A stretch of 64,000 nt of DNA from Cryptosporangium minutisporangium (GTDB lineage Bacteria > Actinomycetota > Actinomycetes > Mycobacteriales > Cryptosporangiaceae): assembly GCF_039536245.1 (NCBI RefSeq), contig NZ_BAAAYN010000031.1, positions 1-64,000 on the forward strand. Direction: 5' to 3'. The notes under the pieces are model-generated. The model searched no databases and was not told the DNA's origin. It worked only from the letters and a program-made list of their open reading frames with translations. Below are positions 1 to 64,000 of this stretch, one piece after another (the first letter of the stretch is position 1; each line of letters starts with the position of its first letter). The position numbers and the translations under genes were made by a program.

Positions 1-123
1 ATCGGCGAGGAGATGTTCCTGGCGGAGAAGACCGTGAAGAACTACGTCTCCAGCCTGCTGGCCAAGCTCGGCCTCGAGCGCCGCACCCAAGCCGCGATCC
101 TCGCGACGAAGCTGCTCAGCTGA
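1..123 (+). CDS. Response regulator, C-terminal LuxR-type HTH (partial)
   Basis: The 5' end lies outside the window; the visible 40 codons end at TGA 121-123. The peptide contains [20 protein letters not shown], the recognition-helix half of a LuxR/NarL HTH, followed by ERRTQAAI, the usual C-terminal tail of NarL/DevR (DosR)-type two-component response regulators. It would bind DNA as a phosphorylation-dependent dimer. The receiver domain and cognate kinase are not visible, so the signal sensed is unknown. No gene follows on the same strand for about 200 bases, so it is probably the last gene of its operon. Confidence 0.85.
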
Positions 124-263
124 CCCGAACCTCGGGTCGGCGCGCGGCGGGCGTTGACCACCGCGGCGGGCCGGGAGGGGAGTTTTTCGGCCGCCGCGGT
201 GGGACCCGGTTCGGGTACCTCGGACACGTCTGCGCCCCGGCGTCGGTTCATCGTTTCTCTTAG

Positions 264-285
264 TTACTACACAGCTTTGTAGTAA
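264..285. promoter_or_regulatory. BlaI/MecI-type operator
   Basis: A perfect 8-bp inverted repeat, TTACTACA and TGTAGTAA, with a 6-bp spacer. BlaI/MecI/CopY repressors are known to bind TACA...TGTA dyads of this kind. It lies 34 bp upstream of the ATG at 320, in a locally AT-rich stretch, and a BlaI-type repressor is encoded at 855-1274. Repressor binding here would probably shut off the whole 320-2230 cluster. I saw no second copy directly before the repressor gene. Confidence 0.75.
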
Positions 286-319
286 TAATGGGAGGTAGTT
301 GAACGCTAAAGGAGTTGCC

Positions 320-805
320 ATGGGTCCGACCGAGATCAACGGGCTGCCGGCCCACGTCTTGCTCGTCCACGTCGTCGTCATGCTCATCCCGATCACCGCG
401 TTGCTACTGCTCGCCAGCGCGGTCTGGCCGACCGCCAGGCGGCGCATCGGCGTCGTTCTCCCGGTCGTCGCACTGATCTCGCTGATCAGCGTGCCGATGA
501 CCGCCAACGCCGGCGAGTGGCTCGCCGGTCAGATGGGTGGGGGCAGCCCGCTGGTGGGCAGGCATGCGAGCCTCGCCGACCAGCTCCTGCCCTGGACGGT
601 CGGGCTGTTCCTGGTGTCGGTCGCGGTCTGGGCCGTGCACAGGTTCCTGCCGGCCGCACGCACCGGGAACAGCAAGACCGCGCTGACGGTGGGGCTCGCC
701 GTGCTGTCGCTGGTCGTCGCGATCGGGTCGGTGATCACGGTTTACCGGGTCGGTGACTCAGGCGCCAAGGCCGCCTGGGACGGCGTGGTCAGCGCCGCAC
801 CCTGA
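320..805 (+). CDS. DUF2231-like four-helix membrane protein
   Basis: A 161-residue protein with four hydrophobic segments (about residues 10-33, 42-60, 88-108 and 120-142). The pattern starts with GLPAHVLLVHVVVMLIPIT, with histidines just before and inside the first helix. This resembles DUF2231-type membrane proteins, whose function is unknown. I chose ATG 320 because AAAGGAG sits 5 nt upstream; a TTG at 299 is in frame but has no good ribosome site. It is the first gene of a cluster behind a BlaI-type operator and is followed by the repressor and an M56 peptidase. It is therefore the likely target of that sensor-repressor pair. The family assignment is from pattern only. Confidence 0.7.
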   Translation: MGPTEINGLPAHVLLVHVVVMLIPITALLLLASAVWPTARRRIGVVLPVVALISLISVPMTANAGEWLAGQMGGGSPLVGRHASLADQLLPWTVGLFLVSVAVWAVHRFLPAARTGNSKTALTVGLAVLSLVVAIGSVITVYRVGDSGAKAAWDGVVSAAP

Positions 806-854
806 CCGGTACTTTCGCACCGAGTGCGCACAGCCGGCGGTGGGAGGTAATGCG

Positions 855-1274
855 GTGGAGGAGCAGCGCGGCCAAGGCCGTCGGTCGAGCGGGTCGCTGG
901 AGCGAGCCGTGCTCGACGTCCTGGCCAACGCGTCGGCGCCGCTCACCGTCCCGGAGGTACGGGATGCTCTCCCCGGAGATCTGGCGTACACCACCGTGCA
1001 GACCGCGCTGGTACGCCTGCACGCCAAGGGTGTGTTAGCGCGGGAGCGGAACGGCCGGTCGTACGCGTACCGGCCGGTGGAGACTCCGGAGGCGATCCAG
1101 GTGGGTGCTGCGGCCCGCCGGATGCGGAAGATCCTCGACTCCGGTGGTGACCGGCGGGGCGTGCTCGCCCGCTTCGTCGCCGATCTCAGCCCACAGGACG
1201 AGGCCCTGCTCGCGGACCTGCTGGCCGCGACCGAGCCCGACGGAGTGCAGCCCGAGCGGGAGGGGAAGCGGTGA
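855..1274 (+). CDS. BlaI/MecI/CopY family transcriptional repressor
   Basis: A 139-residue winged-helix repressor. LERAVLDVLANASAPLTVPEVRDAL followed by LAYTTVQTALVRLHAKGVLARERNGRSYAYRP is the family's N-terminal DNA-binding domain (cf. AYTTVxTxLxRLxxKGxL in BlaI). The C-terminal part, LARFVADLSPQDEALLADLL, is the dimerisation region where BlaI/MecI are cleaved on induction. GTG 855 is preferred because GGAGG lies 7 nt upstream; the longer frame from 753 has an implausible N-terminus and overlaps the previous gene. Its stop overlaps the start of the M56 peptidase gene (GTGA). The operator at 264-285 is the expected binding site. The inducing signal is unknown; no beta-lactamase is nearby. Confidence 0.88.
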   Translation: MEEQRGQGRRSSGSLERAVLDVLANASAPLTVPEVRDALPGDLAYTTVQTALVRLHAKGVLARERNGRSYAYRPVETPEAIQVGAAARRMRKILDSGGDRRGVLARFVADLSPQDEALLADLLAATEPDGVQPEREGKR

Positions 1275-2230
1275 ACTCCTGGCTACTGGCGGCCGTCCTG
1301 CCCTGGGGAGTGGGGGCGGTGGTCGGCCGTGTCGGGCCGCGCCTCGCCCGCCGCGTCCATCCGGCGACCGCGACCTGGTGCTTGACGCTCGTCGCGTTCG
1401 GCGTGGCGGCGGCCACCGCGATCGGTGCCGCAGCGGCGGCCGTCGCCCTGGTGCGCCCGGCCCTCTGGGACGCGTCGCTCCCGGCCGAGCTGGGGCTGCA
1501 CACGCCCGGACGGGTGGCCACGGTCCTGCTGATCGGGTTGCCGGTGCTGGCAGCACTCGCAGCGGGGATCCCGGTCGCTTGGTCGGCGGTGAACGATTTG
1601 CTGGCAGCGAAGGCCAGCTGGCGGCGAGCGCGTCCGGTCGACGGCGTCCTGATCGTCGACGACCCCGATCCGGAGGCCTACGCGGTACCGGGCAGGCAAG
1701 GGCTCGTCGTTCTGCACACCGGTCTGCTGGCGGCGCTGGCGCCGGTGGAGCAGGAAGTCGTGCTCGCTCACGAGCGTTCCCACCTGGACCGGCGCCACTA
1801 CGCGCACGTCCTGCTGGTCCGGGTGGCGACCTGGCTGAACCCGACGTTGCGGTCGCTGGCCGCGTCGATCGCCGAGCAGGTGGAGCGGTGGGCCGACGAG
1901 GACGCCGCGCGGGCGGTCGGTGATCGCACGGTCGCGGCACGCGCGATCGCGAAGGCCGCGCTGGCCAGGTCGGCGGTCCGGTCGGGACGGCGACCGGTCG
2001 CGCGTCGAGAGCCGGTGCTCCGGGCCACGGCGGGGGACGCGACGGCGCGCGCCACCGCGCTGATGTCGCCACCCCTGCCGGCCGGGCGTCCGCTGCTGGT
2101 GCTGGTCGCCGCGCTCGCGTTGGCGCTGCCGGTCCACTCGGGCTGGGGTGCGCACGCGGTGGAGAGCGCGTACCAGAAGGCGTGCGAACAGTTCTCGCAG
2201 ACCGTCCACGGTGACGCTGCCCGGCGCTGA
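1271..2230 (+). CDS. M56 (BlaR1-like) membrane metalloprotease
   Basis: A 319-residue polytopic membrane protein starting at a GTG that overlaps the repressor stop codon. It has N-terminal membrane helices (about 1-20, 35-58, 75-98), a cytoplasmic zinc-protease core with LAHERSHLDRRHY (HExxH-type H-E-x-x-H around residues 166-170), and a last helix near 275-295. Actinobacterial M56 proteins pair with BlaI-type repressors and are thought to cleave them on signal. Unlike staphylococcal BlaR1 it has no C-terminal penicillin-binding sensor domain, so it need not sense beta-lactams. The short tail after the last helix has a single Cys. The role is inferred from family and linkage. Confidence 0.85.
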   Translation: MNSWLLAAVLPWGVGAVVGRVGPRLARRVHPATATWCLTLVAFGVAAATAIGAAAAAVALVRPALWDASLPAELGLHTPGRVATVLLIGLPVLAALAAGIPVAWSAVNDLLAAKASWRRARPVDGVLIVDDPDPEAYAVPGRQGLVVLHTGLLAALAPVEQEVVLAHERSHLDRRHYAHVLLVRVATWLNPTLRSLAASIAEQVERWADEDAARAVGDRTVAARAIAKAALARSAVRSGRRPVARREPVLRATAGDATARATALMSPPLPAGRPLLVLVAALALALPVHSGWGAHAVESAYQKACEQFSQTVHGDAARR

Positions 2231-2242
2231 CCCGGTCCCCGC

Positions 2243-2659
2243 TCACGCCAGGCGGCGGCCGGTGACCCGTTCGGCATCGATCCGCAGGAAGTGATCGCGG
2301 GCGTCGCTCATCCAGGACTCCAACGGCAGCGCCCGGATCCGGGCCCGTTCGTCCTCGTCGGTCACCTCGGTCACCCGTCCGACGACCGTGACGCTCCACC
2401 CCGTCCGGGCCGCCTCGTCGATGCGGTCGGCGTGGAACGCCAGCACGGTGCCGTGGGTCACCCGCGCCAGGGCGGAGCCGCTCGCCACCCGCAGCACGAC
2501 GCTCGCGCCGTCCACGCGGAAGTTGACCGGCAGGATCTCCGGGAGCGCGCGGAAGCTGAACACGACCTGACCGACCGGCACGCTCGCCAGCAGCGCCAGG
2601 CATTCCTCGCGGTCGATCGCGGTGAGTGCCCGGTCCGGGCCGGTGCGGAGCGTATCCAT
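2243..2659 (-). CDS. Pyridoxamine 5'-phosphate oxidase family (PPOX) flavoprotein
   Basis: A 138-residue single-domain split-barrel protein. ECLALLASVPVGQVVFSFRALPEILPVNFRVDG is the typical start of PPOX-class FMN or F420-binding proteins, followed by LRVASGSAL and VLAFHADRIDEAARTGWSVTVVGRV, the beta-barrel core. Such proteins reduce small substrates with flavin or deazaflavin; the substrate is unknown. I chose ATG 2659; an upstream in-frame start at 2680 gives seven extra residues. Neither start has a clear Shine-Dalgarno site, so the message may be leaderless. It converges on the M56 gene with 12 bp between stops. Confidence 0.82.
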   Translation of the reverse strand: MDTLRTGPDRALTAIDREECLALLASVPVGQVVFSFRALPEILPVNFRVDGASVVLRVASGSALARVTHGTVLAFHADRIDEAARTGWSVTVVGRVTEVTDEDERARIRALPLESWMSDARDHFLRIDAERVTGRRLA

Positions 2660-2799
2660 GCGTGAATTGTGGTAGGCCACCGGCGCAGGTTCCCAGGGTC
2701 AGAAGTCCCGTATCTTCCCGGGCGAACGGAAGGTGAACGACAGGTGAGCACTGTCTTCGCGGTCAGGCATCTCTCGCCACACGGGGTAACAATTGCCGC

Positions 2800-3387
2800 A
2801 TGACCCGAACGGCCTGCGCTTTCGGTGTGGACCATGCGGAAGAGCTGGCGCGCACCCTGCTTCCACCGTCCACGGAGCGCTGGCACCACACCGTCGGGGT
2901 CGCCGCCGGTGCGCTGCGGCTGGCCGACACCGTGTCGCCGTCCGACCGTGAGCTGCTCGTCGCGGCTGCCTGGCTGCACGACATCGGGTACGCCGAGGAA
3001 GTGCGCGACACCGGTTTCCACCCGCTCGACGGCGCCCGCTATCTCGACCGGTTGGGCTGGCCACACCGCCTGAGCAGCCTTGTCGCCCATCATTCGGGTG
3101 CGCGGTTCGTCGCCGAGGCCCGCGGCCTGGCGGCGCAGATGGCGGAGTACCCGGTCGAGGTCTCGCCGGTGTCGGACGCCCTGACCTACGCCGATCAGAC
3201 GGTCGGGCCGTACGGGCGGTCGTTCACGGTGGAGCAGCGGATCGCGGAGGTGCTGCGTCGGCACGGCGCGGGCTCACCGCAGGCCCGCGCGCACCGGGCG
3301 CGCGCGCCCTATCTGCTCGGCGTCGCAAGCCGGGTCGAGCGGGCTCGATTCGCTACCGAGAGTGAGCAGCTGCCGCAGGCTCAGTAG
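2800..3387 (+). CDS. HD-domain phosphohydrolase (paralogue 1)
   Basis: A 195-residue HD-domain protein. ERWHHTVGVAAGA and AAWLHDIGYAEE give the H...HD metal ligands, LVAHHSGARFVAE adds the next histidine pair, and DALTYADQTVGP supplies the final conserved Asp. HD enzymes hydrolyse phosphoesters or nucleotides; the substrate is unknown. A clear paralogue lies at 10374-10961 with the same blocks (LHDIGYA, TGFHPLDGA, HHSGARFVAE.RGL, DALTYADQTVGP.GR, LRRHG..SP.AR.H). ATG 2800 lacks a strong ribosome site. The gene ends inside the last codons of the convergent glutamine-synthetase-like gene (7-bp overlap). Confidence 0.85.
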   Translation: MTRTACAFGVDHAEELARTLLPPSTERWHHTVGVAAGALRLADTVSPSDRELLVAAAWLHDIGYAEEVRDTGFHPLDGARYLDRLGWPHRLSSLVAHHSGARFVAEARGLAAQMAEYPVEVSPVSDALTYADQTVGPYGRSFTVEQRIAEVLRRHGAGSPQARAHRARAPYLLGVASRVERARFATESEQLPQAQ

Positions 3388-4760
3388 AGCCAGCGGTGAC
3401 CCTCGATCACGTCCTCGATCGAGCGGTCCTGCGCCCACAGCCAGTCGGACTTCCGCACCGCCCGGAATGCCCCGGCCAACTCCGGCCCGAGCACCTCGGC
3501 GATCCGGGTGTTCTCCTGCAGGGCGACCAATTGCTCGTCGGTGGTGATCGGGAGGCGCCGGACCTCCAGGCCGGAGCGTCGGTCCTCGGTCCAGCTCCCG
3601 ACGTCTTCCTGGATCGGGTCGGGCAGCGCGAGCTTCTCGTCCATTCCGGACAGGCCCGCGCCGATCACCACGGCCAGCGCCAGGTACGGGTTGGCCGACG
3701 CGTCCGACGGCGACAGCTCGACGTTCGCGTGCGACGGGCCCAGCATCGTGGTGGACGGCAGGTAGCGCAGCGGCGCCTCGCGGTTGCCGACGCCCCAGAA
3801 CGCGTACGCCCCGGCGAACGCGCTCGGCCGTAGCCGGGTCAGCGACGGGACGCTCGGCGCGGTGATCGCCGCGATGGCCGGCAAGTCCCGCAGCAGGCCG
3901 GCGAGGTAGCTCGCCCCCTCGGTGGACAGCCCGTGCGGCCCGTCGCCGCTCATCAGGTTTTCGTTGCGCCGCCAGACCGAGCTGTGCAGCCGCCAGACGT
4001 TGCCGATACCGGCGACGTCGACGACCGGCGCGAAGCTCGCACACAGGCCCTGTGACCGCGCGGCCGCGTGAATGGTCTGACGCGCCAGCATCTGCCGATC
4101 GGCGGCGCTGACCGGGTCGGTCGCGGTGATCGTCACCTTCAGCCGGGACGCCCCGTGCTCGGCGTGCAGCTGTCCCACCGGGATGCCGTCGGCGGCCAGG
4201 TCGCCGAGGAGTTGCGCAGCGAACTCGTCGACGTGGAGGAGGGCGGTCGGGCTGTAGGCAGGGCCGCGGTGAGCGGGTGACAGCTGGGCGTCCTTGCCGA
4301 GGTAGAACTCCAGCTCGTAGCCGGCGCGGATGGTCAGCCCGGCCTCCCTGGCCCGCTCCATCTGCCGCTCCAGGACCGATCGCTGATCGTAGGGGGTGGG
4401 CGTCCCGTCGGCGCCGAGTTGACGACCGGGCGCCCACGCGAACGCGGGCTGGCCCTTCAGCCGGACCAGTCGGTCGATGACCGGGACCAATCGGACCTCG
4501 CCGGACGGTGTGGACAGCCCTTCGTGGGCGAACGTCGTGCCGTCGTGCGAGTCGAGCACGGGGAAGAGTGACGTGATGCCGACGCCGTACGCGGCGGCGC
4601 TCGCCAGCTGGTCGATCGGCACGGTCTGCGAGCGCGGAATGCCGTTGTTGTCGGCCCAGACGGTCGTGACGCCGATGACGCCGGCGTTCGCCAGTTCTTC
4701 GGCAGCACGCGCCCAGAGCTCCTCCGGGGTCGAAATGGCCGGTGCAGTGCTGAGGGCCAT
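3381..4760 (-). CDS. Glutamine synthetase-like ATP-grasp enzyme
   Basis: A 459-residue GlnA-family protein. It carries the beta-grasp N-domain (GVTTVWADNNGIPRSQTVPID) and the catalytic domain with the ELEFYL glutamates (about residue 145), LHSSVWRR (HxS metal/ATP loop), and WGVGNREAPLRYLP followed by NVELSPSDASANPYLALAVVI (NxEx..D..ANPY signature). It is close to type I/III-like family members such as gamma-glutamylpolyamine or -monoamine synthetases rather than housekeeping GlnA, so the amine substrate is uncertain. ATG 4760 was chosen because AGGAG lies 5 nt upstream; a GTG six bases earlier overlaps that ribosome site. No polyamine catabolic genes are adjacent. The divergent neighbour is an iron-regulated gene. 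Confidence 0.85.
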   Translation of the reverse strand: MALSTAPAISTPEELWARAAEELANAGVIGVTTVWADNNGIPRSQTVPIDQLASAAAYGVGITSLFPVLDSHDGTTFAHEGLSTPSGEVRLVPVIDRLVRLKGQPAFAWAPGRQLGADGTPTPYDQRSVLERQMERAREAGLTIRAGYELEFYLGKDAQLSPAHRGPAYSPTALLHVDEFAAQLLGDLAADGIPVGQLHAEHGASRLKVTITATDPVSAADRQMLARQTIHAAARSQGLCASFAPVVDVAGIGNVWRLHSSVWRRNENLMSGDGPHGLSTEGASYLAGLLRDLPAIAAITAPSVPSLTRLRPSAFAGAYAFWGVGNREAPLRYLPSTTMLGPSHANVELSPSDASANPYLALAVVIGAGLSGMDEKLALPDPIQEDVGSWTEDRRSGLEVRRLPITTDEQLVALQENTRIAEVLGPELAGAFRAVRKSDWLWAQDRSIEDVIEGHRWLY

Positions 4761-4871
4761 GCTCACTCCTCGCGGGGTGTCGCCGCTAACGCCACAAAAA
4801 GGCGGTTACCGGACGAATCATGGCAGTCAAGCTAAGTGTGAGCAATGAGTTGGTGCCAGAGGCAACCTTTT

Positions 4872-4890
4872 GGGGGTTAGGCTGCCCTTA
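4872..4890. promoter_or_regulatory. Putative IdeR/DtxR iron box
   Basis: A 19-bp site containing TTAGGCTGCCCTTA matches the DtxR/IdeR consensus TWAGGTTAGSCTAACCTWA at 14 of 19 positions by hand alignment; the mismatches are mainly at the left end. It lies 25 bp upstream of the ATG of a siderophore-interacting protein, a class of gene commonly repressed by iron-loaded IdeR/DmdR in actinobacteria. It would overlap or sit just downstream of the promoter. Confidence 0.6.
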
Positions 4891-4915
4891 GTTGAAGCGA
4901 GAGAAGAGGATTCGG

Positions 4916-5761
4916 ATGACCCAGCCCGGCCGGAAGCGTGTGGCCCGATCGGCGACGGTGCTGCGCACCGAGCAGCTCACCCCGCATCTGATCCGCGTTG
5001 TCCTCGGTGGCGACGGCTTGGCCGACTTCCCGGCGGGTGCGTTCACCGATCACTACGTGAAGCTGTTGTTCCTGCGGGACGACGTCGAGTACCCGGAGCC
5101 GTTCGACCTGGAGGTAGTCCGCGAGACGCTGCCGCGGGAGGGCTGGCCGCGGGTCCGCACCTACACCGTGCGCAGCTGGGACGCCGAGACCGGTGAGCTG
5201 ACGATCGACTTCGTCTACCACGGGGACGAGGGCATCGCCGGGCCGTGGGCGGCAGCGGCGAAGCCGGGAGACATCCTCCGGTTCCAGGGCCCCGGTGGGG
5301 CGTACGCGCCGAGCGAGGAGGCCGACTGGCACCTCCTGGTCGGTGACGAGGCGGCGCTGCCGGCGATCGCGGCGTCGCTGGAGCGGGTGCCCGCCGGTAA
5401 GACCGCCCACGTGTTCGTGGAGGTGGCGGGGCCCGAGGAGGAACTCAAGCTCCCGACCGAGGCGGACGCGCGGATCACATGGGTCCACCGTGGCGACCGC
5501 GTCGTCGGCGAAGCCCTCGTGCAGGCCGTCCGGGACCTCGAGTTCCCGCCGGGGTCGGTGCACGCGTTCGTCCACGGGGAGGCGGCGTTCGTGAAGGAGC
5601 TGCGCAAGCTGCTCCGGGTCGAGCGCGAGATCCCACGCGAGCAGCTCTCGATCTCCGGGTACTGGCGCCTCGGCCGCGACGAGGACGGCTGGCAGTCCTC
5701 GAAGGGCGAGTGGAATGCCGCCGTCGAAGCCGAAGAGTCCACCTTGTTGGCGGCCCGCTGA
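4916..5761 (+). CDS. Siderophore-interacting protein (FAD-dependent ferric reductase)
   Basis: A 281-residue SIP-family protein (ViuB-like). The N-terminal FAD-binding barrel has RVRTYTVRSWD (RxYTxR flavin motif, about residues 79-89) and FVYHGDEGIAGPWAAAAKPGD (H-G..GPxxxWA..A.PGD). The C-terminal NAD(P)H part has LLVGDEAALPAI, VFVEVAGPEEE, VHRGD and AFVHGEAAFVKELRK, ending with SISGYWRLGRDEDGW, typical of the family. It releases iron from imported ferric siderophores by reduction in the cytoplasm. ATG 4916 was chosen because AGAGGA lies 5 nt upstream. The iron box at 4872-4890 suggests repression by IdeR/DtxR under iron sufficiency. No siderophore transporter or synthesis genes are adjacent. 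Confidence 0.92.
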   Translation: MTQPGRKRVARSATVLRTEQLTPHLIRVVLGGDGLADFPAGAFTDHYVKLLFLRDDVEYPEPFDLEVVRETLPREGWPRVRTYTVRSWDAETGELTIDFVYHGDEGIAGPWAAAAKPGDILRFQGPGGAYAPSEEADWHLLVGDEAALPAIAASLERVPAGKTAHVFVEVAGPEEELKLPTEADARITWVHRGDRVVGEALVQAVRDLEFPPGSVHAFVHGEAAFVKELRKLLRVEREIPREQLSISGYWRLGRDEDGWQSSKGEWNAAVEAEESTLLAAR

Positions 5762-5777
5762 GAACGACGCTGACAGA

Positions 5778-5826
5778 CGAGCGCGAGGCCTTGAGTATGA
5801 CCGAATACGCGGCGGCCTCGCGCTCG
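5778..5826. terminator. Bidirectional hairpin terminator
   Basis: A perfect 13-bp stem (CGAGCGCGAGGCC at 5778-5790 and its complement at 5814-5826) with a 23-nt loop sits between the convergent genes ending at 5761 and 5886. No T-run follows, as is usual in actinobacteria, so it probably acts from either side as a factor-independent hairpin. Confidence 0.7.
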
Positions 5827-5885
5827 ACTGCCGGCCCCGCCCTCAGCGGGCTCCACCGCCGTTGTAAGTGCAAAGCTGGCGGCGG

Positions 5886-6626
5886 TTACTTCTTGGCTAG
5901 GACGATCGCGGCGATCGGGACGTTGCGGGAGTCGCGGCGGAAGTCGGCGCCGAGGGACGTGTAGCCGCACTTCAACGGCGTTTTTGCCACGACGCGCACG
6001 GTGATCGGCAGGGCGTCGTCGGCGGCTGCGGGCGGCGGCGCCCCGAGCGTCGCGGCGTCCGTCGGCGTCTCCGCGCCGAGCACGATCGCCTGCACGACGG
6101 TCGAGCCGGTGAACCCCGCCGCCTTCGCCCGGGACTTCGGGTTGTCGCCGTCGGGACCGGTGACCGTGAGGTAGCCGGTCTCCACCATCGTGTCCATGTG
6201 CGCCCGTGCGGCAGCCACCAATCGCGGCTCGATCGCGACCGACTCGCAGCCCAGGTCGTCGAGCGACCGGTTGACCGTCGCGACCACGGCGCGGTTCACC
6301 TCGTCGACGGCCGTCGACGAGGACGGCGACGGCGCGCTGGACGTCCTCTCCGGAGCGGCGGTGCCGCCCGGAGCGGCTGGAGCCGGTGATCCTCCCGGCA
6401 CCGCGCCGTTCGTCGGCAAGCCGGGCGAGCCGGTCGCCTGCGAGTGCAGTGGCGGGCTGTCCTGGCTGCTGTAGCGGTCGAGTTCGCTGGTGAGCAGCGC
6501 GCCGAGGACCAGCACCAGCGCGACGAAGCCGGACGCGATCGTGCCGAGGCCGCTGAACCGGCGTCGGGCTCCCGCATACAGGTCGGGCCGCGTGGATCGT
6601 GTCCTGGGAAAGGCCGGTTCGGACAC
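5886..6626 (-). CDS. Membrane-anchored CAP/SCP-like protein
   Basis: A 246-residue protein with a short basic cytoplasmic N-terminus, one membrane helix (TIASGFVALVLVLGALLTS, about residues 27-45), a Pro/Ala/Ser/Gly-rich linker (about 55-105) and an extracytoplasmic domain. The latter follows the CAP/SCP pattern (AVVATVNRSLDDLGC...IEPRLVAAARAHMDTMVETGYL...GPDG..PKSRAKAAGFTG). The first CAP histidine is kept (RAHMD), but the second, normally in GYxxHxxPDG, is replaced by Thr (LTVTGPDG), so the classical metal site is probably lost. Two cysteines may form a disulphide. I prefer GTG 6626, which has GAGAGGAG upstream; an ATG at 6644 is also in frame. The function is unknown. Confidence 0.65.
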   Translation of the reverse strand: MSEPAFPRTRSTRPDLYAGARRRFSGLGTIASGFVALVLVLGALLTSELDRYSSQDSPPLHSQATGSPGLPTNGAVPGGSPAPAAPGGTAAPERTSSAPSPSSSTAVDEVNRAVVATVNRSLDDLGCESVAIEPRLVAAARAHMDTMVETGYLTVTGPDGDNPKSRAKAAGFTGSTVVQAIVLGAETPTDAATLGAPPPAAADDALPITVRVVAKTPLKCGYTSLGADFRRDSRNVPIAAIVLAKK

Positions 6627-7090
6627 CGCGCGCTCCTCTCTCACCGGACGAGGGCCGGCCGGATGGCGGTTTGCCGGAGGCGGGCGCCGACGCCCCGTTG
6701 CGCGACGCGGGATTCGAATTCATGCCATTGGTGAATGGGCAATTCTTTTCGTAGTCCGGATGAGTAAAACTGTGGGTGGGTGCGCACTGACGGTCGGCAT
6801 TCCGTGTTTCGGACGGATCGGTGCACATCTTCGTTCGGCGGGGTATCCGGCCAGTTCAGGGCCGGTGCGGCGGTAAGGCTGGTGGTCACGCGCACTCCGG
6901 TGGATCGAGCCGATATGACGCGCCAACGCAAGGGCCCCGACGGCGTGCGTGTCGCGCTTGGAATCACGGGCCGCGACGTGACCGGGTTCACTGTTGAGTG
7001 GGATTCCCGGAAAATTGCGCGCTGAGTTCGTCGAACGAATACGCAATTAACGGATCGCGTCCGCACGAATGCGCGCCGCACCCGCGAGCC
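6627..7090. other. Intergenic gap without recognised gene
   Basis: About 460 bases of visibly less GC-rich DNA lie between the start of the CAP-like gene and the end of the LysR gene. Short open frames exist on both strands but none has a convincing start site, codon pattern or recognisable domain. The stretch must hold the promoter of the leftward CAP-like gene. I could not identify an RNA gene in it. Confidence 0.5.
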
Positions 7091-8005
7091 TCACCCGGGC
7101 GCCGGGGTCGTCCCGGCCGCGTGAGCGGCGCGCAGCGCTGCCCGGACCGCGGTGATCGCCGGATGGTGCCCGCTGCCCACCCGGGCCGCGGTGTAGATCT
7201 GCCGGTACACCCGCCCGCCGGGGAGGTCGCGAACCGCTACCGGCGGCGAGCTGCCCTGCCACACCAGATCGGGGAGCAGGGCGACCCCGTGACCGGTCTC
7301 CACCAGCCGGGCGTTGAGCAGCATGTCCGCCGACTCGTGCAGGATGTCCGGCTCGAACCCCGCCGCGCGGCAGAGCGTCGTCACCCAGCGGCGCGCGGGC
7401 TTCGTCGGCGGCTCGACGATCCACGGCTGGTCGGCCAGTTGCGCCAGATCGGTGATGTCCCGGTGCGCCAGCGCGGGCGGTAGCGCGAGCCGCAGCGGGT
7501 CCGGCCCGACCTCCTCCCGGTCGAGGCCGGTCAGTAAAGGTTGCGGCTGGCCGGGGAACTCCTCGGCCACGGCCAGGTCGTAGTCACGGGCCTGCAGTGC
7601 CGGCATCGACACGTCCGGGTCGACCTGGCTCAGCTCGACGCGGAGACCCGGATAAGCCCTGCGGACGTGATCGAGCATGGTCGGCATCAGGCTGAGTGCG
7701 ACGGTCTGGAAACAGGCGACCCGGACCGTTCCGGTGACGTCGCTCAACGAGGCGGCGACCTCCGCCTCGGCCAGCTCCAGGCGTTCCAGTACGACCTCGG
7801 CGTGGCCGACCAGGATCTGCGCCTGGGCGGTGAGCCGGACGCCCCGCCCCACCTTCTCCAGCAGGGGCGTCCCCACTTCACGCTCCAGGACGGCCAGCTG
7901 CTGGGAGACCGCGGACGGGCTGTAGCGGAGTGCGGTGGCCGCTGCGGCGAGGCTGCCCCGGAGGTAGACCTCGCGCAATAGCCGGAGACGGTGCAGGTCA
8001 AGCAT
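7091..8005 (-). CDS. LysR family transcriptional regulator
   Basis: A 304-residue regulator. The N-terminal winged HTH is intact (LHRLRLLREVYLRGSLAAAA, then TALRYSPSAVSQQLAVLERE, residues 4-43). The C-terminal part is a periplasmic-binding-protein-like effector domain (VRVACFQTVALSLMP, LPGGRVYRQIYTAARVG). It is divergent from a DMT-type exporter gene, with 72 bases between the starts and a palindromic site at 8029-8048. The usual LysR logic would be self-repression plus effector-dependent control of the exporter. By analogy to RhtA/YddG-type neighbours the effector could be an amino acid, but this is inference. Confidence 0.9.
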   Translation of the reverse strand: MLDLHRLRLLREVYLRGSLAAAATALRYSPSAVSQQLAVLEREVGTPLLEKVGRGVRLTAQAQILVGHAEVVLERLELAEAEVAASLSDVTGTVRVACFQTVALSLMPTMLDHVRRAYPGLRVELSQVDPDVSMPALQARDYDLAVAEEFPGQPQPLLTGLDREEVGPDPLRLALPPALAHRDITDLAQLADQPWIVEPPTKPARRWVTTLCRAAGFEPDILHESADMLLNARLVETGHGVALLPDLVWQGSSPPVAVRDLPGGRVYRQIYTAARVGSGHHPAITAVRAALRAAHAAGTTPAPG

Positions 8006-8028
8006 CAGTTCAGCTTACGATTATCGTC

Positions 8029-8048
8029 CAGAAAATTGAGCTTTTCTG
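8029..8048. promoter_or_regulatory. Palindromic LysR-type operator
   Basis: A perfect 7-bp inverted repeat CAGAAAA/TTTTCTG with a 6-bp spacer lies in the middle of the divergent lysR-exporter intergenic region, 24 bp from the lysR start. It is the only strong dyad there and is AT-rich against the local background. Confidence 0.6.
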
Positions 8049-8077
8049 AATCGGCTGGCCGAGGCAGGCTGGATGCC

Positions 8078-9013
8078 GTGCGTTTCGTTCCCTTCTTCGC
8101 GGTTCTGGGGTCAGTGACCTCCCTCCAACTCGGCGCGTCTCTGGCCAGCGTGCTGTTCCCGGTGATCGGGGCGGCCGGTGCATCGGCGCTGCGGCTGACG
8201 CTCTCGGCGCTGGTGCTGGTCGCGCTGACCAGACCTCGGGTCCGATCCTGGACGCGAGGCCAGTGGCGGTCGGTGGTGCTGCTCGGGATCGCGCTGGCCG
8301 GCATGAACGGGGCGTTCTACGAGGCGGTGAGCCGCATCCCGCTCGGTGCGGCGGTGACGCTGGAGTTCCTCGGGCCGCTGGCACTGGCGACCGTCCTGTC
8401 CCGGCGCCTCCGCGACCTGCTGTGGGTGGCGCTGGCGCTGACCGGGGTCGTCGTGCTCGGTATCGAGGGGTTCGAGCAGCCGCTCACGGTCGCCGGTGTG
8501 GCATGGGCACTGGTCGCGGCCGCGTTCTGGGCGGGGTACATCCTCGCGGGTGCCCGCGTGGCCTCCGCCGACGTGGGGATGAGCGGGCTGGCGGTGGCGA
8601 GCGTCGTCGCGGGGCTGTTGACGCTGCCCATCGGGATCGTGTCGGCGGGTACCGCGCTGTTGTCGTGGCCGGTGCTGGGCATCGCCGTGGGTATGGCCGT
8701 ACTGGCCTCGGTGATCCCGTACTCGCTGGAGCTGTTCGCGCTGGGCCGGATGCCGAAGAAGTCGTTCAGCGTCCTGCTGGCGCTCGAACCCGCGGTGGCG
8801 GCGATGGCCGGTGCGGCACTGCTGGGGCAGGCCGTGGGAGTGGGAGCGGTCCTGGCGATCACGCTGGTGATCGTCGCCGCGGTGGGCGCGACGCTCACCT
8901 CTCCGCCGCGCGCGACGCCCGAGGAACCGGTGCTCCCGGAGTTCGCAGAGGTGACAACGGGTGACCGGCCGAAAGCGGTAACGGCACCGACTACTACGCT
9001 CCAACCTTGTTGA
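8078..9013 (+). CDS. EamA/DMT-superfamily exporter (RhtA-like)
   Basis: A 311-residue membrane protein with about ten hydrophobic helices in two EamA repeats (residues about 8-135 and 145-285). MNGAFYEAVSRIPLGAAVTLEFLGPL in the first repeat and VIPYSLELFALGRMPKKSFSVLLALEPAVAA in the second are characteristic of RhtA-type threonine/homoserine exporters; the substrate here is not proven. I chose GTG 8078 (GAGGCAGG 9 nt upstream); the open frame extends back to 7991 into the lysR gene. The C-terminal ~35 residues are hydrophilic. It is divergent from, and probably controlled by, the LysR regulator. A FAH-family gene follows 55 bases downstream and may be co-transcribed. Confidence 0.88.
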   Translation: MRFVPFFAVLGSVTSLQLGASLASVLFPVIGAAGASALRLTLSALVLVALTRPRVRSWTRGQWRSVVLLGIALAGMNGAFYEAVSRIPLGAAVTLEFLGPLALATVLSRRLRDLLWVALALTGVVVLGIEGFEQPLTVAGVAWALVAAAFWAGYILAGARVASADVGMSGLAVASVVAGLLTLPIGIVSAGTALLSWPVLGIAVGMAVLASVIPYSLELFALGRMPKKSFSVLLALEPAVAAMAGAALLGQAVGVGAVLAITLVIVAAVGATLTSPPRATPEEPVLPEFAEVTTGDRPKAVTAPTTTLQPC

Positions 9014-9068
9014 CGTCCGTCGTCCCGGGCCGATGCCGTCCGGGGTGACTCTCTGCGAGGAGGGGACC

Positions 9069-10031
9069 GTGTCGTTCCCGACCCATGCCGGCGAGTTCGC
9101 ACTCGGTACGTTCGCCCAGGTAGGAGGCCGCCCGTTCCCCGGCCTGGTCGCCCACGGGCGGGTGCGGGACGTCTCCGCGCTCGCTCCCACGACCCGCGAC
9201 CTGCTCGCCGACTGGGACTCCGCGCTCACCGCGCTGCGCCGACTGGCCGCCGATCCCCGCGGGAACTGGCTGGGCGGCGACACGGTGCGCGTGTTGCCGC
9301 CGCTCGAGCCCGGCCAGATCCTGCAGAGCGGCGCGAACTATCGACAGCACGTGATCGACCTGGTCGCCGCGGAGCGGGAGTCGGTGCACGGCGCGTCTCC
9401 GGAGGAGGCGCGAGCGGACGCGGCCGCGATGATGGACGCCCGGGCGGAGAGCGGAACGCCGTACCTGTTCCTGGGCTCCACCCGCGCGATGTGCGGGGCG
9501 TACGACGACATCGTGCTGCCGCGGGAAGGCGAGCAGCACGACTGGGAGCTTGAGCTCGCGGCGGTGATCGGGAGGGCAGGCAAGCGGATCCCGAGGGCGG
9601 ACGCGATGGATCACGTCGCCGGCTACACGATCTGCAACGACCTGACCACGCGAGACCGGCTCTACCGGCCGGACCTGAAGGCGATCGGCACGGACTGGTT
9701 CGTCGCGAAGAACGCGATGACTTTCCTGCCCACGGGTCCGTTCCTGGTACCGGCGGAGTTCGTCGGCGATCCGATGCAGCTGCAGATCATGTTGCGGCAC
9801 AACGACGTCGTTCGGCAGGACGAGTCGACCAAGGACATGATCTTCGACGTCGCGCGGCTGATCGAGTACGCGTCGACCGTCACCGAGCTGCGGCCGGGCG
9901 ATCTGCTGCTCACCGGCTCGCCGGCCGGCAACGGCGCGCACTGGGGAGTGTTCCTGCAGCCCGGCGACGTCCTGGAGTGCACGATCACCGGCCTCGGTGC
10001 GCAGCGCAACGTCTGCGTCGCCGAGGATTGA
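9069..10031 (+). CDS. Fumarylacetoacetate hydrolase family protein
   Basis: A 320-residue FAH-fold enzyme. GANYRQHV (about residue 88), PYLFLGSTRAMCGAYDDIVLP, and WELELAAVIGRAGKRI are the metal/substrate-binding blocks of this family (the ELELAxVIG motif carries the acidic metal ligands). AGYTICNDLTTRDRL and LLTGSPAGNGAHWGVFLQPGD complete the core. Family members cleave or decarboxylate beta-diketones and 2-oxo acids (e.g. acylpyruvate hydrolase, 2-hydroxyhepta-diene-dioate isomerase), so the substrate is open. I chose GTG 9069, with AGGAGG 5 nt upstream, over ATG 9033. It may form a two-gene unit with the exporter upstream. Confidence 0.88.
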   Translation: MSFPTHAGEFALGTFAQVGGRPFPGLVAHGRVRDVSALAPTTRDLLADWDSALTALRRLAADPRGNWLGGDTVRVLPPLEPGQILQSGANYRQHVIDLVAAERESVHGASPEEARADAAAMMDARAESGTPYLFLGSTRAMCGAYDDIVLPREGEQHDWELELAAVIGRAGKRIPRADAMDHVAGYTICNDLTTRDRLYRPDLKAIGTDWFVAKNAMTFLPTGPFLVPAEFVGDPMQLQIMLRHNDVVRQDESTKDMIFDVARLIEYASTVTELRPGDLLLTGSPAGNGAHWGVFLQPGDVLECTITGLGAQRNVCVAED

Positions 10032-10118
10032 GCACGGAGATTTTCGCCGGTTGAGGGACGGAATGCACCCATCTTGGGTTGCATGATCGACCCTCTGCGA
10101 CGGTGTACGACAGTAGCC

Positions 10119-10316
10119 ATGGGGATGCACGCGTTTCTCGGCTGTCCGGACCCGCGATGCGACTACGCGGTCCGGTTTCATGCGCCCGACCTCCTGTCGC
10201 CACCGGAGTCGCTGGTCCGGGCGTGGGCCCGCCTGCTCCAGGACGAACACCCACTCCATCCGCGTGCGCTTCCCCGTCGCCGGAGCCAGACGGTGCCGGT
10301 CATACCCGCACCCTGA
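10119..10316 (+). CDS. Possible small protein of unknown function
   Basis: A 65-codon frame in the 340-base gap between the FAH gene and the second HD gene. The first half reads like a real protein (AFLGCPDPRCDYAVRFHAP, then PPESLVRAWARLLQDEH), with a CxDPxC pair and His that could form a small metal site. The tail is Arg/Pro-rich and less convincing. There is no clear ribosome site before ATG 10119, so it might be leaderless or not expressed. No homologue is recognised. Confidence 0.3.
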   Translation: MGMHAFLGCPDPRCDYAVRFHAPDLLSPPESLVRAWARLLQDEHPLHPRALPRRRSQTVPVIPAP

Positions 10317-10373
10317 GCGTCCGCGGACGCGAATTACTCTGCCGAAGAGGTACTCGCGAGCGGGAGGTCCGGA

Positions 10374-10961
10374 GTGGTGACGACACGGTCAGATCTCGTC
10401 GCGGCCGCGCGCGAGCTCGCCGGTGAGCTGCTCGGGTTCGACTCCGAGCGGTGGCGCCACACCGCTGGTGTCGCGGAGCGGGCGGCCGAACTCGCCCCGG
10501 CGGTTCCCGCCGATGACCTGGAGTTACTGGTCGCCGGTGCGTGGCTGCACGACATCGGCTACGCGTCGACGCTGCGCGTCACCGGGTTCCACCCCCTGGA
10601 CGGCGCCGACGGCCTCCGGGACCGAGGGTGGGAGCCCCGACTGTGCGCACTCGTCGCCCACCACTCCGGCGCGCGGTTCGTCGCGGAGGACCGCGGGTTG
10701 GGCGAGGAACTCCATCGGTACGCCGAGGAGCGGTCGGCGCTGGCCGACGCTCTCACCTACGCCGACCAGACCGTCGGCCCCGACGGCCGGCGGATGGCGT
10801 TCGAGGACCGGATCGTCGACATGCTCCGGCGGCACGGCCCCAACTCGCCGAACGCGCGGGTTCATCCCCGTCGCGGCCCGTACCTCGCCGCGATCGCCGG
10901 CCGCGTCCGCACCCGCCTCGCGGTGGACGGCGCACCGCCTACCGGCGAAGTACCCAGCTGA
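10374..10961 (+). CDS. HD-domain phosphohydrolase (paralogue 2)
   Basis: A 195-residue HD-domain protein, the same length as the one at 2800-3387 and clearly its paralogue. ERWRHTAGVAERAAELAP and AGAWLHDIGYASTLRVTGFHPLDGADGL give H...HD, LVAHHSGARFVAEDRGLGEEL the second histidine pair, and DALTYADQTVGPDGRRM the last Asp. All metal ligands are intact in both copies. GTG 10374 has GGGAGG 6 nt upstream; a GTG at 10377 is equally possible. It overlaps the convergent hotdog-protein gene by 23 bases. The substrate is unknown. Confidence 0.82.
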   Translation: MVTTRSDLVAAARELAGELLGFDSERWRHTAGVAERAAELAPAVPADDLELLVAGAWLHDIGYASTLRVTGFHPLDGADGLRDRGWEPRLCALVAHHSGARFVAEDRGLGEELHRYAEERSALADALTYADQTVGPDGRRMAFEDRIVDMLRRHGPNSPNARVHPRRGPYLAAIAGRVRTRLAVDGAPPTGEVPS

Positions 10962-11388
10962 ACGTCGCCCTGCTCACGACCGTGCCGTCCGCCGCGCGCG
11001 CCTCGGCCGTCGTCTCCAGGGCCAGCTTCCGGCCGTCGCCGTCCACCAGCGCGCGCAGCTTCGCCCGCTGTTCCACAGTCAACGACGACGTTCCGGTCAG
11101 GACGCCTCGGGCCGGCGCCAGGAAGTCCAGCGACACCGAGCGAGCGACAGTGGTCACCGTCGCCAGGTGGTCCTCGGTCAGGTGGCCGAGGACGGCGCCG
11201 AGCGCCGCGGCGTCGAGGAGGCCCAGCAGGGGGCCGGCCTGCACGGCGCCGTACGGGTTGCGGAGGCGTGCGTCGTCCGGCAGCTCGACCTCCGCGCCGT
11301 TCGGGTCGATCGTGCGTACTCGGAGACCGATCAGGGCGTTGGCCGGGACGTCTTCCAGGGCCTTCGCGGCCCACGCAAACGGCGTCAC
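10939..11388 (-). CDS. Hotdog-fold thioesterase-like protein (DUF4442/PaaI type)
   Basis: A 149-residue protein with the hotdog pattern of DUF4442/PaaI proteins: a short N-terminal helix, IGLRVRTIDPNGAEVELPDD, RNPYGAVQAGPLLGLLDAAALGAVLGHL (the central helix), then strands VSLDFLAPARGVLTGTSSL and ALETTAEARAADGTVVSRATFSWVL. RNPYG..QAG resembles the HN.YG..HGG turn of DUF4442 but lacks the usual catalytic Asp/His pair. Acyl-CoA thioesterase activity is therefore possible but unproven. The start is a GTG. It is divergent from moeA. Confidence 0.7.
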   Translation of the reverse strand: MTPFAWAAKALEDVPANALIGLRVRTIDPNGAEVELPDDARLRNPYGAVQAGPLLGLLDAAALGAVLGHLTEDHLATVTTVARSVSLDFLAPARGVLTGTSSLTVEQRAKLRALVDGDGRKLALETTAEARAADGTVVSRATFSWVLRR

Positions 11389-11489
11389 CAGCCCAGCTCA
11401 ACACGCTCAGCGGGCCGCCGGGTGAACAGGGATGGACACCTCGATGCGCGTCTGGCCGCATGCTGTAGACACTGATCGATCGGGATGAG

Positions 11490-12659
11490 GTGGACGTGAC
11501 GCACGCGGAGGCGCGCACGGTGACCGGATGGAGCGCGGCCCGCGCACTCGCGCGCACGCTCGCCGAGCCGGTCGACGTCGAGAGCGTGCCGCTCGCGCTC
11601 GCCGCCGGACGGGTACTCGCCGCGGACGTTCGTTCCCGTACCCGCGTGCCCGGCTTCGACACCGCGGCGATGGACGGGTACGCCGTGGCCGGTCCGGGGC
11701 CGTGGCGAGTGACCGGCCGGGTTCTCGCCGGAGCCGCGGCGCCGGGTGTCGTCGAGCCGGGAACCGCGGTCGAGATCGCGACCGGCGCGCCGGTGCCGGA
11801 CGGCTCCGATGCGGTGGTGCCGTACGAGGACGTTCGCTGCGGTGAGGGCCTGGTGGAGGCGCCTCCTCCCCGGCGGATCCACATCCGTCGAGCCGGCGAG
11901 GATCTCCGGCCCGGGGACGTGCTCGCGACCGCCGGGCGGGACGTGACCTCGCCGCTGGTCGGGCTGCTCGCGCAGGGCGGTACCGACGTGGTTCCGGTCC
12001 GGCGCCGCCCGTCCGTTCGGCTGGTGGTCACCGGCGACGAGGTCGTGCAGGCCGGGCTGCCCGGCGCCGGTCAGGTGCGGGACGCGCTCGGGCCGCTCGT
12101 CATCGCGCTGGCGGAGCGGGCCGGAGCGTCCACTCCGGAGCTCGTCCCGGTGCCGGACGACCGGGACCGGCTACGCGCCACCCTGATCGCCGACGGAGCC
12201 GACGTCCTCGTCGTGACCGGCTCGTCGTCGGTCGGGCGCGCCGACCACCTGCACGCGGTGCTGGCCGACCTGGACGCGGTCCGGCACGTCGACGGGGTGG
12301 CTTGTCGGCCCGGCCATCCGCAGCTGCTGGCCCGGCTGCCGGACGGCCGCTGGGTGGTCGGGCTGCCCGGCAACCCGTTCGCGGGCCTGGTCGGCTGCGT
12401 CACGCTGCTGGCTCCGCTGCTGGATGGGCTGCTCGGCCGCGTCGAGCGGCCTCCGGTCCGGGTTCGGCTGGCCGGTGATGCCCAGCCGCCGGGGGCGGTG
12501 ACCCGCCTGCTTCCGGTGCGGGTCACCGACGGTGCTGCCGTTCCGGTGGCGGACGCCGGACCGGCGCGGTTGCGGGCGGCAGCCGACGCCGACGGCGTGG
12601 CAGTGCTGGAGCCGGGCTGGCAGCCCGATTCCCCCGTCGAGGTACTGCACTTCCCGTGA
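11490..12659 (+). CDS. moeA: Molybdopterin molybdotransferase MoeA
   Basis: A 389-residue MoeA-family protein that inserts molybdate into adenylated molybdopterin. Family marks: LALAAGRVLAADVRSRTRVPGFDTAAMDGYAV (the PxFDxSxMDGYA block, residues ~36-66), VEIATGAPVPDGSDAVVPYED (TGAxxPxGADAVVxxE), IHIRRAGEDLRPGDVL, VRLVVTGDEVV, VLVVTGSSSVGRADHL (TGGxSVGxxD; the second Gly is Ser here), and WVVGLPGNPFAGLVGCVTLLAPLL (LPGNPVxA). GTG 11490 or GTG 11496 could be the start. It is shorter at the C-terminal domain than E. coli MoeA but complete in motifs. There are no other molybdenum cofactor genes in the window. The odd Ser in the SVG block may mean a divergent paralogue. Confidence 0.85.
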   Translation: MDVTHAEARTVTGWSAARALARTLAEPVDVESVPLALAAGRVLAADVRSRTRVPGFDTAAMDGYAVAGPGPWRVTGRVLAGAAAPGVVEPGTAVEIATGAPVPDGSDAVVPYEDVRCGEGLVEAPPPRRIHIRRAGEDLRPGDVLATAGRDVTSPLVGLLAQGGTDVVPVRRRPSVRLVVTGDEVVQAGLPGAGQVRDALGPLVIALAERAGASTPELVPVPDDRDRLRATLIADGADVLVVTGSSSVGRADHLHAVLADLDAVRHVDGVACRPGHPQLLARLPDGRWVVGLPGNPFAGLVGCVTLLAPLLDGLLGRVERPPVRVRLAGDAQPPGAVTRLLPVRVTDGAAVPVADAGPARLRAAADADGVAVLEPGWQPDSPVEVLHFP

Positions 12660-12702
12660 GCCCGGGGGGCCACCTCCCGGCCGCGCCGCCCCACGGAGGC
12701 GA

Positions 12703-12800
12703 GTTTCGGGAAGGCCGCCGTTCCCGCGCCGCCCAGGGGCGGGTTTTCGGGAAGGCCACCGCTGGGCCGCTGCCCGGGGGCGGATTTTCGGGAAAATGAC
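12703..12800. repeat. Three-unit ~41-bp intergenic repeat, array A
   Basis: Three copies of a core TTTTCGGGAAGGCCACC-like sequence lie 41 bp apart (TCGGG at 12706, 12747 and 12788) between the convergent moeA and methyltransferase genes. The same core, at the same spacing and copy number, recurs at 26623-26719. The copies within an array are diverged; the third has TTTTCGGGAAAATGACC. The short GC-rich spacers can fold into weak hairpins. The function is unknown; it might serve as a transcription stop or a protein-binding array. Confidence 0.7.
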
Positions 12801-12825
12801 CGCGCCTGGCGCGCGGACGGGCGGC

Positions 12826-13791
12826 TCAGGTGCGGGTCGCGACGGCTAGGAAGCGCTCGGCGGCGTCCTCGTAGCGGTCGAGTCGCCAGCCGGTGTCCGC
12901 GGTGGACGCCCGCAACGGCGCCTCGGCGAGCGGCTCGTCCGGGCGCAGCGACCGGCCGTGGCGCGCGGCGAGCGCTGCCCGCCCGGTCGAGTGGAAGAGT
13001 ACGAGCCGGCCTCCGGGACGGGTGATCCGTGCGAGTTCGCGGAGCCCGGCGTCCGGATCGGGCAGGTGCATGAGGAGTCCGGCGGCGAAGACGCCGTCGG
13101 CGGACGCATCCGCGAACGGGAGGCGGCAGGCGTCGGCCAGCACCAGCGACGCGTGCTCGGTGACGCTGCGGGCCCGGGCCTCGGCGAGCATCTCCGGCGT
13201 GAGGTCGAGACCCACGACGACGCCGTCCGGGCCGACCGCGGAGCGCAGAGAGGGCAGCGCACGTCCGGTACCGCACCCGACGTCGACCAGCAGCCCGCCC
13301 GGCCGAAACCCGGCTTCGGCGACCGCGACGGCGTACGCGGGCAGGTCGTCGCCGAATCGGCGGTCCCAGGTCGACGCCTTCGCCGCGAAGAACGCGCGCG
13401 ACTCGGTCAGGTGCCAGCGATCGGACGTGGACAACCGGTCCGCGACCCGCCGGATCACCGGCCACGCCGGGTCACGCAGATCAACGACGATGTCGGCGTC
13501 CTCGGCGCGGTCGGCCCCGGGCGGCCCGCCGCGCAGCCGAACCACCACGTCCGCCGCTGCCAGGAGCCCCGCCCCGCCGGCCTCCACATCGGCCGACCCA
13601 CCGACCAGCACGTCGGCCGCGCTCGTCACCGCCGCCAGCCGCTCGGCGAACACCTCGGCGCCGACGCCGCCGACGACCACGGTGGCCCCGGCGGGCACCA
13701 CCTCGGACAGGCAGCGCAGCACCGCACTCCAGCGCTGCTGCTGAGTCTCGGTCAGCGCGGCCCACTCGGCATCGACCATGGGCACCATCAT
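12826..13791 (-). CDS. SAM-dependent methyltransferase (class I)
   Basis: A 321-residue protein with a variable N-terminal half (residues 1-130) and a class I methyltransferase core. FFAAKASTWDRRFGDDLPAYA precedes LLVDVGCGTGRALPSL (motif I), VVVGLDLTPEMLAEARAR (acidic end of strand 2), LVLADACRLPFADASADGVFAAGLLMHLPD (motifs II/III) and ELARITRPGGRLVLFHSTGR. The substrate is unknown. I chose ATG 13791, because it overlaps the TGA of the upstream regulator gene (ATGA), giving translational coupling; ATG 13779 is an alternative. The long open frame to 14001 is only the antisense of the regulator. It forms a two-gene operon with the GlxA-type regulator. Confidence 0.85.
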   Translation of the reverse strand: MMVPMVDAEWAALTETQQQRWSAVLRCLSEVVPAGATVVVGGVGAEVFAERLAAVTSAADVLVGGSADVEAGGAGLLAAADVVVRLRGGPPGADRAEDADIVVDLRDPAWPVIRRVADRLSTSDRWHLTESRAFFAAKASTWDRRFGDDLPAYAVAVAEAGFRPGGLLVDVGCGTGRALPSLRSAVGPDGVVVGLDLTPEMLAEARARSVTEHASLVLADACRLPFADASADGVFAAGLLMHLPDPDAGLRELARITRPGGRLVLFHSTGRAALAARHGRSLRPDEPLAEAPLRASTADTGWRLDRYEDAAERFLAVATRT

Positions 13792-14777
13792 GCCGGTGTC
13801 CGGCGCACCTCCCGGCCGCCCCGGGCTCGGTAGCGGAACACGTGCCGGTAGGTCTGCGGCGACACCTCGACCAGGCGCTGGAAGTGGTGCCGGAAGTTCG
13901 CGGGCGTTCCGAATCCGGCCAGTCGGGCGATCCGCTCGACCGGTTCGTCGGTGGTCTCCAGCAGCTCCTGGGCCCGGCGGACCCGCTGCTCGACCAGCCA
14001 CTGCAGCGGCGTGGCGCCGAGCGTCGTCCGGAAGCGCCTGGCGAACGTCGTCGGGCTCAGGTGGGCCTGCCGGGCCAGGTCGGCGACGGTGAGTGGCTGG
14101 TCGAGTCGCTCCTCGGCCCAGGCCAGCACCGGACCGAGGTCGTCGGGCTTGCGGGCGGCGATCGGCGTCGGGTGCTGGGCCTGGCTGCCCTGCCTGGGCG
14201 GCGGGACCACCATCCGTCGGGCCACCTCGGCGGCCACCGCCGATCCGTAATCACGCCGGACGATGTGCAGGCAGAGGTCGATGGCCGCGGCTGTGCCCGC
14301 ACTGGTCAGCAGGTTGCCGTCGTCGACGTAGAGCACGGTCGGATCCACCTGGACCCGGGGGAACCGGTGCGCGAAGTCCAGCGCGTTCATCCAGTGGGCG
14401 GTCGCCCGGCGGCCGTCGAGGAGACCGGCGGCGGCGAGCACGTACGCACCGGCGCAGAACGACACGATCCGCTTCCCGTCCCGGTGCGCGCGGCGCAAGG
14501 CGTCCAGCAGCGGCTCCGGCGGAGCGAGCTGGGTCGTCCGGTGGACGCCCGGCACCAGCACGGTGTCGGCCGCCACCAGGTCGTCGAGGTCGTACTTGGT
14601 GTCGACGGACAGCCCGGCCGCCGTCCGCAGCGGTCCCGGCTCCGCGGCGCAGAGGCGCAGCTCGTACCAGGGGTCGACGAGATCACTGCGGTCCAGTCCG
14701 AAGACCTCGCACGCCACCGCAAGCTCGAAAACGGGCAGGGAGTCGGTCACCGCCACTGCTACGACGTGCGGGCCCAT
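13788..14777 (-). CDS. GlxA-type AraC family regulator
   Basis: A 329-residue regulator with an N-terminal DJ-1/PfpI-like domain (VVAVAVTDSLPVFELAVACEVFG..., with the nucleophile-elbow region RIVSFCAGAYVLAAAGLLDGRRATAHW, residues ~110-135) and a C-terminal AraC pair of HTHs (AEERLDQPLTVADLARQAHLSPTTFARRFR, then ARLAGFGTPANFRHHFQRLVEVSPQTYRH). The Cys in FCAGA is in place but such GlxA-type domains usually sense ligands rather than act as enzymes. It ends overlapping the methyltransferase start, and its start is 70 bases from the divergent amino-acid permease, which it may control. Confidence 0.9.
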   Translation of the reverse strand: MGPHVVAVAVTDSLPVFELAVACEVFGLDRSDLVDPWYELRLCAAEPGPLRTAAGLSVDTKYDLDDLVAADTVLVPGVHRTTQLAPPEPLLDALRRAHRDGKRIVSFCAGAYVLAAAGLLDGRRATAHWMNALDFAHRFPRVQVDPTVLYVDDGNLLTSAGTAAAIDLCLHIVRRDYGSAVAAEVARRMVVPPPRQGSQAQHPTPIAARKPDDLGPVLAWAEERLDQPLTVADLARQAHLSPTTFARRFRTTLGATPLQWLVEQRVRRAQELLETTDEPVERIARLAGFGTPANFRHHFQRLVEVSPQTYRHVFRYRARGGREVRRTPA

Positions 14778-14847
14778 GGCAGAAATTTAGCGCAGTCCGC
14801 TGCTAATCGTCCTGGTCGCGATAACGGCATCCCCCGAGGGTTGCGGC

Positions 14848-16128
14848 ATGACCGGAAAAGGCAGGCTCTCCCTCGCCCACGGCACCGCGCTGTACGTCGG
14901 CGCGGTCCTCGGCACCGGCGTCATCGCCCTGCCGGCGCTGGCGGCCGAGGTCTCCGGCCCGGCGTCGCTACTGGCCTGGCTGTTGCTCGTAGTTGCGTCG
15001 GCGCCGCTGGCCGCTGCGTTCGCCGCGCTCGGCGCGCGGTACCCGGACGCGGGTGGAGTCTCGACCTACGCCCGGCTGGCGTTCGGCGCGCGGGCCGCCA
15101 CCATCGTCGGCTGGTGCTTCTACTTCGCGGTGCCGCCGGGCGCTTCGGCCGCGGCGCTGTTCGCCGGCGCCTACGTCGAGGCGGCGATCGGGGGCGGTAC
15201 CACCACGATTGCGATCACCGCGGTGGTGATGATCGTGGGGATCGGCGGAACCAACGCGTTCGGGGTCCAGCTGTCCGGGCGCGTGCAGTTCGGCCTCTCC
15301 GTGCTGCTCGTGACGTTCCTGCTGGTCGCCGTCGTGCTGGCGATCCCGCACCTGGAGTCGGCGAACCTACGTCCGTTCGCGCCGCACGGCTGGACCGCGA
15401 TCGGGCCGACCGCCGCGCTACTGGTCTGGAGCTTCGTCGGCTGGGAGGCGATCACCCACCTCACCGCGGAGTTCCGTCGACCGGCCCGCGACCTGCCCCG
15501 GGCCACCGCGGCGGCCGTCGTCATCGTCGGCGTGCTCTACCTCGCGGTCGCGTTCGCGGTGGTCGGCGTGCTCGGGCCGGCCGCCGGAGCGTCCACCGCA
15601 CCGCTCGGCGAGGTGCTGGCCGCTGCGCTCGGCGGAAACGCCCGGGTGTTGGCGGCGGTCGCGGCGGTGCTCCTGACGTTCGGCGCGATCAACGCCTACT
15701 TCGCCGGTGCGGCGAAGCTCGGCGCCGCACTCGGGCGGGACGGGGCGCTGCCGCCCTGGATCGCGCAGGGCAGCCGCGCGGGTGAGGTCCCTCGGCGCAG
15801 CCTGGGCGTTTTGGTCGCCGGCGTCCTGGTGGCGCTCGCCGGAACCCTCGCCGCCGGAATCGGTCCCCGACCGCTGGTGCTGGTCACCACCGGACTGTTC
15901 GTCACGGTGTACGCGGTCGGCGTCGCGGCTGCCGTGAAGCTCCTGCCGACCGGCGGCCGCGCCTGGCTCACCGCGGTGGCCGCGCTCGGCATCGTCCTGG
16001 TGCTCACCGCGTTGACCGGCCGTTACCTGGCCTGGGCCGCCGTGGTCACGGCCGGTGCGCTGCTCTACGTCCGCCTACGCCCGAGTAACGAAGCGGAAGC
16101 CGAACCGGAGAAAGCACCGCAAACGTAG
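14848..16128 (+). CDS. APC-family amino acid permease
   Basis: A 426-residue integral membrane protein with about 12 helices. LSLAHGTALYVGAVLGTGVIALPALAAE at the N-terminus is the helix-1 GxGI-type unwound region of APC transporters. ALGARYPDAGGVSTYARLAFG, WSFVGWEAITHLTAEFRRPARDLPRA (helix 6 region) and AINAYFAGAAKLGAALGRDGALPPW are typical of YjeH-like amino-acid exporters/permeases. The substrate cannot be read from sequence. A strong hairpin follows its stop (16176-16204). Divergent from the GlxA-type regulator. Confidence 0.88.
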   Translation: MTGKGRLSLAHGTALYVGAVLGTGVIALPALAAEVSGPASLLAWLLLVVASAPLAAAFAALGARYPDAGGVSTYARLAFGARAATIVGWCFYFAVPPGASAAALFAGAYVEAAIGGGTTTIAITAVVMIVGIGGTNAFGVQLSGRVQFGLSVLLVTFLLVAVVLAIPHLESANLRPFAPHGWTAIGPTAALLVWSFVGWEAITHLTAEFRRPARDLPRATAAAVVIVGVLYLAVAFAVVGVLGPAAGASTAPLGEVLAAALGGNARVLAAVAAVLLTFGAINAYFAGAAKLGAALGRDGALPPWIAQGSRAGEVPRRSLGVLVAGVLVALAGTLAAGIGPRPLVLVTTGLFVTVYAVGVAAAVKLLPTGGRAWLTAVAALGIVLVLTALTGRYLAWAAVVTAGALLYVRLRPSNEAEAEPEKAPQT

Positions 16129-16175
16129 ACCGGCAGGATTGCCGACGCGAAGGGTGCCCTCACTCGCCGAGACTT

Positions 16176-16204
16176 CCACCGGGCCGCCAGGGGCGGCCCG
16201 GTGG
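16176..16204 (+). terminator. Hairpin terminator after permease gene
   Basis: A perfect 13-bp stem (CCACCGGGCCGCC and complement) with a 3-nt loop starts 48 bases after the permease stop and is followed by CTTGTT. It ends about 30 bases before the next start codon on the same strand, so it separates two transcription units. Confidence 0.75.
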
Positions 16205-16234
16205 CTTGTTCGCCTGGCCGGAGGAGACGGGGAG

Positions 16235-16903
16235 ATGACGACGGTCGGCGTCCGGGCGGTACTGGTGACCGGAGCCGGATCGCCGACCGGGAGAGCCGTG
16301 GTCGCCGCGCTGGCCGATCAGGGTCACCAGGTGTGCGCGGCCGACTCCGATTCGGACGTCGTCCAGGCGCTCGTCGACGGTGTCGGACCCGGTGTAGTGC
16401 TCGGTGTGGCCGGTAGCGGACGCGACCCCGATCACCAGGACGATGCCGTGGACTACGCGCTCGAGGCGTTCGAGCGTATCGACGGGCTGGTCAACGTCGT
16501 CTCGACCGACCGGCACGGGCCGATGGGGGTGCCGTCCGGCTGGATCTACCGAGTCCAGCTCGCGTGGATGGCCGAGCGGGGCGGCAGCATCACGAACGTC
16601 TACCCGGTCGACGGTACGAACCTGGACGCGATCGCCGCTCTGGTGAGCGTCTCGACCCGGGAGATCGCGATGCGCCTCGGTCCGCGGACCCGGGTGACCT
16701 CGGTGGTGGCGCCGATCGACGCGGAGGGGCCGGGTGCGCAGGTCCGGGGCTTGCGTGCGTTACCGACCCGGCGATCGTCCGAGCTGGCCGCTCTGGTGCT
16801 GCACCTGCTGTCCTCCGCGACGTCCGAGTTCACCGGACGGACGCTGGTCGCGCGGCCCAGCGGGGGGTGGAGTGCGGTGGACGGAGATCCAGTTTCGTTC
16901 TAG
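16235..16903 (+). CDS. Degenerate short-chain dehydrogenase-like protein
   Basis: A 222-residue Rossmann protein. RAVLVTGAGSPTGRAVVAALADQGHQVCAADSD is an SDR-type nucleotide-binding start (TGAGSxTGxA), and GSITNVYPVDG corresponds to the strand that normally carries catalytic Ser. The classical YxxxK pair is absent: the expected position reads NLDAIAALVSVSTREIA. It may thus bind a dinucleotide without acting as an oxidoreductase. I chose ATG 16235 (GAGGAG 8 nt upstream) rather than the long upstream extension, which runs through the terminator hairpin. Its stop overlaps that of the convergent GGDEF-EAL gene. Confidence 0.7.
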   Translation: MTTVGVRAVLVTGAGSPTGRAVVAALADQGHQVCAADSDSDVVQALVDGVGPGVVLGVAGSGRDPDHQDDAVDYALEAFERIDGLVNVVSTDRHGPMGVPSGWIYRVQLAWMAERGGSITNVYPVDGTNLDAIAALVSVSTREIAMRLGPRTRVTSVVAPIDAEGPGAQVRGLRALPTRRSSELAALVLHLLSSATSEFTGRTLVARPSGGWSAVDGDPVSF

Positions 16904-19365
16904 GCGGGCTGGTTCTGCGGGGCCAGCGTCGCGCTGATCACGTCGGCCGGCGCCGGCCTGCCGTAGTGGAAACCCTGTCCGAGGTCGCAGCCGAGCCGCT
17001 TCAGCACCGAGGCCTGCGCCGGGGTCTCGACGCCCTCCACGACCGTGCCCAGCCCCAGGCCACGAGCCAGCTCCACGATCGCCCGGACCAGCGCCACCTG
17101 CTGCGGGTCCTCGGTCTGCTCGCACGGCACGAACGCGCGGTCGATCTTGATCGCGTCGATCGGGAGCGTCCGCAGGTAGGCCAGCGACGAGAAGCCGGTA
17201 CCGAAGTCGTCGATCGCCACCACGACGCCGGCCGCGCGCAGCTCGTTGAGGTGCGCGATCGCCCGGGTCCGCTGGGTACCGGCGCCGACCAGCACGCTCT
17301 CGGTGATCTCCAGGGAGAGGGCCGCTGCCGGCAGTCCGCTGTCGGTGAGCGCGCGCCGGACGACGCCGGCGAAGTCGGCCTCGCGCAGCTGGTGCACGGA
17401 GACGTTCACCGCCAGGCGCGTGCCGTGGTCACGGTGCCAGGGTGCGGCGTCCCGACAGGCCTGCCGCAGCACCCAGGTACCCAGCGCGACGATCAGCCCG
17501 CTGTCCTCGGCGACCGGGATGAACTGGTCCGGGCTGACCGAGCAGTCGTCGGTCTCCCAGCGGGCCAGCGCCTCGACCGTCACCCACCGGTCGTTCTCGA
17601 AGTCGACGACCGGCTGGTAATGCACCGAGAGCTGGTCGTGCTCCAGCGCGTCGCGCAGCCGGTCGACCATGCGAGCCTGAGCCAAATGTCTGGTCCGCAG
17701 CTGCGAGTCGTAGCAGACCAACTGGTCCCGACCGGCCGCCTTGGCGGCGTACAGCGCGAGGTCGGTGTCGCTGAGCACCCGAGCGGTACCGGTGTCGGTG
17801 TCCAGCGCGCGCAACCCGACGCTCGCGGCGGTGTAGAGCTGGTACGGGCCGACCTGGAACGGACGGCGGAGCGCGGCGAGGATCGCTTGCGCGCACCGCA
17901 CGCTCTCCTGGTGACCGCTCTGCCGTAGCAGGACCGCGAACTCGTCACCGCCGAGCCGGGCCAGCGTGTGCGGCGCGGGCACGAGCCGCTGTACCCGCTC
18001 GCTGATCGCCACCAGCAACTCGTCGCCGACCTCGTGCCCGTACCGGTCGTTGACGTCCTTGAACCCGTCCAGGTCGAACAGCAGCAGGGTGCCCGGCTCA
18101 CCGCTGACGAGCGCCTCGTCGACGCACTCGCCGAACAGCGTGCGGTTCGGGAGGTCGGTGAGCGGGTCATGGGTGGCCTGGTGGCTCAGAACCTTCCGGA
18201 GCGTGACCTGCTCGGTCAGCGCGACCTCGAGCGCCTCGGTGCGGGTGTCCAGCGCGGTGGCGCGCTGTTCGGCGACCCGCGCGTAGGCGGTCAGCCGGAA
18301 GACCAGGAGGACGGCGGTCACCGTGGTGGCGGCCAGCGGCACGGCGACGTCCAACGCGTTGATCTCGTAGCCGCGGTGCAGCTCGCGCAGCAGCGAGAGC
18401 GCGGTCGCGATCGGCCCGACGAGGATCAGCAGCACGTAACCACGGGCCATCACACCGCGGCTGGGCCGCTCGGCGGGTAGCGGGTCGAGGGCTGCCGAGG
18501 GGTGGAGTGCGGCGGTCGCGAGCAGGACGGTCGCGACCAGCCAGCCGTACATCGACGGTTTGACGCCCGCCGTCGCACCGTTGTCCATGCGGGCGGCCAT
18601 CGCGATCGTGTCGCCGGCGAGCAGCGTGACCAGCGCGACGATCGTGAGCAGGCCGGACGGCGTCCGGGTGCCTGCGGTGAGCACTCGACGAGCGGTGGTG
18701 GTCACCATCAACAGCCCGAGCAGCGGCAACAGCGACGCGGTGACCGCGACGACGGCGTCGAGCTCGAACGCGTCCAGCACCGGGTCGATGACACCGGACC
18801 AGGTCAGGACGACGATCGTGCACGCGAGGATGCCGACCTCGGTCATGCTCGTGAGCTTCGTCCGGTGCCGCCCGTGCAGCGGCAGGATCCCGAGCGCGAG
18901 CGCGAGCAGCAGGTAGACCACCAGGTACATCCAGTCGATGACCAGGGTCGGCAGTCCGGGACCCAGATCGAGCAGGTTGTGGGCGCGCTGGACCAGCTTC
19001 GCCGCGGTCAGCAGCGACACCGCGCCGAGAACGATCATCCAGTTCAGACGGTGCGGCGGAGGGTTGAGCCGGATACCTGCGGCGAGGGCGACGAGCGTCC
19101 CGACTTCGACGAAAGTGCACGCTAGCGGCGCGATGTTCGAGGGGGCAGCGTTCAGCGCGACCACGGCGGCTGCGCCGCCGATCAACGACCACAACCACCA
19201 ACGGGGCGACGCTCTTCCGCGCCGCCCCTTCGGTCTAGGAAGCGGAACGGAGCGCGAGCCGTGCTCCGGTAACTGGTCGATCGGGACGTCGTTCGGATCG
19301 GTTTCCTCCGCGCGCGCATCACCAGCGCGCGGCGCGTGCTTGCCCACGAGTGACGCCAAGACCAA
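16900..19365 (-). CDS. Membrane GGDEF-EAL cyclic-di-GMP protein
   Basis: An 821-residue protein: a basic cytoplasmic N-terminus (~1-55), about ten membrane helices to residue ~370, a GGDEF domain (~385-545) and an EAL domain (~560-815). The diguanylate cyclase signature is intact (TLARLGGDEFAVLL) with DPLTDLPNR and LFDLDGFKDVND before it. The EAL domain keeps VEALARW, VNVSVHQL, EITESVL, IDDFGTGFSSLAYL and IKIDRAFV, so both activities are possible. No RxxD inhibitory site is seen before GGDEF. The start is a TTG at 19365 with GGGGGTG upstream; a GTG at 19347 is possible. Membrane part resembles 7-10 TM sensor modules of actinobacterial GGDEF proteins. Signal unknown. Confidence 0.9.
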   Translation of the reverse strand: MVLASLVGKHAPRAGDARAEETDPNDVPIDQLPEHGSRSVPLPRPKGRRGRASPRWWLWSLIGGAAAVVALNAAPSNIAPLACTFVEVGTLVALAAGIRLNPPPHRLNWMIVLGAVSLLTAAKLVQRAHNLLDLGPGLPTLVIDWMYLVVYLLLALALGILPLHGRHRTKLTSMTEVGILACTIVVLTWSGVIDPVLDAFELDAVVAVTASLLPLLGLLMVTTTARRVLTAGTRTPSGLLTIVALVTLLAGDTIAMAARMDNGATAGVKPSMYGWLVATVLLATAALHPSAALDPLPAERPSRGVMARGYVLLILVGPIATALSLLRELHRGYEINALDVAVPLAATTVTAVLLVFRLTAYARVAEQRATALDTRTEALEVALTEQVTLRKVLSHQATHDPLTDLPNRTLFGECVDEALVSGEPGTLLLFDLDGFKDVNDRYGHEVGDELLVAISERVQRLVPAPHTLARLGGDEFAVLLRQSGHQESVRCAQAILAALRRPFQVGPYQLYTAASVGLRALDTDTGTARVLSDTDLALYAAKAAGRDQLVCYDSQLRTRHLAQARMVDRLRDALEHDQLSVHYQPVVDFENDRWVTVEALARWETDDCSVSPDQFIPVAEDSGLIVALGTWVLRQACRDAAPWHRDHGTRLAVNVSVHQLREADFAGVVRRALTDSGLPAAALSLEITESVLVGAGTQRTRAIAHLNELRAAGVVVAIDDFGTGFSSLAYLRTLPIDAIKIDRAFVPCEQTEDPQQVALVRAIVELARGLGLGTVVEGVETPAQASVLKRLGCDLGQGFHYGRPAPADVISATLAPQNQPA

Positions 19366-19539
19366 TCACACCCCCGGCAACGCCAGTGTCCGGTCGCCCC
19401 ACCAGGTGACAACCATGGCATCACCGCGCTGTGTCCGCGCGCTGAATGCGAGCAGCGGTCACAATCAGGAGGCCGATATGGACAGACGGGTTGTTGTGGG
19501 TCGGCTGTGTGGCCCCTGTTAGGGGTCAGACGTGCCATC

Positions 19540-20019
19540 TCATCGGGTGGCGCGTGAGTGTCGTAGGCCGGTAAGGCCGTCGGAGGTGGCCGGGTCGCCG
19601 AGGATGCGGTCGAGGGCGGTGTGCAGGCCGTCGAGCGTGTCTCGGCCGAGGGTTTCCGCCAGGTACGTCTCGATCTCCGCGACCACCTCGAACGCAGTCT
19701 CCAGCGCCGTCCGGCCGGCCTCGGTGAACTGGATCAGCTTCGCGCGCCGGTCGGCCGGGTCGGGGAGGCGCTGGAGGTAGCCGAGCCGCTCCAAGCTGTC
19801 GACCAACTCGCCCATCGCCTGCGGCGTCATCTGCGCCTTCTCGGCCAGGCGGGTGAGTCGGATGCCGTCGAGGTCCATGTTGATCAGGACCGCCGCGTAC
19901 GCCGGGCGAGTGCGGGGATCGAACTCGTGCATCGCGTCGTTGATGACCGCGGCCAGCCGAAGATACGCCTGGTAGAGCAGCGCGGTCGTATTGCGCCCGC
20001 TCGGCTCGGGGTTGTTCAC
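19540..20019 (-). CDS. MarR family transcriptional regulator
   Basis: A 159-residue winged-helix regulator. LTRLAEKAQMTPQAMGELVDSLERLGYLQRLPDPADRRAKLIQFTEAGRTA (residues ~55-105) is the MarR DNA-binding core with the DxRxxxxxLT wing (DPADRRAKLIQFTEAG). N- and C-terminal helices would form the dimer. The start is GTG 20019. It is divergent from a DinB-type gene, and a palindrome in the 68-base gap (20043-20067) is the likely operator for both. The ligand is unknown. Confidence 0.88.
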   Translation of the reverse strand: MNNPEPSGRNTTALLYQAYLRLAAVINDAMHEFDPRTRPAYAAVLINMDLDGIRLTRLAEKAQMTPQAMGELVDSLERLGYLQRLPDPADRRAKLIQFTEAGRTALETAFEVVAEIETYLAETLGRDTLDGLHTALDRILGDPATSDGLTGLRHSRATR

Positions 20020-20042
20020 GGCCCCACCGTACCCCTATCCTC

Positions 20043-20067
20043 AGGAAGCCTTATCTTCAGGCTTCCT
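20043..20067. promoter_or_regulatory. MarR-type operator
   Basis: A perfect 8-bp inverted repeat AGGAAGCC/GGCTTCCT with a 9-bp spacer (TTATCTTCA), centred in the gap between the divergent marR and DinB-type genes. CTCAGG and TTCAGG also recur as direct half-repeats. Size and position fit a MarR dimer site controlling both genes. Confidence 0.65.
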
Positions 20068-20087
20068 TAGTGAATTCGAGGTGCGGC

Positions 20088-20738
20088 ATGGAGCCGACCG
20101 AGGTGTGGCGGGCGATCGACGTCCAGCGCGACGAGTTGGCCGACCTGCTGGAGGCGCTGTCGCCCGACGAGTGGGAGCACCCGTCGCTCTGCCCGGGGTG
20201 GCGGGTGCGGGACGTAGCCGCCCACCTGACGATGGCGGCCAACGCGAGCGGGGCGGAGGTGCTCTGGGAGATCGTGCGAGCCCGTGGCGATTTCAACCGG
20301 ATGATCCAGGACTCGGCCGTCCGGCGCGCCCGACGTCCGACCGCGGAGATCGTCGCGACCGTGCGCGCCACCGTCGGCTCCCGGCGGCTCGCACCGCGCA
20401 CCACGGTCTACGAGCCGCTGCTCGACCTGCTCGTCCACCAGCAAGACATCGTCCGACCGCTGGGGCGGCGCCGGGACATGCCGCTCGCCGAGGCGCAGGC
20501 TGCGGCCACGCGGGTCTGGGAGATGGGGTTCCCGTTCGGCGCTCGGCACCGGTTGGCCGGTACCCGGCTGATCGCGACCGACGTGGACTGGACGGTCGGT
20601 GAGGGAGCGGAGGTCTGCGGTCCGATCGCCGCGCTCCTGCTGACGCTCAGCGGGCGGACGGTGGCGCTGTCGGAGCTGACCGGTCCGGGGCTGGATCGAC
20701 TGCGGGCCACGAGCGGAACGCCGCGTCCAGCGCCGTGA
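20088..20738 (+). CDS. Mycothiol-dependent maleylpyruvate isomerase-like DinB protein
   Basis: A 216-residue protein of the actinobacterial DinB/MDMPI family. VWRAIDVQRDELADLLEALSPDEWEHPSLCPGWRVRDVAAHLTMAAN is the diagnostic N-terminal block (LCxGWxVxDVxAHL, with the metal-binding His in AHL). TTVYEPLLDLLVHQQDIVRPLGR carries the second His (VHQQDI). Such proteins are thought to bind metal and mycothiol; the reaction is unknown. I chose ATG 20088 (GAGGT 6 nt upstream); a GTG at 20070 is in frame but lies against the MarR operator. The last 92 bases overlap the convergent tetR gene. Confidence 0.85.
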   Translation: MEPTEVWRAIDVQRDELADLLEALSPDEWEHPSLCPGWRVRDVAAHLTMAANASGAEVLWEIVRARGDFNRMIQDSAVRRARRPTAEIVATVRATVGSRRLAPRTTVYEPLLDLLVHQQDIVRPLGRRRDMPLAEAQAAATRVWEMGFPFGARHRLAGTRLIATDVDWTVGEGAEVCGPIAALLLTLSGRTVALSELTGPGLDRLRATSGTPRPAP

Positions 20739-21264
20739 CCAGCTGGGCGAAAGAACGGTCGACGTCCTGCGGCATGCCGAAGCCGCCGCCGGTCTCCAGT
20801 GAGACGAAACCGTGCAGTGCGCTGCGGAGCGCGCGGGTCGCGTGGATTGCGTCCTCGCCGGTGAGGCCGTAACCGGCGAGGACGGCGACGATCGTGCCGA
20901 CCGCGCGATCGCCGGCGCGCACGTGGGCGGGATCGTTCGGGTCGGGCACCCGCTGAGTCGCCGGGTAGCGGCCCGGGTGTTCACGGGCGTAGGCGCGGTA
21001 GGCGTCGGCCAGGGCGAGAACGGCGTCGGTACCCGAGCGCCCGACCGCAGCGGCGGCGAGCGCGCCCGCCAGTTCTTCGGTGGCGAGCGCGGACACCTGC
21101 TGGTGCAGCGCGTCCAGCCCTTTGACGTGTTTGTAGAGGCTGGGCAGCGCGACACCGAGGCGCTGTGCGACCAGAGCCAGCGTCAGCCGGTCGAGCCCCA
21201 CCTCGTCGGCGAGCCGCGCGGCCTCGGCGACGACGATCGCCGGGGTCAGACCGGCTCTAGGCAC
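20647..21264 (-). CDS. TetR family repressor
   Basis: A 205-residue regulator. The N-terminal HTH is typical (IVVAEAARLADEVGLDRLTLALVAQRLGVALPSLYKHVKGLDAL, residues ~10-53). The rest fits a TetR C-terminal domain of the WHG type (ALADAYRAYAREHPGRYPATQR, ALRSALHGFVSLETGGGFG). GTG 21264 overlaps the hydrolase stop by 8 bases (GTGCCTAG), so the two genes form one coupled operon. The repeated TAGCTA sites over the operon promoter (22053-22092) are the likely target, giving self-repression. Confidence 0.9.
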   Translation of the reverse strand: MPRAGLTPAIVVAEAARLADEVGLDRLTLALVAQRLGVALPSLYKHVKGLDALHQQVSALATEELAGALAAAAVGRSGTDAVLALADAYRAYAREHPGRYPATQRVPDPNDPAHVRAGDRAVGTIVAVLAGYGLTGEDAIHATRALRSALHGFVSLETGGGFGMPQDVDRSFAQLVTALDAAFRSWPAVDPAPDRSAPTAPPSAR

Positions 21265-22066
21265 CGGCGTGCGCCCGCTGGGCGAAGGCCTGGACCGCCG
21301 GAGCGACCTGGTCGGGGTACTCAGCCATCGGGTAGTGGCCGGCGTTCGGCACGACGATCAGCTCGCCGCCGAGCGCGTCGGCCACGAACCGGCCCTCCGC
21401 GGCCGCGTCCGCCCAGTCGCGGTCCTTCTCTCCCATGAGGACCAGCGTGGGGGTGTGCACCTCGGTCAGCCGCGCCTCGACCGGCGCGTGGCTGGTGCGT
21501 GTCGTGCGGACGAAGGACCGCCAGTGGCCGCCGCGGCGCATGCTCGCCGCGATCGAGGCCAGGTGCTGGTCGAGGTCGGCCGGCGGGTTCCCCGGGTAGA
21601 GCGACTTGTAATACGCCTTCCAGGCCGCCGGACCCCACGGCTTGACCAGCAAAACCTTCATCAGGACGCTCAGCACCGGGTTGATCTTCGGATCGCGGAC
21701 GAACGCGCCGAGCAGAACCAGTCCGGCGACGGCGTCCGGCTCCTCGGCGGCGGCCCAGGTCGCGGCCGCGGCGCCCATCGAGTTACCGACGAGGAGCGCC
21801 GGCCCACCGCCGAGGTGCTCGACCAGCGCTAGGACGTCCGAGCCGGCGGCCACGTCGTCGTAGGCGGGGAAGTTGTCGTCGCTGTCGCCGTGGCCGCGGA
21901 GGTCGACAGTGGCCACCCGGAAGCCCGCGGCCGCCAAGCGCGGTGCGAGGAAACGGTAGGTGGAGCGCAGGTCTCCCATGCCGGGGACGCAGACCACCAG
22001 CGGGCCTTCCCCCTGCACGTCGTAGGCGATCCGGCCGGGGCCGCGGTCGAGGTAGCTAATCTCCAT
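21257..22066 (-). CDS. Alpha/beta-fold hydrolase
   Basis: A 269-residue alpha/beta hydrolase. PLVVCVPGMGDLRSTYRFLAPRL and VATVDLRGHGDSD are the oxyanion and RGxGxS blocks; VGNSMGAAAA (GxSxG nucleophile Ser, about residue 97), LMGEKDRDW (acid) and VPNAGHYPMAEYPDQV (His) complete the triad. The substrate is unknown. ATG 22066 is chosen because a well-formed promoter places the transcript start at this codon; an ATG at 22102 lies within the -35 box. First gene of the operon with tetR, suggesting induction by a substrate or related toxic compound. Confidence 0.88.
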   Translation of the reverse strand: MEISYLDRGPGRIAYDVQGEGPLVVCVPGMGDLRSTYRFLAPRLAAAGFRVATVDLRGHGDSDDNFPAYDDVAAGSDVLALVEHLGGGPALLVGNSMGAAAATWAAAEEPDAVAGLVLLGAFVRDPKINPVLSVLMKVLLVKPWGPAAWKAYYKSLYPGNPPADLDQHLASIAASMRRGGHWRSFVRTTRTSHAPVEARLTEVHTPTLVLMGEKDRDWADAAAEGRFVADALGGELIVVPNAGHYPMAEYPDQVAPAVQAFAQRAHAGA

Positions 22067-22102
22067 AGCTAGAAAGCTAAGGTCATTAGCTAACTCCGTC
22101 AA
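22053..22102 (-). promoter_or_regulatory. Leaderless promoter with repeated TAGCTA operators
   Basis: Reading leftward: a -35 TTGACG (22102-22097), a 17-bp spacer and a -10 TAGCTT (22079-22074), then 7 bases to the ATG at 22066, so the mRNA would begin at or beside the start codon. Four TAGCTA or AGCTA copies overlap it (22053-22058, 22066-22071, 22075-22079, 22087-22092), including TTAGCTAA (22086-22093) and the dyad TAGCT-4-AGCTA. This fits repression by the operon's own TetR protein. Confidence 0.65.
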
Positions 22103-22112
22103 GGGCTAGGTT

Positions 22113-23033
22113 TCAGCGCGTTCCCACGTCGTGAGCGGCACCGTCGGCGATGGCGCGCAACTTGTCGGGGTTGGCGACGTTGTGGATCGTCGTGATGCGG
22201 CCGTCGGCGTCGATGCCGAAGGTGACGGTCGCGACCACCCGGCCCGCCCCGCGGAAGACCAGGCCGAGCCCGCCGTTGATCTCGACCAGTTCGACGCTCA
22301 TGTCGGCCGGCTCGATGCCCTGGTAACTGACGCTCCCGATGGCTGCGAACCAGGTGGCGACCGTGGACGCGCCGACGACCGGCCGCATCGCCTGCCGCAC
22401 CTTGCCGCCGCCGTCGGTCCACAGCGTGACGTCGGGGGAGAGCAGCTCCATCAGGCCGTTGAGGTCGCCACCGGTCGCGGCGGCGAAGAATCGCTCGGTG
22501 ACCGCCCGCTGCTGGGCCTTGTCCGCACTGAAGCGCGGCCGTCGCGCCTGCACGTGCTCGCGAGCCCGGTGTGTCGCCTGCCGCACCGCGGCTTCGGAGC
22601 GTTCCACCGCCGCGGCGATCTCTGCGTAGCTGAATCCGAAGACCTCCTTCAGCACGAACACCGCACGCTCGAGCGGGCTCAGCGTCTCCAGCACCACCAA
22701 CATCGCCATCGAGACGGACTCGGCGGCGGTCACGGAGTCGGCGGTGTCGCTGCTCGTCAGGATGGGTTCAGGGAGCCACGGGCCGACGTAGGTCTCGCGC
22801 TGGTACCGGGTGGAGCGCAGGCGTTCCAGGGCGACGTTCGAGACGATCCGCGTGAGGTAGGACTTCGGCTCGGCGACCTGCGCGCGATCTGCTGCCGACC
22901 ATTTGATCCAGGCGTCCTGCACCGCGTCCTCGGCGTCAGCCGCGGTGCCGAGGATGCGGTACGCCACCGAGAACAGCAGATTGCGGTGCTGGTTGAACAC
23001 CTGCTGGTCGGGTTCGGGCGAGGGCTTCGTCAT
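22113..23033 (-). CDS. ECF41/SigJ-type sigma factor with SnoaL-like domain
   Basis: A 306-residue RNA polymerase sigma factor. Region 2 (FNQHRNLLFSVAYRILGTAADAEDAVQDAWIKW, residues ~13-45) and region 4 (LSPLERAVFVLKEVFGFSYAEIAAAVERSEAAVRQATHRAR, ~120-160) are followed by a ~120-residue SnoaL/NTF2-like C-terminal domain (FFAAATGGDLNGLMELLSPDVTLWTDGGG...). That layout defines the ECF41 group, in which the C-terminal domain regulates activity in place of an anti-sigma factor. ATG 23033 overlaps the TGA of the oxidoreductase gene (ATGA). ECF41 genes often sit with one oxidoreductase or decarboxylase, which is their main target; here it is a FAD-dependent oxidoreductase. Confidence 0.92.
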   Translation of the reverse strand: MTKPSPEPDQQVFNQHRNLLFSVAYRILGTAADAEDAVQDAWIKWSAADRAQVAEPKSYLTRIVSNVALERLRSTRYQRETYVGPWLPEPILTSSDTADSVTAAESVSMAMLVVLETLSPLERAVFVLKEVFGFSYAEIAAAVERSEAAVRQATHRAREHVQARRPRFSADKAQQRAVTERFFAAATGGDLNGLMELLSPDVTLWTDGGGKVRQAMRPVVGASTVATWFAAIGSVSYQGIEPADMSVELVEINGGLGLVFRGAGRVVATVTFGIDADGRITTIHNVANPDKLRAIADGAAHDVGTR

Positions 23034-24223
23034 CGAGCGACCTGGCGTCGGGTGAAGCGGCCACCGCGGGGCCAGAACGCGCCGGAGGTCGGCATCTTCT
23101 TCATGCGGCCGTAGGTCGGCCACGGGGAGGCTGTCACCGTTTCCTTGTACCTGGCCGCCAGCCGGCCGGTGAGACAGAGGCGCCGAGGGCTGTCGTCCGG
23201 GCGGGTGAACTGCACGACGGCGTCATGGCGGCCGAGGCTCACCGGCGTGTGGTAGTAGCCGAAGCGGAACGGCTTGGGCTGCTTGCCCTGCAGCGAACGG
23301 ACGATCGACACCGCCGCGTGAACACCGGTCGGCATGCCGCTCTGGCACGTCCCGTGCAGTACGCCGTAGCGCTGCTGGATCGCGGCCGCGTCTCCCACGG
23401 CGTACACGTCGGGGTGCGACACCGACCGCAGCGTGGGGTCGGTGACGATGCGGCCCCGCTCGTCGACGGTGAATCCGGCGGCGGTCGCCAGCGGCGACAC
23501 CCGCGTACCGCTGGTCCACAACACCGCGTCGACAGCGATGCTCTCGCCGCCCACCAGCTCGACCGCATCCGGCAGCACCTTCGTCACCTCGGCACCGCTG
23601 CGCACCTCGACGCCGAGCCGCAGCAGCGCGGACCGCACGTACGCCTTCGCCTTCGGATTCATGGCCGCGCCCGGTTCGCTCCGGCCCACCAGCACGACGT
23701 TCAGCTGCGGATACTGCTCGGCGAGCTCCGCCGCCGACTCGATGCCGGTCAGCCCGCTACCGGCGACCACGACCGTGCCGCTGCGGAGCTGCGCCAGCCG
23801 GCTGGCGAGCGATTCGGCGTCGCGGGCGCTGCTCAGCGTGTAGGCGTAGTCCTCGACCCCTGGCACGGACGCAGTGTCGGCGACGCTGCCCAGCCCGTAC
23901 ACCAGCGTGTCGTAGTGCAGGACCCGGTCGTCGTCGATCCGCACGGACTTCGCGTCGGCGTCCACCGCCGTCACCCAGCCGGGCACGAACCGCGCGCCGG
24001 TGCCCTCCAGCAACTGCGGAATGTTCAGGTCGGCGACGTGCTGCCCGGTCGCTGTCATCGGCAGCCGCAGCCGCTCCGTGAATCGCTCCTCGGCGTTCAC
24101 CACTGTCACCGTGACGTCGGCGCGCTCCTTGACCCGAGCCGCCAGCTGTACCGCGGCGGCCAGGCCCGCGTAGCCCGCCCCCAGGACCAGGAGCCGATGT
24201 GCGGTCGTGCGCTGCTCGTTCAT
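23030..24223 (-). CDS. NAD(P)/FAD-dependent oxidoreductase (NDH-2-like)
   Basis: A 397-residue flavoprotein with two dinucleotide-binding folds: RLLVLGAGYAGLAAAVQLA (FAD, residues ~9-27) and TVVVAGSGLTGIESAAELAEQYP (NAD(P)H, ~150), plus VLWTSGTRVSPLA and HPDVYAVGDAAAI (FAD ribityl GD). Overall like type II NADH dehydrogenases and related small-molecule oxidoreductases. No membrane helix is obvious; the basic C-terminus might attach to the membrane. ATG 24223 is chosen because GAGAGGCAGAAC precedes it. It is co-transcribed with the downstream ECF41 sigma gene and is probably that sigma factor's main target. Confidence 0.88.
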   Translation of the reverse strand: MNEQRTTAHRLLVLGAGYAGLAAAVQLAARVKERADVTVTVVNAEERFTERLRLPMTATGQHVADLNIPQLLEGTGARFVPGWVTAVDADAKSVRIDDDRVLHYDTLVYGLGSVADTASVPGVEDYAYTLSSARDAESLASRLAQLRSGTVVVAGSGLTGIESAAELAEQYPQLNVVLVGRSEPGAAMNPKAKAYVRSALLRLGVEVRSGAEVTKVLPDAVELVGGESIAVDAVLWTSGTRVSPLATAAGFTVDERGRIVTDPTLRSVSHPDVYAVGDAAAIQQRYGVLHGTCQSGMPTGVHAAVSIVRSLQGKQPKPFRFGYYHTPVSLGRHDAVVQFTRPDDSPRRLCLTGRLAARYKETVTASPWPTYGRMKKMPTSGAFWPRGGRFTRRQVAR

Positions 24224-24465
24224 TGTTCTGCCTCTCGCTCTCTCCAGGCCGTTCCGACGCCCAGGAGATGGGAGCTGCGCGGCGGTCCGTGACATGGAGC
24301 CGGTGTGACCTGCGGCACAGACCTGCGACGGAACGTGCAGGCCATTACCCGGCGGGTAATCGACGCGCGGTGGCGGCGCGGCGAGGCTGGGCTCGTACCG
24401 GTCGTTCGGAGCCCACCGAGTGGCTGACAGGCGGACCGGTGCAGCTACGTCACCGAGGAGGACCG

Positions 24466-24807
24466 ATGCCGGCTTACGCGTTAGCGCACCTTTACGAGCT
24501 CTCGAACCACCCGGACGTGTTCGAGTACATCGAGCGGATCCAGTCCACGTTGGATCCCCACGGCGGCCGGTTCGTCGTGCACGGCGTCATGCCGGAGGTG
24601 GCGGAGGGGGAGTGGCCGGGGACGGTCGTGATCATCGAGTTCCCGGATCTGGAGAAGGCGCGGGCCTGGTACCAGTCGCCCGCCTACCAGGAGATCCTGC
24701 CGATGCGGACCGATCACATCCCGGGTGCGGCGATCCTGGTCGACGGCGTCGGCCCGAACTACGACGCGTCCGCCACGGCAGCCCGTCTCCGCGCCGCCAC
24801 AGCTTGA
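24466..24807 (+). CDS. DUF1330 family protein
   Basis: A 113-residue ferredoxin-like-fold protein. YALAHLYELSNHPDVFEYIERIQSTLDPHGGRFVVHG then EWPGTVVIIEFPDLEKARAWYQSPAYQEILPMRTDH is the DUF1330 pattern (YxxSPxYQxxxxxR). The biochemical role of this family is unknown. ATG 24466 is preceded by GAGGAGGA; the long upstream open frame to 24199 is not supported. It stands alone, divergent from the oxidoreductase and convergent with the PemK-like gene. Confidence 0.85.
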   Translation: MPAYALAHLYELSNHPDVFEYIERIQSTLDPHGGRFVVHGVMPEVAEGEWPGTVVIIEFPDLEKARAWYQSPAYQEILPMRTDHIPGAAILVDGVGPNYDASATAARLRAATA

Positions 24808-24809
24808 CC

Positions 24810-24874
24810 CCGCTGATTTACGCCAAAACCGTTTCCACGGCGGCCGTGGAGGCGGATTCGACGAGAATCAGCGG
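24810..24874. terminator. Nested-hairpin bidirectional terminator
   Basis: An outer 9-bp stem CCGCTGATT/AATCAGCGG (24810-24818 and 24866-24874) encloses an inner 7-bp stem TCCACGG/CCGTGGA (24834-24840 and 24844-24850). It sits exactly between the convergent genes ending at 24807 and 24883. Confidence 0.7.
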
Positions 24875-24882
24875 CGCGGCGA

Positions 24883-25467
24883 TCAGGCCCAGTGGTACTC
24901 GGCGCGAAGTTCGGCCGCCACGGCCTGGAAGCGGTCGCGGGGGAGCACCGCGCCCTCGCGCCGGATGCCGTCCTCGTCCACCTCGATGACCCGGTCGAGT
25001 CGGATCCAGCTCGGTCGGTTCTCCCGATCCCAAGCGCCCGCACCGAGCGGGAACCAGTGCCGCTGCCCGTCCCGGTCACTCTTCGAGGAGAGCATCAGCC
25101 CGAGCAGGCGTTTGCCCTGGCGTCCGACGACGAGGACCGGGCGGTCCTTGCCCTGGCTCGGGTCTTCCTCGTACGGCACCCAGGTCCACACGATCTCGCC
25201 CGGGTCGGCATCGCCGTCGAGGTTCGGCGCGTAGACGAGGTGCCGACCACTGGGCGCCGGTGATCCGCCGTTGACTCGGGCGGCGACCTCCGCGGGCGAC
25301 GGTCCGCGTCGGGTGCCGGCGGACCGGCCGCGCCCCTTCGCGGACGGGTCGGACGCGTCGGCAGCGCCGGACGCCGAGCCTGCGCGGCGGCTCGGGCGGA
25401 GCTTGCTCAGCATTTTGGGGGTGCCGCGAACGGCCGAGCGCGCCAGGTCCTTGAAGCTTCGAGCCAC
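24883..25467 (-). CDS. PemK/MazF-family protein with long basic N-terminus
   Basis: A 194-residue protein. The last ~115 residues resemble the PemK/MazF barrel: DADPGEIVWTWVPYEEDPSQGKDRPVLVVGRQGKRLLGLMLSSKSDRD, then SWIRLDRVIEVDEDGIRREGAVLPRDRFQAV. The P-Y-x-x-D-x-x-x-GKDRPVLVVG block matches actinobacterial PemK members. The first ~80 residues are Arg/Ser/Ala-rich and low in complexity. No antitoxin-like gene lies beside it, so it may not be a toxin-antitoxin module; many actinobacterial members of this type are solitary. RNase activity is unproven. Confidence 0.75.
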   Translation of the reverse strand: MARSFKDLARSAVRGTPKMLSKLRPSRRAGSASGAADASDPSAKGRGRSAGTRRGPSPAEVAARVNGGSPAPSGRHLVYAPNLDGDADPGEIVWTWVPYEEDPSQGKDRPVLVVGRQGKRLLGLMLSSKSDRDGQRHWFPLGAGAWDRENRPSWIRLDRVIEVDEDGIRREGAVLPRDRFQAVAAELRAEYHWA

Positions 25468-25547
25468 GGGGGCACCCTAGTCGCCTCCGTGGCTTCCGTC
25501 CCGGGCGGTGTTCACTCCGCAGGGCGGACGTAAGTGGCAGTCGGGAA

Positions 25548-25582
25548 TTTGCGTGATCACGCAAACCGATTACGCCAATCGG
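25548..25582. promoter_or_regulatory. Two adjacent palindromes before lacI-type gene
   Basis: The perfect 18-bp palindrome TTTGCGTGATCACGCAAA (25548-25565) is followed at once by CCGATT-ACGCC-AATCGG (25566-25582), seven bases before the ATG at 25589. Both have the size of LacI-family operators and suggest autoregulation. The second shares the core GATTnnGCnAATC with a dyad upstream of the sugar operon (26924-26942). Confidence 0.65.
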
Positions 25583-25588
25583 CTTACC

Positions 25589-26608
25589 ATGACGCCCGTG
25601 ACTCGACGGCTTGCGGAAGTGGCACAGAAGGTCGGCGTCAGCGAGGCGACGGTCAGCCGGGTCCTCAACGGACGTCCCGGGGTGTCGGACGCTACCCGGG
25701 AGGCCGTGCTCACCGCGCTCGACGTACTGGGGTACGAGCGGCCCACCCAGTTACGCGGGGAGCGCGGGCGGCTGGTCGGCCTCGTCCTGCCGGAGCTGCA
25801 GAACCCCATCTTTCCGGCGTTCGCCGAGGTGGTGGGAGACGCGCTCGCACAGAAGGGCTTCACCCCGGTGCTCTGTACCCGCACCGCGGGCGGCGTCTCC
25901 GAGGAGGAGTACGTCGACCTCCTGCTCGAACAGCACGTCTCCGGCGTGATGTTCGCCAGCGGCCTGTTCGCCCAGGCGGACGCCGAACACGCGCACTACG
26001 AGCGCCTCGCCGCCCGACGGCTGCCGGTCGTCCTGGTCAACGCGGGCATCGAGCGGTTGCGCTTTCCCCGCGTCTCCTGCGACGACGGAGTTGCGGTGGA
26101 GCAGGCACTCGGGCACCTGCGCTCGCTCGGGCACGAGCGGATCGGTCTGCTGCTCGGACCCGCCGACCACGTGCCGTCCCGGCGCAAGCTTTCCGAATTC
26201 CGGACGCTCGCCGAGGAGCTGGGGGTGTCGGCGCCGTCGGAGCACGTCGAGCACGCGATGTTCTCGATCGAGGGCGGGCAGGCTGCGGCGTCGAAGCTGA
26301 TCGAGCGCGGGGTGACCGGAGTGATCTGCGCGAGCGACCTGTTGGCGCTCGGCGCGGTGCGGGCGGCACGGCGTCGGCGGCTCTCCGTGCCGGCGGATCT
26401 GTCCGTGGTCGGTTTCGACGACTCGGCGTTCATGAACTGCACGGATCCGCCGCTCACCACCGTCCGGCAGCCGATCGAGGCGATGGGGCGCGCGGCGGTC
26501 GAGCTGCTCGCCAGCCAGATCAAGGGCGTCACCGTCGCCGCCGACGAGCTCCTCTTCGAGCCGGAGCTGGTGGTGCGAGCCTCCACAGCCCGAGCCCCCC
26601 ACTCCTGA
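25589..26608 (+). CDS. LacI family transcriptional regulator
   Basis: A 339-residue LacI/GalR repressor. The HTH and hinge are standard (RLAEVAQKVGVSEATVSRVLNGRPGVSDATREAVLTALDVLGYERP, residues ~6-51). The effector domain has LVGLVLPELQNPIFPAFAEVVGDAL, GVMFASGLF, GHERIGLLLGP and DLSVVGFDDSAFMNCTDPPLTTVRQP. ATG 25589 is the only start that leaves the HTH at the N-terminus; the open frame to 25508 runs across the operators. The downstream sugar importer and alpha-glucosidase make a maltose/oligo-alpha-glucoside effector likely. It is followed by repeat array B. Confidence 0.92.
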   Translation: MTPVTRRLAEVAQKVGVSEATVSRVLNGRPGVSDATREAVLTALDVLGYERPTQLRGERGRLVGLVLPELQNPIFPAFAEVVGDALAQKGFTPVLCTRTAGGVSEEEYVDLLLEQHVSGVMFASGLFAQADAEHAHYERLAARRLPVVLVNAGIERLRFPRVSCDDGVAVEQALGHLRSLGHERIGLLLGPADHVPSRRKLSEFRTLAEELGVSAPSEHVEHAMFSIEGGQAAASKLIERGVTGVICASDLLALGAVRAARRRRLSVPADLSVVGFDDSAFMNCTDPPLTTVRQPIEAMGRAAVELLASQIKGVTVAADELLFEPELVVRASTARAPHS

Positions 26609-26622
26609 CCCCGCGGGTGGCG

Positions 26623-26719
26623 GTTTTTCGGGAAGACCACCTCACACGCAGGCTGCTGAGGTTGATTTTCGGGAAGACCACCTCACGGCCGCCCGCGAGA
26701 GGTTGATTTCGGGAAAGCC
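26623..26719. repeat. Three-unit ~41-bp intergenic repeat, array B
   Basis: Three copies of GATTTTCGGGAAGACCACCT-like sequence (TCGGG at 26628, 26669 and 26709; spacing 41 and 40 bp) start 15 bases after the lacI-type stop. Two copies are flanked by GGTGG/GAGGT and CCACC/ACCTC arms, so each can fold as a hairpin with TTTTCGGGAA in the loop. The same core, copy number and spacing occur at 12703-12800. Confidence 0.7.
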
Positions 26720-26923
26720 CCGCGCGTCGGGCGGTTGGTGAACGGCCTGTGCGGGCGCGCGCCGGGCGGCGGGTGAGCGACGTGGGCGGGCGCTTTCGTC
26801 GTGCGTCGCGCTGGGGGGACAGGCGCCGACGCAAGCCACGAAAAGTGTTGCGTGCCGAGCGTCGATAGTGGGCAGTGAACCCACCGCAACCACTGACTTG
26901 ATTCAGGAATCCCGTGATCCAGT

Positions 26924-26963
26924 CGAGATTTTGCGAATCTCGATCCAGATATTGCGCAGCAAT
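26924..26963. promoter_or_regulatory. Candidate operators upstream of sugar-import operon
   Basis: CGAGATT-TTGCG-AATCTCG (26924-26942) is a perfect 7-bp dyad, followed by ATTGC-GCA-GCAAT (26951-26963). They lie 100-145 bases before the solute-binding protein gene. The first shares GATTnnGCnAATC with the dyad before the lacI-type gene. The rest of the 458-base gap (26609-27066) holds repeat array B and no supported gene. Confidence 0.5.
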
Positions 26964-27066
26964 GTGAGCCGCCCCTATGGTCTGCGGCACGCGCTCTCCG
27001 TAACCACCCCGCACGCGGGGAGCGCGGTGGGGTGTCGCCGCACGCCACTACGAAGGGCGCTCAACG

Positions 27067-28413
27067 ATGAGAGAAACCCGTACGCGTCGCGTGGTCGGCG
27101 CGGCGCTGGCCACTGGATTACTCCTGGCCGGCGCCGCGTGCACCAGCGCGGACGATGACAAGAGCTCGGACGGAAAAGTTCGCATCACGGTCAACTGCGA
27201 GCCTCCGAAGTCCGCCGCGATCGACCGGCGCAGCTTCGAGGAGGACATCGCGATCTTCGAGAAGCAGAACCCCGACATCGACATCGTCGCCAAAGACGCG
27301 TTCCCGTGCATGGACCCGAAGACGTTCGACGCCAAGCTGGCCGGCGGTCAGATGGAGGACGTCTTCTACGTCTACTTCACCGACGTCGCGAACGTGATCA
27401 AGCGACGCCAGGCCGCGGACATCTCCAAGTACGTCGACGAGGTACAGGGCTACGGCGACATCCAGCAGTCGGTGCTCGACGTGTTCACCGACGGCGGCAA
27501 GACGTACGGCCTGCCGCGCACCAACTACTCGATGGGGCTCATCTACAACCGAGCGCTGTTCAGCAAGGCGGGCCTCGACCCGGCCAAACCGCCGACGTCG
27601 TGGGAAGAGGTCCGCGCCGCCGCGAAGAAGATCGCCGCGCTCGGCAACGGCACGGTCGGGTACGGCGAGTTCAGCGCGAGCAACCAGGGCGGCTGGCACT
27701 TCACCGCCGAGATGTACTCGCAGGGCGGCTCGATGGTGTCCGAGGACGGCAAGAAGGCCGCCGTGAACACCCCCGAGGGCAAGGCCGTGCTGCAGACCCT
27801 CAAGGACATGCGCTGGACCGACAACAGCATGGGCAGCAAGCAGCTGCTGCAGATCACCGACCTCCAGCAGATGATGGGCGCGGGCAAGCTCGGCATGTAT
27901 CTCGCGGCGCCGGACAACCTCCCGGAGATCGTCAAGAAGTACAAGGGCTCGTACACGGACCTGGCGATCGCTCCGATGCCCGGCAGCAAGGGCACGCTGC
28001 TCGGCGGTGACGGCTACATGTTCAACCGCGACGCGACCCCGGAGCAGATCCGGGCCGGCGTCAAGTGGGTCGAGTTCCAGAACCTCACGCCGGGCACCGG
28101 CGCGAACAACTGGGAGCGGGCGGCCCGCAACAAGGCTCCGGTCGGCCTGCCGCAGCCGAACCTGTGGACCGGCCCGACGGCGGACGCCGACAACAAGCTC
28201 AAGGCGCAGTACGCGAACGTCCCGGTCGAGAACTACCAGCTGTTCCAGGAGACCGAGGTGCCGGGCAAGCTGGAGCCGCCGCAGGCACAGCAGATCTACT
28301 CGGTGATGGACGGTGTGATGTCCGCGGTGCTCACCAACCGCAACGCCGACATCGACGACCTGCTGGCCGATGCGTCGGACAAGATCGACCGGCTCCTGGC
28401 CAACCAGCGCTGA
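27067..28413 (+). CDS. Sugar ABC transporter solute-binding lipoprotein
   Basis: A 448-residue MalE/family 1 extracellular binding protein. The signal peptide (MRETRTRRVVGAALATGLLL) ends in a lipobox LAGAAC, so it should be lipid-anchored on the outside of the membrane (mature Cys about residue 20). Mature-part marks include FEKQNPDIDIVA, DVFYVYFTDVANVIKRRQAADISKYVDE, TYGLPRTNYSMGLIYNRALFSKAGLDPAKPPTSWEEV and GGDGYMFNRDATPEQIRAGVKWVEF. The substrate is inferred from the downstream alpha-glucosidase (a malto- or other alpha-glucoside). First gene of a four-gene operon; the next start overlaps its stop (TGATG). Confidence 0.92.
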   Translation: MRETRTRRVVGAALATGLLLAGAACTSADDDKSSDGKVRITVNCEPPKSAAIDRRSFEEDIAIFEKQNPDIDIVAKDAFPCMDPKTFDAKLAGGQMEDVFYVYFTDVANVIKRRQAADISKYVDEVQGYGDIQQSVLDVFTDGGKTYGLPRTNYSMGLIYNRALFSKAGLDPAKPPTSWEEVRAAAKKIAALGNGTVGYGEFSASNQGGWHFTAEMYSQGGSMVSEDGKKAAVNTPEGKAVLQTLKDMRWTDNSMGSKQLLQITDLQQMMGAGKLGMYLAAPDNLPEIVKKYKGSYTDLAIAPMPGSKGTLLGGDGYMFNRDATPEQIRAGVKWVEFQNLTPGTGANNWERAARNKAPVGLPQPNLWTGPTADADNKLKAQYANVPVENYQLFQETEVPGKLEPPQAQQIYSVMDGVMSAVLTNRNADIDDLLADASDKIDRLLANQR

Positions 28414-29384
28414 TGGGCGCACCGACCAGCGCGGTCGGCGGCCCGGCCCCGCGGCTTCTACGCCGCGGGGCCGCGCCCGCGACCGAACCTGATGCACCGC
28501 GGCCCCGCGGCGACCGCGTCCGACGCCGGGTCACCGACAACCTCACCGCGTACGCGTTCCTCGCCGGCGGCCTGCTCTGCTTCGGGCTGTTCTCCTGGTA
28601 CCCGGCCGTGCGGGCGCTGGTGCTGGCGTTCCAGCAGTCGAACTCGGTGGACGAGGCCACCTGGGTCGGGTTCGACAACTTCCGGCTCCTCTTCGCCGAC
28701 CCGGAGTTCGGCGCCGCCTGGCGCAACACGTTCGTGTTCACGCTGCTGGCGCTGGTCATCGGGTTCGCAGTGCCGTTCGCGCTGGCCGTGCTGCTCAACG
28801 AACTGCGGCACGCGAAGACGTTCTTCCGCCTCGCGGTGTACCTGCCGGTGATGATCCCGCCAGTGGTCACCGCACTCCTCTGGAAGTGGTTCTACGACCC
28901 GGGCCCCGGCCTGTTCAACGAGGTGCTCCGCTTCCTGCACCTGCCCACTTCGGACTGGACGAACTCCACCAGCACCGCCCTCGTCTCGCTGGTACTGGTC
29001 GCCACCTGGGCCAACCTCGGCGGCACCGTGCTGATCTACCTCGCCGCGCTGCAGGGCATCCCGGGGGAGCTGTACGAGGCCGCCGAGCTGGACGGCGCCT
29101 CGCTGTGGCAGCGGATCCGGCACGTGACGATCCCGCAGACCCGGTTCGTCATGCTGATGCTGCTCCTGCTGCAGATCGTCGCGACGATGCAGATCTTCAC
29201 CGAGCCGTACATCATGACCGGCGGCGGCCCCGAGGACGCGACGATCACCGTCCTCTACCTCATCTACAAGTACGCGTTCGTCTACCTCGACTACGGCAGC
29301 GCGTGCGCGCTCAGCGCGATGCTGCTCGTCTTCCTGGGTGCGTTTTCCGCGCTCTACCTGCGACTGACCAGGGAGCGCACATGA
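28413..29384 (+). CDS. Sugar ABC transporter permease (MalF-like)
   Basis: A 323-residue permease with six membrane helices and a ~45-residue cytoplasmic N-terminus. The ATPase-coupling EAA loop reads GELYEAAELDGASLWQRIRHVTIPQTR (residues ~218-244). LTAYAFLAGGLLCFGLFSWYPAV and AVYLPVMIPPVVTALLWKWFYDPGPGLFNEVL are typical of MalF-type subunits. ATG 28413 overlaps the stop of the binding-protein gene, and its own stop overlaps the next ATG (ATGA). Confidence 0.93.
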   Translation: MGAPTSAVGGPAPRLLRRGAAPATEPDAPRPRGDRVRRRVTDNLTAYAFLAGGLLCFGLFSWYPAVRALVLAFQQSNSVDEATWVGFDNFRLLFADPEFGAAWRNTFVFTLLALVIGFAVPFALAVLLNELRHAKTFFRLAVYLPVMIPPVVTALLWKWFYDPGPGLFNEVLRFLHLPTSDWTNSTSTALVSLVLVATWANLGGTVLIYLAALQGIPGELYEAAELDGASLWQRIRHVTIPQTRFVMLMLLLLQIVATMQIFTEPYIMTGGGPEDATITVLYLIYKYAFVYLDYGSACALSAMLLVFLGAFSALYLRLTRERT

Positions 29385-30250
29385 GGACGCTCGTCTCGGC
29401 CAGTGTCCTGACCAGACCGAAGGGCCGTGCCATCTACTGGACGGTGTTCGGCGGCACGGTGCTGGCGTTCGTCGTCGCGTTCCTGTTCCCGGTGTACTGG
29501 ATGGTCGTCGGCGCGATGAAGTCGTCGGACGAGTTGGTCCGGACGCCGCCCACGCTGGTGCCGGAGGAGTGGCACCCGGAGAACTACAAGGACGCCTGGG
29601 GAACGCTGGACCTCACCACCCACCTGACCAACACCGCTGTTCAGGCGGCCGGGGCGTGGATCCTGCAGCTGGTGTTCTGCACCTTGGCGGCGTACGCGCT
29701 GTCCCGGCTGCGGCCGGTGTTCGGGCAGGTGATCCTCGGCGGCATCCTCGCGACGCTGATGGTGCCGGCGTCCGCGCTGCTGGTACCGAAGTACCTGACG
29801 ATCGTCGACGTGCCGATCATCCACGTGAACCTGCTGAACAGCCCGCTGGCGATCTGGCTGCCTGCGGTTGCCAACGCGTTCAACCTCTACCTGCTCAAGC
29901 GATTCTTCGACCAGATCCCGAGCGAACTGCTGGAGGCGGCCGAGATCGATGGTGCGGGTCCGGTGCGGCGGCTCTGGCACGTGGTGCTGCCGCTGTCCCG
30001 GCCGGTGCTCGGCGTCGTCTCGATCTTCGCGGTCGTGGCGGTCTGGCAGGACTTCCTCTGGCCGCTGCTGGTCTTCTCCGACACGTCGAAGTCGCCGATC
30101 AGCGTCGCGCTGGTGCAGCTGTCCGCCGACGCGCCGGCCAGCCAGTTGATCGCCGCGATGGTGATCGCCAGCCTGCCGATGATCGCGCTGTTCCTAGTTT
30201 TCCAACGACACATCATTGCCGGAATCGGCGCGGGGAGTCTCAAGGGATGA
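29381..30250 (+). CDS. Sugar ABC transporter permease (MalG-like)
   Basis: A 289-residue permease with six helices. IYWTVFGGTVLAFVVAFLFPVYWMVVGAMKSSDEL opens the protein and the EAA loop is SELLEAAEIDGAGPVRRLWHVVLPLSRP (residues ~184-211). It pairs with the MalF-like subunit. No ATP-binding subunit is encoded in the operon; in actinobacteria such importers commonly share one MsiK-type ATPase encoded elsewhere. Coupled by ATGA overlaps to both neighbours. Confidence 0.93.
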   Translation: MRTLVSASVLTRPKGRAIYWTVFGGTVLAFVVAFLFPVYWMVVGAMKSSDELVRTPPTLVPEEWHPENYKDAWGTLDLTTHLTNTAVQAAGAWILQLVFCTLAAYALSRLRPVFGQVILGGILATLMVPASALLVPKYLTIVDVPIIHVNLLNSPLAIWLPAVANAFNLYLLKRFFDQIPSELLEAAEIDGAGPVRRLWHVVLPLSRPVLGVVSIFAVVAVWQDFLWPLLVFSDTSKSPISVALVQLSADAPASQLIAAMVIASLPMIALFLVFQRHIIAGIGAGSLKG

Positions 30251-31782
30251 GCTGGTGGAAGAACGCGGCGATCTACCAGATCTATCCGCGCAGCTTTGCG
30301 GACGGGAACGGCGACGGCGTCGGCGATCTGGCGGGGGTCCGGGCCCGGCTGCCGTATCTCGCGTCGCTCGGCGTCGATGCGTTGTGGTTCAACCCCTGGT
30401 ACCCGTCGTCGGGTGCGGACGGCGGCTACGACGTCGTCGACTACCGGGAGATCGACCCCGCGTACGGGACGCTGGCCGAGGCGGAGAAGCTCATCGCCGA
30501 GGCCCGGGTACTCGGCCTGCGGACGATCGTCGACATCGTGCCGAACCACATCTCGCACCTGCATCCGTGGTTCCGGAAGGCGCTGTCGTCCCCGGACGCG
30601 CCGGAGCGTGAGCTCTTCTGGTTCTCCGACCGGCCCAACAACTGGGTGTCGGAGTTCGGGGGTTCGCCGTGGACGCAGCTCCCGGACGGCTCCTGGTATC
30701 TGCACCTGTTCACGGCGGAGCAGCCCGACCTGAACTGGCAGCACCCGCTGGTCCGGGCCGAGCACGAAGACGTGCTGCGGTTCTGGTTCGACCGCGGCGC
30801 GGCCGGCGTCCGGATCGACTCGGCGGTGCTGCCGGCGAAGGACCCTGCGCTGCCGGACGTGGTGGAAGGGGAGCCGCACCCGTACGTCGACCGGGACGAG
30901 CTGCACGACATCTACCGGTCGTGGCGCCGGATCGCCGACTCGTACGACGAGGCCCGGGTGCTGATCGGCGAGCTGTGGCTGCCGGACGCTGCTCGCTTCG
31001 CGAAGTACCTCCGCCCGGAGGAGCTGCACACCGCGTTCAACTTCGACTTCCTGGCCTGCCCGTGGGACGCCGCTCGGTTGCGGACGTCGATCGACACCAC
31101 GCTCGCCGCGCACGCGCCGGTGGACGCACCGGCTACCTGGGTGCTGTCCAACCACGACGTCACCAGGGTCGTCACCCGGTACGGGCGGTCGGACACGTCG
31201 TTCGCGTTCGAAGCCAAGCGAGCCGGGGTGCCGTCCGACGTCTCGCTGGGGACCCGCCGGGCGCGGGCCGCCTCGTTGCTGGCCATGGCCCTGCCCGGCG
31301 CGGTCTACGTCTACCAGGGTGAAGAGCTGGGGCTCCCGGAGTACGAGGTCCCGGCGGACGCGATCCGCGACCCGATGCATCACCGGTCCGGCGGGGTCGA
31401 CCCCGGCCGGGACGGATGTCGGATTCCGCTGCCGTGGTGCGGTGGCACCCCGCCGTACGGCTTCGGGGCGACGCCTACCTGGTTGCCGCAGCCGACGGGG
31501 TGGGAGGCGCTGACCGTGGAGGCGCAGGACGGCGTCCCGGGGTCGATGCTGACCCTCTACCGGGAAGCGCTGCGGCTCCGGCGGGAGTTCGGCGGGGGGA
31601 TGCGGTGGCTCGACGCGGGCGAGAACGTGCTGGCGTTCGCCCGGGAGGCCGGGTTCGTCTGTGTGGTGAACCTGTCGGAGGCCCCGGTACCGCTGCCCAC
31701 TCCCGGGGACGTGGTGCTGGGGAGCGCCCCGCTGGTGGACGGGTTGCTCCCGGTGGACGCGGCGGTGTGGGTCCGTCCGTGA
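30247..31782 (+). CDS. Alpha-glucosidase, glycoside hydrolase family 13
   Basis: A 511-residue cytoplasmic GH13 enzyme. WWKNAAIYQIYPRSFADGNGDGVGDLAGVRARLPYL is the oligo-1,6-glucosidase/alpha-glucosidase start; IVDIVPNH is region I, GVRIDSAV carries the nucleophile Asp (about residue 192), LIGELW the acid/base Glu (about 241), and VLSNHDVTR the third Asp (about 304). QGEELGLPE is typical of alpha-glucosidases. It would split imported alpha-glucosides to glucose. ATG 30247 overlaps the MalG stop; a 13-bp hairpin follows the gene. Confidence 0.92.
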   Translation: MSWWKNAAIYQIYPRSFADGNGDGVGDLAGVRARLPYLASLGVDALWFNPWYPSSGADGGYDVVDYREIDPAYGTLAEAEKLIAEARVLGLRTIVDIVPNHISHLHPWFRKALSSPDAPERELFWFSDRPNNWVSEFGGSPWTQLPDGSWYLHLFTAEQPDLNWQHPLVRAEHEDVLRFWFDRGAAGVRIDSAVLPAKDPALPDVVEGEPHPYVDRDELHDIYRSWRRIADSYDEARVLIGELWLPDAARFAKYLRPEELHTAFNFDFLACPWDAARLRTSIDTTLAAHAPVDAPATWVLSNHDVTRVVTRYGRSDTSFAFEAKRAGVPSDVSLGTRRARAASLLAMALPGAVYVYQGEELGLPEYEVPADAIRDPMHHRSGGVDPGRDGCRIPLPWCGGTPPYGFGATPTWLPQPTGWEALTVEAQDGVPGSMLTLYREALRLRREFGGGMRWLDAGENVLAFAREAGFVCVVNLSEAPVPLPTPGDVVLGSAPLVDGLLPVDAAVWVRP

Positions 31783-31786
31783 CCGA

Positions 31787-31819
31787 GGTGCCGGGCGCGC
31801 CGGTCGCGCGCCCGGCACC
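31787..31819. terminator. Bidirectional hairpin terminator
   Basis: A perfect 13-bp stem GGTGCCGGGCGCG (31787-31799) and its complement (31807-31819) with a 7-nt loop lies between the convergent alpha-glucosidase and MFS genes, 5 bases from each stop. Confidence 0.8.
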
Positions 31820-31823
31820 GTCG

Positions 31824-33209
31824 TCAGCCGGCCAGTGCCGGTACCGCCGCCCGCCGACGCGCGGCCACCGCGGCCACCACACCGGCAACCAAGCAGACCG
31901 CGGCATTGATGCCGATCGCCGTGGTCACGCCGTCGAGCAGCGACTCGGAGGCCACCTGCGTCGCGACGATCGCGCTCATCACCGGCGTCCCGAGCGTGAT
32001 GCCGACCTGCTGGCTCATCGTCGCCAAGCCGGTGGCGACGCCTTGCTCCGCGTCGGGTAGCCCGGACGTCGCGGTCACCATGAACCCGACGATCGCGACC
32101 AGGTTCGCCACCCCGCCGACGAACGTGGCGACGACCACCAGCAGGACCCAGCCGGCCTCCGGGCCGATCGTCATCAGCGACGCGGTGGCCACGGCCTGCA
32201 CCAGCAACCCGGCGGCCACCGCGCCCTGGCTCCCCACCGCTCGGATGACCCGCGGCCCGACGATCCCGCCGAGCACCGTGCCGGCCCCGAGCACGGCGAA
32301 CGTCAGCCCGGTGGCGAGCGGTCCGAACCCGACGACGTCCTGCAGGTACAGGGTGAGCAGGAAGACGAGCGACGTCTCGGTGGCGAACGCGAGCAGACCG
32401 GCGGCGTTGCCCCAGGCGACGGTGCGCCGCCGCAACATCCCGAGCGGCACCAGCGGAGCGTCGGAACGGGATTCCGCCACGCCGAACGCGGCCAGCAGGA
32501 GGGCCGCCGCGACCAGAGCGACGATCGTCACCGGTGAATCCCACGACCGCTGTCCGGCGCTGGTGAGCCCGTAGACCAGAGCGAGCAGACCCCCGGTGAC
32601 CGTCACCGACCCGAGGACGTCGAGGCGCGGTCGCTCCGGCGGACGGCTCTCGACCAGAACCCGCGGCCCGACGAGAAGCACCAGGACGGCCACCGGGACG
32701 TTGAGGAAGAACGCCCAGCGCCAACTCAACAAGCCGGTGAGCAGTCCACCCAGGACAGCCCCGCTGGTGAATCCCGCCGCCATCAGTGCCCCGTTGAGGC
32801 CGAGCGCACGCTGCCGCTGCGGGCCTTCCGGGAACGTCGTCGTGAGCAGCGAGAGCGCCGCCGGGATCACGGCCGCGGTGGCGAGGCCCTGGACCGCCCG
32901 CGCCACCAGCAGGACGCTCGGCTCGGTCGCGAGGCCGCCGGCCAACGAAGCCGCCCCGAGCGCCGCCATCCCGCCGAGGAACAACCGCCGTCGCCCGAAC
33001 AGGTCCGCGAGCCGACCGAACAACAGCGTGAACCCGGCGGCGCAGAGAGCGAACGCCGTCGACACCCACTGCAGGTCGGCGAGGCGCAGATCGACGTCCG
33101 CGCCGATCACCGGAAGCGCGACGTTGAGGATCGAGAAGTCGACGGCGAGCGTGAACGCCGCACTGAGCAGCACGACGAGAGCGAGTCGTTGCCGGGAAGT
33201 GGTTGACAT
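31824..33209 (-). CDS. MFS multidrug-type exporter (DHA2/14-TM-like)
   Basis: A 461-residue transporter with about 14 hydrophobic helices. FTLAVDFSILNVALPVIGADVDLRLADLQWVSTAFALCAAGF (motif D1-like, helix 1-2), GRLADLFGRRRLFLGG (motif A) and GLNGALMAAGFTSGAVLGGLLTGLLSWRWAFFLNVP (motif C and helix 6) are DHA2/EmrB-type marks. Probable drug/proton antiporter. It lies 49 bases downstream of an XRE regulator on the same strand, so the two form an operon and the regulator likely controls the pump. Confidence 0.88.
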   Translation of the reverse strand: MSTTSRQRLALVVLLSAAFTLAVDFSILNVALPVIGADVDLRLADLQWVSTAFALCAAGFTLLFGRLADLFGRRRLFLGGMAALGAASLAGGLATEPSVLLVARAVQGLATAAVIPAALSLLTTTFPEGPQRQRALGLNGALMAAGFTSGAVLGGLLTGLLSWRWAFFLNVPVAVLVLLVGPRVLVESRPPERPRLDVLGSVTVTGGLLALVYGLTSAGQRSWDSPVTIVALVAAALLLAAFGVAESRSDAPLVPLGMLRRRTVAWGNAAGLLAFATETSLVFLLTLYLQDVVGFGPLATGLTFAVLGAGTVLGGIVGPRVIRAVGSQGAVAAGLLVQAVATASLMTIGPEAGWVLLVVVATFVGGVANLVAIVGFMVTATSGLPDAEQGVATGLATMSQQVGITLGTPVMSAIVATQVASESLLDGVTTAIGINAAVCLVAGVVAAVAARRRAAVPALAG

Positions 33210-33258
33210 GCCTCCACGGTCGGCCGGTGCCCGACGACCGGCCAGATCACCGTTCTGC

Positions 33259-34101
33259 CTAGCCTCCCGAGTGATAGGCAGCCGCGGTGAGCAGGCGCAA
33301 CGCCGCTTCCGACGAGGAGCCCGGCGCCGCGCTGTACATCAGCAGCCGCTGCCCGCTGTCGTCCGGCGGGGCAGTGACCTCGAAGCCGAGTTCCAGGTCA
33401 CCCACGGCCGGATGGTTGAACAGCTTCGTGCCGGACGTGCAGTTGGTGACCGGGTGCCGCGACCAGAGACGGGCGAACTCCGGGCTCTTGACACACAGCT
33501 CACCGACGAGTTCGGCGAGGCCGCGATCGTCCGGGAAGCGCCCGGCGACCAACCGGAGCGACGCGACCGCTCGCTGCGCCTCGACGTCCCAACGGGCGTA
33601 GAGCTGCCGGGTCGGCGGATCGAGGAACAGCATCCGGGTGAGGTTCGGGCGGGTGGATCGGCGGGCCGGGTCGTCCGCCGGGCGGTGCGACGCCAGCAGC
33701 ACGTGGGCCAGTGGGTTCCAGGCCAGGACGTCGGTGCGCCGATCCATCACCAGCGCGGCGACACCGTCGATCGCCGTGACCAGGTGCCGGAGACCGGGCC
33801 GGACGTGGTCCGGCGGGGGCGTCGCCCGGCGCTTGCGGACGGGCCGCGCCAGGTCGCGGAGGTGCGCCCACTCGGTCTCGTCCAGGCGGAGTGCGTGGGC
33901 GATCGAATCCAGCACCTCGTCGGAGACGCTCGGCGCGTGCCCCTGCTCCAGCCGGGTGTAGTAGGTGACGCTGACGCCGGCCAGCTGGGCCAGCTCTTCG
34001 CGGCGTAGCCCGGCGACACGGCGGGCGCCGTAGGAGACCAAGCCGACGTCGTCCGGCCGGAGGGCCGCGCGTCGGGTGCGCAGGAAGTCACCGAGTTCCA
34101 T
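33259..34101 (-). CDS. XRE regulator with MmyB-like ligand domain
   Basis: A 280-residue protein. The N-terminal HTH is LGDFLRTRRAALRPDDVGL...GARRVAGLRREELAQLAGVSVTYYTRLEQGHAPSVSDEVLDSIAHAL (residues 3-72), typical of MmyB-family XRE proteins. The C-terminal part (MDRRTDVLAWNPLAHVLL, ARLWSRHPVTNCTSGTKLFNHPAVGDLELGFEV) is the MmyB PAS-like ligand domain. First gene of a two-gene operon with an MFS pump. A second MmyB-type regulator lies at 57640-58527. Confidence 0.9.
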   Translation of the reverse strand: MELGDFLRTRRAALRPDDVGLVSYGARRVAGLRREELAQLAGVSVTYYTRLEQGHAPSVSDEVLDSIAHALRLDETEWAHLRDLARPVRKRRATPPPDHVRPGLRHLVTAIDGVAALVMDRRTDVLAWNPLAHVLLASHRPADDPARRSTRPNLTRMLFLDPPTRQLYARWDVEAQRAVASLRLVAGRFPDDRGLAELVGELCVKSPEFARLWSRHPVTNCTSGTKLFNHPAVGDLELGFEVTAPPDDSGQRLLMYSAAPGSSSEAALRLLTAAAYHSGG

Positions 34102-34222
34102 CCCCTCAGCGTGCCTCGCCGCGGCGGAATGAGCCTGGCACTGTCAGGGACAGGCAGGTTTACGAGTTACTTAACCCACGGCGCCGCCCGTCACTGAGGG
34201 TAAATGTGGCACCATCACGGCC

Positions 34223-34792
34223 ATGATGAGCCAGGGTCTCGCGCGTGAGGCGCGTGCCGGGGTTTTCACCCTGGTTTGCCTGAGCTCGTCGATCGCCCTG
34301 CACTCGTGGGCCGCCGGGTCCTTGCCGTCGGTTCCCGCGATGGTGGCCGGCGCCGGCCTGGTGTTGGTCGCCGCCGCGCTGCTGGCCGCGCGGGAACGTC
34401 GGTTCCCGCTCATCGCCGGGGTTCTGCTGGTCGCCCAGACCGGGCTGCACTACCTCTTCGAGGCGCTGCCGCACGCGGGACATCACGCCACCGCGATCGT
34501 GCCGGTATCGCCCGCGCCCTCGCCGACCGCGATGGTGCTGGCGCACCTGGTCGCCGGGTTGTCGACCGCAGCCTGGTTGCGTGGCGGCGAGGCCGCCGTG
34601 TGGCGTCTCGGCCGTCGGATGGCGCGTGGTGTCGCGCCGTTGCGACTGCTCTGGACCCTCGTGCGGACGCTGATCGTGCCGACGACGCGTCCGGCGCTCG
34701 TCGTCGCGTTGAGCCGGGCGATCGTTCGGTCGGCACCGGGTTGGCGGCACAGCGTGATCCGGCGCGGTCCACCGGTGCTCGCGGCGCACTGA
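34223..34792 (+). CDS. Hypothetical membrane protein
   Basis: A 189-residue protein with four hydrophobic helices (about 13-33, 38-56, 62-82 and 100-118) and a very basic C-terminal region (RLGRRMARGVAPLRLLWTLVRTLI...RRGPPVL). Histidines cluster at the third helix (HYLFEALPHAGHH), as in several actinobacterial membrane proteins found near copper genes. ATGATG at 34223 has no clear ribosome site. I do not recognise a named family. It is followed by a 547-base gap and then ycnI-like. Confidence 0.6.
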   Translation: MMSQGLAREARAGVFTLVCLSSSIALHSWAAGSLPSVPAMVAGAGLVLVAAALLAARERRFPLIAGVLLVAQTGLHYLFEALPHAGHHATAIVPVSPAPSPTAMVLAHLVAGLSTAAWLRGGEAAVWRLGRRMARGVAPLRLLWTLVRTLIVPTTRPALVVALSRAIVRSAPGWRHSVIRRGPPVLAAH

Positions 34793-35339
34793 GGCCCGTT
34801 AGCAAGCCCGCGCTGCTCACCGTACGTGGTCGCTGACCCCGTTTCCCCTGTTCCAGGGTGCGACGACGTCGGCTCGGTAGGCCGCCGCGTCGCGAGTAGC
34901 ACCCGGCGGAATCCGCCTGCGACCGGTCACGCCGGTTCGCCGTGACAGCCCGCCCGACCCGGACGCGCGCTTCGATGGACCGGCGAGCTGGTAGCTCGGC
35001 CAATTCCGGTGCGTCTGCGGCGTCGGACCTGGCGGACAGCGATCCGGCCGTGCCCGGCAGCCAGCCGTCGAGAGCAGCCAGGCGCGGCCGGTCAGTGCGG
35101 CGCAGCCAGGCGTGGCGAGCGGCCGGTCGATCGGTCTGCGCGCCGACAGTCGACTCGGGGCCCCACGCCGGAGCCGGTGGACGTACCGGTTCGGCAGAGC
35201 GGCGCGGCGCGTCGGGTCGGGTTCGCTCCGGTCGGTCCGGTCAGCCCCGGGACCGGCCGGGGCGGGCTCTGCCCACCGGGGTCGGCACACCCAGCAGTCC
35301 TAGATCCTCTTCGAGAAAACCCCTGAGAAAGGACCTGAA
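34793..35339. other. Long intergenic stretch, no supported gene
   Basis: A 547-base GC-rich region with small open frames on both strands, all dominated by Arg, Ser, Gly and Pro and none with a convincing start or domain. CGGTCGGTCCGGTC and related short repeats occur near 35230-35265. The last 20 bases carry GAAAGGA, the ribosome site of the next gene. I see no RNA gene or known riboswitch. Confidence 0.5.
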
Positions 35340-36107
35340 ATGACGGTAACGACGGACCGGCGGCCCGCACGGCCCCGACGGCTCCTGGCGCGCACGGCAG
35401 CGGTCGTGCTCGCTGCCGGCGTCGCGGTGCTGGGCTTCGCCGGCCCGGCGTCCGCGCACGTGACGGTGAACCCGTCCGAGGCGACGCAGGGCGGCTACGC
35501 CGCGTTGACGTTCCGGGTGCCGAACGAGCGTGACGACGCCTCGACGACGAAGCTCGAGGTCGCGCTCCCGACCGACACCCCGTTCGCGTCCGTGTCGGTC
35601 AAGCCGATCCCCGGTTGGACGGTGGCGACCACGACGTCCAAGCTGGCCAAGCCGATCGAGGCCCACGGCACGCAGGTCACGGAGGCGGTCAGCCGGGTGA
35701 CGTGGACGGCGACCAGCCCGGCCAACGCCATCGCGCCGCACCAGTTCCAGGAGTTCTCGATCTCGGTCGGCCCGCTGCCGGAGGCCGAGAAGATCTACTT
35801 CAAGTCGCTGCAGACGTACTCGAACGGTGAGGTCGTCCGCTGGATCGAGGAGCCGACCGGCAGCGAGGAGCCGGACAAGCCCGCTCCGGTGCTGACGCTG
35901 GTCAAGGGCGGCGACGGCCACGGCTCCGCGGACACCGAGACCAGCGAGGCGGCGTCCGCGTCCGAGTCCGACGACGACGACTCGGACGGGAACGGGCTCG
36001 CCATCGGGCTGGGCGTCGCCGGTCTGATCGCCGGTGTCGCGGGTCTGATCGCCGGTCTGCTGGCGCTGCGCCGGTCCACCGCCGACTCCTCCACGGCGAA
36101 GTCCTGA
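35340..36107 (+). CDS. YcnI family (DUF1775) copper-associated surface protein
   Basis: A 255-residue secreted, membrane-anchored protein. A signal peptide ends in ASAHVTVNPSEA, leaving the mature N-terminal His used by YcnI/DUF1775 for copper binding. The Ig-like domain follows (GGYAALTFRVPNERDDASTTKLEVALP, FASVSVKPIPGWTV, VTWTATSPANAIAPHQFQEFSISVGPLP). A Ser/Asp-rich linker and a final membrane helix (GLAIGLGVAGLIAGVAGLIAGLLAL) end it. ATG 35340 has GAAAGGA upstream. YcnI proteins are tied to copper uptake or handling; the convergent neighbours are a cupredoxin and a DyP fusion. Confidence 0.92.
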   Translation: MTVTTDRRPARPRRLLARTAAVVLAAGVAVLGFAGPASAHVTVNPSEATQGGYAALTFRVPNERDDASTTKLEVALPTDTPFASVSVKPIPGWTVATTTSKLAKPIEAHGTQVTEAVSRVTWTATSPANAIAPHQFQEFSISVGPLPEAEKIYFKSLQTYSNGEVVRWIEEPTGSEEPDKPAPVLTLVKGGDGHGSADTETSEAASASESDDDDSDGNGLAIGLGVAGLIAGVAGLIAGLLALRRSTADSSTAKS

Positions 36108-36128
36108 CCCCACCTCCTGAGCGAGTAC

Positions 36129-36157
36129 GCGGGGCGGCCGTCCGTCGGCCGCCCCGC
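36129..36157. terminator. Bidirectional hairpin terminator
   Basis: A perfect 11-bp stem GCGGGGCGGCC (36129-36139) and its complement (36147-36157) with a 7-nt loop between the convergent ycnI-like and cupredoxin genes. Confidence 0.78.
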
Positions 36158-36162
36158 GCCGC

Positions 36163-36597
36163 TCACTCGGGAGGCGTGACCTCCAGGACGCCGCGCATGC
36201 CGCTCTCGGCGTGGTACAGGCAAGGGAACGGGTACTCGCCGGGCTTCTCCACCGTCACCCGGAGCACCGTCGTCTGACCCCCGTTGACGTTGCCCGCGGT
36301 CGCGTTCGCCACGGTCATGTCGTGCGGCGTCACACCGACGTTCTGCAGCCGGAACTCGATCACACCGGGTGCGGCGGTCACCCGATCCGGAACGAACTTC
36401 AGCTCGTCGGTCAGGCTCACCGTGATCCGTTGGATGCCGTCCGGGCCTCGCGTCGCGGCCACCGCTGGCGACGCCGACGTCGCGGCGGCAGCGGGGGCGC
36501 CCGACCGTCCGATCCCGCCGGGGCCGCCCTCCGGTCCCCACGACGCACACCCCCCGACGGCGAGCAGGCCGACAACGAGCGCCGCCCGGAGCCTCAC
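36163..36597 (-). CDS. Cupredoxin-domain lipoprotein
   Basis: A 144-residue lipoprotein: signal helix RLRAALVVGLLAVGGC with the lipobox Cys near residue 16, a Gly/Ala/Ser-rich linker, then a cupredoxin fold. The type 1 copper ligands are all visible: His in TPHDMTV, then CLYHAESGM giving Cys, His and Met. Start GTG 36597 overlaps the stop of the upstream gene (GTGA), so it is coupled to the DyP fusion. It probably binds copper on the outer face of the membrane and may pass electrons to or from its neighbours; that role is inferred. Confidence 0.88.
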   Translation of the reverse strand: MRLRAALVVGLLAVGGCASWGPEGGPGGIGRSGAPAAAATSASPAVAATRGPDGIQRITVSLTDELKFVPDRVTAAPGVIEFRLQNVGVTPHDMTVANATAGNVNGGQTTVLRVTVEKPGEYPFPCLYHAESGMRGVLEVTPPE

Positions 36598-39107
36598 AGC
36601 CCCGCCTCCTCGAAGAGCCGCTGGCCGAGGTACTCGCCCCGGGTCACGCCGCCGGGCATCGCGAAGAGCGCGCCGGCCTCGTGTCGGGTGAAGCGGCTCA
36701 GCCGATCCTTGCCCGCGATCAGGTTCTGGTGCACCGGAACGAAGCCGGTCCGTGGATCGGCCTGCCAGGCCAGGAAGATCAACCCTGCCTCCACCCCGCC
36801 GCCCGGCTGCGGATCGGCGAACGAGTACCCCCGCCGCAGCATCGCCGCGCCCCGGTTGAACGCGGCGGCCGCGAGCCGCACGTGCGAGTCCGCCGGGATC
36901 AGCAGTTCGCCGTCCGGGCCCCGGCGTCCGAAGTTCGCGGGCGTCGTCTCGACTCCTCCGGACAGCGGCGCCCCGCTGGCCTTCTTCCGCCCGATGACCT
37001 GCTCCTGTGCGGTGACCGGAAGCTCCTCCCACTCGTCGAGCAGCATCCGGATCCGGCGGACGACCAGGTACGAGCCGCCGCGCATCCACCCGTCCGCGGA
37101 GACGAACACGGTCTTGCCGAACGTCGCCTCGCTGGGTTTCGGGTTCTTCGTTCCGTCCAGCTGGCCCATCAGGTTGCGGACCGTCGCGCCCTCGTTCGTG
37201 GTGACGCCGCGCCCTCGGGTGAAACCGGCGAACTGCCAGCGGGGAGTCGCCACCCCGGCGGCGAGTTGCTCCAGCGTGCGGAGCGCGGAGAACACCACGA
37301 CCGGATCGTCGGCACAGACCAGCACACCGAGGTCGCCGTCGCTGCGGGCGGCGTCCAGGGATTCGCCTCCGAATGCGGGGAGTGGAGCCAGCGCCGCGGG
37401 CCGGGCGCTCGCCGGGAACACCGTCCCGAACAGGCTCGGACCGAAGCCGACGGTGACCGTGAGGGCGGCCGGGCCGCTGTCCGCGGTCATCGTGTCCGTG
37501 CGGTTCCCGGCCGGGCGGCCGGTGGTGAGCGCCTCGGCCGCGGTGGTCCAGCGTTGGAGCAGCGTCCGCAGCGCGGCGGCGTCGGCGCCGGGGACCAGGT
37601 CGAACGCGGCGATCCGGGCGTGCGCCTGACGCTGGATCGGGGTGGCGATACCGGCTTGGCGAGCGCCGTGGAACGGGACGGTTTGGCTGCCGACCGAGCC
37701 GAGCGCCACGGTGTTGGTCGGTGCGGTGGGGGTGGGTTGGTCGGGGCTCGCGGCGAGCTGCAGACCGGCCCCGGCGACGGCCCCGGCGCCCCCCGCCACG
37801 GCCAGCCCCACGGCGTGGCGCCGGCTGATTCGCGGGCCTCGGACGTGCCCCCCGGGGGCCCCGAGCGGCTCGGGGTCGTCGGACGTCTCCGAGCCGGCAT
37901 CGACCGGTAGGGGCTGGTCAGCGTCCGGCTCTGGTGCATTGGTAGCCGCTGCCTCGGGGGTTGCCTCCGCGAGGTCGGTACCCACCGGGGCCAGGCGCTG
38001 TACCGAGCCTGCACCTCGTCGTCGTTGAAGTAGCAGTTGAAGGGCGAGGGCGCCGGCCAGGCCGAGCCCGACCCCGAGGCCCACCACGACGGTGAGGCGG
38101 TCCACCCCGAGGGGGAGGACCGTCGGCGCGGACGAGCGCCAGAAGACCGGTAGGTCGGGGAAGCCGGACGCGGCCGCGACGCAGACGCCGACCACCGCCG
38201 CGGCCCAGGTACCGGCGTCCCGGCCGCGGAACAGCAACCAGCTGGCCAGTCCGCCGATCGCCCAGACCGCGACCTGCGGCAGCAACGACACGAACGCGTC
38301 GGTCCTCGACGCTTCGAGCAGCACCACCCCGACGCTGTGCGCGGCGTCCGCGACCACCACCAGGAGCACCGCGACCCCCAGCGCAGTGAACGTCCTTCGC
38401 CGCCCGAAGCCCACCACCAGCGCCGGTACCACCAGCAGCACGGCTGCAGCGGCGAACCAGCCCCACGGCGACGGGCCCGGTACCCAGCTCAGCGAACCGG
38501 TCGCGGTCAGCGAGGTGCCGCCGCGGTCGAACGTGATCGTCCAGCGGCTGATCCGGTGGACCTCGTCGGGGGATCGGCTCACGACCGGCGGGAGCGTGGT
38601 CTGCATCCAGTGCGTGCGGTGGTCGTGCCAGCGGAAGACCGGCTCGTCGGAGATCTTCCGCCAGCTCGGGGCCTTCTTCGGGTCGGCGCTCGCCGGGACG
38701 GTGGTCACGCCGTAACGGTCGGTGTTCAGGTAGTACGCGGGTGAGTTCTCGTTCACGTACACGCCGTCCGGCCCCACCCGCGCGTACGGCTCGTTCTGGT
38801 ACCCGCGGACGACGGTCTCGCTCTCGGCCTCCAGCTCCAGCCTGCTGCCGTTCTCCACCACGCGGAGCTCGACGCCGGGCGCACCGGAGAAGTGCTCCAG
38901 CGTGGTGCGGAAGTTCGTCGCGCCGACACCGCCGACACTGTGCGCCGACGCCGGCGTCGCCCCGGTCGCGAGCAGCGCCGCGACCAGCGCCCCGACCGCG
39001 CCGACGCGACGCAGCCACCTGCATGAACCTGCTATCACGGGAAGACAGTCGCTCGGGCGTGGTTCTGAGTTCCTTCGGGTTTCCCCGGAAAGCGAGATAG
39101 TCGTCAC
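36594..39107 (-). CDS. Membrane protein fused to DyP-type heme peroxidase
   Basis: An 837-residue two-part protein. Residues ~28-55 are a signal peptide (LVAALLATGATPASAHS); 56-210 form an extracytoplasmic domain with HDHRTHW; 215-360 hold about five membrane helices; 365-425 an acidic linker. At 425-453 is a Tat-like segment (RISRRHAVGLAVAGGAGAVA), then a DyP/EfeB peroxidase: NLMGQLDGTKNPK (GxxDG, 648-652), FVSADGWMRGGSYLVVRRIRM, SHVRLAAAAFNRG (proximal heme His742) and RRGYSF. The start is GTG 39107; GTG 39038 is possible. DyP enzymes oxidise dyes or release iron from heme; coupling to a cupredoxin is the useful clue. An internal Tat motif after membrane helices is unusual. Confidence 0.8.
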   Translation of the reverse strand: MTTISLSGETRRNSEPRPSDCLPVIAGSCRWLRRVGAVGALVAALLATGATPASAHSVGGVGATNFRTTLEHFSGAPGVELRVVENGSRLELEAESETVVRGYQNEPYARVGPDGVYVNENSPAYYLNTDRYGVTTVPASADPKKAPSWRKISDEPVFRWHDHRTHWMQTTLPPVVSRSPDEVHRISRWTITFDRGGTSLTATGSLSWVPGPSPWGWFAAAAVLLVVPALVVGFGRRRTFTALGVAVLLVVVADAAHSVGVVLLEASRTDAFVSLLPQVAVWAIGGLASWLLFRGRDAGTWAAAVVGVCVAAASGFPDLPVFWRSSAPTVLPLGVDRLTVVVGLGVGLGLAGALALQLLLQRRRGAGSVQRLAPVGTDLAEATPEAAATNAPEPDADQPLPVDAGSETSDDPEPLGAPGGHVRGPRISRRHAVGLAVAGGAGAVAGAGLQLAASPDQPTPTAPTNTVALGSVGSQTVPFHGARQAGIATPIQRQAHARIAAFDLVPGADAAALRTLLQRWTTAAEALTTGRPAGNRTDTMTADSGPAALTVTVGFGPSLFGTVFPASARPAALAPLPAFGGESLDAARSDGDLGVLVCADDPVVVFSALRTLEQLAAGVATPRWQFAGFTRGRGVTTNEGATVRNLMGQLDGTKNPKPSEATFGKTVFVSADGWMRGGSYLVVRRIRMLLDEWEELPVTAQEQVIGRKKASGAPLSGGVETTPANFGRRGPDGELLIPADSHVRLAAAAFNRGAAMLRRGYSFADPQPGGGVEAGLIFLAWQADPRTGFVPVHQNLIAGKDRLSRFTRHEAGALFAMPGGVTRGEYLGQRLFEEAGL

Positions 39108-39161
39108 TGCCCGGACGGGCGCCCGCTGGTCTGCTCCCGTGAGCGATTACGGTTTGCCTCC

Positions 39162-40388
39162 GTGACCTCCGACTTTCCCACCGAAGTGGTGACGGTCGTC
39201 GGTATCGGTGCCGACGGCTGGGCCGGGCTCGGAGACCCGGCGCGCGACGCACTCCGCGCCGCCGAAGTGGTCTTCGGCAGCCAGCGCCAACTCGGACTGT
39301 TGCCGGCGGACGTCGCCTGCGAACGCGTCACCTGGCCGCGGCCGATGATGCCGGCGATCCCGCAGTTGCTGGCCGCCAACGCCGGCCGCCGGATCGCGGT
39401 ACTGGCCAGCGGCGACCCGATGTTCTTCGGCATCGGGGGCACGCTGGTGCGCCAGCTCGGCGCGGATCGCGTGCGGGTGATCACGCACCCTTCGTCGATC
39501 TCGCTCGCGTGCGCCCGTCTCGGGTGGCCGGAGGAGAAGATCGAGATCGTCAGCCTGGTCGGCCGTCCGGTGGAGCGTCTGCACACCGCGATCCAGCCCG
39601 GGCGCCAGGTGCTGGCGCTGAGCGCGGACGGTACGACGCCGGGGCAGGTCGCTGCGCTGCTCGTCGCACGGGGCTACGGCGAGAGCCGGCTCACCGTGCT
39701 CGAACATTTGGGCTCGGCAACGGAGGCTCGCCGTACCGCGGTCGCGTCGGAGTGGGCAGGCGAGATCACCAGCGCGCTGAACGTGATCGCGATCGAGTGC
39801 GTGGCCGGCCCGGACGCAGCCCTGCTGCCCCTCATCCCCGGCCTGCCGGACGAGTCGTACGACAGCGACGGGCAGCTCACCAAGCGCGAGGTCCGCGCGA
39901 TCACGCTGGCCCGGCTCGCGCCGCTCCCCGGTCAACTGCTCTGGGACGTCGGGGCGGGCGCGGGCAGCGTCGCGATCGAGTGGCTCCGGACGCATCGGTC
40001 GTGCCGCGCGGTGGCGGTCGAGCATCGTCCGGACCGGGCGGCGCGTCTGGCCGGGAACGCGGCGGCGCTCGGCGTCCCCGGGCTGATCGTCTCGGTCGGG
40101 TCGGTGCCCGGCGCGCTGGCCGCGCTCGACCCACCGGACGCGGTGTTCATCGGCGGTGCGCTGACCGTTCCCGGCGTCGTCGAAACCTGCTGGGACGCGC
40201 TGAAACCGGGTGGACGGCTGGTGGCCAACGCGGTGACGATCCAGTCGGAGGCTGCGGTCGCGAGCTGGCACGAGCAGCTCGGTGGCGACCTCACCCGCAT
40301 CTCGATCAGCCGGGCGAAGCCGGTCGGCGGGTTCCTCGGGTGGAAGCCGATGATGCCGGTGACGCAGTGGGTGGTGACGAAACGATGA
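39162..40388 (+). CDS. cobL: Precorrin-6Y C5,15-methyltransferase, decarboxylating (CbiE-CbiT fusion)
   Basis: A 408-residue fusion. Residues ~8-210 are the CbiE tetrapyrrole methylase (VTVVGIGADGWAGL, AVLASGDPMFFGIGGTLV, VITHPSSISLACARLGWP, LGSATEARRT). Residues ~225-400 are CbiT (DGQLTKREVRAITLARLAPLPGQLLWDVGAGAGSVAIEWLR, AVAVEHRPDRAARL, DAVFIGGALT, LKPGGRLVANAVTIQSE). It methylates C5 and C15 and decarboxylates the C12 acetate of precorrin-6B. The start is GTG 39162; stop overlaps the cobM ATG. Divergent from the DyP fusion by 54 bases. Confidence 0.95.
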   Translation: MTSDFPTEVVTVVGIGADGWAGLGDPARDALRAAEVVFGSQRQLGLLPADVACERVTWPRPMMPAIPQLLAANAGRRIAVLASGDPMFFGIGGTLVRQLGADRVRVITHPSSISLACARLGWPEEKIEIVSLVGRPVERLHTAIQPGRQVLALSADGTTPGQVAALLVARGYGESRLTVLEHLGSATEARRTAVASEWAGEITSALNVIAIECVAGPDAALLPLIPGLPDESYDSDGQLTKREVRAITLARLAPLPGQLLWDVGAGAGSVAIEWLRTHRSCRAVAVEHRPDRAARLAGNAAALGVPGLIVSVGSVPGALAALDPPDAVFIGGALTVPGVVETCWDALKPGGRLVANAVTIQSEAAVASWHEQLGGDLTRISISRAKPVGGFLGWKPMMPVTQWVVTKR

Positions 40389-41125
40389 CCGTGCACTTCA
40401 TCGGCGCCGGACCGGGCGCCGCCGACCTGATCACGGTGCGGGGACAGCGGCTGATCGCGTCGTCGCCGGTATGCCTCTACGCGGGTTCGCTGGTGCCGGC
40501 CGAATTACTCGCGTCCTGTCCTTCGGGCGCGCGGCTGGTCGACACTGCCTCGCTGAACCTCGACCAGATCATCGCCGAGTGCGTGGCTGCTGATCAGGCT
40601 GGGCTGGACGTCGCCCGGCTGCACTCCGGCGACCCGTCGGTGTTCAGCGCGATGGCCGAGCAGATGCGTCGGCTGGACGCTGCCGGGGTGCCCTACGACG
40701 TGACGCCGGGGGTGCCGGCGTTCGCGGCGGCTGCCGCGTCACTGAAGCACGAGTTGACCGTGCCCGGCGTCGGGCAGACCGTGATCCTGACCCGGACGTC
40801 GGCCCGCGCGACGCCGATGCCGCCGGGGGAGGACCTGGCGACGCTCGGCGCGAGCCGGTCGACTCTCGTCCTGCACTTGGCCGTGCAGCGGATCGTTCCT
40901 GTCGTCGACGAGCTGATCCCGTCGTACGGGGCGGATTGCCCGGTCGCGGTGGTGGCACGAGCGAGCCGGGAGGACGAGGTGGTGCTGCGCGGGACGCTCG
41001 CCGACATCGCCGCGCAGGTGTCGGCCGCCGGAATCGTGCGTACGGCGGTGATCATCGTCGGTGCGGTGCTGAACGCGTCCTCGTTCTCGGATTCGCACCT
41101 GTACTCGGCCTGTCGGGAGCGTTAG
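40385..41125 (+). CDS. cobM: Precorrin-4 C11-methyltransferase
   Basis: A 246-residue CobM/CbiF tetrapyrrole methylase. VHFIGAGPGAADLITVRGQRLIASSPVCLYAGSLVP, ARLHSGDPSVFSAMAEQMRRLDAAGVPYDVTPGVPAF and PVAVVARASREDEVVLRGTLADI are the SAM- and substrate-binding blocks. It adds the C11 methyl group. ATG 40385 overlaps the cobL stop (ATGA). Its TAG stop (41123-41125) lies inside the terminal repeat of the MITE at 41122-41304, so the natural C-terminus may have been altered by the insertion. Confidence 0.95.
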   Translation: MTVHFIGAGPGAADLITVRGQRLIASSPVCLYAGSLVPAELLASCPSGARLVDTASLNLDQIIAECVAADQAGLDVARLHSGDPSVFSAMAEQMRRLDAAGVPYDVTPGVPAFAAAAASLKHELTVPGVGQTVILTRTSARATPMPPGEDLATLGASRSTLVLHLAVQRIVPVVDELIPSYGADCPVAVVARASREDEVVLRGTLADIAAQVSAAGIVRTAVIIVGAVLNASSFSDSHLYSACRER

Positions 41126-41304
41126 GCCGTGTCCTGCGGATCTCGCTCGCAGCGAGGCCCCACCCAGGCGTCGTCCGGCAAGGCGGAGGGATGTCCGGCT
41201 GCCGCTAGCTTTTGGCAGCTGTTGTATCCGGACATCCCGGCGACGCGGCCGGACGACGCCTGGGCGGGCCGCAGCCGAGCACGGATTCGCAGGACACGGC
41301 CTAA
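41122..41304. mobile_element. 183-bp hairpin MITE between cobM and cbiD
   Basis: Terminal inverted repeats of 17 identical bases (TTAGGCCGTGTCCTGCG at 41122-41138, complement at 41288-41304), extending imperfectly to 21. Further inner arms also pair (AGGCGTCGTCCGGC with GCCGGACGACGCC; GGATGTCCGG with CCGGACATCC), so nearly the whole unit can fold on itself around a short loop near 41205. No transposase frame is present. GGCCGTGTCCTGCG-type ends recall actinobacterial IS ends, so it is probably a MITE mobilised in trans. The outermost TTAG/CTAA supplies the TAG stops of both convergent genes. Confidence 0.75.
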
Positions 41305-42344
41305 GCCCTTCCGACTATGGTCCCGGCGCGGTCGATGACGACGACGTCCGTGGTGACCGGGGCGCCGCGGAGGACGTCGTCGGCGGTTTCCCGTGCCTTC
41401 GCCGCGACCAGGTGACCGATCGGCGGGTAGAGCTGCAGGGCTTGGAGTGCGGTGTTGGCGTGCTGTACTTCCTGGGCTGTTGCTGCGTCCGGAACCAGCG
41501 ACGCGAGGAACCCGAAGTCGACCTGCGACCGCTTCGAATGCAGATCGAGATGACCGGCCGCGAGTTTGGCGAGTTTCCCGATCCCGCCGGCGATCGTCAG
41601 CCGCGGCACCGGGTGCCTCCGCAGGTACTTGAGCACCGCGCCGGCGAAGTCCCCCATGTCGAGCAGCGCGTCCTCGGGCAGGTCGTAGAGCGCCGCCGCG
41701 ACCTTCTCGGACGTACTTCCGGTACAGCCGGCGACGTGCTGGTACCCGGCCGCTCGGGCGACGTCGATGCCGCGCCGGATGCTGTCGATCCACGCCGAGC
41801 AGGAGTACGGCACGACGACGCCGGTCGTACCGAGGATCGACAGGCCGCCGAGGATGCCGAGCCGCGGGTTCCACGTCTTCTTGGCGATCTCCTCGCCGTT
41901 CTCGACGCCGACCTCGATCTCGACGTCGCCCGCGCCACCGTGCTGCGCGGCGACCTGTGCGATCGCGTCCCGCATCATCTGCCGGGGGACCGGGTTGATC
42001 GCGGGCTCGCCGACCGGCAGCGGCAGGCCGGGTTTGGTGACGGTGCCGACGCCCTCGCCCGCCCGGAACGTGACGCCGGTGCCGGGCAGCCCGTGCCGCA
42101 CGGTCGCCCGGATCAGGGCGCCGTGGGTCACGTCCGGGTCGTCGCCGGCGTCCTTGATCACCCCGGCCGTGGCGCTTTCCTGGGTGCGGTGTTCGGTGGC
42201 GAGTGCGAAGCTCGGCTGTTGCCCCTTCGGGAGCGTGATCTGCACCGGGTCCGGGAACTCGCCGGTGAGCAGCGCGGTGTACGCAGCGGTGGTGGCCGCG
42301 GTGGCGCAGGCACCGGTCGTCCAGCCGTACCGCAGTTCGGTCAC
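41301..42344 (-). CDS. cbiD: Cobalt-precorrin-5B (C1)-methyltransferase
   Basis: A 347-residue CbiD. LRYGWTTGACATAATTAAYTALL is its diagnostic N-terminus (RxGxTTGxCAxAAxKAA), followed by IKDAGDDPDVTHGALI, GVGTVTKPGLPLPVGEPAINPVPRQMM, GGLSILGTTGVVVPYSCSAWIDSI and GDFAGAVLKYL. It methylates C1. CbiD belongs to the oxygen-independent branch and here replaces aerobic CobF. The gene ends in a TAG at 41301-41303 inside the MITE. Divergent from cobK with 32 bases between starts, so the two promoters must overlap. Confidence 0.95.
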   Translation of the reverse strand: MTELRYGWTTGACATAATTAAYTALLTGEFPDPVQITLPKGQQPSFALATEHRTQESATAGVIKDAGDDPDVTHGALIRATVRHGLPGTGVTFRAGEGVGTVTKPGLPLPVGEPAINPVPRQMMRDAIAQVAAQHGGAGDVEIEVGVENGEEIAKKTWNPRLGILGGLSILGTTGVVVPYSCSAWIDSIRRGIDVARAAGYQHVAGCTGSTSEKVAAALYDLPEDALLDMGDFAGAVLKYLRRHPVPRLTIAGGIGKLAKLAAGHLDLHSKRSQVDFGFLASLVPDAATAQEVQHANTALQALQLYPPIGHLVAAKARETADDVLRGAPVTTDVVVIDRAGTIVGRA

Positions 42345-42376
42345 GGTCCCAGCATGCCAACTACGCTGAGGAACTC

Positions 42377-43114
42377 GTGACAGGCGTCCTCATTCTCGGC
42401 GGTACCGGTGACGCTCGTCGCCTCGCGTCGCTGCTGGCGGGCTCGTACCGGGTGGTGAGTTCCCTGGCCGGGCGGGTGCGCGAGCCGCTGCTGCCGCCGG
42501 GTCTCGTCCGGGTAGGGGGCTTCGGCGGGGTTGGCGGGTTGGTGACGTACCTGCGGGAGTCGGAGATCTCCGCGGTGGTCGATGCCACGCACCCGTTCGC
42601 GGCGCAGATGACGAGGCACGCGGTCGAGGCTTGCGAACTCTCCGGGGTGCCGTTGGTCGTGCTCCAGCGCCCGGGCTGGGAGTCGGTGCCGGGGGATCGC
42701 TGGGTGCGCGTTCCTACTCTTGCGGACGCCGCTGCGGCGCTGCCGTCGCTCGGGCAGCGGGTTTTCCTCACCACCGGGGCACAGGGGTTGGGTGCGTTCG
42801 CGGGGTGTCGCTCGTCATGGTTCCTCATCCGTACGGTGGACCCGCCGTCCGGCGAGGTACCACCGCACTCCGAGGTGCTCCTCGCCCGCGGCCCGTTCAC
42901 CTTCGAGGACGAGTTGGCGCTACTCCGCGAGCACCGCATCGACGTCGTGGTGACCAAGGACAGCGGCGGCAGCGCGACCTACCCCAAACTAGCCGCCGCC
43001 CGCGCCCAAGGCCTCCCCGTGGTGCTCGTCACCCGCCCGCCCCTGCCCCCCGTTGCCACGGTGCCCACCCCGGAAGCCGCCCACCGATGGCTCGCGTCCG
43101 CACTTCCAGCCTGA
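42377..43114 (+). CDS. cobK: Precorrin-6A reductase
   Basis: A 245-residue CobK/CbiJ. VLILGGTGDARRLASLLAG at the N-terminus, VVSSLAGRV, VVDATHPFAAQMTRHAVEACELSGVPLVVLQRPGW and VVVTKDSGGSATYPKLAAARAQGLPVVLVTRPPLP are the family's signature blocks. It reduces precorrin-6A with NADPH. The start is a GTG at 42377. A 17-bp-stem hairpin begins 7 bases after its stop and may terminate its transcript. Confidence 0.95.
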   Translation: MTGVLILGGTGDARRLASLLAGSYRVVSSLAGRVREPLLPPGLVRVGGFGGVGGLVTYLRESEISAVVDATHPFAAQMTRHAVEACELSGVPLVVLQRPGWESVPGDRWVRVPTLADAAAALPSLGQRVFLTTGAQGLGAFAGCRSSWFLIRTVDPPSGEVPPHSEVLLARGPFTFEDELALLREHRIDVVVTKDSGGSATYPKLAAARAQGLPVVLVTRPPLPPVATVPTPEAAHRWLASALPA

Positions 43115-43120
43115 CGCACC

Positions 43121-43162
43121 GGCATATCGACGCTACGGCGCGGCGCGTAGCGTCGATATGCC
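43121..43162. repeat. Palindrome P1 flanking the DUF559 gene
   Basis: A perfect 17-bp stem GGCATATCGACGCTACG (43121-43137) with an 8-nt loop (GCGCGGCG) and complement at 43146-43162. It follows the cobK stop by 7 bases and precedes the DUF559 gene. It shares CATAT-S-GACGCTACG (S = C or G) with palindrome P2 at 44101-44146 on the other side of that gene. Confidence 0.85.
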
Positions 43163-43225
43163 GTCATGCCGAGGGCCTGTGGACAGCTGACGCGGCGCGA
43201 CGAGCGTTTCGCGCACTCTCGAGTG

Positions 43226-44101
43226 ATGCCGCGTCGCCCGCACAAGCCCGCTGCATTGCGCGGTCAGTGCTTCCTCGGTTCGGAGGCCGTGAGAGCAGGA
43301 CTACTCACCCGGCGGCAGCTGTGCAGCCAGGGGTGGCGCAAGTTCGGCCACGACGTCTACGCGGACGCCGACCTGGGCGACACACATCTGGTCCGGTGCC
43401 GGGCGATCGGGTTGGTCCTGCCGAGCGGAGCGGCGATCACCGGACGGTCCGCAGCGTGTCTCGACGGATTGCCGATCGACCAGAAGGACGCCTTGGTGCA
43501 TGTCCTCGCGCCGCTGGGGACCCGGTTGGAGCGCCCCCAGTGCCGCGTGGCGCGGACTGGCTGGCTCCCCCACGGGCACATCCGTCCGGGTAGCGACCCG
43601 CCGGTCACGGCCTCCACCCGGACGGCCTGGGAGATCGCGTCCGAGTCGGATGTCGTCGAGGCAGTCGTGGCACTTGACGTGCTGTTCCGCGCGAACCGTC
43701 CGCGCCAAGAGGCGATGGGGAGCTGGGTCGCCGCCTACCCGGACAGCGCCGCAGCGAGCGCTATCGCCCTGGCGGATGGTCGCTCCGAGTCACCGCAAGA
43801 GTCCCGAGCGCGTGTGCGCATCGTGCTGGAAGGCTTCCCGCCACCGACGCCGCAGTACGAGGTGGTGGCGAACGGGAGATTCGTCGCACGGGTCGATCTC
43901 GCGTGGCCCGAGGTGAAGGTTGCCGTGGAGTACGACGGCGCGTGGCACGCGGAGCCGGGTCAGATGGCGAAGGATCGTGCTCGCCTCAACCGGCTCATGG
44001 ACGCGGGATGGACCGTGCTGCACCTGACGAGCGCAACCCTTAAGCATCCGTCGCTCTTTGCTGCGTTCTGCGCGCAACTCAGGTCTGCGCTCGGGGTGTG
44101 A
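43226..44101 (+). CDS. DUF559/Vsr-like endonuclease-domain protein
   Basis: A 291-residue protein. The N-terminal ~190 residues resemble the AbiEi/DUF559-associated winged-helix region (RAGLLTRRQLCSQGWRKFGHDVYAD, AAITGRSAACLDGLPI). The C-terminus is a PD-(D/E)XK-like DUF559 nuclease domain: FVARVDLAWPEVKVAVEYDGAWH (RxD...VxVEYDG..H), DRARLNRLMDAGWTVLHLT. ATG 43226 (GAG just upstream) is preferred to ATG 43166. Bracketed by related palindromes P1 and P2 and set inside the cobalamin cluster, it looks like a selfish or recently inserted unit. Nuclease activity is not proven. Confidence 0.82.
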   Translation: MPRRPHKPAALRGQCFLGSEAVRAGLLTRRQLCSQGWRKFGHDVYADADLGDTHLVRCRAIGLVLPSGAAITGRSAACLDGLPIDQKDALVHVLAPLGTRLERPQCRVARTGWLPHGHIRPGSDPPVTASTRTAWEIASESDVVEAVVALDVLFRANRPRQEAMGSWVAAYPDSAAASAIALADGRSESPQESRARVRIVLEGFPPPTPQYEVVANGRFVARVDLAWPEVKVAVEYDGAWHAEPGQMAKDRARLNRLMDAGWTVLHLTSATLKHPSLFAAFCAQLRSALGV

Positions 44102-44146
44102 CGCCATATGGACGCTACGTCGGCCGACGTAGCGTCCATATGGCGT
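44101..44146. repeat. Perfect 46-bp palindrome P2
   Basis: A 23-bp arm beginning ACGCCATATGGACGCTACGT is followed without spacer by its exact complement. The first base is the A of the DUF559 TGA stop, and the palindrome ends two bases before the cobIJ stop, so it also acts as a bidirectional terminator candidate. Related to palindrome P1 at 43121-43162. Confidence 0.9.
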
Positions 44147-44148
44147 TG

Positions 44149-45651
44149 TCAGCCTGGATAGCGGCGGGACGTGTAGACGGTGTGGCCGTCGGAGCGGGTT
44201 TGGGAGGAACCCACGATCAGCAGCGTGCGCATGTCGATCTCGGACGGCTCGAGGTCGGCGAGGCGCACCACCCGCACGCTCTCGGACGAGCCGCCGACGT
44301 CCCGGCCGATCACCACCGGGGTGTCCCCGTCCCGGTGCTTCAGCAGCAACTCCTTCGCCGCCACGATCTGGTGTCGGCGACTCTTCGACGCCGGGTTGTA
44401 GATCGCGATCACGAAGTCCGCCGCCGCAGCGGCATCCAGTCGGGCGGCGATGGTCTCCCAGGGCTTGAGCCGGTCGGACAGCGACAGGATGCAGAAGTCG
44501 TGGCCGAGCGGGGCGCCCACCCGACTGGCCACCGCCTGAGCGGCAGTGATTCCCGGTACGACCCGTACGGGCACGTGCTTCCAGCGGGGCTCCTCCGCCA
44601 CTTCGAGCACCGCCGCGGCCATCGCGAACACCCCCGGATCCCCCGACGACACGACCGCGACCCGGGCCCCACGAGACGCGAGGTCCAGCGCGAACGCTGC
44701 GCGCTCGGCCTCCACCCGGTTGTCGGACGGGTGACGCCGCTGCCGGGGATTGGCCGGCACCCGGTCGAGGTACGGCTCGTACCCGACGAGGTCGTCGGCG
44801 GCGGCCAGTGCGGCCTGGGCCTCCGGCGTCTGCCAGTCCCGCCCGCCCGGCCCCAGACCGACGACGACGACCTCCCCGACCCGCTCCGAAACCACCGCCG
44901 GAGCGGGGGCAGCCGCTGCGCCAGAAAGCCCGGGGGAGAGACGACTCGGCAGCACGGCCATCGAGAAGTACGGCACCGAGTCCGGGTCGACGTCGGCCAG
45001 TGGCGCGACCCGCTCGGACGACGTCGTCGCCCGCTCGACGTACCAGGCCTCGTCCAGACGGCCGGCCTCGGAAAGCGCCTCCCGCACCGCGCCGAACGTG
45101 CGGCCCAGTTTCATCACGACGGCGGGATCCGGACCCGCCAGCCGGGTGGCCAGCTCCGAGGTCGGCAAGGTCCCCGGTAGCACCGTGAGTACTTCGTCCC
45201 GCTCCACCAGCGGACGTCCGAGCACCGCGGACGCGCCGCTCACCGACGTCACGCCCGGCACGACGTGTGCCTCGTAGCGGGGCGCGAGGCGCTTGTGCAG
45301 GTGCATGTAGGAGCCGTAGAAGAACGGGTCGCCTTCGGCGAGCACGACCACGTCCCGGCCGGCGTCCAGGTGGGCGGCGAGCCTCGCTGCGCAGTCCGCG
45401 TAGAAGTCCTCCAGCGCTCCTTCGTACCCGCCCGGGTGAGCAGTTTTCTCGGTCGTCACCGGGTAGACGAGCTGCTCTTCGATCTGCCCCTCGCGCAGGT
45501 ACGGGGCGGCGACCGAGCGCGCGACGCTACGTCCGTGGCGGGCGCTGTGATACGCGATCACTTCGGCGTCGGAGATCAGGCGGGCCGCCTTGACGGTGAC
45601 CAGCTCCGGATCGCCCGGTCCGACACCGACGCCGTACAAACGACCGCTCAT
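44149..45651 (-). CDS. cobIJ: Precorrin-2 C20- / precorrin-3B C17-methyltransferase fusion
   Basis: A 500-residue fusion of two tetrapyrrole methylases. CobI: residues ~3-240 (LYGVGVGPGDPELVTVKAARLI, VVVLAEGDPFFYGSYMHL, HVVPGVTSVSGASAVLGRPL). CobJ: ~258-498 (VVVVGLGPGGRDWQTPEAQAALAAADDLVGYEPYLDRV, VAVVSSGDPGVFAMAAAVLE, VRVVPGITAAQAVASRVGAPLGHDFCILSLSDRLKPWE, IYNPASKSRRHQI). They add the C20 and C17 methyls. ATG 45651 overlaps the cobH stop (TGATG) with GAGGAAGA upstream; a GTG three bases earlier is possible. Last gene of the cobG-cobH-cobIJ operon. Confidence 0.95.
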   Translation of the reverse strand: MSGRLYGVGVGPGDPELVTVKAARLISDAEVIAYHSARHGRSVARSVAAPYLREGQIEEQLVYPVTTEKTAHPGGYEGALEDFYADCAARLAAHLDAGRDVVVLAEGDPFFYGSYMHLHKRLAPRYEAHVVPGVTSVSGASAVLGRPLVERDEVLTVLPGTLPTSELATRLAGPDPAVVMKLGRTFGAVREALSEAGRLDEAWYVERATTSSERVAPLADVDPDSVPYFSMAVLPSRLSPGLSGAAAAPAPAVVSERVGEVVVVGLGPGGRDWQTPEAQAALAAADDLVGYEPYLDRVPANPRQRRHPSDNRVEAERAAFALDLASRGARVAVVSSGDPGVFAMAAAVLEVAEEPRWKHVPVRVVPGITAAQAVASRVGAPLGHDFCILSLSDRLKPWETIAARLDAAAAADFVIAIYNPASKSRRHQIVAAKELLLKHRDGDTPVVIGRDVGGSSESVRVVRLADLEPSEIDMRTLLIVGSSQTRSDGHTVYTSRRYPG

Positions 45652-46280
45652 CACTCTTCCTCGCTGGCCAGCGCGTTGAGCGCCCCGGCCGTCATCGCGC
45701 TGCCACCCCGGCGTCCGCGCACGATCAGGTACTCCAGCCCGAGCTCGTTCGCGGCCAGGGCGTCCTTCGACTCGGCGGCGCCCACGAAGCCCACCGGGAT
45801 ACCGAGCACCGCGGCCGGCCGGGGTGCACCCGCGGCGACCATGTCCAGCAGGTGGAACAGCGCCGTCGGCGCGTTGCCGATCGCGACGACCGCCCCTTCG
45901 AGCCGATCGCGCCAGAGCTCCAGGGCCGCGGCGCTGCGCGTGGTGCCCAGCGACGCCGCCAGCGCAGGCACCGAGGGATCACCGAGGGTGCAGATCACCT
46001 CGTTGGAGGCGGGCAAGCGTCGACGAGTGACGCCGGACGCGACCATCTGCGCGTCGCAGAGGATCGGCGCGCCGTCCTGCAAGGCCTTGACCGCGGCCGG
46101 TACCGCGTCGGCGGAGAACGCCAGGTCGTCGACGAGGTCGACCATGCCGCAGGAGTGGATCATCCGGACCGCCACGCGTGCGACGTCGGCCGGAAGACCG
46201 TCGAGGTCGGCTTCGGCCCGGATCATCGCGAACGACTGCCGATAGATCTCCGCCCCATCGCGGATGTACTGCCAACTCAC
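45651..46280 (-). CDS. cobH: Precorrin-8X methylmutase
   Basis: A 209-residue CobH/Cbi[53 protein letters not shown] contains the conserved RMIH(A/S)CG catalytic His. [32 protein letters not shown] and [16 protein letters not shown] complete the family pattern. It moves the C11 methyl to C12 to give hydrogenobyrinic acid. GTG 46280 overlaps the cobG stop (GTGA). Confidence 0.95.
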
Positions 46281-47446
46281 TGCTTGCTCCTCCTGGCTGC
46301 CGCGACGATCGCGGGTAGCTCGTCGACGTCGTCGACCGGGAAACCGTCGACCTGGTAGCCGTCGGCCGTGGCGAGCACGTCGACGTGTACACCGACGGGA
46401 TGCCCGCAGCGCCGTTCACAGCCGACGAAGTGCACCGGCGAGAGGCCCGGCGCAGGTTGGGCTACCCCGAGCGCGACCGAAGCGTCCGCGCGCACGTCCG
46501 CCAGCGACTTGGCGCAGCCGGGCAGCCCGGTGCACGCGGTCGCGGTCGCCCACGGGGACGCCGGGTCGGTGACCAGGCCGACGTCAGTCAACGCGTCCAG
46601 CGCGGAAGCACCGACACCCGGCAGCACGACACCGCGCCACGGAGTGACGATGATCTCGTCCCGGGCCAGCTCACCGATCCGCGCCATCTGCACGGCCGTG
46701 AGGCGCCCGAGCGGTGCGACCGCGCCGACTCCGCCGGGTGCCACCCCGATCGGTCCGGAGGCGGGCGGCGGCGGCGCGGTGACGTCCGGACGGGACAACG
46801 GCACCCCGAGCGCGTCGGCCACCCGGGCGGCGACGCGGGCCGGTCCGTCGTCCACCTCCGCCAGACGCCAGGCCCGGGACTCCTGTGCCCGGCGCTCGGC
46901 GAGGAACCCCCACGCGGCCGCCAGAAGGGCGGGAACGGCCTGGTCGACGCGGACCCGCAGACCGCAGTCGACGCCCGCCAGCAGCACCGGGACGGGGTCG
47001 GAGCCGAGCAGCACGGTCACGTCCGCACCCAGGCCCGCCACGTCCCGCGCGGAGTCCACCGCGAACAGGAAACGCCCTGGCAGTGCGGCCAGGTCCGGGG
47101 AGGCGCAGAGCTCCCGGTCGAGTCCGGTCACGACCGGACGCACGTCGCCGAGCGGAGAGGCGACGATGTTCCGCACCCGCTCGTGCGTGGCGGACGGCAA
47201 CAACCCGGCGGACGCCAGGCGCATGGCCAGCGCGGTCGGGTCGGCGACGCCCCTGATCTGGACGTTCGCGCGGGAGGTCAGGTCGAGCGGGGCGTACTCC
47301 TGTAGCGCGGCCCACTGGGTGAGGCTCACCACACCACCGGGGACCCGGATCCGCGCCAAACCGCCGTCCGCAGCCTCGTGCACCTGCAGCGCGCCTGGAC
47401 AGCGGTCGGCGTCCAGGCGGCGCGGAGCGGGCACGGCGGTGGGCAT
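46277..47446 (-). CDS. cobG: Precorrin-3B synthase (CobG)
   Basis: A 389-residue nitrite/sulphite-reductase-like protein. [33 protein letters not shown] and [14 protein letters not shown] are the ferredoxin-like half-domains; [15 protein letters not shown] and [16 protein letters not shown] supply the four cysteines of the siroheme-coupled 4Fe-4S type site used by CobG. The enzyme uses molecular oxygen to hydroxylate precorrin-3A at C20, so it marks the aerobic route. ATG 47446 is chosen. First gene of the leftward operon, back to back with the riboswitch-cobN unit. Confidence 0.88.
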
Positions 47447-47491
47447 ACGCCGGATGCTACGTGCCACCCGGGCTACCGCAATTGGGCCCAC

Positions 47492-47521
47492 TTGACGGGA
47501 GCGACCCCGATCACCAGTGTT
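47492..47521 (+). promoter_or_regulatory. Candidate promoter of riboswitch-cobN
   Basis: TTGACG (47492-47497) and, after an 18-bp spacer, AGTGTT (47516-47521) form a plausible -35/-10 pair. Transcription would start near 47528, just at the beginning of the conserved riboswitch sequence. The -10 match is weak. Confidence 0.4.
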
Positions 47522-47529
47522 GAGAGGCC

Positions 47530-47680
47530 ACGAGCGGTGTCAGGTGGAGGAAGCCGGTGAGAATCCGGCGCGGTCCCGCCACTGTCACCGGGGAGCGACC
47601 CTGCACTCCAAAGCCACTGCGTCAGCGGGAAGGCGAGCAGGGGAGCACCGATCCGGGAGCCAGGAGACTCCGGACGCCGC
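47530..47680 (+). promoter_or_regulatory. Cobalamin riboswitch upstream of cobN
   Basis: Conserved aptamer blocks occur in order: AGGTGGAGGAAGCCGGTGAG then AATCCGGCGCGGTCCCGCCACTGT (47542-47584), AAGCCACTGCGTC (47610-47622), GCGGGAAGGCGAGCAGGGG (47625-47643) and the B12 box GAGCCAGGAGACTCCGG (47657-47673). The 75-base segment to the cobN GTG can pair CGGGG/CCCCG (47723-47727, 47734-47738) or the same GGGG with CCCC at 47747-47750, beyond the ribosome site GAGGA. This suggests translational control: high adenosylcobalamin would shut off cobN. Confidence 0.93.
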
Positions 47681-47753
47681 GAGAGGCAGCGGGCACTACA
47701 GCCGTTGCCGAACCACACGACCCGGGGCGCGGACCCCGAGTGAGGACCCCTGC

Positions 47754-50700
47754 GTGATTCTGCTGCTCTCGACCTCCGACACGGACCTGCTCTCGGCGCG
47801 GGCCAGCGGAGCTCCGTACCGCCTGGCCAACCCCGCTCGGACCAGCGTCGACGACCTGCCGGAGCTGCTCGACGGCGTCGACTTGGTCGTGGTCCGCATC
47901 CTCGGCGGACGCCGGGCGTGGGAGGAAGGCTTGGACGCGCTGCTGGCCGGGCCGCGGCCGGTCGTCGTACTCGGGGGCGAGATCGCGCCGGACGCGGACC
48001 TGATGCAGCTGTCCAGCGTGCCGGCGGGCGTTGCGGCGGAGGCCCACGGGTACCTCGCCCAGGGCGGCGCGGCGAACTTGGAGCAGCTCCACAACTTCCT
48101 GAGCGACACGGTCCTGCTCACCGGCCTCGGCTTCGCGCCTCCCGTCGACACCCCGACCTGGGGTGTCCTCGAGCGCCAACCGCGGACCGCAACCGATCCC
48201 ACGCCGACCCCGGTGGGAGAAGGTCCTGCCGCAGAGACCACAACGAGGTACGGAACCTCAGCAGACGTTCGGAGACGTACTGGTCCGTGCATCGGTGTCC
48301 TGTACTACCGAGCGCACCACGTCGCCGGGAACACCTCGTTCGTCGAGGCGTTGTGTGACGCGATCGAGGACGCAGGCGGCCAGGCGCTCCCGGTGTTCTG
48401 CGCCTCGCTCCGAGCGGCGCCGGCCGAGCTGCTGCGCACGCTGGAGCGCGCCGACGCCCTGGTCGTGACCGTGCTCGCGGCCGGCGGCACGAAGCCCGCC
48501 ACCGTCAGCGCCGGCGGCGACGACGACGCCTGGGACGTGGGCGCGCTCGCCGCGCTCGACGTCCCGATCCTGCAGGGTCTGTGCCTGACCAGCAGCCGCG
48601 AGACCTGGGCGGCGAACGACGACGGCCTGAGCCCGCTGGACAACGCGACCCAGGTCGCGATCCCGGAGTTCGACGGCCGGATCATCACGGTCCCGTTCTC
48701 GTTCAAAGAGATCGACGCCGACGGGCTGACCGTCTACGTCGCCGACCCCGAGCGGGCCGCCCGGGTGGCCGGCATCGCGGTGAAGCACGGTGCGCTGCGG
48801 CACATCCCGGCCGCCGAGAAACGCATCGCGCTGATGCTCTCCGCCTACCCCACGAAGCACGCCCGGGTGGGCAACGCGGTCGGCCTGGACACGCCGAAGT
48901 CCGCGGTGAAGCTGCTGCAGGCCTTGGCGGACGCCGGGTACTTCCTCGGAGACGGCCTCCCGGGCGTGGAGGCGCAGGACGGCGACGCGCTGATCCACGC
49001 GCTGATCAAGGCCGGCGGGCACGACACCGCCTGGCTCACCGAGGAGCAGCTCGCGTCGAACCCGGTCCGGATCCCGGCCGCGACCTACCGCGCGTACTTC
49101 GAGTCCCTCGACGAAGATCTGCAGCGGAAGATGCTCGAGCACTGGGGCGAGCCGCCGGGTGAGCTCTACGTCCACGACGGCGACATCGTGCTGGCCGCCC
49201 TGCGCGCCGGGAACGTCGTCGTGATGATCCAGCCGCCGCGTGGTTTCGGCGAGAACCCGGTCGCGATCTACCACGACCCGGACCTCCCGCCGAGCCATCA
49301 CTACCTGGCCGCCTACCGTTGGCTGGCCGCCGAGTTCGGCGCAGATGCCGTCGTCCACCTGGGCAAACACGGCAACCTGGAGTGGCTGCCCGGCAAGACC
49401 GTCGGAATGTCCGCCGCCGACGGTTCCGACGCCGCGCTCGGTGATCTGCCGCTGATCTACCCGTTCCTAGTCAATGACCCGGGCGAGGGCACGCAGGCCA
49501 AGCGGCGCACGCACGCCACGCTGGTCGATCACCTGGTGCCCCCGATGGCCCGCGCCGAAAGCTACGGCGACATCGCCCGGCTGGAGCAGCTGCTCGACGA
49601 GCACGCGAACATCGCGGCGCTCGACCCGGCCAAGCTGCCCGCGATCCGCGCCCAGATCTGGACGCTGATCCAGGCCGCGCGTCTCGACCACGACCTGGGC
49701 CTCGGCGACCGCCCGCACGACGCGGAGTTCGACGATTTCATCCTGCACGTCGACGGGTGGCTGTGCGAGGTCAAGGACGTGCAGATCCGGGACGGGCTGC
49801 ACGTGCTGGGGCTCGCGCCGGAGGGCGAGGCGCGGGTCAACCTGGTGCTCGCGATGCTCCGCGCCCGGCAGATGTGGGCGGGTCAGGTGGCGGCCCTGCC
49901 GGGTCTCCGTGAGGCGCTCGGCCTCTCCGAGGCCGGCGACGAGGCTCGCGTCGACGTCGACGCGATCGACGCGATCGCACGCTCCCTGGTCGCGGAGATG
50001 GACGTGCGCGGCTGGGATCCCGCCGTCGCAGCCGAGGTCACTGCGTCAATTCTGGACGCGACGCCGAGCGCCGCCGCAGACGCGGACCGGGCGCTCGTCA
50101 CGCGGGTGCTGGAGTTCGCGGCGAACGAGGTGGTGCCGCGGCTGAGCAAGACCACCGACGAGCTGGACCACGTGCTGCACGCCCTGGACGGCGGTTACGT
50201 CCCGGCGGGCCCGTCCGGCTCACCGCTGCGCGGTCTGATCAACACGCTGCCGACCGGCCGCAACTTCTACTCGGTCGACCCGAAGGCGGTGCCCAGCCGG
50301 CTGGCCTGGGAGACCGGCTCCGCGATGGCCGACTCGCTGCTCGCCCGCTACCGGGAAGAGGTCGGCGACTGGCCGCGCTCGGTCGGGCTCTCGATCTGGG
50401 GCACCTCGGCGATGCGCACCGCCGGGGACGACATCGCCGAGGTTCTCGCGCTGCTCGGCGTCCGCCCGGTGTGGGACGAGGCCTCGCGGCGGGTGAACGG
50501 ACTCGAGGTCATTCCGGCGAGCGAACTCCAAAGGCCCCGCGTCGACGTCACGATCCGGATCAGCGGCTTCTTCCGGGACGCGTTCCCGCATGTCGTCGCG
50601 ATGCTGGACGACGCCGTGCAGCTGGTCGCGGCGCTCGACGAGCCGGACAACTACGTCCGGGAGCACGTCCGCGCGGACCTGGCCGACCACGGCGACGAGC

Positions 50701-51431
50701 GGCGCGCGACCATGCGCCTGTTCGGCTCGAAGCCGGGCGCCTACGGTGCCGGGCTGCTGCAGGCGATCGACAGCCGCACCTGGCGCGACGACAAGGACCT
50801 GGCCGAGGTCTACGCGGTCTGGGGCGGGTTCGCGTACGGGCGCGGCCTGGACGGCGTCCCGGCCCGGCCGGACATGGAGAGCGCGTACAAGCGGATAAAC
50901 GTCGCCGCGAAGAACGTCGACACGGCTGAGCACGACATCGCCGACTCCGACGACTACTTCCAGTACCACGGCGGCATGATCGCGACGGTCCGCGCGCTGA
51001 CCGGGCAGGCCCCGAAGGCGTACATCGGCGACAGCACCCGCCCGGACGCCGTCCGCACCCGCAGCCTGCACGAGGAGACCGCGCGGGTGTTCCGGGCCCG
51101 GGTGGTCAACCCGCGGTGGATCGAGGCGATGCGGCGGCACGGGTACAAGGGCGCGTTCGAGTTGGCGGCGACCGTCGACTACCTGTTCGGCTACGACGCC
51201 ACGGCCGGCGTCGTCGCGGACTGGATGTACGAGAACCTGGCCGCGACGTACGCGCTCGACCCCGAGAACCAGAAGTTCTTCACCGAGTCGAACCCGTGGG
51301 CGCTGCACGCGATCACCGAGCGGCTGCTCGAGGCCGCGAACCGCGGGATGTGGGAGCACCCGGCGGACGAGACGCTGGCGGCGCTGCAGGAGCTGTACCT
51401 CGCCACCGAGGGTGACCTCGAGGACGAGTGA
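47754..51431 (+). CDS. cobN: Cobaltochelatase subunit CobN
   Basis: A 1225-residue CobN, the large subunit that inserts cobalt into hydrogenobyrinic acid a,c-diamide with ATP. Typical blocks: [96 protein letters not shown], and [22 protein letters not shown]. Normal full length. GTG 47754 has GAGGA 7 nt upstream; the open frame to 47517 only reads through the riboswitch. The CobS/CobT or ChlI/ChlD-type partners are not in the window. Regulated by the cobalamin riboswitch. Confidence 0.96.
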   Translation: [1225 protein letters not shown]

Positions 51432-51434
51432 GGC

Positions 51435-51737
51435 TCAGCGGGCGGCGCGGTCGCTGAACCGCCGGACCGGGTCCACGACGTTCAGCAACGTGGAGCTGCA
51501 CTCGGCCAGCGCGCCCTGCACTGCCCGCAGCTCCTCGGCGGACGGCCCGGCCACGTCCTCGACCGCTTTCGCCATCTCCGCGGCCGAGGACGAGAGCTGC
51601 AAGGTCGTCACGGCGAGCGCCCGCAGGATCGCGGGCGCGTCGACGAGGACGTCCGACTGAAGTACTCGTGCTAGCGCAGTCGCGTCACTACTCAGAGTAT
51701 TGGCCAACTCCGTGACGGCGTCCCGCGCGACATTCAT
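51435..51737 (-). CDS. Small alpha-helical protein, unknown function
   Basis: A 100-residue protein predicted all-helical, with heptad-like Leu/Ala spacing (TELANTLSSDATALARVLQSD, ALAVTTLQLSSSAAEMAKAVEDVAG, ELRAVQGALAECSSTLLNVVDPVRRF). The sequence is clean for coding and its stop is 3 bases from the cobN stop. I do not recognise a family. It could be a small coiled-coil partner protein; nothing nearby suggests a task. Confidence 0.6.
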   Translation of the reverse strand: MNVARDAVTELANTLSSDATALARVLQSDVLVDAPAILRALAVTTLQLSSSAAEMAKAVEDVAGPSAEELRAVQGALAECSSTLLNVVDPVRRFSDRAAR

Positions 51738-51914
51738 GCAGCGATAGTGCCTCGTGAGTGCTACACCGCGCGCCCCTCAAACGGTGGGCATAAGCCGCGA
51801 ATCGTCGTGGTTGTCCGGGAGGTGGGAGGCCTGGTGGGCGGTCGGCGTGCCGCGAGGGAGACTGCATACGGTCGAACGGCTGACCAGCCATGACACGTCC
51901 GACGAGGGAGGCCC

Positions 51915-53120
51915 ATGACCGAGCCGGTGGTGCTCGAACCCGCCGAGGTCTGGGCCTATTTGGTCGGCCGGGAACTGCTGCCCGCCGATGCCAGCGGTGT
52001 CGTGCGGGAGGTCGGCGACGGCAACATGAACCGGGTCTTCGTGGCGATCCCGGACGACAGCGCGATCGCCGGCCTCGCGGTCAAGCAGGCGCCGCCGTGG
52101 ATCCAGAAGCTCGGGCCGTCGGCCCCGATGAGCCCCGAGCGCGCCCTGATCGAGGCTCGCGCGCTCCGTAGGTTCGCCGAGTACGCCCCCCGCCAGACGC
52201 CGCGCGTGCTGGATGTCGACCCCCCGCGGTTCGCGTTCACGATGGAGGACCTCTCCGACCTCACCGTCCTCCGCACGGCCCTGAACGACGGCGCCGGCCT
52301 GGGCCGCACGTCCGCGGAGGTGGGTGAACTCGTCGGCCGGGTCACGTTCGCGACCAGCGTCGCCGGCGCGACACCGCAGGCCCGTGCCGCGCTGCTCGCC
52401 GACTCGGTGAACCCGCTGCTCGCCGAGGTCACGCTGCAATATCTCCTCGGCGACCCGTTCACGACGGCCGAACACAATCACCACCATCCGGCGCTGAACA
52501 CCGCACTCCAGAAGCTCCGCAGCGACCCCGCCGTCCGCACCGAACTCGCCACCCTGCGCGCGGACTTCGGCGGGAACGCCCAAGCCCTCGTCCACGGCGA
52601 CCTGCACAGCGGCAGCGTCATGGTCGGCGTCCGCAAGGGGGAGCCGGTCGTCCGGGTGATCGACCCGGAGTTCGCGATGGTCGGCCCGATCGGTCTGGAC
52701 CTCGGGCTCTACCTGGCCAACGTGGTGATCGCCGCGGTCCGCGCCTACGCCCAGGGTGACGCCGAGCGGGGCAACGACCACGTCCTGTCGATCGCCGACT
52801 GCTGGGACTCGTTCTGCGCCGCCTGGCGCGAGGGCTGGCCCGGTCGCGTCGATCCGCTGCTCGACGACGGCTGGCTGCTGCGCCACCTCCGGGGCGTCTG
52901 GCACGACACGCTCGGTTACGCGGCGGTCGAGCTGGTCCGGCGAGTGGCGGGCTACTCGCACGCGTCCGACCTCGAGACGCTGCCCGACCCCGGGCCGGCG
53001 TCGGCGGTCGTGCTCGGTCTGGGCCACAAGCTGCTCGTGGACCGCGAGATCTGCGGTAGTCGGCCGGATCCCCGCGCGCTCGCGCACCTCGTCAGTACCT
53101 CGTGGGAGGCCCAGCAGTGA
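51915..53120 (+). CDS. mtnK: S-methyl-5-thioribose kinase
   Basis: A 401-residue MtnK. EVGDGNMNRVFVAIPDD (nucleotide loop), VKQAPPWIQKLGPSAPMSPERALIEARAL, the catalytic ALVHGDLHSGSVMV (HGDLHxGS, residues ~233-243) and VIDPEFAMVGPIGLDLGLYLANVV (metal-binding DPEFAxxGPxxxD) are diagnostic. It phosphorylates methylthioribose from S-adenosylmethionine by-products. ATG 51915 has GAGGGAGG upstream. First of four overlapping salvage genes; the 177-base leader shows no known SAM riboswitch. Confidence 0.94.
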   Translation: MTEPVVLEPAEVWAYLVGRELLPADASGVVREVGDGNMNRVFVAIPDDSAIAGLAVKQAPPWIQKLGPSAPMSPERALIEARALRRFAEYAPRQTPRVLDVDPPRFAFTMEDLSDLTVLRTALNDGAGLGRTSAEVGELVGRVTFATSVAGATPQARAALLADSVNPLLAEVTLQYLLGDPFTTAEHNHHHPALNTALQKLRSDPAVRTELATLRADFGGNAQALVHGDLHSGSVMVGVRKGEPVVRVIDPEFAMVGPIGLDLGLYLANVVIAAVRAYAQGDAERGNDHVLSIADCWDSFCAAWREGWPGRVDPLLDDGWLLRHLRGVWHDTLGYAAVELVRRVAGYSHASDLETLPDPGPASAVVLGLGHKLLVDREICGSRPDPRALAHLVSTSWEAQQ

Positions 53121-54163
53121 GGCCCGTGCTCGACGACAGCGTCCGCCTGACCGACGAGGGGGTACGGATCCTCGACCGCCGGGTCTTCCCGGCTCGGCAG
53201 GAGTGGGTGCTCGCCCGCTCCGCGGCCGAGGTCGCGACCGCGATCCGCGAGATGGTCACGCAGAGCTCCGGTCCGTTCTACGCCGGGCTGGCCGGCCTGC
53301 GGTTGAGCGCGCGCCTGCACCGGGGTTCCTCGCTCGAGAAAGCCCTCACTGCTTTGGCGGACGACGGTCAGCTGCTCACCGTCGCCAGGCCGACCAACAA
53401 CCACGTCCGGGACGCCGTCCGCGAGGTCCTCGCCGCGGTGGACGCCGCCGCCCCGACCTCGGCGGACCAGGTCGCGCAGATCGTCGAGGCCGAGGCTGCC
53501 CAGCTCGAGGCCGCCTACCGGGGCGGCAGCGCGGAGCTGGGGCGGCTCACCGCGGGCCTGCTGCCGGACGGCGCCCGGGTGCTCACCCACTGCTGGATGG
53601 ACGCGTACCTGATCGGGCTGGTGCAGGAGGCTTCGCGCGCCGGGCGGCAGTACGAGTGGGTCGTCACCGAGACCCGCCCGTACCTGCAGGGCGCACGGCT
53701 CACCGCGCACACGCTCGCCGAGATGGGGCAGTCGCTGACGCTGGTCACCGACTCGACGGCGGCGTCGGTCCTGGCCGGTCAGTCGCGGCTGGGCCGACTC
53801 GACGCGCTGGTCACGGCCGCGGACCGGGTGACGATGGACGGGCACGTGATCAACAAGGTCGGGACGCTCGCCCACGCCGTGGCGGCCACCGCGTTCGACG
53901 TCCCGTTCTACGCGCTGGTGCTCGCCCCGGACCCCACCGCCGCCACCGCGTCCGACGTCGTGATCGAGGAGCGGGACGGCGCAGAGGTGCTGTCCACGCT
54001 GGGGGAGCGCACCGCGTCGCCGCTGGTCGAGCGCGGGTACTACCCGGCGTTCGACGTCACACCGCCCCGGTTCGTCCGGCGGATCGTCACCGACCGGGGC
54101 GTCTTCGAGCCGGCCCGGGTCGGCGAGTACCACGGCACCACCGAGAAGGAGCACCGTTCATGA
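53117..54163 (+). CDS. mtnA: S-methyl-5-thioribose-1-phosphate isomerase-like protein
   Basis: A 348-residue member of the MtnA/eIF2B-alpha/ribose-1,5-bisphosphate isomerase family. VARPTNNHVRDAVREVL, LLPDGARVLTHCWMDAYLIGL (catalytic Cys about residue 163), VVTETRPYLQGARLTAHTL and DALVTAADRVTMDGHVINKVGTLAHAVAA (general-acid Asp) are present. The Cys loop reads THCWMDAY rather than the TxCN of most MtnA enzymes, so it belongs to a divergent subgroup, but position between mtnK and mtnC/mtnB makes isomerase function likely. GTG 53117 overlaps the mtnK stop (GTGA). Confidence 0.85.
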   Translation: MRPVLDDSVRLTDEGVRILDRRVFPARQEWVLARSAAEVATAIREMVTQSSGPFYAGLAGLRLSARLHRGSSLEKALTALADDGQLLTVARPTNNHVRDAVREVLAAVDAAAPTSADQVAQIVEAEAAQLEAAYRGGSAELGRLTAGLLPDGARVLTHCWMDAYLIGLVQEASRAGRQYEWVVTETRPYLQGARLTAHTLAEMGQSLTLVTDSTAASVLAGQSRLGRLDALVTAADRVTMDGHVINKVGTLAHAVAATAFDVPFYALVLAPDPTAATASDVVIEERDGAEVLSTLGERTASPLVERGYYPAFDVTPPRFVRRIVTDRGVFEPARVGEYHGTTEKEHRS

Positions 54164-54927
54164 CCGCCCATCCACTCCCCACCTGGACCGCCCGGGTGGT
54201 CGTCCTCGACATCGAGGGCACCACCAGCGCCGCCGGCTTCGTGCAGGGCGACCTGTACGACTACGCCAGGCCGCGGCTCCGGCCGTGGATCGAGTCGCAC
54301 GCGGACGACCCGGCGATCGCTGATGCGGTCGTGGCCATCCGCGCCGAGGGCGGGCTGGCCGAGACCGCCGACCTGGACGCCGTCCTCGCGGTGCTGCACG
54401 GCTGGATGGACAGCGACGTCAAGGCGACGCCGCTGAAGACGATCCAGGGCCAGATCTGGGCGGCCGGATTCGCCGCCGGGGAGTTGTCCTCGCACTTCTT
54501 CGACGACGTCGTCCCGCGGCTGCGGGAGTGGCACGGACGCGGAGTGCGGCTCGCGGTGTTCTCGTCCGGATCGGTGGCGAGCCAGGTCCCGTGGTTCCGG
54601 CACGCGGACGCCGGTGACCTGACGCCGATGATCGACGCGTACTTCGACACGGTCAGCGCCGGGAGCAAGCGGGAGGCCGGCTCGTACGAGAAGATCGCGT
54701 CCGCGCTCGGCGTCCCGGCAGGGGAGGCGCTGTTCCTCACCGACCTGCCCGCCGAGCTGGACGCCGCCCGTGCGGCCGGCTGGCAGGTGATCGGCGTCCG
54801 CCGGGAGGGCGAGCCGAACTACGCGGCCGACTTCGGCGACCACACGGTCGTCGACTCGTTCGCGGAGATCCACGTGGAGCCCGAGGCGGACGTGCGCGCC
54901 GAGGACGTCGCCGAGGACCGGGCATGA
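54160..54927 (+). CDS. mtnC: Enolase-phosphatase E1 (MtnC)
   Basis: A 255-residue HAD-superfamily enzyme. VVVLDIEGTTSAAGFVQGDLYDYARPRL is the E1 motif I (DIEGTT), GVRLAVFSSGSVASQVPWF motif II (FSSGS), SAGSKREAGSYEKIASALG motif III Lys region (GxKxxxxSY), and ALFLTDLPAELDAARAAGWQVIGVRREG motif IV (FLTD). It enolises and dephosphorylates the diketo intermediate to acireductone. ATG 54160 overlaps the mtnA stop (ATGA). The acidic C-terminal tail is slightly extended. Confidence 0.93.
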   Translation: MTAHPLPTWTARVVVLDIEGTTSAAGFVQGDLYDYARPRLRPWIESHADDPAIADAVVAIRAEGGLAETADLDAVLAVLHGWMDSDVKATPLKTIQGQIWAAGFAAGELSSHFFDDVVPRLREWHGRGVRLAVFSSGSVASQVPWFRHADAGDLTPMIDAYFDTVSAGSKREAGSYEKIASALGVPAGEALFLTDLPAELDAARAAGWQVIGVRREGEPNYAADFGDHTVVDSFAEIHVEPEADVRAEDVAEDRA

Positions 54928-55559
54928 CGGGCCCCGATTACCGCGTCGAGGCGCGCGGCGTCCTGGAAGCCGCCGGAAAGGCGCTGGCCGCGGAGTCGGC
55001 GCGGTTCGCCGGTATCGGGTGGATGCGTGGGACCTCCGGCAACCTCTCGATCGTGCTCAACCGGAACCCTCTGCGGCTCGCGGTCACCGTCAGCGGCCTC
55101 GACAAAGGTGAGCTGACCAGTGCGGACGTCGTCGTCGTGGACGAGTACGGCCGGGCGGTGGAGGAGCAACCCCGGCCCGACCTGATCCCGTCCGCCGAGG
55201 CCGAACTGCACGCGCGGGTCGCGTCGCTGTCGGGCGCGGGCGCGGTGGTGCACGTCCACGCGCTGCAGGCCGTGCTGGCCGGGCACTGGTGGCCGGACGG
55301 CATCGAGCTGCGCGACCTGGAGATGCTCAAGGGCATCGGGCGGCTCGCTCACGACGAGACCGTCGCGATCCCGGTGGTGCCGAACTCGCAGGACATGAAG
55401 GTGCTCGGGGACGACGTCGCGAAGGTCTTCGACCCCGGCGTGCCCGCGGTCGTCGTCGCTCGGCACGGCATGTACGCCTGGGGCCGGGACCTGCTCCAGG
55501 CCCGTCACCACACCGAGATCGTCGAGTTCCTGCTCCAGTTCAAGGTCGAGACCCGGTAG
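54924..55559 (+). CDS. mtnB: Methylthioribulose-1-phosphate dehydratase
   Basis: A 211-residue class II aldolase-fold enzyme. WMRGTSGNLSIVLN (phosphate loop), VTVSGLDKGELTSADVVVVDEYG, IPSAEAELHARVAS (catalytic Glu), AVVHVHALQAVLA (zinc histidines HVH) and VVARHGMYAWGRDLLQARHHTEIVEFLL (third zinc His) match MtnB. It dehydrates MTRu-1-P to the diketone used by MtnC. ATG 54924 overlaps the mtnC stop. Convergent with the frameshifted MFS gene (20-base overlap). No acireductone dioxygenase gene (mtnD) follows. Confidence 0.94.
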   Translation: MTGPDYRVEARGVLEAAGKALAAESARFAGIGWMRGTSGNLSIVLNRNPLRLAVTVSGLDKGELTSADVVVVDEYGRAVEEQPRPDLIPSAEAELHARVASLSGAGAVVHVHALQAVLAGHWWPDGIELRDLEMLKGIGRLAHDETVAIPVVPNSQDMKVLGDDVAKVFDPGVPAVVVARHGMYAWGRDLLQARHHTEIVEFLLQFKVETR

Positions 55560-56717
55560 GCAGCAGCGCCGGGGTGGCCAGCAGGAGCAATCCGGCGACC
55601 CCGATCGCGGTGCGGGTGTCGCTGACGGAGGCGAGCAGTCCCCACAGGACGGTCGCCGCCGCGGTCAGCGCGTTCCGGGTGACCGACCAGGCCGAGAGCA
55701 CCCGGGCGACGTAATCGGCGGCGGTGTGTTCCAGCCGGTACGCGGCGAGCACCGGGTTGAACACGCCGATGCTGGTGATCAGACCGAACTCGACGACCAT
55801 GACGAAGACGAGCCCCGCCGTTCCCGGCCCGATGAACACCAGCGCGATCGGCCAGCACGCGCGGAGCGTGCCGGCGGTCAGCAGCACGGCCCGCTGCCCG
55901 TACCGGGCGACGAGCGGCCGGGCGAGCCGGGAGCCGATCAGCCCACCGAGGCACGGGACGCCGAACGCCAGCCCGTACTGCCAGGGCGCGAAGTCCAGCT
56001 CGGCGAGGAGTCGCACCGCCAGCAGCGGCGCGGTCGCCATGATCAGCGTGTTGACCAGCACTGTGTTGAGGAACAGCGGCCTGAGCCGAGGGTGGCCGAG
56101 CAGATAGCGCCAGCCCTCGGCGATCCCGGCGGCGCCGGGCGGGCCGGTGGCTGCGGTTCCCGATCGCGGATCGCGGCGATCCCGGTGGCGGAGAGCAGGT
56201 AGCTGACGCCGTTCAACACCACGGTGGTGAGCGGTCCGAACGCGCCGACCGACCAGCCTCCGAGCGGCGGGCCGAGCGCGGTCGCGGTCCACAGCGTCGA
56301 CTCGAACCGGCTGCTGGCGGTGAGCAGGTCGGCGGGGCGGACGAGCGCTTTGAGGTAGGCGCCGCTCGCCGCCATGAACGCGATGTCCGACGCGGCTACC
56401 GCGATGGCCACGCCGACGAGGTGGCCGAACGTCAGGGCGTCGGTAGCGAACGCCAGTGGCAGCGACGCCAACGCCCCGAAGCGGACCAGGTCGGTGCCGA
56501 TCATCACCGGACGCTTGCGCCGGAACTCGACCCACGGGCCGGACGGAAGCGCGATGAGCGCCCCCACGGCGGTTCCGGCGGCCGCGAGGAGCGAGATCTC
56601 CAGCGCGCTGCTGTCGAGCACGAGCAGTGCGATCAGCGGGAAGGCGTCCAGCGCGAGGTAGGTGCCTGCGGTGCTGGCCGCGTACGCCGTCCAGAGCAGG
56701 GTGAAGTTGCGTCCCAT
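55540..56717 (-). pseudogene. MFS transporter, disrupted by a frameshift
   Basis: Two frames together make one ~390-residue MFS protein. The N-terminal half (MGRNFTLLWTAYAASTAGTYLALDAFPL...PPLGGWSVGAFGPLTTVVLNGVSYLLSATGIAAIRDRE) is in one frame from ATG 56717. The C-terminal half (GPPGAAGIAEGWRYLLGHPRLRPLFLNTVLVNTL... to residue end at 55540) is in another. The switch lies around 56125-56165, in a stretch rich in CCG/GGC, and equals a missing base (or -1 shift). Both halves are otherwise clean, so the damage is recent, a sequencing error, or a programmed shift. The divergent LysR and its palindrome suggest it was a regulated exporter. Confidence 0.75.
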
Positions 56718-56774
56718 CGCCGGGGATGAGACAGCGGGTGGCGCAGCGGGAGCAAACAACCAGGCGTAGTCCGC

Positions 56775-56795
56775 GGTACAACCGCAGGTTGTACC
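56775..56795. promoter_or_regulatory. LysR-type operator between divergent genes
   Basis: A perfect 21-bp dyad GGTACAACC-GCA-GGTTGTACC ends one base before the GTG start of the lysR gene at 56796. In the 78-base gap between divergent lysR and the MFS gene, it is the obvious binding site. TACAACC/GGTTGTA is a common dyad for LysR regulators of MFS pumps in actinobacteria (inference). Confidence 0.7.
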
Positions 56796-57710
56796 GTGAG
56801 GTCCGTGCACCTGGACGCGGTACGGACGGTGGTGGCCGTCGCGGAGGCCGGCCAGTTCCGGGACGCCGCTCTCGACCTGGGCGTCACCCAGCAGGCGGTC
56901 TCCAAACGGATCGCCGCGGTCGAGACCGAACTCGGGGTACGGCTGTTCGTCCGGACTCCGCGCGGTGCGGAGTTGACGGCCGACGGGCAGGCATTCCTGC
57001 CGCACGCCCGGGAGGCGCTGGACGCGATGGCGCGCGCGATCGCGTCCGTGCGCACGGGCGGCCGGGCCCTGCGGATCGACGTCTTCGGTCGTCGGTTGGC
57101 CCCGGCGGACCTGCTGCAGGCGTTCCACCGCGCTCACCCGGACGTCGAGCTGGAGGTCGTGACGCTGCCGACCGCGGACAGGGCGGTCGAGGCCGTGCGG
57201 GCCGGTCGGGTCGACGCGGCGTTCCGAGCGGTGGCCGGTGCTCCGGACGGGCTGGTCGCCGTGCGGGTGTTGGACGAGCCACTGGAGCTGCTGACCGGAC
57301 CGGACCACCCGCTCGCCGGCGCGGGCGAGCTGTCACCGACGGACTTGGCCGGCCACCGGATCTGGGTTCCCGGTCTCGTCGACGGAGCCGAGTGGACCGC
57401 GTACTACGCCGCGTTCGCCGCCGCGTTCGGGCTGACGATCGACGCGGACGGGCCGAACTTCGGCCGCGAGGACGCGCTCGACCGGGTGGGTGCGTCCGCC
57501 TCGCTGGCGACGATCGGCGGAGCGGGGCTGCGAGTGGACTGGAGCGCGCGTCCGACGTTGCGGCGGATCGTGTTGCGCCGCCCGACCCCGATCTACCCGT
57601 GGTCGCTGGTGTACCGGGCCGGCACCGTCCACCCCGGCCTCACCGCACTCCGAAAGCACCTCGGCTCTCCTCGGGTGCTCCCGGACTCGTGGACGCCGTG
57701 GCCGCCTTGA
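56796..57710 (+). CDS. LysR family transcriptional regulator
   Basis: A 304-residue regulator with an intact HTH (HLDAVRTVVAVAEAGQFRDAALDLGVTQQAVSKRIAAVETELGVRLFVRTPRGAELT, residues ~5-60) and a substrate-binding-protein-like domain (ALRIDVFGRRLAPADLLQAFH, ELLTGPDHPLAGAGELSPTDLAGHRIWVPG). GTG 56796 adjoins the operator palindrome, so the protein probably represses itself and controls the divergent MFS gene, which is now frameshifted. Its last 71 bases overlap the convergent XRE gene. Confidence 0.9.
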   Translation: MRSVHLDAVRTVVAVAEAGQFRDAALDLGVTQQAVSKRIAAVETELGVRLFVRTPRGAELTADGQAFLPHAREALDAMARAIASVRTGGRALRIDVFGRRLAPADLLQAFHRAHPDVELEVVTLPTADRAVEAVRAGRVDAAFRAVAGAPDGLVAVRVLDEPLELLTGPDHPLAGAGELSPTDLAGHRIWVPGLVDGAEWTAYYAAFAAAFGLTIDADGPNFGREDALDRVGASASLATIGGAGLRVDWSARPTLRRIVLRRPTPIYPWSLVYRAGTVHPGLTALRKHLGSPRVLPDSWTPWPP

Positions 57711-58527
57711 CGTCGGCGAGGCGGCGGAAGACCTGGTGGGTGGGCGAACCCGGCTCGGCACAGTAGAAGATCAGCCGCTGACCGGTCTCCGGGATCTGGA
57801 GCACCTGGCACTCGAACTCCAGCTGCCCGAACAGCGGCGACACCACCGACTTGACGATCCGGCGCCGCTCCTCGACGTCGTGCGCCGCCCACATCTCCGC
57901 GAACCGGGCCGACGTGCCGAGCAGCTCAGTGACCAGCCCTTCGATACCCGGGTCGCCCGGGTACCGCGCGTAGGCGGCACGCAGGTCCGCGATCGTCGAG
58001 CGGGCGAACGCCTCCGCCGACTCCTCGTCCCAGTGCGGGTCGTCGTCCGGTCGGCGGAACATCCAGCGCACCATGTTCCGGTCGGCCTCCGGAACCAGCG
58101 AGAGGTCGCTGATGAAGTGGATCGCCAGGTCGTTCCACGCGAGCACGTCGTACTTCGCGTCGACCACGTAGGCGGGCACCTCGGACAGGCTCGCCAGCAG
58201 GTACCGAATAGCCGGGGTCAGCTCGCGCGCCGGGCGGATCACGGTCGGCGGGTTCTCGCCCGCGACCCGGAACAGGTAGTCGCGCTCGTCCCGGTTGAGC
58301 ATCAGCGCGCGGGCGAGCGCGGAGAGCACCTGTCGGGACGGGTTCGGGCCGCGGCCCTGCTCCAGCCGGATGTAGTAGTCGATCGACATGCCGGCCAGCT
58401 GGGCGACCTCCTGCCGGCGCAGGCCCGGCGTGCGGCGTCGGATGCCATCGGGCAGGCCGACGCCGGCGGGCTTCAAGCGCGCCCGCCGGGCTCGCAGGAA
58501 CGCGGCCACCTCGTCGCGCGAGTTCAT
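57640..58527 (-). CDS. XRE regulator with MmyB-like ligand domain
   Basis: A 295-residue MmyB-family regulator. The HTH is VAAFLRARRARLKPAGVGLPDGIRRRTPGLRRQEVAQLAGMSIDYYIRLEQGRGPNPSRQVLSALARAL (residues 6-73). The ligand domain contains VDAKYDVLAWNDLAIHFISDLSLVPEADRNMVRWMF and FAEMWAAHDVEERRRIVKSVVSPLFGQLEFECQVLQI. ATG 58527 is chosen. Divergent from an SDR gene 101 bases away; MmyB-type XRE/SDR pairs are common in actinomycetes, the regulator controlling the dehydrogenase. Confidence 0.9.
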   Translation of the reverse strand: MNSRDEVAAFLRARRARLKPAGVGLPDGIRRRTPGLRRQEVAQLAGMSIDYYIRLEQGRGPNPSRQVLSALARALMLNRDERDYLFRVAGENPPTVIRPARELTPAIRYLLASLSEVPAYVVDAKYDVLAWNDLAIHFISDLSLVPEADRNMVRWMFRRPDDDPHWDEESAEAFARSTIADLRAAYARYPGDPGIEGLVTELLGTSARFAEMWAAHDVEERRRIVKSVVSPLFGQLEFECQVLQIPETGQRLIFYCAEPGSPTHQVFRRLADVKAATASTSPGAPEESRGAFGVR

Positions 58528-58561
58528 TGCTCCAGCGTGCCGCAGGGGCCACGGCCGTGGG

Positions 58562-58578
58562 TGGTACCGCCGATACCA
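58562..58578. promoter_or_regulatory. Possible operator between XRE and SDR genes
   Basis: TGGTA-CCGCCGA-TACCA is a 5-bp dyad with a 7-bp spacer in the 101-base gap between the divergent genes. It is short, so the call rests mainly on position. Confidence 0.35.
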
Positions 58579-58628
58579 GGTTCTTCGGGTCTCTGTCGGC
58601 CGCGTCCGCCGCGGCGCAAGGTCGGGGC

Positions 58629-59372
58629 ATGACACACATCGCTTTGATCACCGGCGCCAACAAGGGCATCGGCTACGAGACGGCCCGTCTGCTCGGTGAG
58701 CAGGGGATGACCGTGCTGCTCGGAGCCCGCGACGAAACACTGGGACAAAAGGCGGCCGAGACGCTGGGCGCGACCTTCGTCCAGCTCGACGTCACCGACG
58801 ACGCGTCGATCCGGCGGGCGGCGGACTTCGTCGAGGCGGAGTACGGACGGCTCGACGTCCTGGTCAACAACGCCGGCATCATCGGCGACCTGGCCGAGGC
58901 CCGCGGGTTGCCGAGCGGCGTCACCCGGGAGGCGCTGCGCCAGGTCTTCGAGACGAACGTCTTCGGTGTGGTGGCGGTGACGAACGCGTTCCTCCCGCTG
59001 CTGCGCCGCGCGGACGCTGCCCGGATCGTGAACGTGTCCAGCGAAGTGGGGTCGGTCGCAACGGTCAGCGACCCGGAGAACCCGCTCTACCAGCTGGTCG
59101 GCATTCCGTACCCGGCGTCGAAGACGGCGCTGAACATGGTGACCGCGATGTACGCCAAGGAGCTGACGGACACCCCGATCAAGGTCAACGCGGCCAACCC
59201 CGGCTACTGCGCCACCGACCTCAACGGGCACGCCGGCTTCCGGACGCCCGAGCAGGGCGCGTCGGTGAGCGTCGCGCTGGCCACCCTGCCCGAGGACGGT
59301 CCGAGTGGTCAGCTGTGGGGTTCCCTGACGCTCGCCGGCGGGACCGACACGAACGGTGCGCTGCCCTGGTGA
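58629..59372 (+). CDS. Short-chain dehydrogenase/reductase
   Basis: A 247-residue classical SDR. IALITGANKGIGYETARLL (TGxxxGIG), LDVLVNNAGIIGD (NNAG), ARIVNVSSEVGS (catalytic Ser) and YPASKTALNMVTAMYAKEL (YxxxK) are all intact, and PGYCATDLNGHAGFRTPEQGA matches plant/bacterial carbonyl-reductase-like SDRs. NADPH-dependent reduction of a carbonyl is likely; substrate unknown. ATG 58629. Controlled, by position, by the MmyB-type XRE regulator. Confidence 0.92.
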   Translation: MTHIALITGANKGIGYETARLLGEQGMTVLLGARDETLGQKAAETLGATFVQLDVTDDASIRRAADFVEAEYGRLDVLVNNAGIIGDLAEARGLPSGVTREALRQVFETNVFGVVAVTNAFLPLLRRADAARIVNVSSEVGSVATVSDPENPLYQLVGIPYPASKTALNMVTAMYAKELTDTPIKVNAANPGYCATDLNGHAGFRTPEQGASVSVALATLPEDGPSGQLWGSLTLAGGTDTNGALPW

Positions 59373-59415
59373 ACCACGTTCTGCCCGCCCGATCCGCACT
59401 GCCCGCCTCGGAAAC

Positions 59416-59436
59416 CGAGCTCCAGGCCGGAGCTCG
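59416..59436. terminator. Short dyad before the TIR-NTPase gene
   Basis: CGAGCTCC-AGGCC-GGAGCTCG, an 8-bp stem with a 5-nt loop, lies 44 bases after the SDR stop and 43 bases before the chosen start of the TIR-NTPase gene. It could stop SDR transcription or serve as an operator for the downstream system. Confidence 0.45.
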
Positions 59437-59478
59437 CTGACTACTGTGGTGGAGGGGCGTCGGGACGGGGGCGCGGTC

Positions 59479-61827
59479 GTGGTCGAACGCAGCGTGTGGG
59501 TCAGCCACGCGGAGCACGATCACCCGTGGGCCGACGGGCTGGTCACCGCGCTGAACGCCACGGGTGTGCCCGTCGCCGGAACCACGTGGTGTGGTGGGCC
59601 GCTGCGCGCGTCTTTCACCGGTGTCGTTCTTCCGCTGCTGTCGCCCGACTACCTCAACAGCCCGGTCGCCGCCGCAGAGCTCACTCTCGCCGGGGACCTG
59701 GTCAGGAGCGGCTCGACGTGGCTCCAGCCCGTGCTGATACGTCGGGTTGTCGCTCCGCCGCTGCCCGACGGCTGCACGCCGATCGATCTGAGCAGCGTGC
59801 AACCGAGCGAGGTCGAGCAACGGCTGCGGAACGTCGTCGACCGGGTGCACGAGTTGCTGACCACGCCGCCGCAACCGCGGGCGACAGCGCGTCGTGGCGG
59901 CGTGGTCGGCCAGCTCCGGGCCACCCTGTTGGCGGCGCCCGAAGATCGGCCGCTCGCCGAGCAAGTCGCGCTGACTCTGCGGTCCGCCGGCCCGCTCGGA
60001 AGCCTCGCGTTGGTGCTCGTCGGGGACGATCGCGGAACACTGCGTGATCCGGGCCGAGTCCTGCTGATGTTGATCACCAGAGCTCTGATCAACTCCGGTG
60101 TGTTGGAGAGCCGACCGCTCCTCGCTGCGCTGCGGCGGCAACGCGGTGGCGCGCTCACCGTCCTGCCCGTCATCGGCGGCCCGGTCTCCTGGCACCAGTC
60201 GTCGATCCGTCACTTACCCCCGTTGCCACGTGGCGGGCGTCCGCTGACCAGTTGGGAGAGCCTCGACGAGGCGCTCCAGAGCGTCGCCCATGGAACTGCT
60301 CTGGCGTGCGCGGAGATCGAGCGTCGGTCGCGGGAAGCTCCACAGCCCGCCCCTCCCGAGGCCGTGCCTGATCGGCCCGTCCACCTGGTCGGCCAGGTGT
60401 TCCGGCGAAGTGGAACGCCGGAGCACACATTCGTCGAACCACCGGAGTTCCACCGGGTGACCTTGTCGCTCACCGAGCCAGGGCGAAGCGTCGTTTTCCA
60501 GGGCCCCTCCGGAATCGGCAAGACGACGCTGCTGGAACGGGCTACGGGTGCAGTCGGCTTCCACCTCGTCGACCTCGACGTCATCGCGGGCGAGGCGGTC
60601 GACGCAAGGCAGATACGGCGTATTCGCTCCGCCTCGACGCCAGTCGTGATCGACGATGCTCATCGCATCCCGGTGGAGGTGCGCGATCTCGTGGCAGCCG
60701 AGATCAAGGCCTGCGCCGACGCCGGGGGCCCTCGGAAATTAGTGCTGGTCGGCTCGTCCGGGGTTGCTACGTACTTGACGGCGAGCCGACCCGATTTGAT
60801 CACTCGGCTCGACGTCTACTCCCTCGGGCGGGTCGACGACGAACGGATCCTCAGCCTGATCAGGCGAGGTGAGCAAGCACTCAACGTCTCGTTCACCCAG
60901 CGGGACGCGATCGTCCGTACCGCAGCCGGCAGCCTGCTGACCGCGCAGATGCTGTGCTGGGAGTTGGCAGCGTCCGCCGGAATCAGTGGCACGACCGCGA
61001 TCCACACGTCGGTGAACACGGATATCGGGCTGGTCATCGAGCATGTGCTTCGCGTCTGCCAAGAGCGCTACGGGGCAGTCATCCGCGCGTTCGTCGCGCT
61101 GGACGGGCCGCGCAAGATCGGTTGCGCTCGACTGCTGGTGGCGTTGTCACAGACCGAGGACGGCGTGCTCCAGCTAACGGACTCGCCGTCGGCAAGGACA
61201 GTCCTCGACGCGGGTGACCGGTTCGCTCCCCACCTCTGGGTCGAGCGAGGTGCCGGACTTCTTCTTGCGGAAGACCCGCAACTGGTGTTCTACCTTCGCC
61301 GCCTGACGCTGGAGACGCTGGCGGCTATGGCTGGTAAGCGCGTCCCACAACCACGAGACCAAGTCCTGGTCTGGCACAGCGAGGCCGACGCCAGAATCTG
61401 GCGGGAACTCGCCGGCGAACTGGACGAAAACCTCGCGGTCGACGTCTGGAACGAGTCACGGATCGTGAGCGGCGATCGCTGGCGAAGTGAGTTCGCCGCC
61501 GCGCTCAGCAGGGCGACGGACGCGGTCGTGCTGGTGGGGCCGGGCTTGCTCGCGTGGCCCCAGGTGGAAGGTGGCGCGCTGCCGGGCCTACTGGCCGAGG
61601 CCGCTGACGACGGTTGTCACGTACGAGCCCTCGTGACTCGCCCTGGGCTCCCGGCGGACCATCCCTTCGTGCGCTACCTGCCGGTCGGTCCGCCGGTGAA
61701 GCCGCTGAGCATGCTCCGGCCGGCGATGCGTGGCGACGTGTGGCGACGGCTCGTCCGCGCGTTCGACTCAACCGGTCGGGCTGCGGCGACCGACGACCTA
61801 GCGCGCAGCGACGACCTACCATCGTGA
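59479..61827 (+). CDS. TIR-TIR-P-loop NTPase-TIR protein (putative immune NTPase)
   Basis: A 782-residue protein that I read as four modules. TIR-1 (~3-125): VWVSHAEHDHPWADGLVTAL, VVLPLLSPDYLNSPVAAAEL with the Glu expected of a TIR NADase. TIR-2 (~150-285), degenerate: VLLMLITRALINSGVLESRP, VLPVIGGPVSWHQ, LPRGGRPLTSWESLDEA. NTPase (~320-610): Walker A GPSGIGKT (342-349), Walker B STPVVIDDAH, sensor-like VLVGSSGV. TIR-3 (~627-735): VLVWHSEADARIWREL, AVVLVGPGLLAW, with Ala where ELP is usual. No membrane helix is seen. GTG 59479 places TIR-1 at the N-terminus; GTG 59449 is possible. TIR-NTPase proteins often sense invaders; this role is inferred. The next gene starts 63 bases on. Confidence 0.78.
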   Translation: MVERSVWVSHAEHDHPWADGLVTALNATGVPVAGTTWCGGPLRASFTGVVLPLLSPDYLNSPVAAAELTLAGDLVRSGSTWLQPVLIRRVVAPPLPDGCTPIDLSSVQPSEVEQRLRNVVDRVHELLTTPPQPRATARRGGVVGQLRATLLAAPEDRPLAEQVALTLRSAGPLGSLALVLVGDDRGTLRDPGRVLLMLITRALINSGVLESRPLLAALRRQRGGALTVLPVIGGPVSWHQSSIRHLPPLPRGGRPLTSWESLDEALQSVAHGTALACAEIERRSREAPQPAPPEAVPDRPVHLVGQVFRRSGTPEHTFVEPPEFHRVTLSLTEPGRSVVFQGPSGIGKTTLLERATGAVGFHLVDLDVIAGEAVDARQIRRIRSASTPVVIDDAHRIPVEVRDLVAAEIKACADAGGPRKLVLVGSSGVATYLTASRPDLITRLDVYSLGRVDDERILSLIRRGEQALNVSFTQRDAIVRTAAGSLLTAQMLCWELAASAGISGTTAIHTSVNTDIGLVIEHVLRVCQERYGAVIRAFVALDGPRKIGCARLLVALSQTEDGVLQLTDSPSARTVLDAGDRFAPHLWVERGAGLLLAEDPQLVFYLRRLTLETLAAMAGKRVPQPRDQVLVWHSEADARIWRELAGELDENLAVDVWNESRIVSGDRWRSEFAAALSRATDAVVLVGPGLLAWPQVEGGALPGLLAEAADDGCHVRALVTRPGLPADHPFVRYLPVGPPVKPLSMLRPAMRGDVWRRLVRAFDSTGRAAATDDLARSDDLPS

Positions 61828-61890
61828 CGTGGGGAACGCGGATCTGACCCGCCGACACAGGAGCGCTCCGATCGATCGCGCGAGGTGGCG

Positions 61891-63732
61891 ATGAAAGTCC
61901 AGCCACGACAGCAGCTGCTCGACATCTGGCACGGAGTCGCTCGGCACTCCTATGCGGATGGTGAGTGGCGATGGGGCTTTCGAGAGGGGCGGAACTCGGT
62001 CAGCGACGCCGAGCAGCTGCTCTGCCTGATGTATCCGGCAGCGGAGATCGCGTCGTTCAGTCTGGAACGGCCTGACCACACCTCCGACGACGTCCTCCAT
62101 GCGCTGGCACGCCTCGGCAGTAGCGTCGAGATTCCCCGGACGCTGGTCTCGGCCCTGCTGGACTACATGCAGACTTACTCCCACGACGGAACACCGCTGT
62201 TTCCCGGGGGCAGCTACTTCGGGGCGGAAGATCCGGGCCGTGAGATCACCGAGGAGCAACGCGGTCTGGACGTGGTGGAGGCGTTTGCGAGCTCGATCCA
62301 GCTGTCGCTCGCCACGCTGGCGTTCGCGAAGGTGTTCCGGACCGTGATCACCCGGCGAGACCTTCTGGAGGCTGTGAACGACCTCGAGTCGCTGGCCGGG
62401 GCGCGGCTGAGCGCAGCCATGGTCGGTCTCCTGCGAAGCTTCAGCGTTCAGGTGTTCGAGTCCGGATCGCTGGCTGCCCAGTCGCTGGTCGGCATGCTCA
62501 ACCAGGCGAACGAGCCGGAAGGACGCGTCACCGAGGCGCTGCGGGAATCGCTCGGTGAGGTTCGGGCCGGCCTACGAGATCTCTCGGTGGGGTCCGGTCA
62601 CAGCGGGGTGGACCTCGACGATCCGACGCTTCTGTTCGAGTGCGGGTGGTCGTGGGGAATCGTCCGGGAGGCTCCTCGGATCGACACATCCGAACCGATC
62701 GGTTTTCAGCCGGAAGGGTTGGCGCCGAACACGCCCTACCTCTACTTCACGGTGAGCGCGCTGGAGAGCATCCGTGATCTCAGCTCGGAGCGCACTCGGT
62801 TGCTTGGTCTTCTCAACGAAGAGCAACAGCGGTTCGCCAACGCGCTCCAACTGCGGTGGGACCTCACCCAGCGGTACTGGGCGACGATAGCGACGTTCGG
62901 GGCGGGGCGATGGCCGATCGAAGACGTGCCGTGGCGCACCTCGGACGGTGAGGAGTCCGAGTACTTCACCCTGCTGGTCACGTCGATGGTCGCGCACAAC
63001 TTCGAGCGGAGACGGGCGGGGGAGGCGGACCTCGCGCGAGTGACCCAGGTACTCGGCGAACTGGCCAGCCGCGGTCGGATCACCCGCCGAGCGCTCGCGG
63101 ACGACACCGCGGTCATCCGGCTGCACGCGCCGGGGGTGGCGCTAGCCCTCCCGGGCAGCGAGAAGCTCGGGTCGTCACGGCTCACCTGGGTGGTGACTGA
63201 CTATGCGGTGGTATTGCTGGGCCACCTGGCCCATCTCGCGCGCCAGTCCCGCAGCACTGAGCTGCGCGGTGAGATGCTGGAGTTGATCGACAGCACCTGG
63301 GAGCACCTGCATCAGCGCCGGATGACCAAGGCCGGTGGTGGGTCGCTCTGGGACGATCCGAGCGCGATCTTTCCAGGACTTCCGCCGCCGGTGAGCGAGA
63401 AGCCATCCTGGTACTACACCCAACGCGTCGTGAAGGCGCTGGTTCAACTGGCCCGCCTAGCCGCGAGCTCTCCGCTGCGAAGTGAGCGCTTGACCCAGTA
63501 CGCGATGGACTTGTTGCTCGAGGCCGAGCACGCCTTCGACCAGGAGCTTCTGAACGGGTCGATGGAGGCCGGACCGTCGATGCAGTACAGCATGCGGCAA
63601 GTCCGCGCACGACTCCGCCGCGCGCGAAAGATCGTGCCGGAGCGTCCGGGCTCGGCGTCCGCGCTGGCCTTAGCGGTGCTGCGTGACCTGGATCTTCTCG
63701 TCGCAGCTCGGCAAGACGCAGGGATTGGGTAG
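61891..63732 (+). CDS. SCO2524-family-like helical protein
   Basis: A 613-residue, largely alpha-helical soluble protein with no recognised catalytic motif, signal peptide or membrane helix. The start (QPRQQLLDIWHGVARHSYAD, WGFREGRNSVSDAEQLLCLMYPAAEI) and SGVDLDDPTLLFECGWSWGIV recall, from memory, the Streptomyces SCO2524 family; a profile search is needed. C-terminal TPR-like helices include RLTQYAMDLLLEAEHAFDQELL. ATG 61891 (CGAGG upstream) or GTG 61885. It lies between the TIR-NTPase and the variant P-loop gene, whose start is 2 bases after its stop, so the three are probably one operon and the proteins may act as a complex. Confidence 0.7.
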   Translation: MKVQPRQQLLDIWHGVARHSYADGEWRWGFREGRNSVSDAEQLLCLMYPAAEIASFSLERPDHTSDDVLHALARLGSSVEIPRTLVSALLDYMQTYSHDGTPLFPGGSYFGAEDPGREITEEQRGLDVVEAFASSIQLSLATLAFAKVFRTVITRRDLLEAVNDLESLAGARLSAAMVGLLRSFSVQVFESGSLAAQSLVGMLNQANEPEGRVTEALRESLGEVRAGLRDLSVGSGHSGVDLDDPTLLFECGWSWGIVREAPRIDTSEPIGFQPEGLAPNTPYLYFTVSALESIRDLSSERTRLLGLLNEEQQRFANALQLRWDLTQRYWATIATFGAGRWPIEDVPWRTSDGEESEYFTLLVTSMVAHNFERRRAGEADLARVTQVLGELASRGRITRRALADDTAVIRLHAPGVALALPGSEKLGSSRLTWVVTDYAVVLLGHLAHLARQSRSTELRGEMLELIDSTWEHLHQRRMTKAGGGSLWDDPSAIFPGLPPPVSEKPSWYYTQRVVKALVQLARLAASSPLRSERLTQYAMDLLLEAEHAFDQELLNGSMEAGPSMQYSMRQVRARLRRARKIVPERPGSASALALAVLRDLDLLVAARQDAGIG

Positions 63733-63734
63733 TC

Positions 63735-64000
63735 GTGTTGGTGTTCGCAGCGTCCGACAAAGGAGGCACCGGCCGATCGGTGACCGGTTGCAACGTCGCT
63801 CTGCGGTGCGCGCTGGGCGGCGACGACGTCAGCTACGTCGATTTCGACTTCGGGTCGCCGACGTCGGGCGCGATCTTCGGGATCAACGAGGCGGCGCGCG
63901 GCGTGACCGGTGGACTGCACTCTTACCTGGTCGACCAGGTAGCTGAGCCGGCTCGGCTGGATGTCTGGTCGAGGTCCGACCGCGACGAAGTGCGCGACCG
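63735..64000 (+). CDS. ParA/MinD-like variant P-loop protein (partial)
   Basis: A GTG start 2 bases after the previous stop; the frame stays open to the window end (88 codons). LVFAASDKGGTGRSVTGCNVA is a ParA/MinD deviant Walker A in which the terminal Lys of KGGxGK(S/T) is Arg. DDVSYVDFDFGSPTSGAIFG gives the Walker A' Asp of this group (VDxDxGSP). The protein resembles, from memory, the SCO2523 'variant P-loop' family that accompanies SCO2524. The Lys-to-Arg change may alter ATP hydrolysis. The 3' end and further genes of the system lie outside the window. Confidence 0.82.
   Translation, partial: MLVFAASDKGGTGRSVTGCNVALRCALGGDDVSYVDFDFGSPTSGAIFGINEAARGVTGGLHSYLVDQVAEPARLDVWSRSDRDEVRD

What the first reader, a model, noticed from the sequence alone, without database searches (positions are those of the whole stretch)
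59479..64000. Triple-TIR NTPase in an operon with a helical protein and a variant-ParA: candidate undescribed conflict system
A 782-residue protein appears to hold three TIR-like domains around one P-loop NTPase (TIR-TIR-NTPase-TIR). It is followed by a ~613-residue helical protein and, 2 bases later, a ParA-like protein. Single-TIR STAND/NTPase proteins are established immune or signalling proteins. Three TIR domains in one chain, with one apparently keeping the catalytic Glu and the others degenerate, plus a ParA-type partner, is not an architecture I know as described.
Basis: partly seen in the sequence, partly recalled or inferred. Interest (0 to 1): 0.88.

Follow-up and report, generated by a model that had tools for sequence, protein, structure and literature searches.

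The report
TIR-armed SCO2521-2525 gene island
A large actinobacterium carries, on what looks like a small inserted island, a version of a widespread but unexplained bacterial gene cluster that has gained several immune-type TIR domains, which suggests but does not prove that it works as a cell-suicide defence.

Summary
The 782-residue protein is TIR–(half) TIR–AAA+-type NTPase–TIR. Its third TIR has lost the catalytic-position Glu (A700) that four of four full-length homologues keep; its first TIR has one (E67). The partners are named NCBIfam families: SCO2524 (861 bits, cut-off 300) and SCO2523 "variant P-loop" (477, cut-off 200). The operon runs past the window: SCO2522, then SCO2521 fused to a fourth TIR that aligns with human SARM1 and keeps its Glu, then a convergent second SCO2524. 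The six genes form a block of about 9.5 kb, placed where a sister species has two abutting genes. SCO2524–2521 is a conserved actinobacterial cluster, often with a methyltransferase; of 60 SCO2524 loci examined, only this one has TIR hits within five genes. The triple-TIR NTPase is a rare family whose other full-length members lie elsewhere, so the pairing is not ancestral. Best reading: a TIR-armed derivative of the SCO2521–2525 cluster, probably an NLR-like, NAD-targeting conflict system (confidence 0.4). Nothing was tested experimentally. Searches of the held library showed no paper describing the cluster as a conflict system.

The parts
59373..64000 (.). in-window part of the inserted block (whole block about C31:59373-68860; window = C31:1-64000)
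   Evidence: the flanking genes abut in sister genome G026; GC3 0.79-0.83 for all six genes vs window mean 0.898 sd 0.034, but ordinary C66 copies are 0.83-0.90
58629..59372 (+). left flank: SDR-like gene, present in G026 and G036 near a TetR-like gene (names recalled from sequence)
   Evidence: 71% and 87% identity
59479..61827 (+). TIR-TIR-AAA+ NTPase-TIR protein, 782 aa
59479..59862 (+). TIR1 (residues 1-128); Glu at the catalytic position (E67, 59677-59679), which four homologues lack
   Evidence: Pfam TIR_2 9e-9; hhalign 97.8%; alignment
59890..60354 (+). TIR2 (residues 138-292), degenerate, C-terminal half recognisable
   Evidence: PADLOC ThsB 6e-11; TIR2 vs TIR3 92.6%
60412..61338 (+). 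AAA+-type NTPase and following region (residues 312-620); Walker A 60502-60534, Walker B 60643-60666
61342..61734 (+). TIR3 (residues 622-752); catalytic-position Glu replaced by Ala (A700, 61576-61578)
   Evidence: hhalign 98.5%; alignment
61885..63732 (+). SCO2524 family protein (NF040567)
   Evidence: 860.7 bits, cut-off 300
63735..64000 (+). SCO2523 family variant P-loop ATPase (NF040564), cut by the window end; Walker A KGGTGRS
   Evidence: 477 bits full length, cut-off 200; sequence

Best explanation
The window ends inside a six-gene block, most likely an insertion: TIR-TIR-AAA+-TIR NTPase, SCO2524, SCO2523 (variant ParA-like ATPase), SCO2522, SCO2521 fused to TIR, and a convergent second SCO2524. 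It is a TIR-armed derivative of the conserved SCO2521-2525 cluster: the methyltransferase (SCO2525) found in most such clusters is missing and TIR modules stand at both ends. Proposed mechanism: the SCO2524/2523/2522/2521 core is an ATP-dependent sensing or scaffold complex; the NLR-like NTPase oligomerises on a trigger and its TIRs, the third of which lacks the catalytic Glu, recruit by TIR-TIR contact the SCO2521-fused TIR, which hydrolyses NAD+ and stops the cell's growth, limiting phage or another invader. Shown by computation: gene content, families, the extra block relative to a sister species, TIR assignments, loss or retention of the Glu. Inferred: complex formation, NADase activity, trigger, immune outcome.
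For: Families over cut-off. Fused TIR: Pfam 37.6 bits over the cut-off of 28 and SARM1 2.6e-5 with RDEIAGA aligned to SARM1 HKEIVTA (that this Glu is catalytic is recalled). Tight packing: 2 bp between SCO2524 and SCO2523, a 4-base overlap next, then a 14-base overlap if SCO2521 starts at the ATG of C31:65610. The two genes that flank the block converge and overlap in G026. TIR3 lost its Glu while the partner TIR keeps one. TIR1 plus NTPase give plant TIR-NLR RPP1 as top row (Z 13.1). The two loci of 60 where SCO2524 stands without cluster partners both lie beside STAND-WD40 proteins.
Against: The NTPase-cluster pairing is seen once. The ordinary cluster is linked in print to growth and development, not defence: SCO2525 is cited as needed for normal growth (PMC11472566 passage) and as morphogenetic (PMC6344877 passage). 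Low GC3 is partly a family trait: ordinary C66 copies have 0.83-0.90. The island SCO2524 copies group with the genus's own copies, not with the STAND-side ones. Model confidence is low (pLDDT 51.9); the RPP1 match has rmsd 18.8 and a Z close to unrelated AAA+ rows. No phage or NAD evidence. 57-63 bp separate the NTPase from SCO2524. PADLOC gives no hit for SCO2524 or SCO2522 and only weak ones (17 bits or less) for SCO2523.
Confidence: 0.4

Rival explanations
1. A second SCO2521-2525-type cluster with its usual developmental or regulatory role; the added TIRs are protein-protein scaffolds and the NTPase is a regulator, with no NADase and no immunity.
For: The ordinary cluster is conserved across actinomycetes (58 of 60 loci keep SCO2524 with SCO2523); growth and development are what papers report; TIR3 has lost its Glu; the island SCO2524 copies group with those of the genus.
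Against: The methyltransferase, the gene with a published phenotype, is the one missing here; the fused TIR keeps a SARM1-like Glu; the block is absent from the same place in G026.
Confidence: 0.3
2. Two unrelated things landed side by side: a TIR-NTPase defence gene and a SCO2521-2524 cluster, sharing an insertion spot but no function.
For: NTPase homologues are unlinked to the cluster; the first gap, 57-63 bp, is the largest in the operon; the same spot holds other genes in G036; the low GC3 of SCO2522 and SCO2521 is also seen in the ordinary copies (0.83-0.84), so it does not prove a joint arrival.
Against: A second TIR is fused to SCO2521 at the other end of the same operon; same strand; GC3 of NTPase, SCO2524 and SCO2523 is 0.80-0.83 here against 0.92, 0.90 and 0.87 for the other copies in this genome.
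Confidence: 0.25
3. A decaying relic: a once active TIR system whose catalytic TIRs are being lost.
For: TIR1 shortened, TIR2 half, TIR3 without Glu; unusual codon use; the neighbouring TetR-like gene is truncated.
Against: All six ORFs are open over 9 kb, and Walker A, Walker B and the fused TIR's Glu are kept.
Confidence: 0.05

Closest known systems
SCO2521-SCO2525 cluster of actinomycetes (NCBIfam NF040565, NF040566, NF040564, NF040567, NF040568)
   Same: SCO2524-2523-2522-2521 in the same order and strand, each over its family cut-off
   Different: no SCO2525 methyltransferase recognised; NTPase with three TIRs in front; TIR fused to SCO2521; extra convergent SCO2524
TIR-NLR / TIR-STAND proteins (for example plant RPP1)
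   Same: TIR plus oligomerising-type NTPase in one chain; top structural row
   Different: TIRs on both sides of the NTPase, no repeat sensor domain found by Pfam, NTPase only weakly matched to nSTAND models
Thoeris (ThsB TIR)
   Same: TIR2 matches the PADLOC ThsB profile; the homologue in C57 matches it at 7e-39
   Different: no ThsA found in the scanned proteins; TIRs embedded in an NTPase and in SCO2521
SARM1-type NADase TIR
   Same: SCO2521-fused TIR aligns with residues 11-140 of a 148-residue SARM1 chain, Glu conserved
   Different: carried on a SCO2521 domain of unknown function; activity untested
ParA/MinD ATPases
   Same: KGG signature Lys kept, weak ParA/MinD-type N-terminal matches below cut-off
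   Different: KGGTGRS: the P-loop Lys is Arg in 56 of 59 sequences; in the other 3 the motif was not found in the called protein

Membership tests
SCO2521-2525 cluster | SCO2524 and SCO2523 over family cut-off and adjacent | tested here: met
   860.7 of 300 bits; 477.3 of 200 bits; 2 bp apart
SCO2521-2525 cluster | SCO2522 and SCO2521 follow in order | tested here: met
   368.8 of 200 and 190.1 of 150 bits
SCO2521-2525 cluster | SCO2525 methyltransferase in the cluster | tested here: not met
   no SCO2525-like gene among the L007 calls; recognised in 35 of 60 loci, so not universal either
TIR-NLR/STAND | TIR domain | tested here: met
TIR-NLR/STAND | STAND-type NTPase | tested here: inconclusive
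   AAA+ folds match; nSTAND models below cut-off
TIR-NLR/STAND | C-terminal repeat sensor (LRR, WD40, TPR, HEAT) | tested here: not met
   no repeat family in the Pfam scan of P0001 up to E = 1
Thoeris | ThsA (SIR2/SLOG or similar) partner | tested here: not met
   no such domain in the five operon proteins or the second SCO2524
Thoeris | cADPR-isomer signalling by ThsB | not testable with these tools
   needs biochemistry
SARM1-type NADase TIR | catalytic Glu | tested here: met
   SCO2521-TIR residue 399 aligned with the SARM1 Glu; catalytic role recalled
SARM1-type NADase TIR | NAD+ hydrolysis | not testable with these tools
   needs assay
ParA/MinD | deviant Walker A KGGxxK[ST] | tested here: not met
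   KGGTGRS: second Lys replaced by Arg
ParABS partition | ParB partner and parS | not tested
   no ParB-like family hit was seen in the scanned operon proteins, but ParB and parS were not searched for as such

The most novel reading that the evidence does not exclude
A previously undescribed conflict system: a core complex normally used in actinobacterial growth and development (SCO2524, variant ParA-like SCO2523, SCO2522, SCO2521) has been converted into an immune device by TIR capture at both ends, with the NTPase's TIRs acting mainly as recruiters and the SCO2521-borne TIR as the NAD-consuming executioner. More widely, SCO2524 may be a general partner of STAND proteins.
Probability: 0.33. 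Interest if true: 0.77.

Novelty: new variant of a known kind. Interest (0 to 1): 0.55.

Why it matters
SCO2521-2525 is a widespread actinobacterial cluster whose biochemical role I found stated nowhere in the passages seen; they tie it only to growth, morphology, SAM and HupS control. A version armed with TIR domains, together with two lone SCO2524 paralogues beside STAND proteins, gives a testable hint that the cluster may be a regulated switch that can be coupled to cell suicide. The split between a multi-TIR NTPase whose third TIR lost its Glu and a Glu-bearing partner TIR also makes a direct prediction about helper and executor TIRs.

Tried and rejected
Structure: AlphaFold of the full NTPase with only two sequences gave pLDDT 51.9. 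TIR1, TIR3 and the NTPase core are modest; TIR2 is not modelled, and TIR2 alone was no better than the whole (44.6), so it was not searched. Foldseek on the whole model showed AAA+ proteins only in the 50 rows listed.

PDB sequence searches with SCO2524, SCO2522 and SCO2521 profiles gave nothing credible. Pfam gave nothing for 12 of 12 SCO2522 members up to E = 0.1. Rfam (gathering threshold) and tRNA scans were empty. No sigma-70-type promoter was found, and three terminator-like hits against 2.8 expected. No direct repeat of 16 or more bases bounds the island; shorter ones were not looked for. I rejected 'the pair is ancestral', and 'element with its own integrase' because no such gene was recognised among the six.

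The GC3 argument for a foreign block is weaker than it looks. The six genes have 0.79-0.83, but the ordinary cluster genes on C66 have 0.90, 0.87, 0.83 and 0.84, so for SCO2522 and SCO2521 it is largely a family trait. Absence in G026 could also be a deletion there; in G012 the SDR-like gene was not called at this place, so it does not decide.

The lone-SCO2524/STAND link rests on two loci (L033, L105); in L033 the gene is split in two. nSTAND1 and NB-ARC matches together number 29-45 in each of three genomes at E up to 0.001, many below cut-off and some possibly counted twice, so chance adjacency is low.

Coverage limits: the SCO2524 matches of 17 genomes listed were not fetched. The printout was cut (part of L091 to L097 unseen there), but these loci are in the counts. 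My home-made gene caller can miss or shorten genes, so absences of a family are provisional. The TIR profile used for one search was built from 12 TIRs of this genome and does not cover DUF4062. The tree was printed without support values. Literature listings were partial: 15 of 37 papers, 8 of 15, 20 of 1,755, 10 of 404; two searches found none.
Full report
What is there. The window is the first 64 kb of a 153-kb contig (C31) of a 9.2-Mb genome of 152 contigs. Reading on past the window end, the operon is: TIR-NTPase 59479-61827; SCO2524 61885-63732; SCO2523 63735-64649; SCO2522 64646-65623; SCO2521 fused to TIR 65610-66986 (458 aa if it starts at that ATG); and, convergent with a 30-base overlap, a second SCO2524 66957-68819. 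SCO2524 and SCO2523 are 2 bp apart, SCO2523/2522 overlap by 4, SCO2522/2521 by 14; 57-63 bp separate the NTPase from SCO2524.

Domain check of the NTPase. TIR1 and TIR3 are supported by Pfam (36 bits; 24 bits, below the cut-off of 28) and by profile-profile comparison with nine other TIRs of the genome (97.8%, 98.5%; six control alignments below 1%). TIR2 is a half or very degenerate TIR: it matches the ThsB profile of PADLOC in five of five family members (6e-11 to 4e-14) and TIR3 of the same family (92.6%), but not the general TIR set (4%), hardly TIR1 (16-20%), and not Pfam in the window protein. The NTPase core is AAA+-like; the top structural row is the plant TIR-NLR RPP1 (Z 13.1, rmsd 18.8), close in Z to unrelated AAA+ rows, so this is a hint only.

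Catalytic residue. The family alignment shows the TIR3 Glu in four of four homologues (ELP/EVP) and Ala (A700) in the window protein. TIR1 of the window protein has a Glu (E67) where the four homologues do not. The TIR fused to SCO2521 hits human SARM1 at 2.6e-5, and its Glu399 aligns with the Glu of SARM1 HKEIVTA (its catalytic role is recalled).

What the partners are. NCBIfam gives SCO2524 860.7 bits (cut-off 300), SCO2523 477 (200), SCO2522 369 (200) and SCO2521 190 (150). A complete ordinary copy, with SCO2525-family methyltransferases at both ends, is in the same genome on C66. SCO2524 matched in 4 of 4 genomes of the genus, 40 of 397 of the order, 7 of 396 of the phylum and, by profile, 38 of 393 of the class. 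I fetched 60 loci holding SCO2524 (17 further genomes with hits were not fetched). Of these, 58 also hold SCO2523, and 35 a SCO2525-like methyltransferase, by my gene caller. A home-made TIR profile hits four of the 991 genes called; only the two in this block lie within five genes of SCO2524, the others being six and seven genes away. The 52 other SCO2521 proteins found are 363 aa or shorter as called. SCO2523 carries KGGTGRS, Arg in place of the P-loop Lys, in 56 of 59; in three the motif was not found in the called protein.

The NTPase family. In the order, 5 of 298 genomes match: own (two copies), G012, G036, a fragment in G026, and an NTPase-only match in G272. In the phylum, 2 of 396: own, and a TIR3-only match in G339. 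A pattern-limited scan of genome contigs (84,980 species) confirmed one locus, Frankia sp. CIT1, whose 863-aa protein shows the same order, TIR1 and TIR3 over the Pfam cut-off and TIR2 by PADLOC. In the genus the other copies sit among the same neighbours (own C57, G012, G036; G026 has only remnants there), and no SCO2521-2525 gene was recognised around them or around the Frankia copy. The window copy is the outlier: 33-36% identity to the others, which share 44-68% among themselves.

Insertion. In G026 the SDR-like and TetR-like genes that flank the block converge and overlap by 14 bases; in G036 about 1.4 kb with two other called genes lies between them; in G012 the SDR-like gene was not called there; here 9.5 kb lies between, and only the C-terminal part of the TetR-like protein is recognisable. 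A deletion in G026 is not excluded. The six genes have GC3 0.79-0.83; the 51 window genes over 150 aa (two of them from this block) average 0.898, sd 0.034. The other copies in this genome are 0.92 (C57 NTPase) and 0.90, 0.87, 0.83, 0.84 (C66 SCO2524, 2523, 2522, 2521), so the shift is clear for the NTPase and SCO2524 but small for SCO2522 and SCO2521. A tree groups both SCO2524 proteins of the block with the other copies of the genus (support values not printed), which fits transfer from a near relative or an old duplication better than a distant source.

STAND links elsewhere. Two of the 60 loci hold SCO2524 without any cluster partner: L105 (same strand, 17-base overlap with an nSTAND1-WD40 protein) and L033 (convergent with an NB-ARC-WD40 protein; SCO2524 split in two). 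In at least seven loci of one genus (g16) a 1401-1408-aa protein stands beside SCO2521; the one scanned (L085) is DUF4062-NACHT-HEAT. DUF4062 has been reported as a TIR-like NADase domain (PMC13174449, a preprint; start of abstract and passages seen). These support a link between SCO2524 and conflict proteins but are few and were noticed after the fact.

Literature. A search for SCO2521-2525 names gave three papers, of which I saw passages: the sco2521-sco2526 operon is in the HupS regulon and SCO2525 is cited as needed for normal growth (PMC11472566); SCO2525 is an HrdB target with a morphogenetic role (PMC6344877); PMC3017869 mentions it in a SAM context. The primary paper (Gehring 2004) is not held. 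Searches for the variant P-loop family and for multiple-TIR proteins gave no description of this system in the rows listed (titles and abstract starts only). The 2020 eLife survey of conflict systems (PMC7159879) has no 'SCO2' or 'KGG' (term counts and passages); it does report MinD/ParA-like domains, predicted inactive, among effector modules.

Conclusion. The finding is real and more interesting than a bare triple-TIR protein, but in a different way. It is a TIR-armed derivative of a known actinobacterial cluster, probably on an inserted block. The immune mechanism is inferred; the pairing is seen once. On checking the calls I added the GC3 control and other caveats; I left the odds as they were, because they rest mainly on the TIR fusion, the gene packing and the insertion.

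Noticed in passing
L105 (G722:C1:4368000-4387000) 9649-14395: A divergent SCO2524-family gene overlaps by 17 bases, same strand, an nSTAND1-WD40 protein of 1028 aa.
   Followed up: partly
L033 (G026:C20:75000-93000) 3943-9418: A split SCO2524-family gene converges with an NB-ARC-WD40 protein of 1231 aa; its larger piece groups with the L105 gene in the tree.
   Followed up: partly
L085-L089, L111, L112: In one genus (g16) a 1401-1408-aa protein (L085 copy: DUF4062-NACHT-HEAT) stands beside SCO2521 of the cluster in seven species seen.
   Followed up: partly
C31:68862-69239 (L007 10863-11240): TetR-like gene beside the island keeps only its C-terminal part; a longer gene is in G026 and G036.
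   Followed up: partly
C57:12515-14995 of the same genome (L028): Second triple-TIR NTPase with an intact TIR3 Glu and GC3 0.92, at a place shared within the genus; only remnants in G026.
   Followed up: yes
window 51915-55559 and C31:69375-74335: Two loci with kinase genes that look like methionine-salvage mtnK (names recalled; a short 77% DNA match).
   Followed up: no
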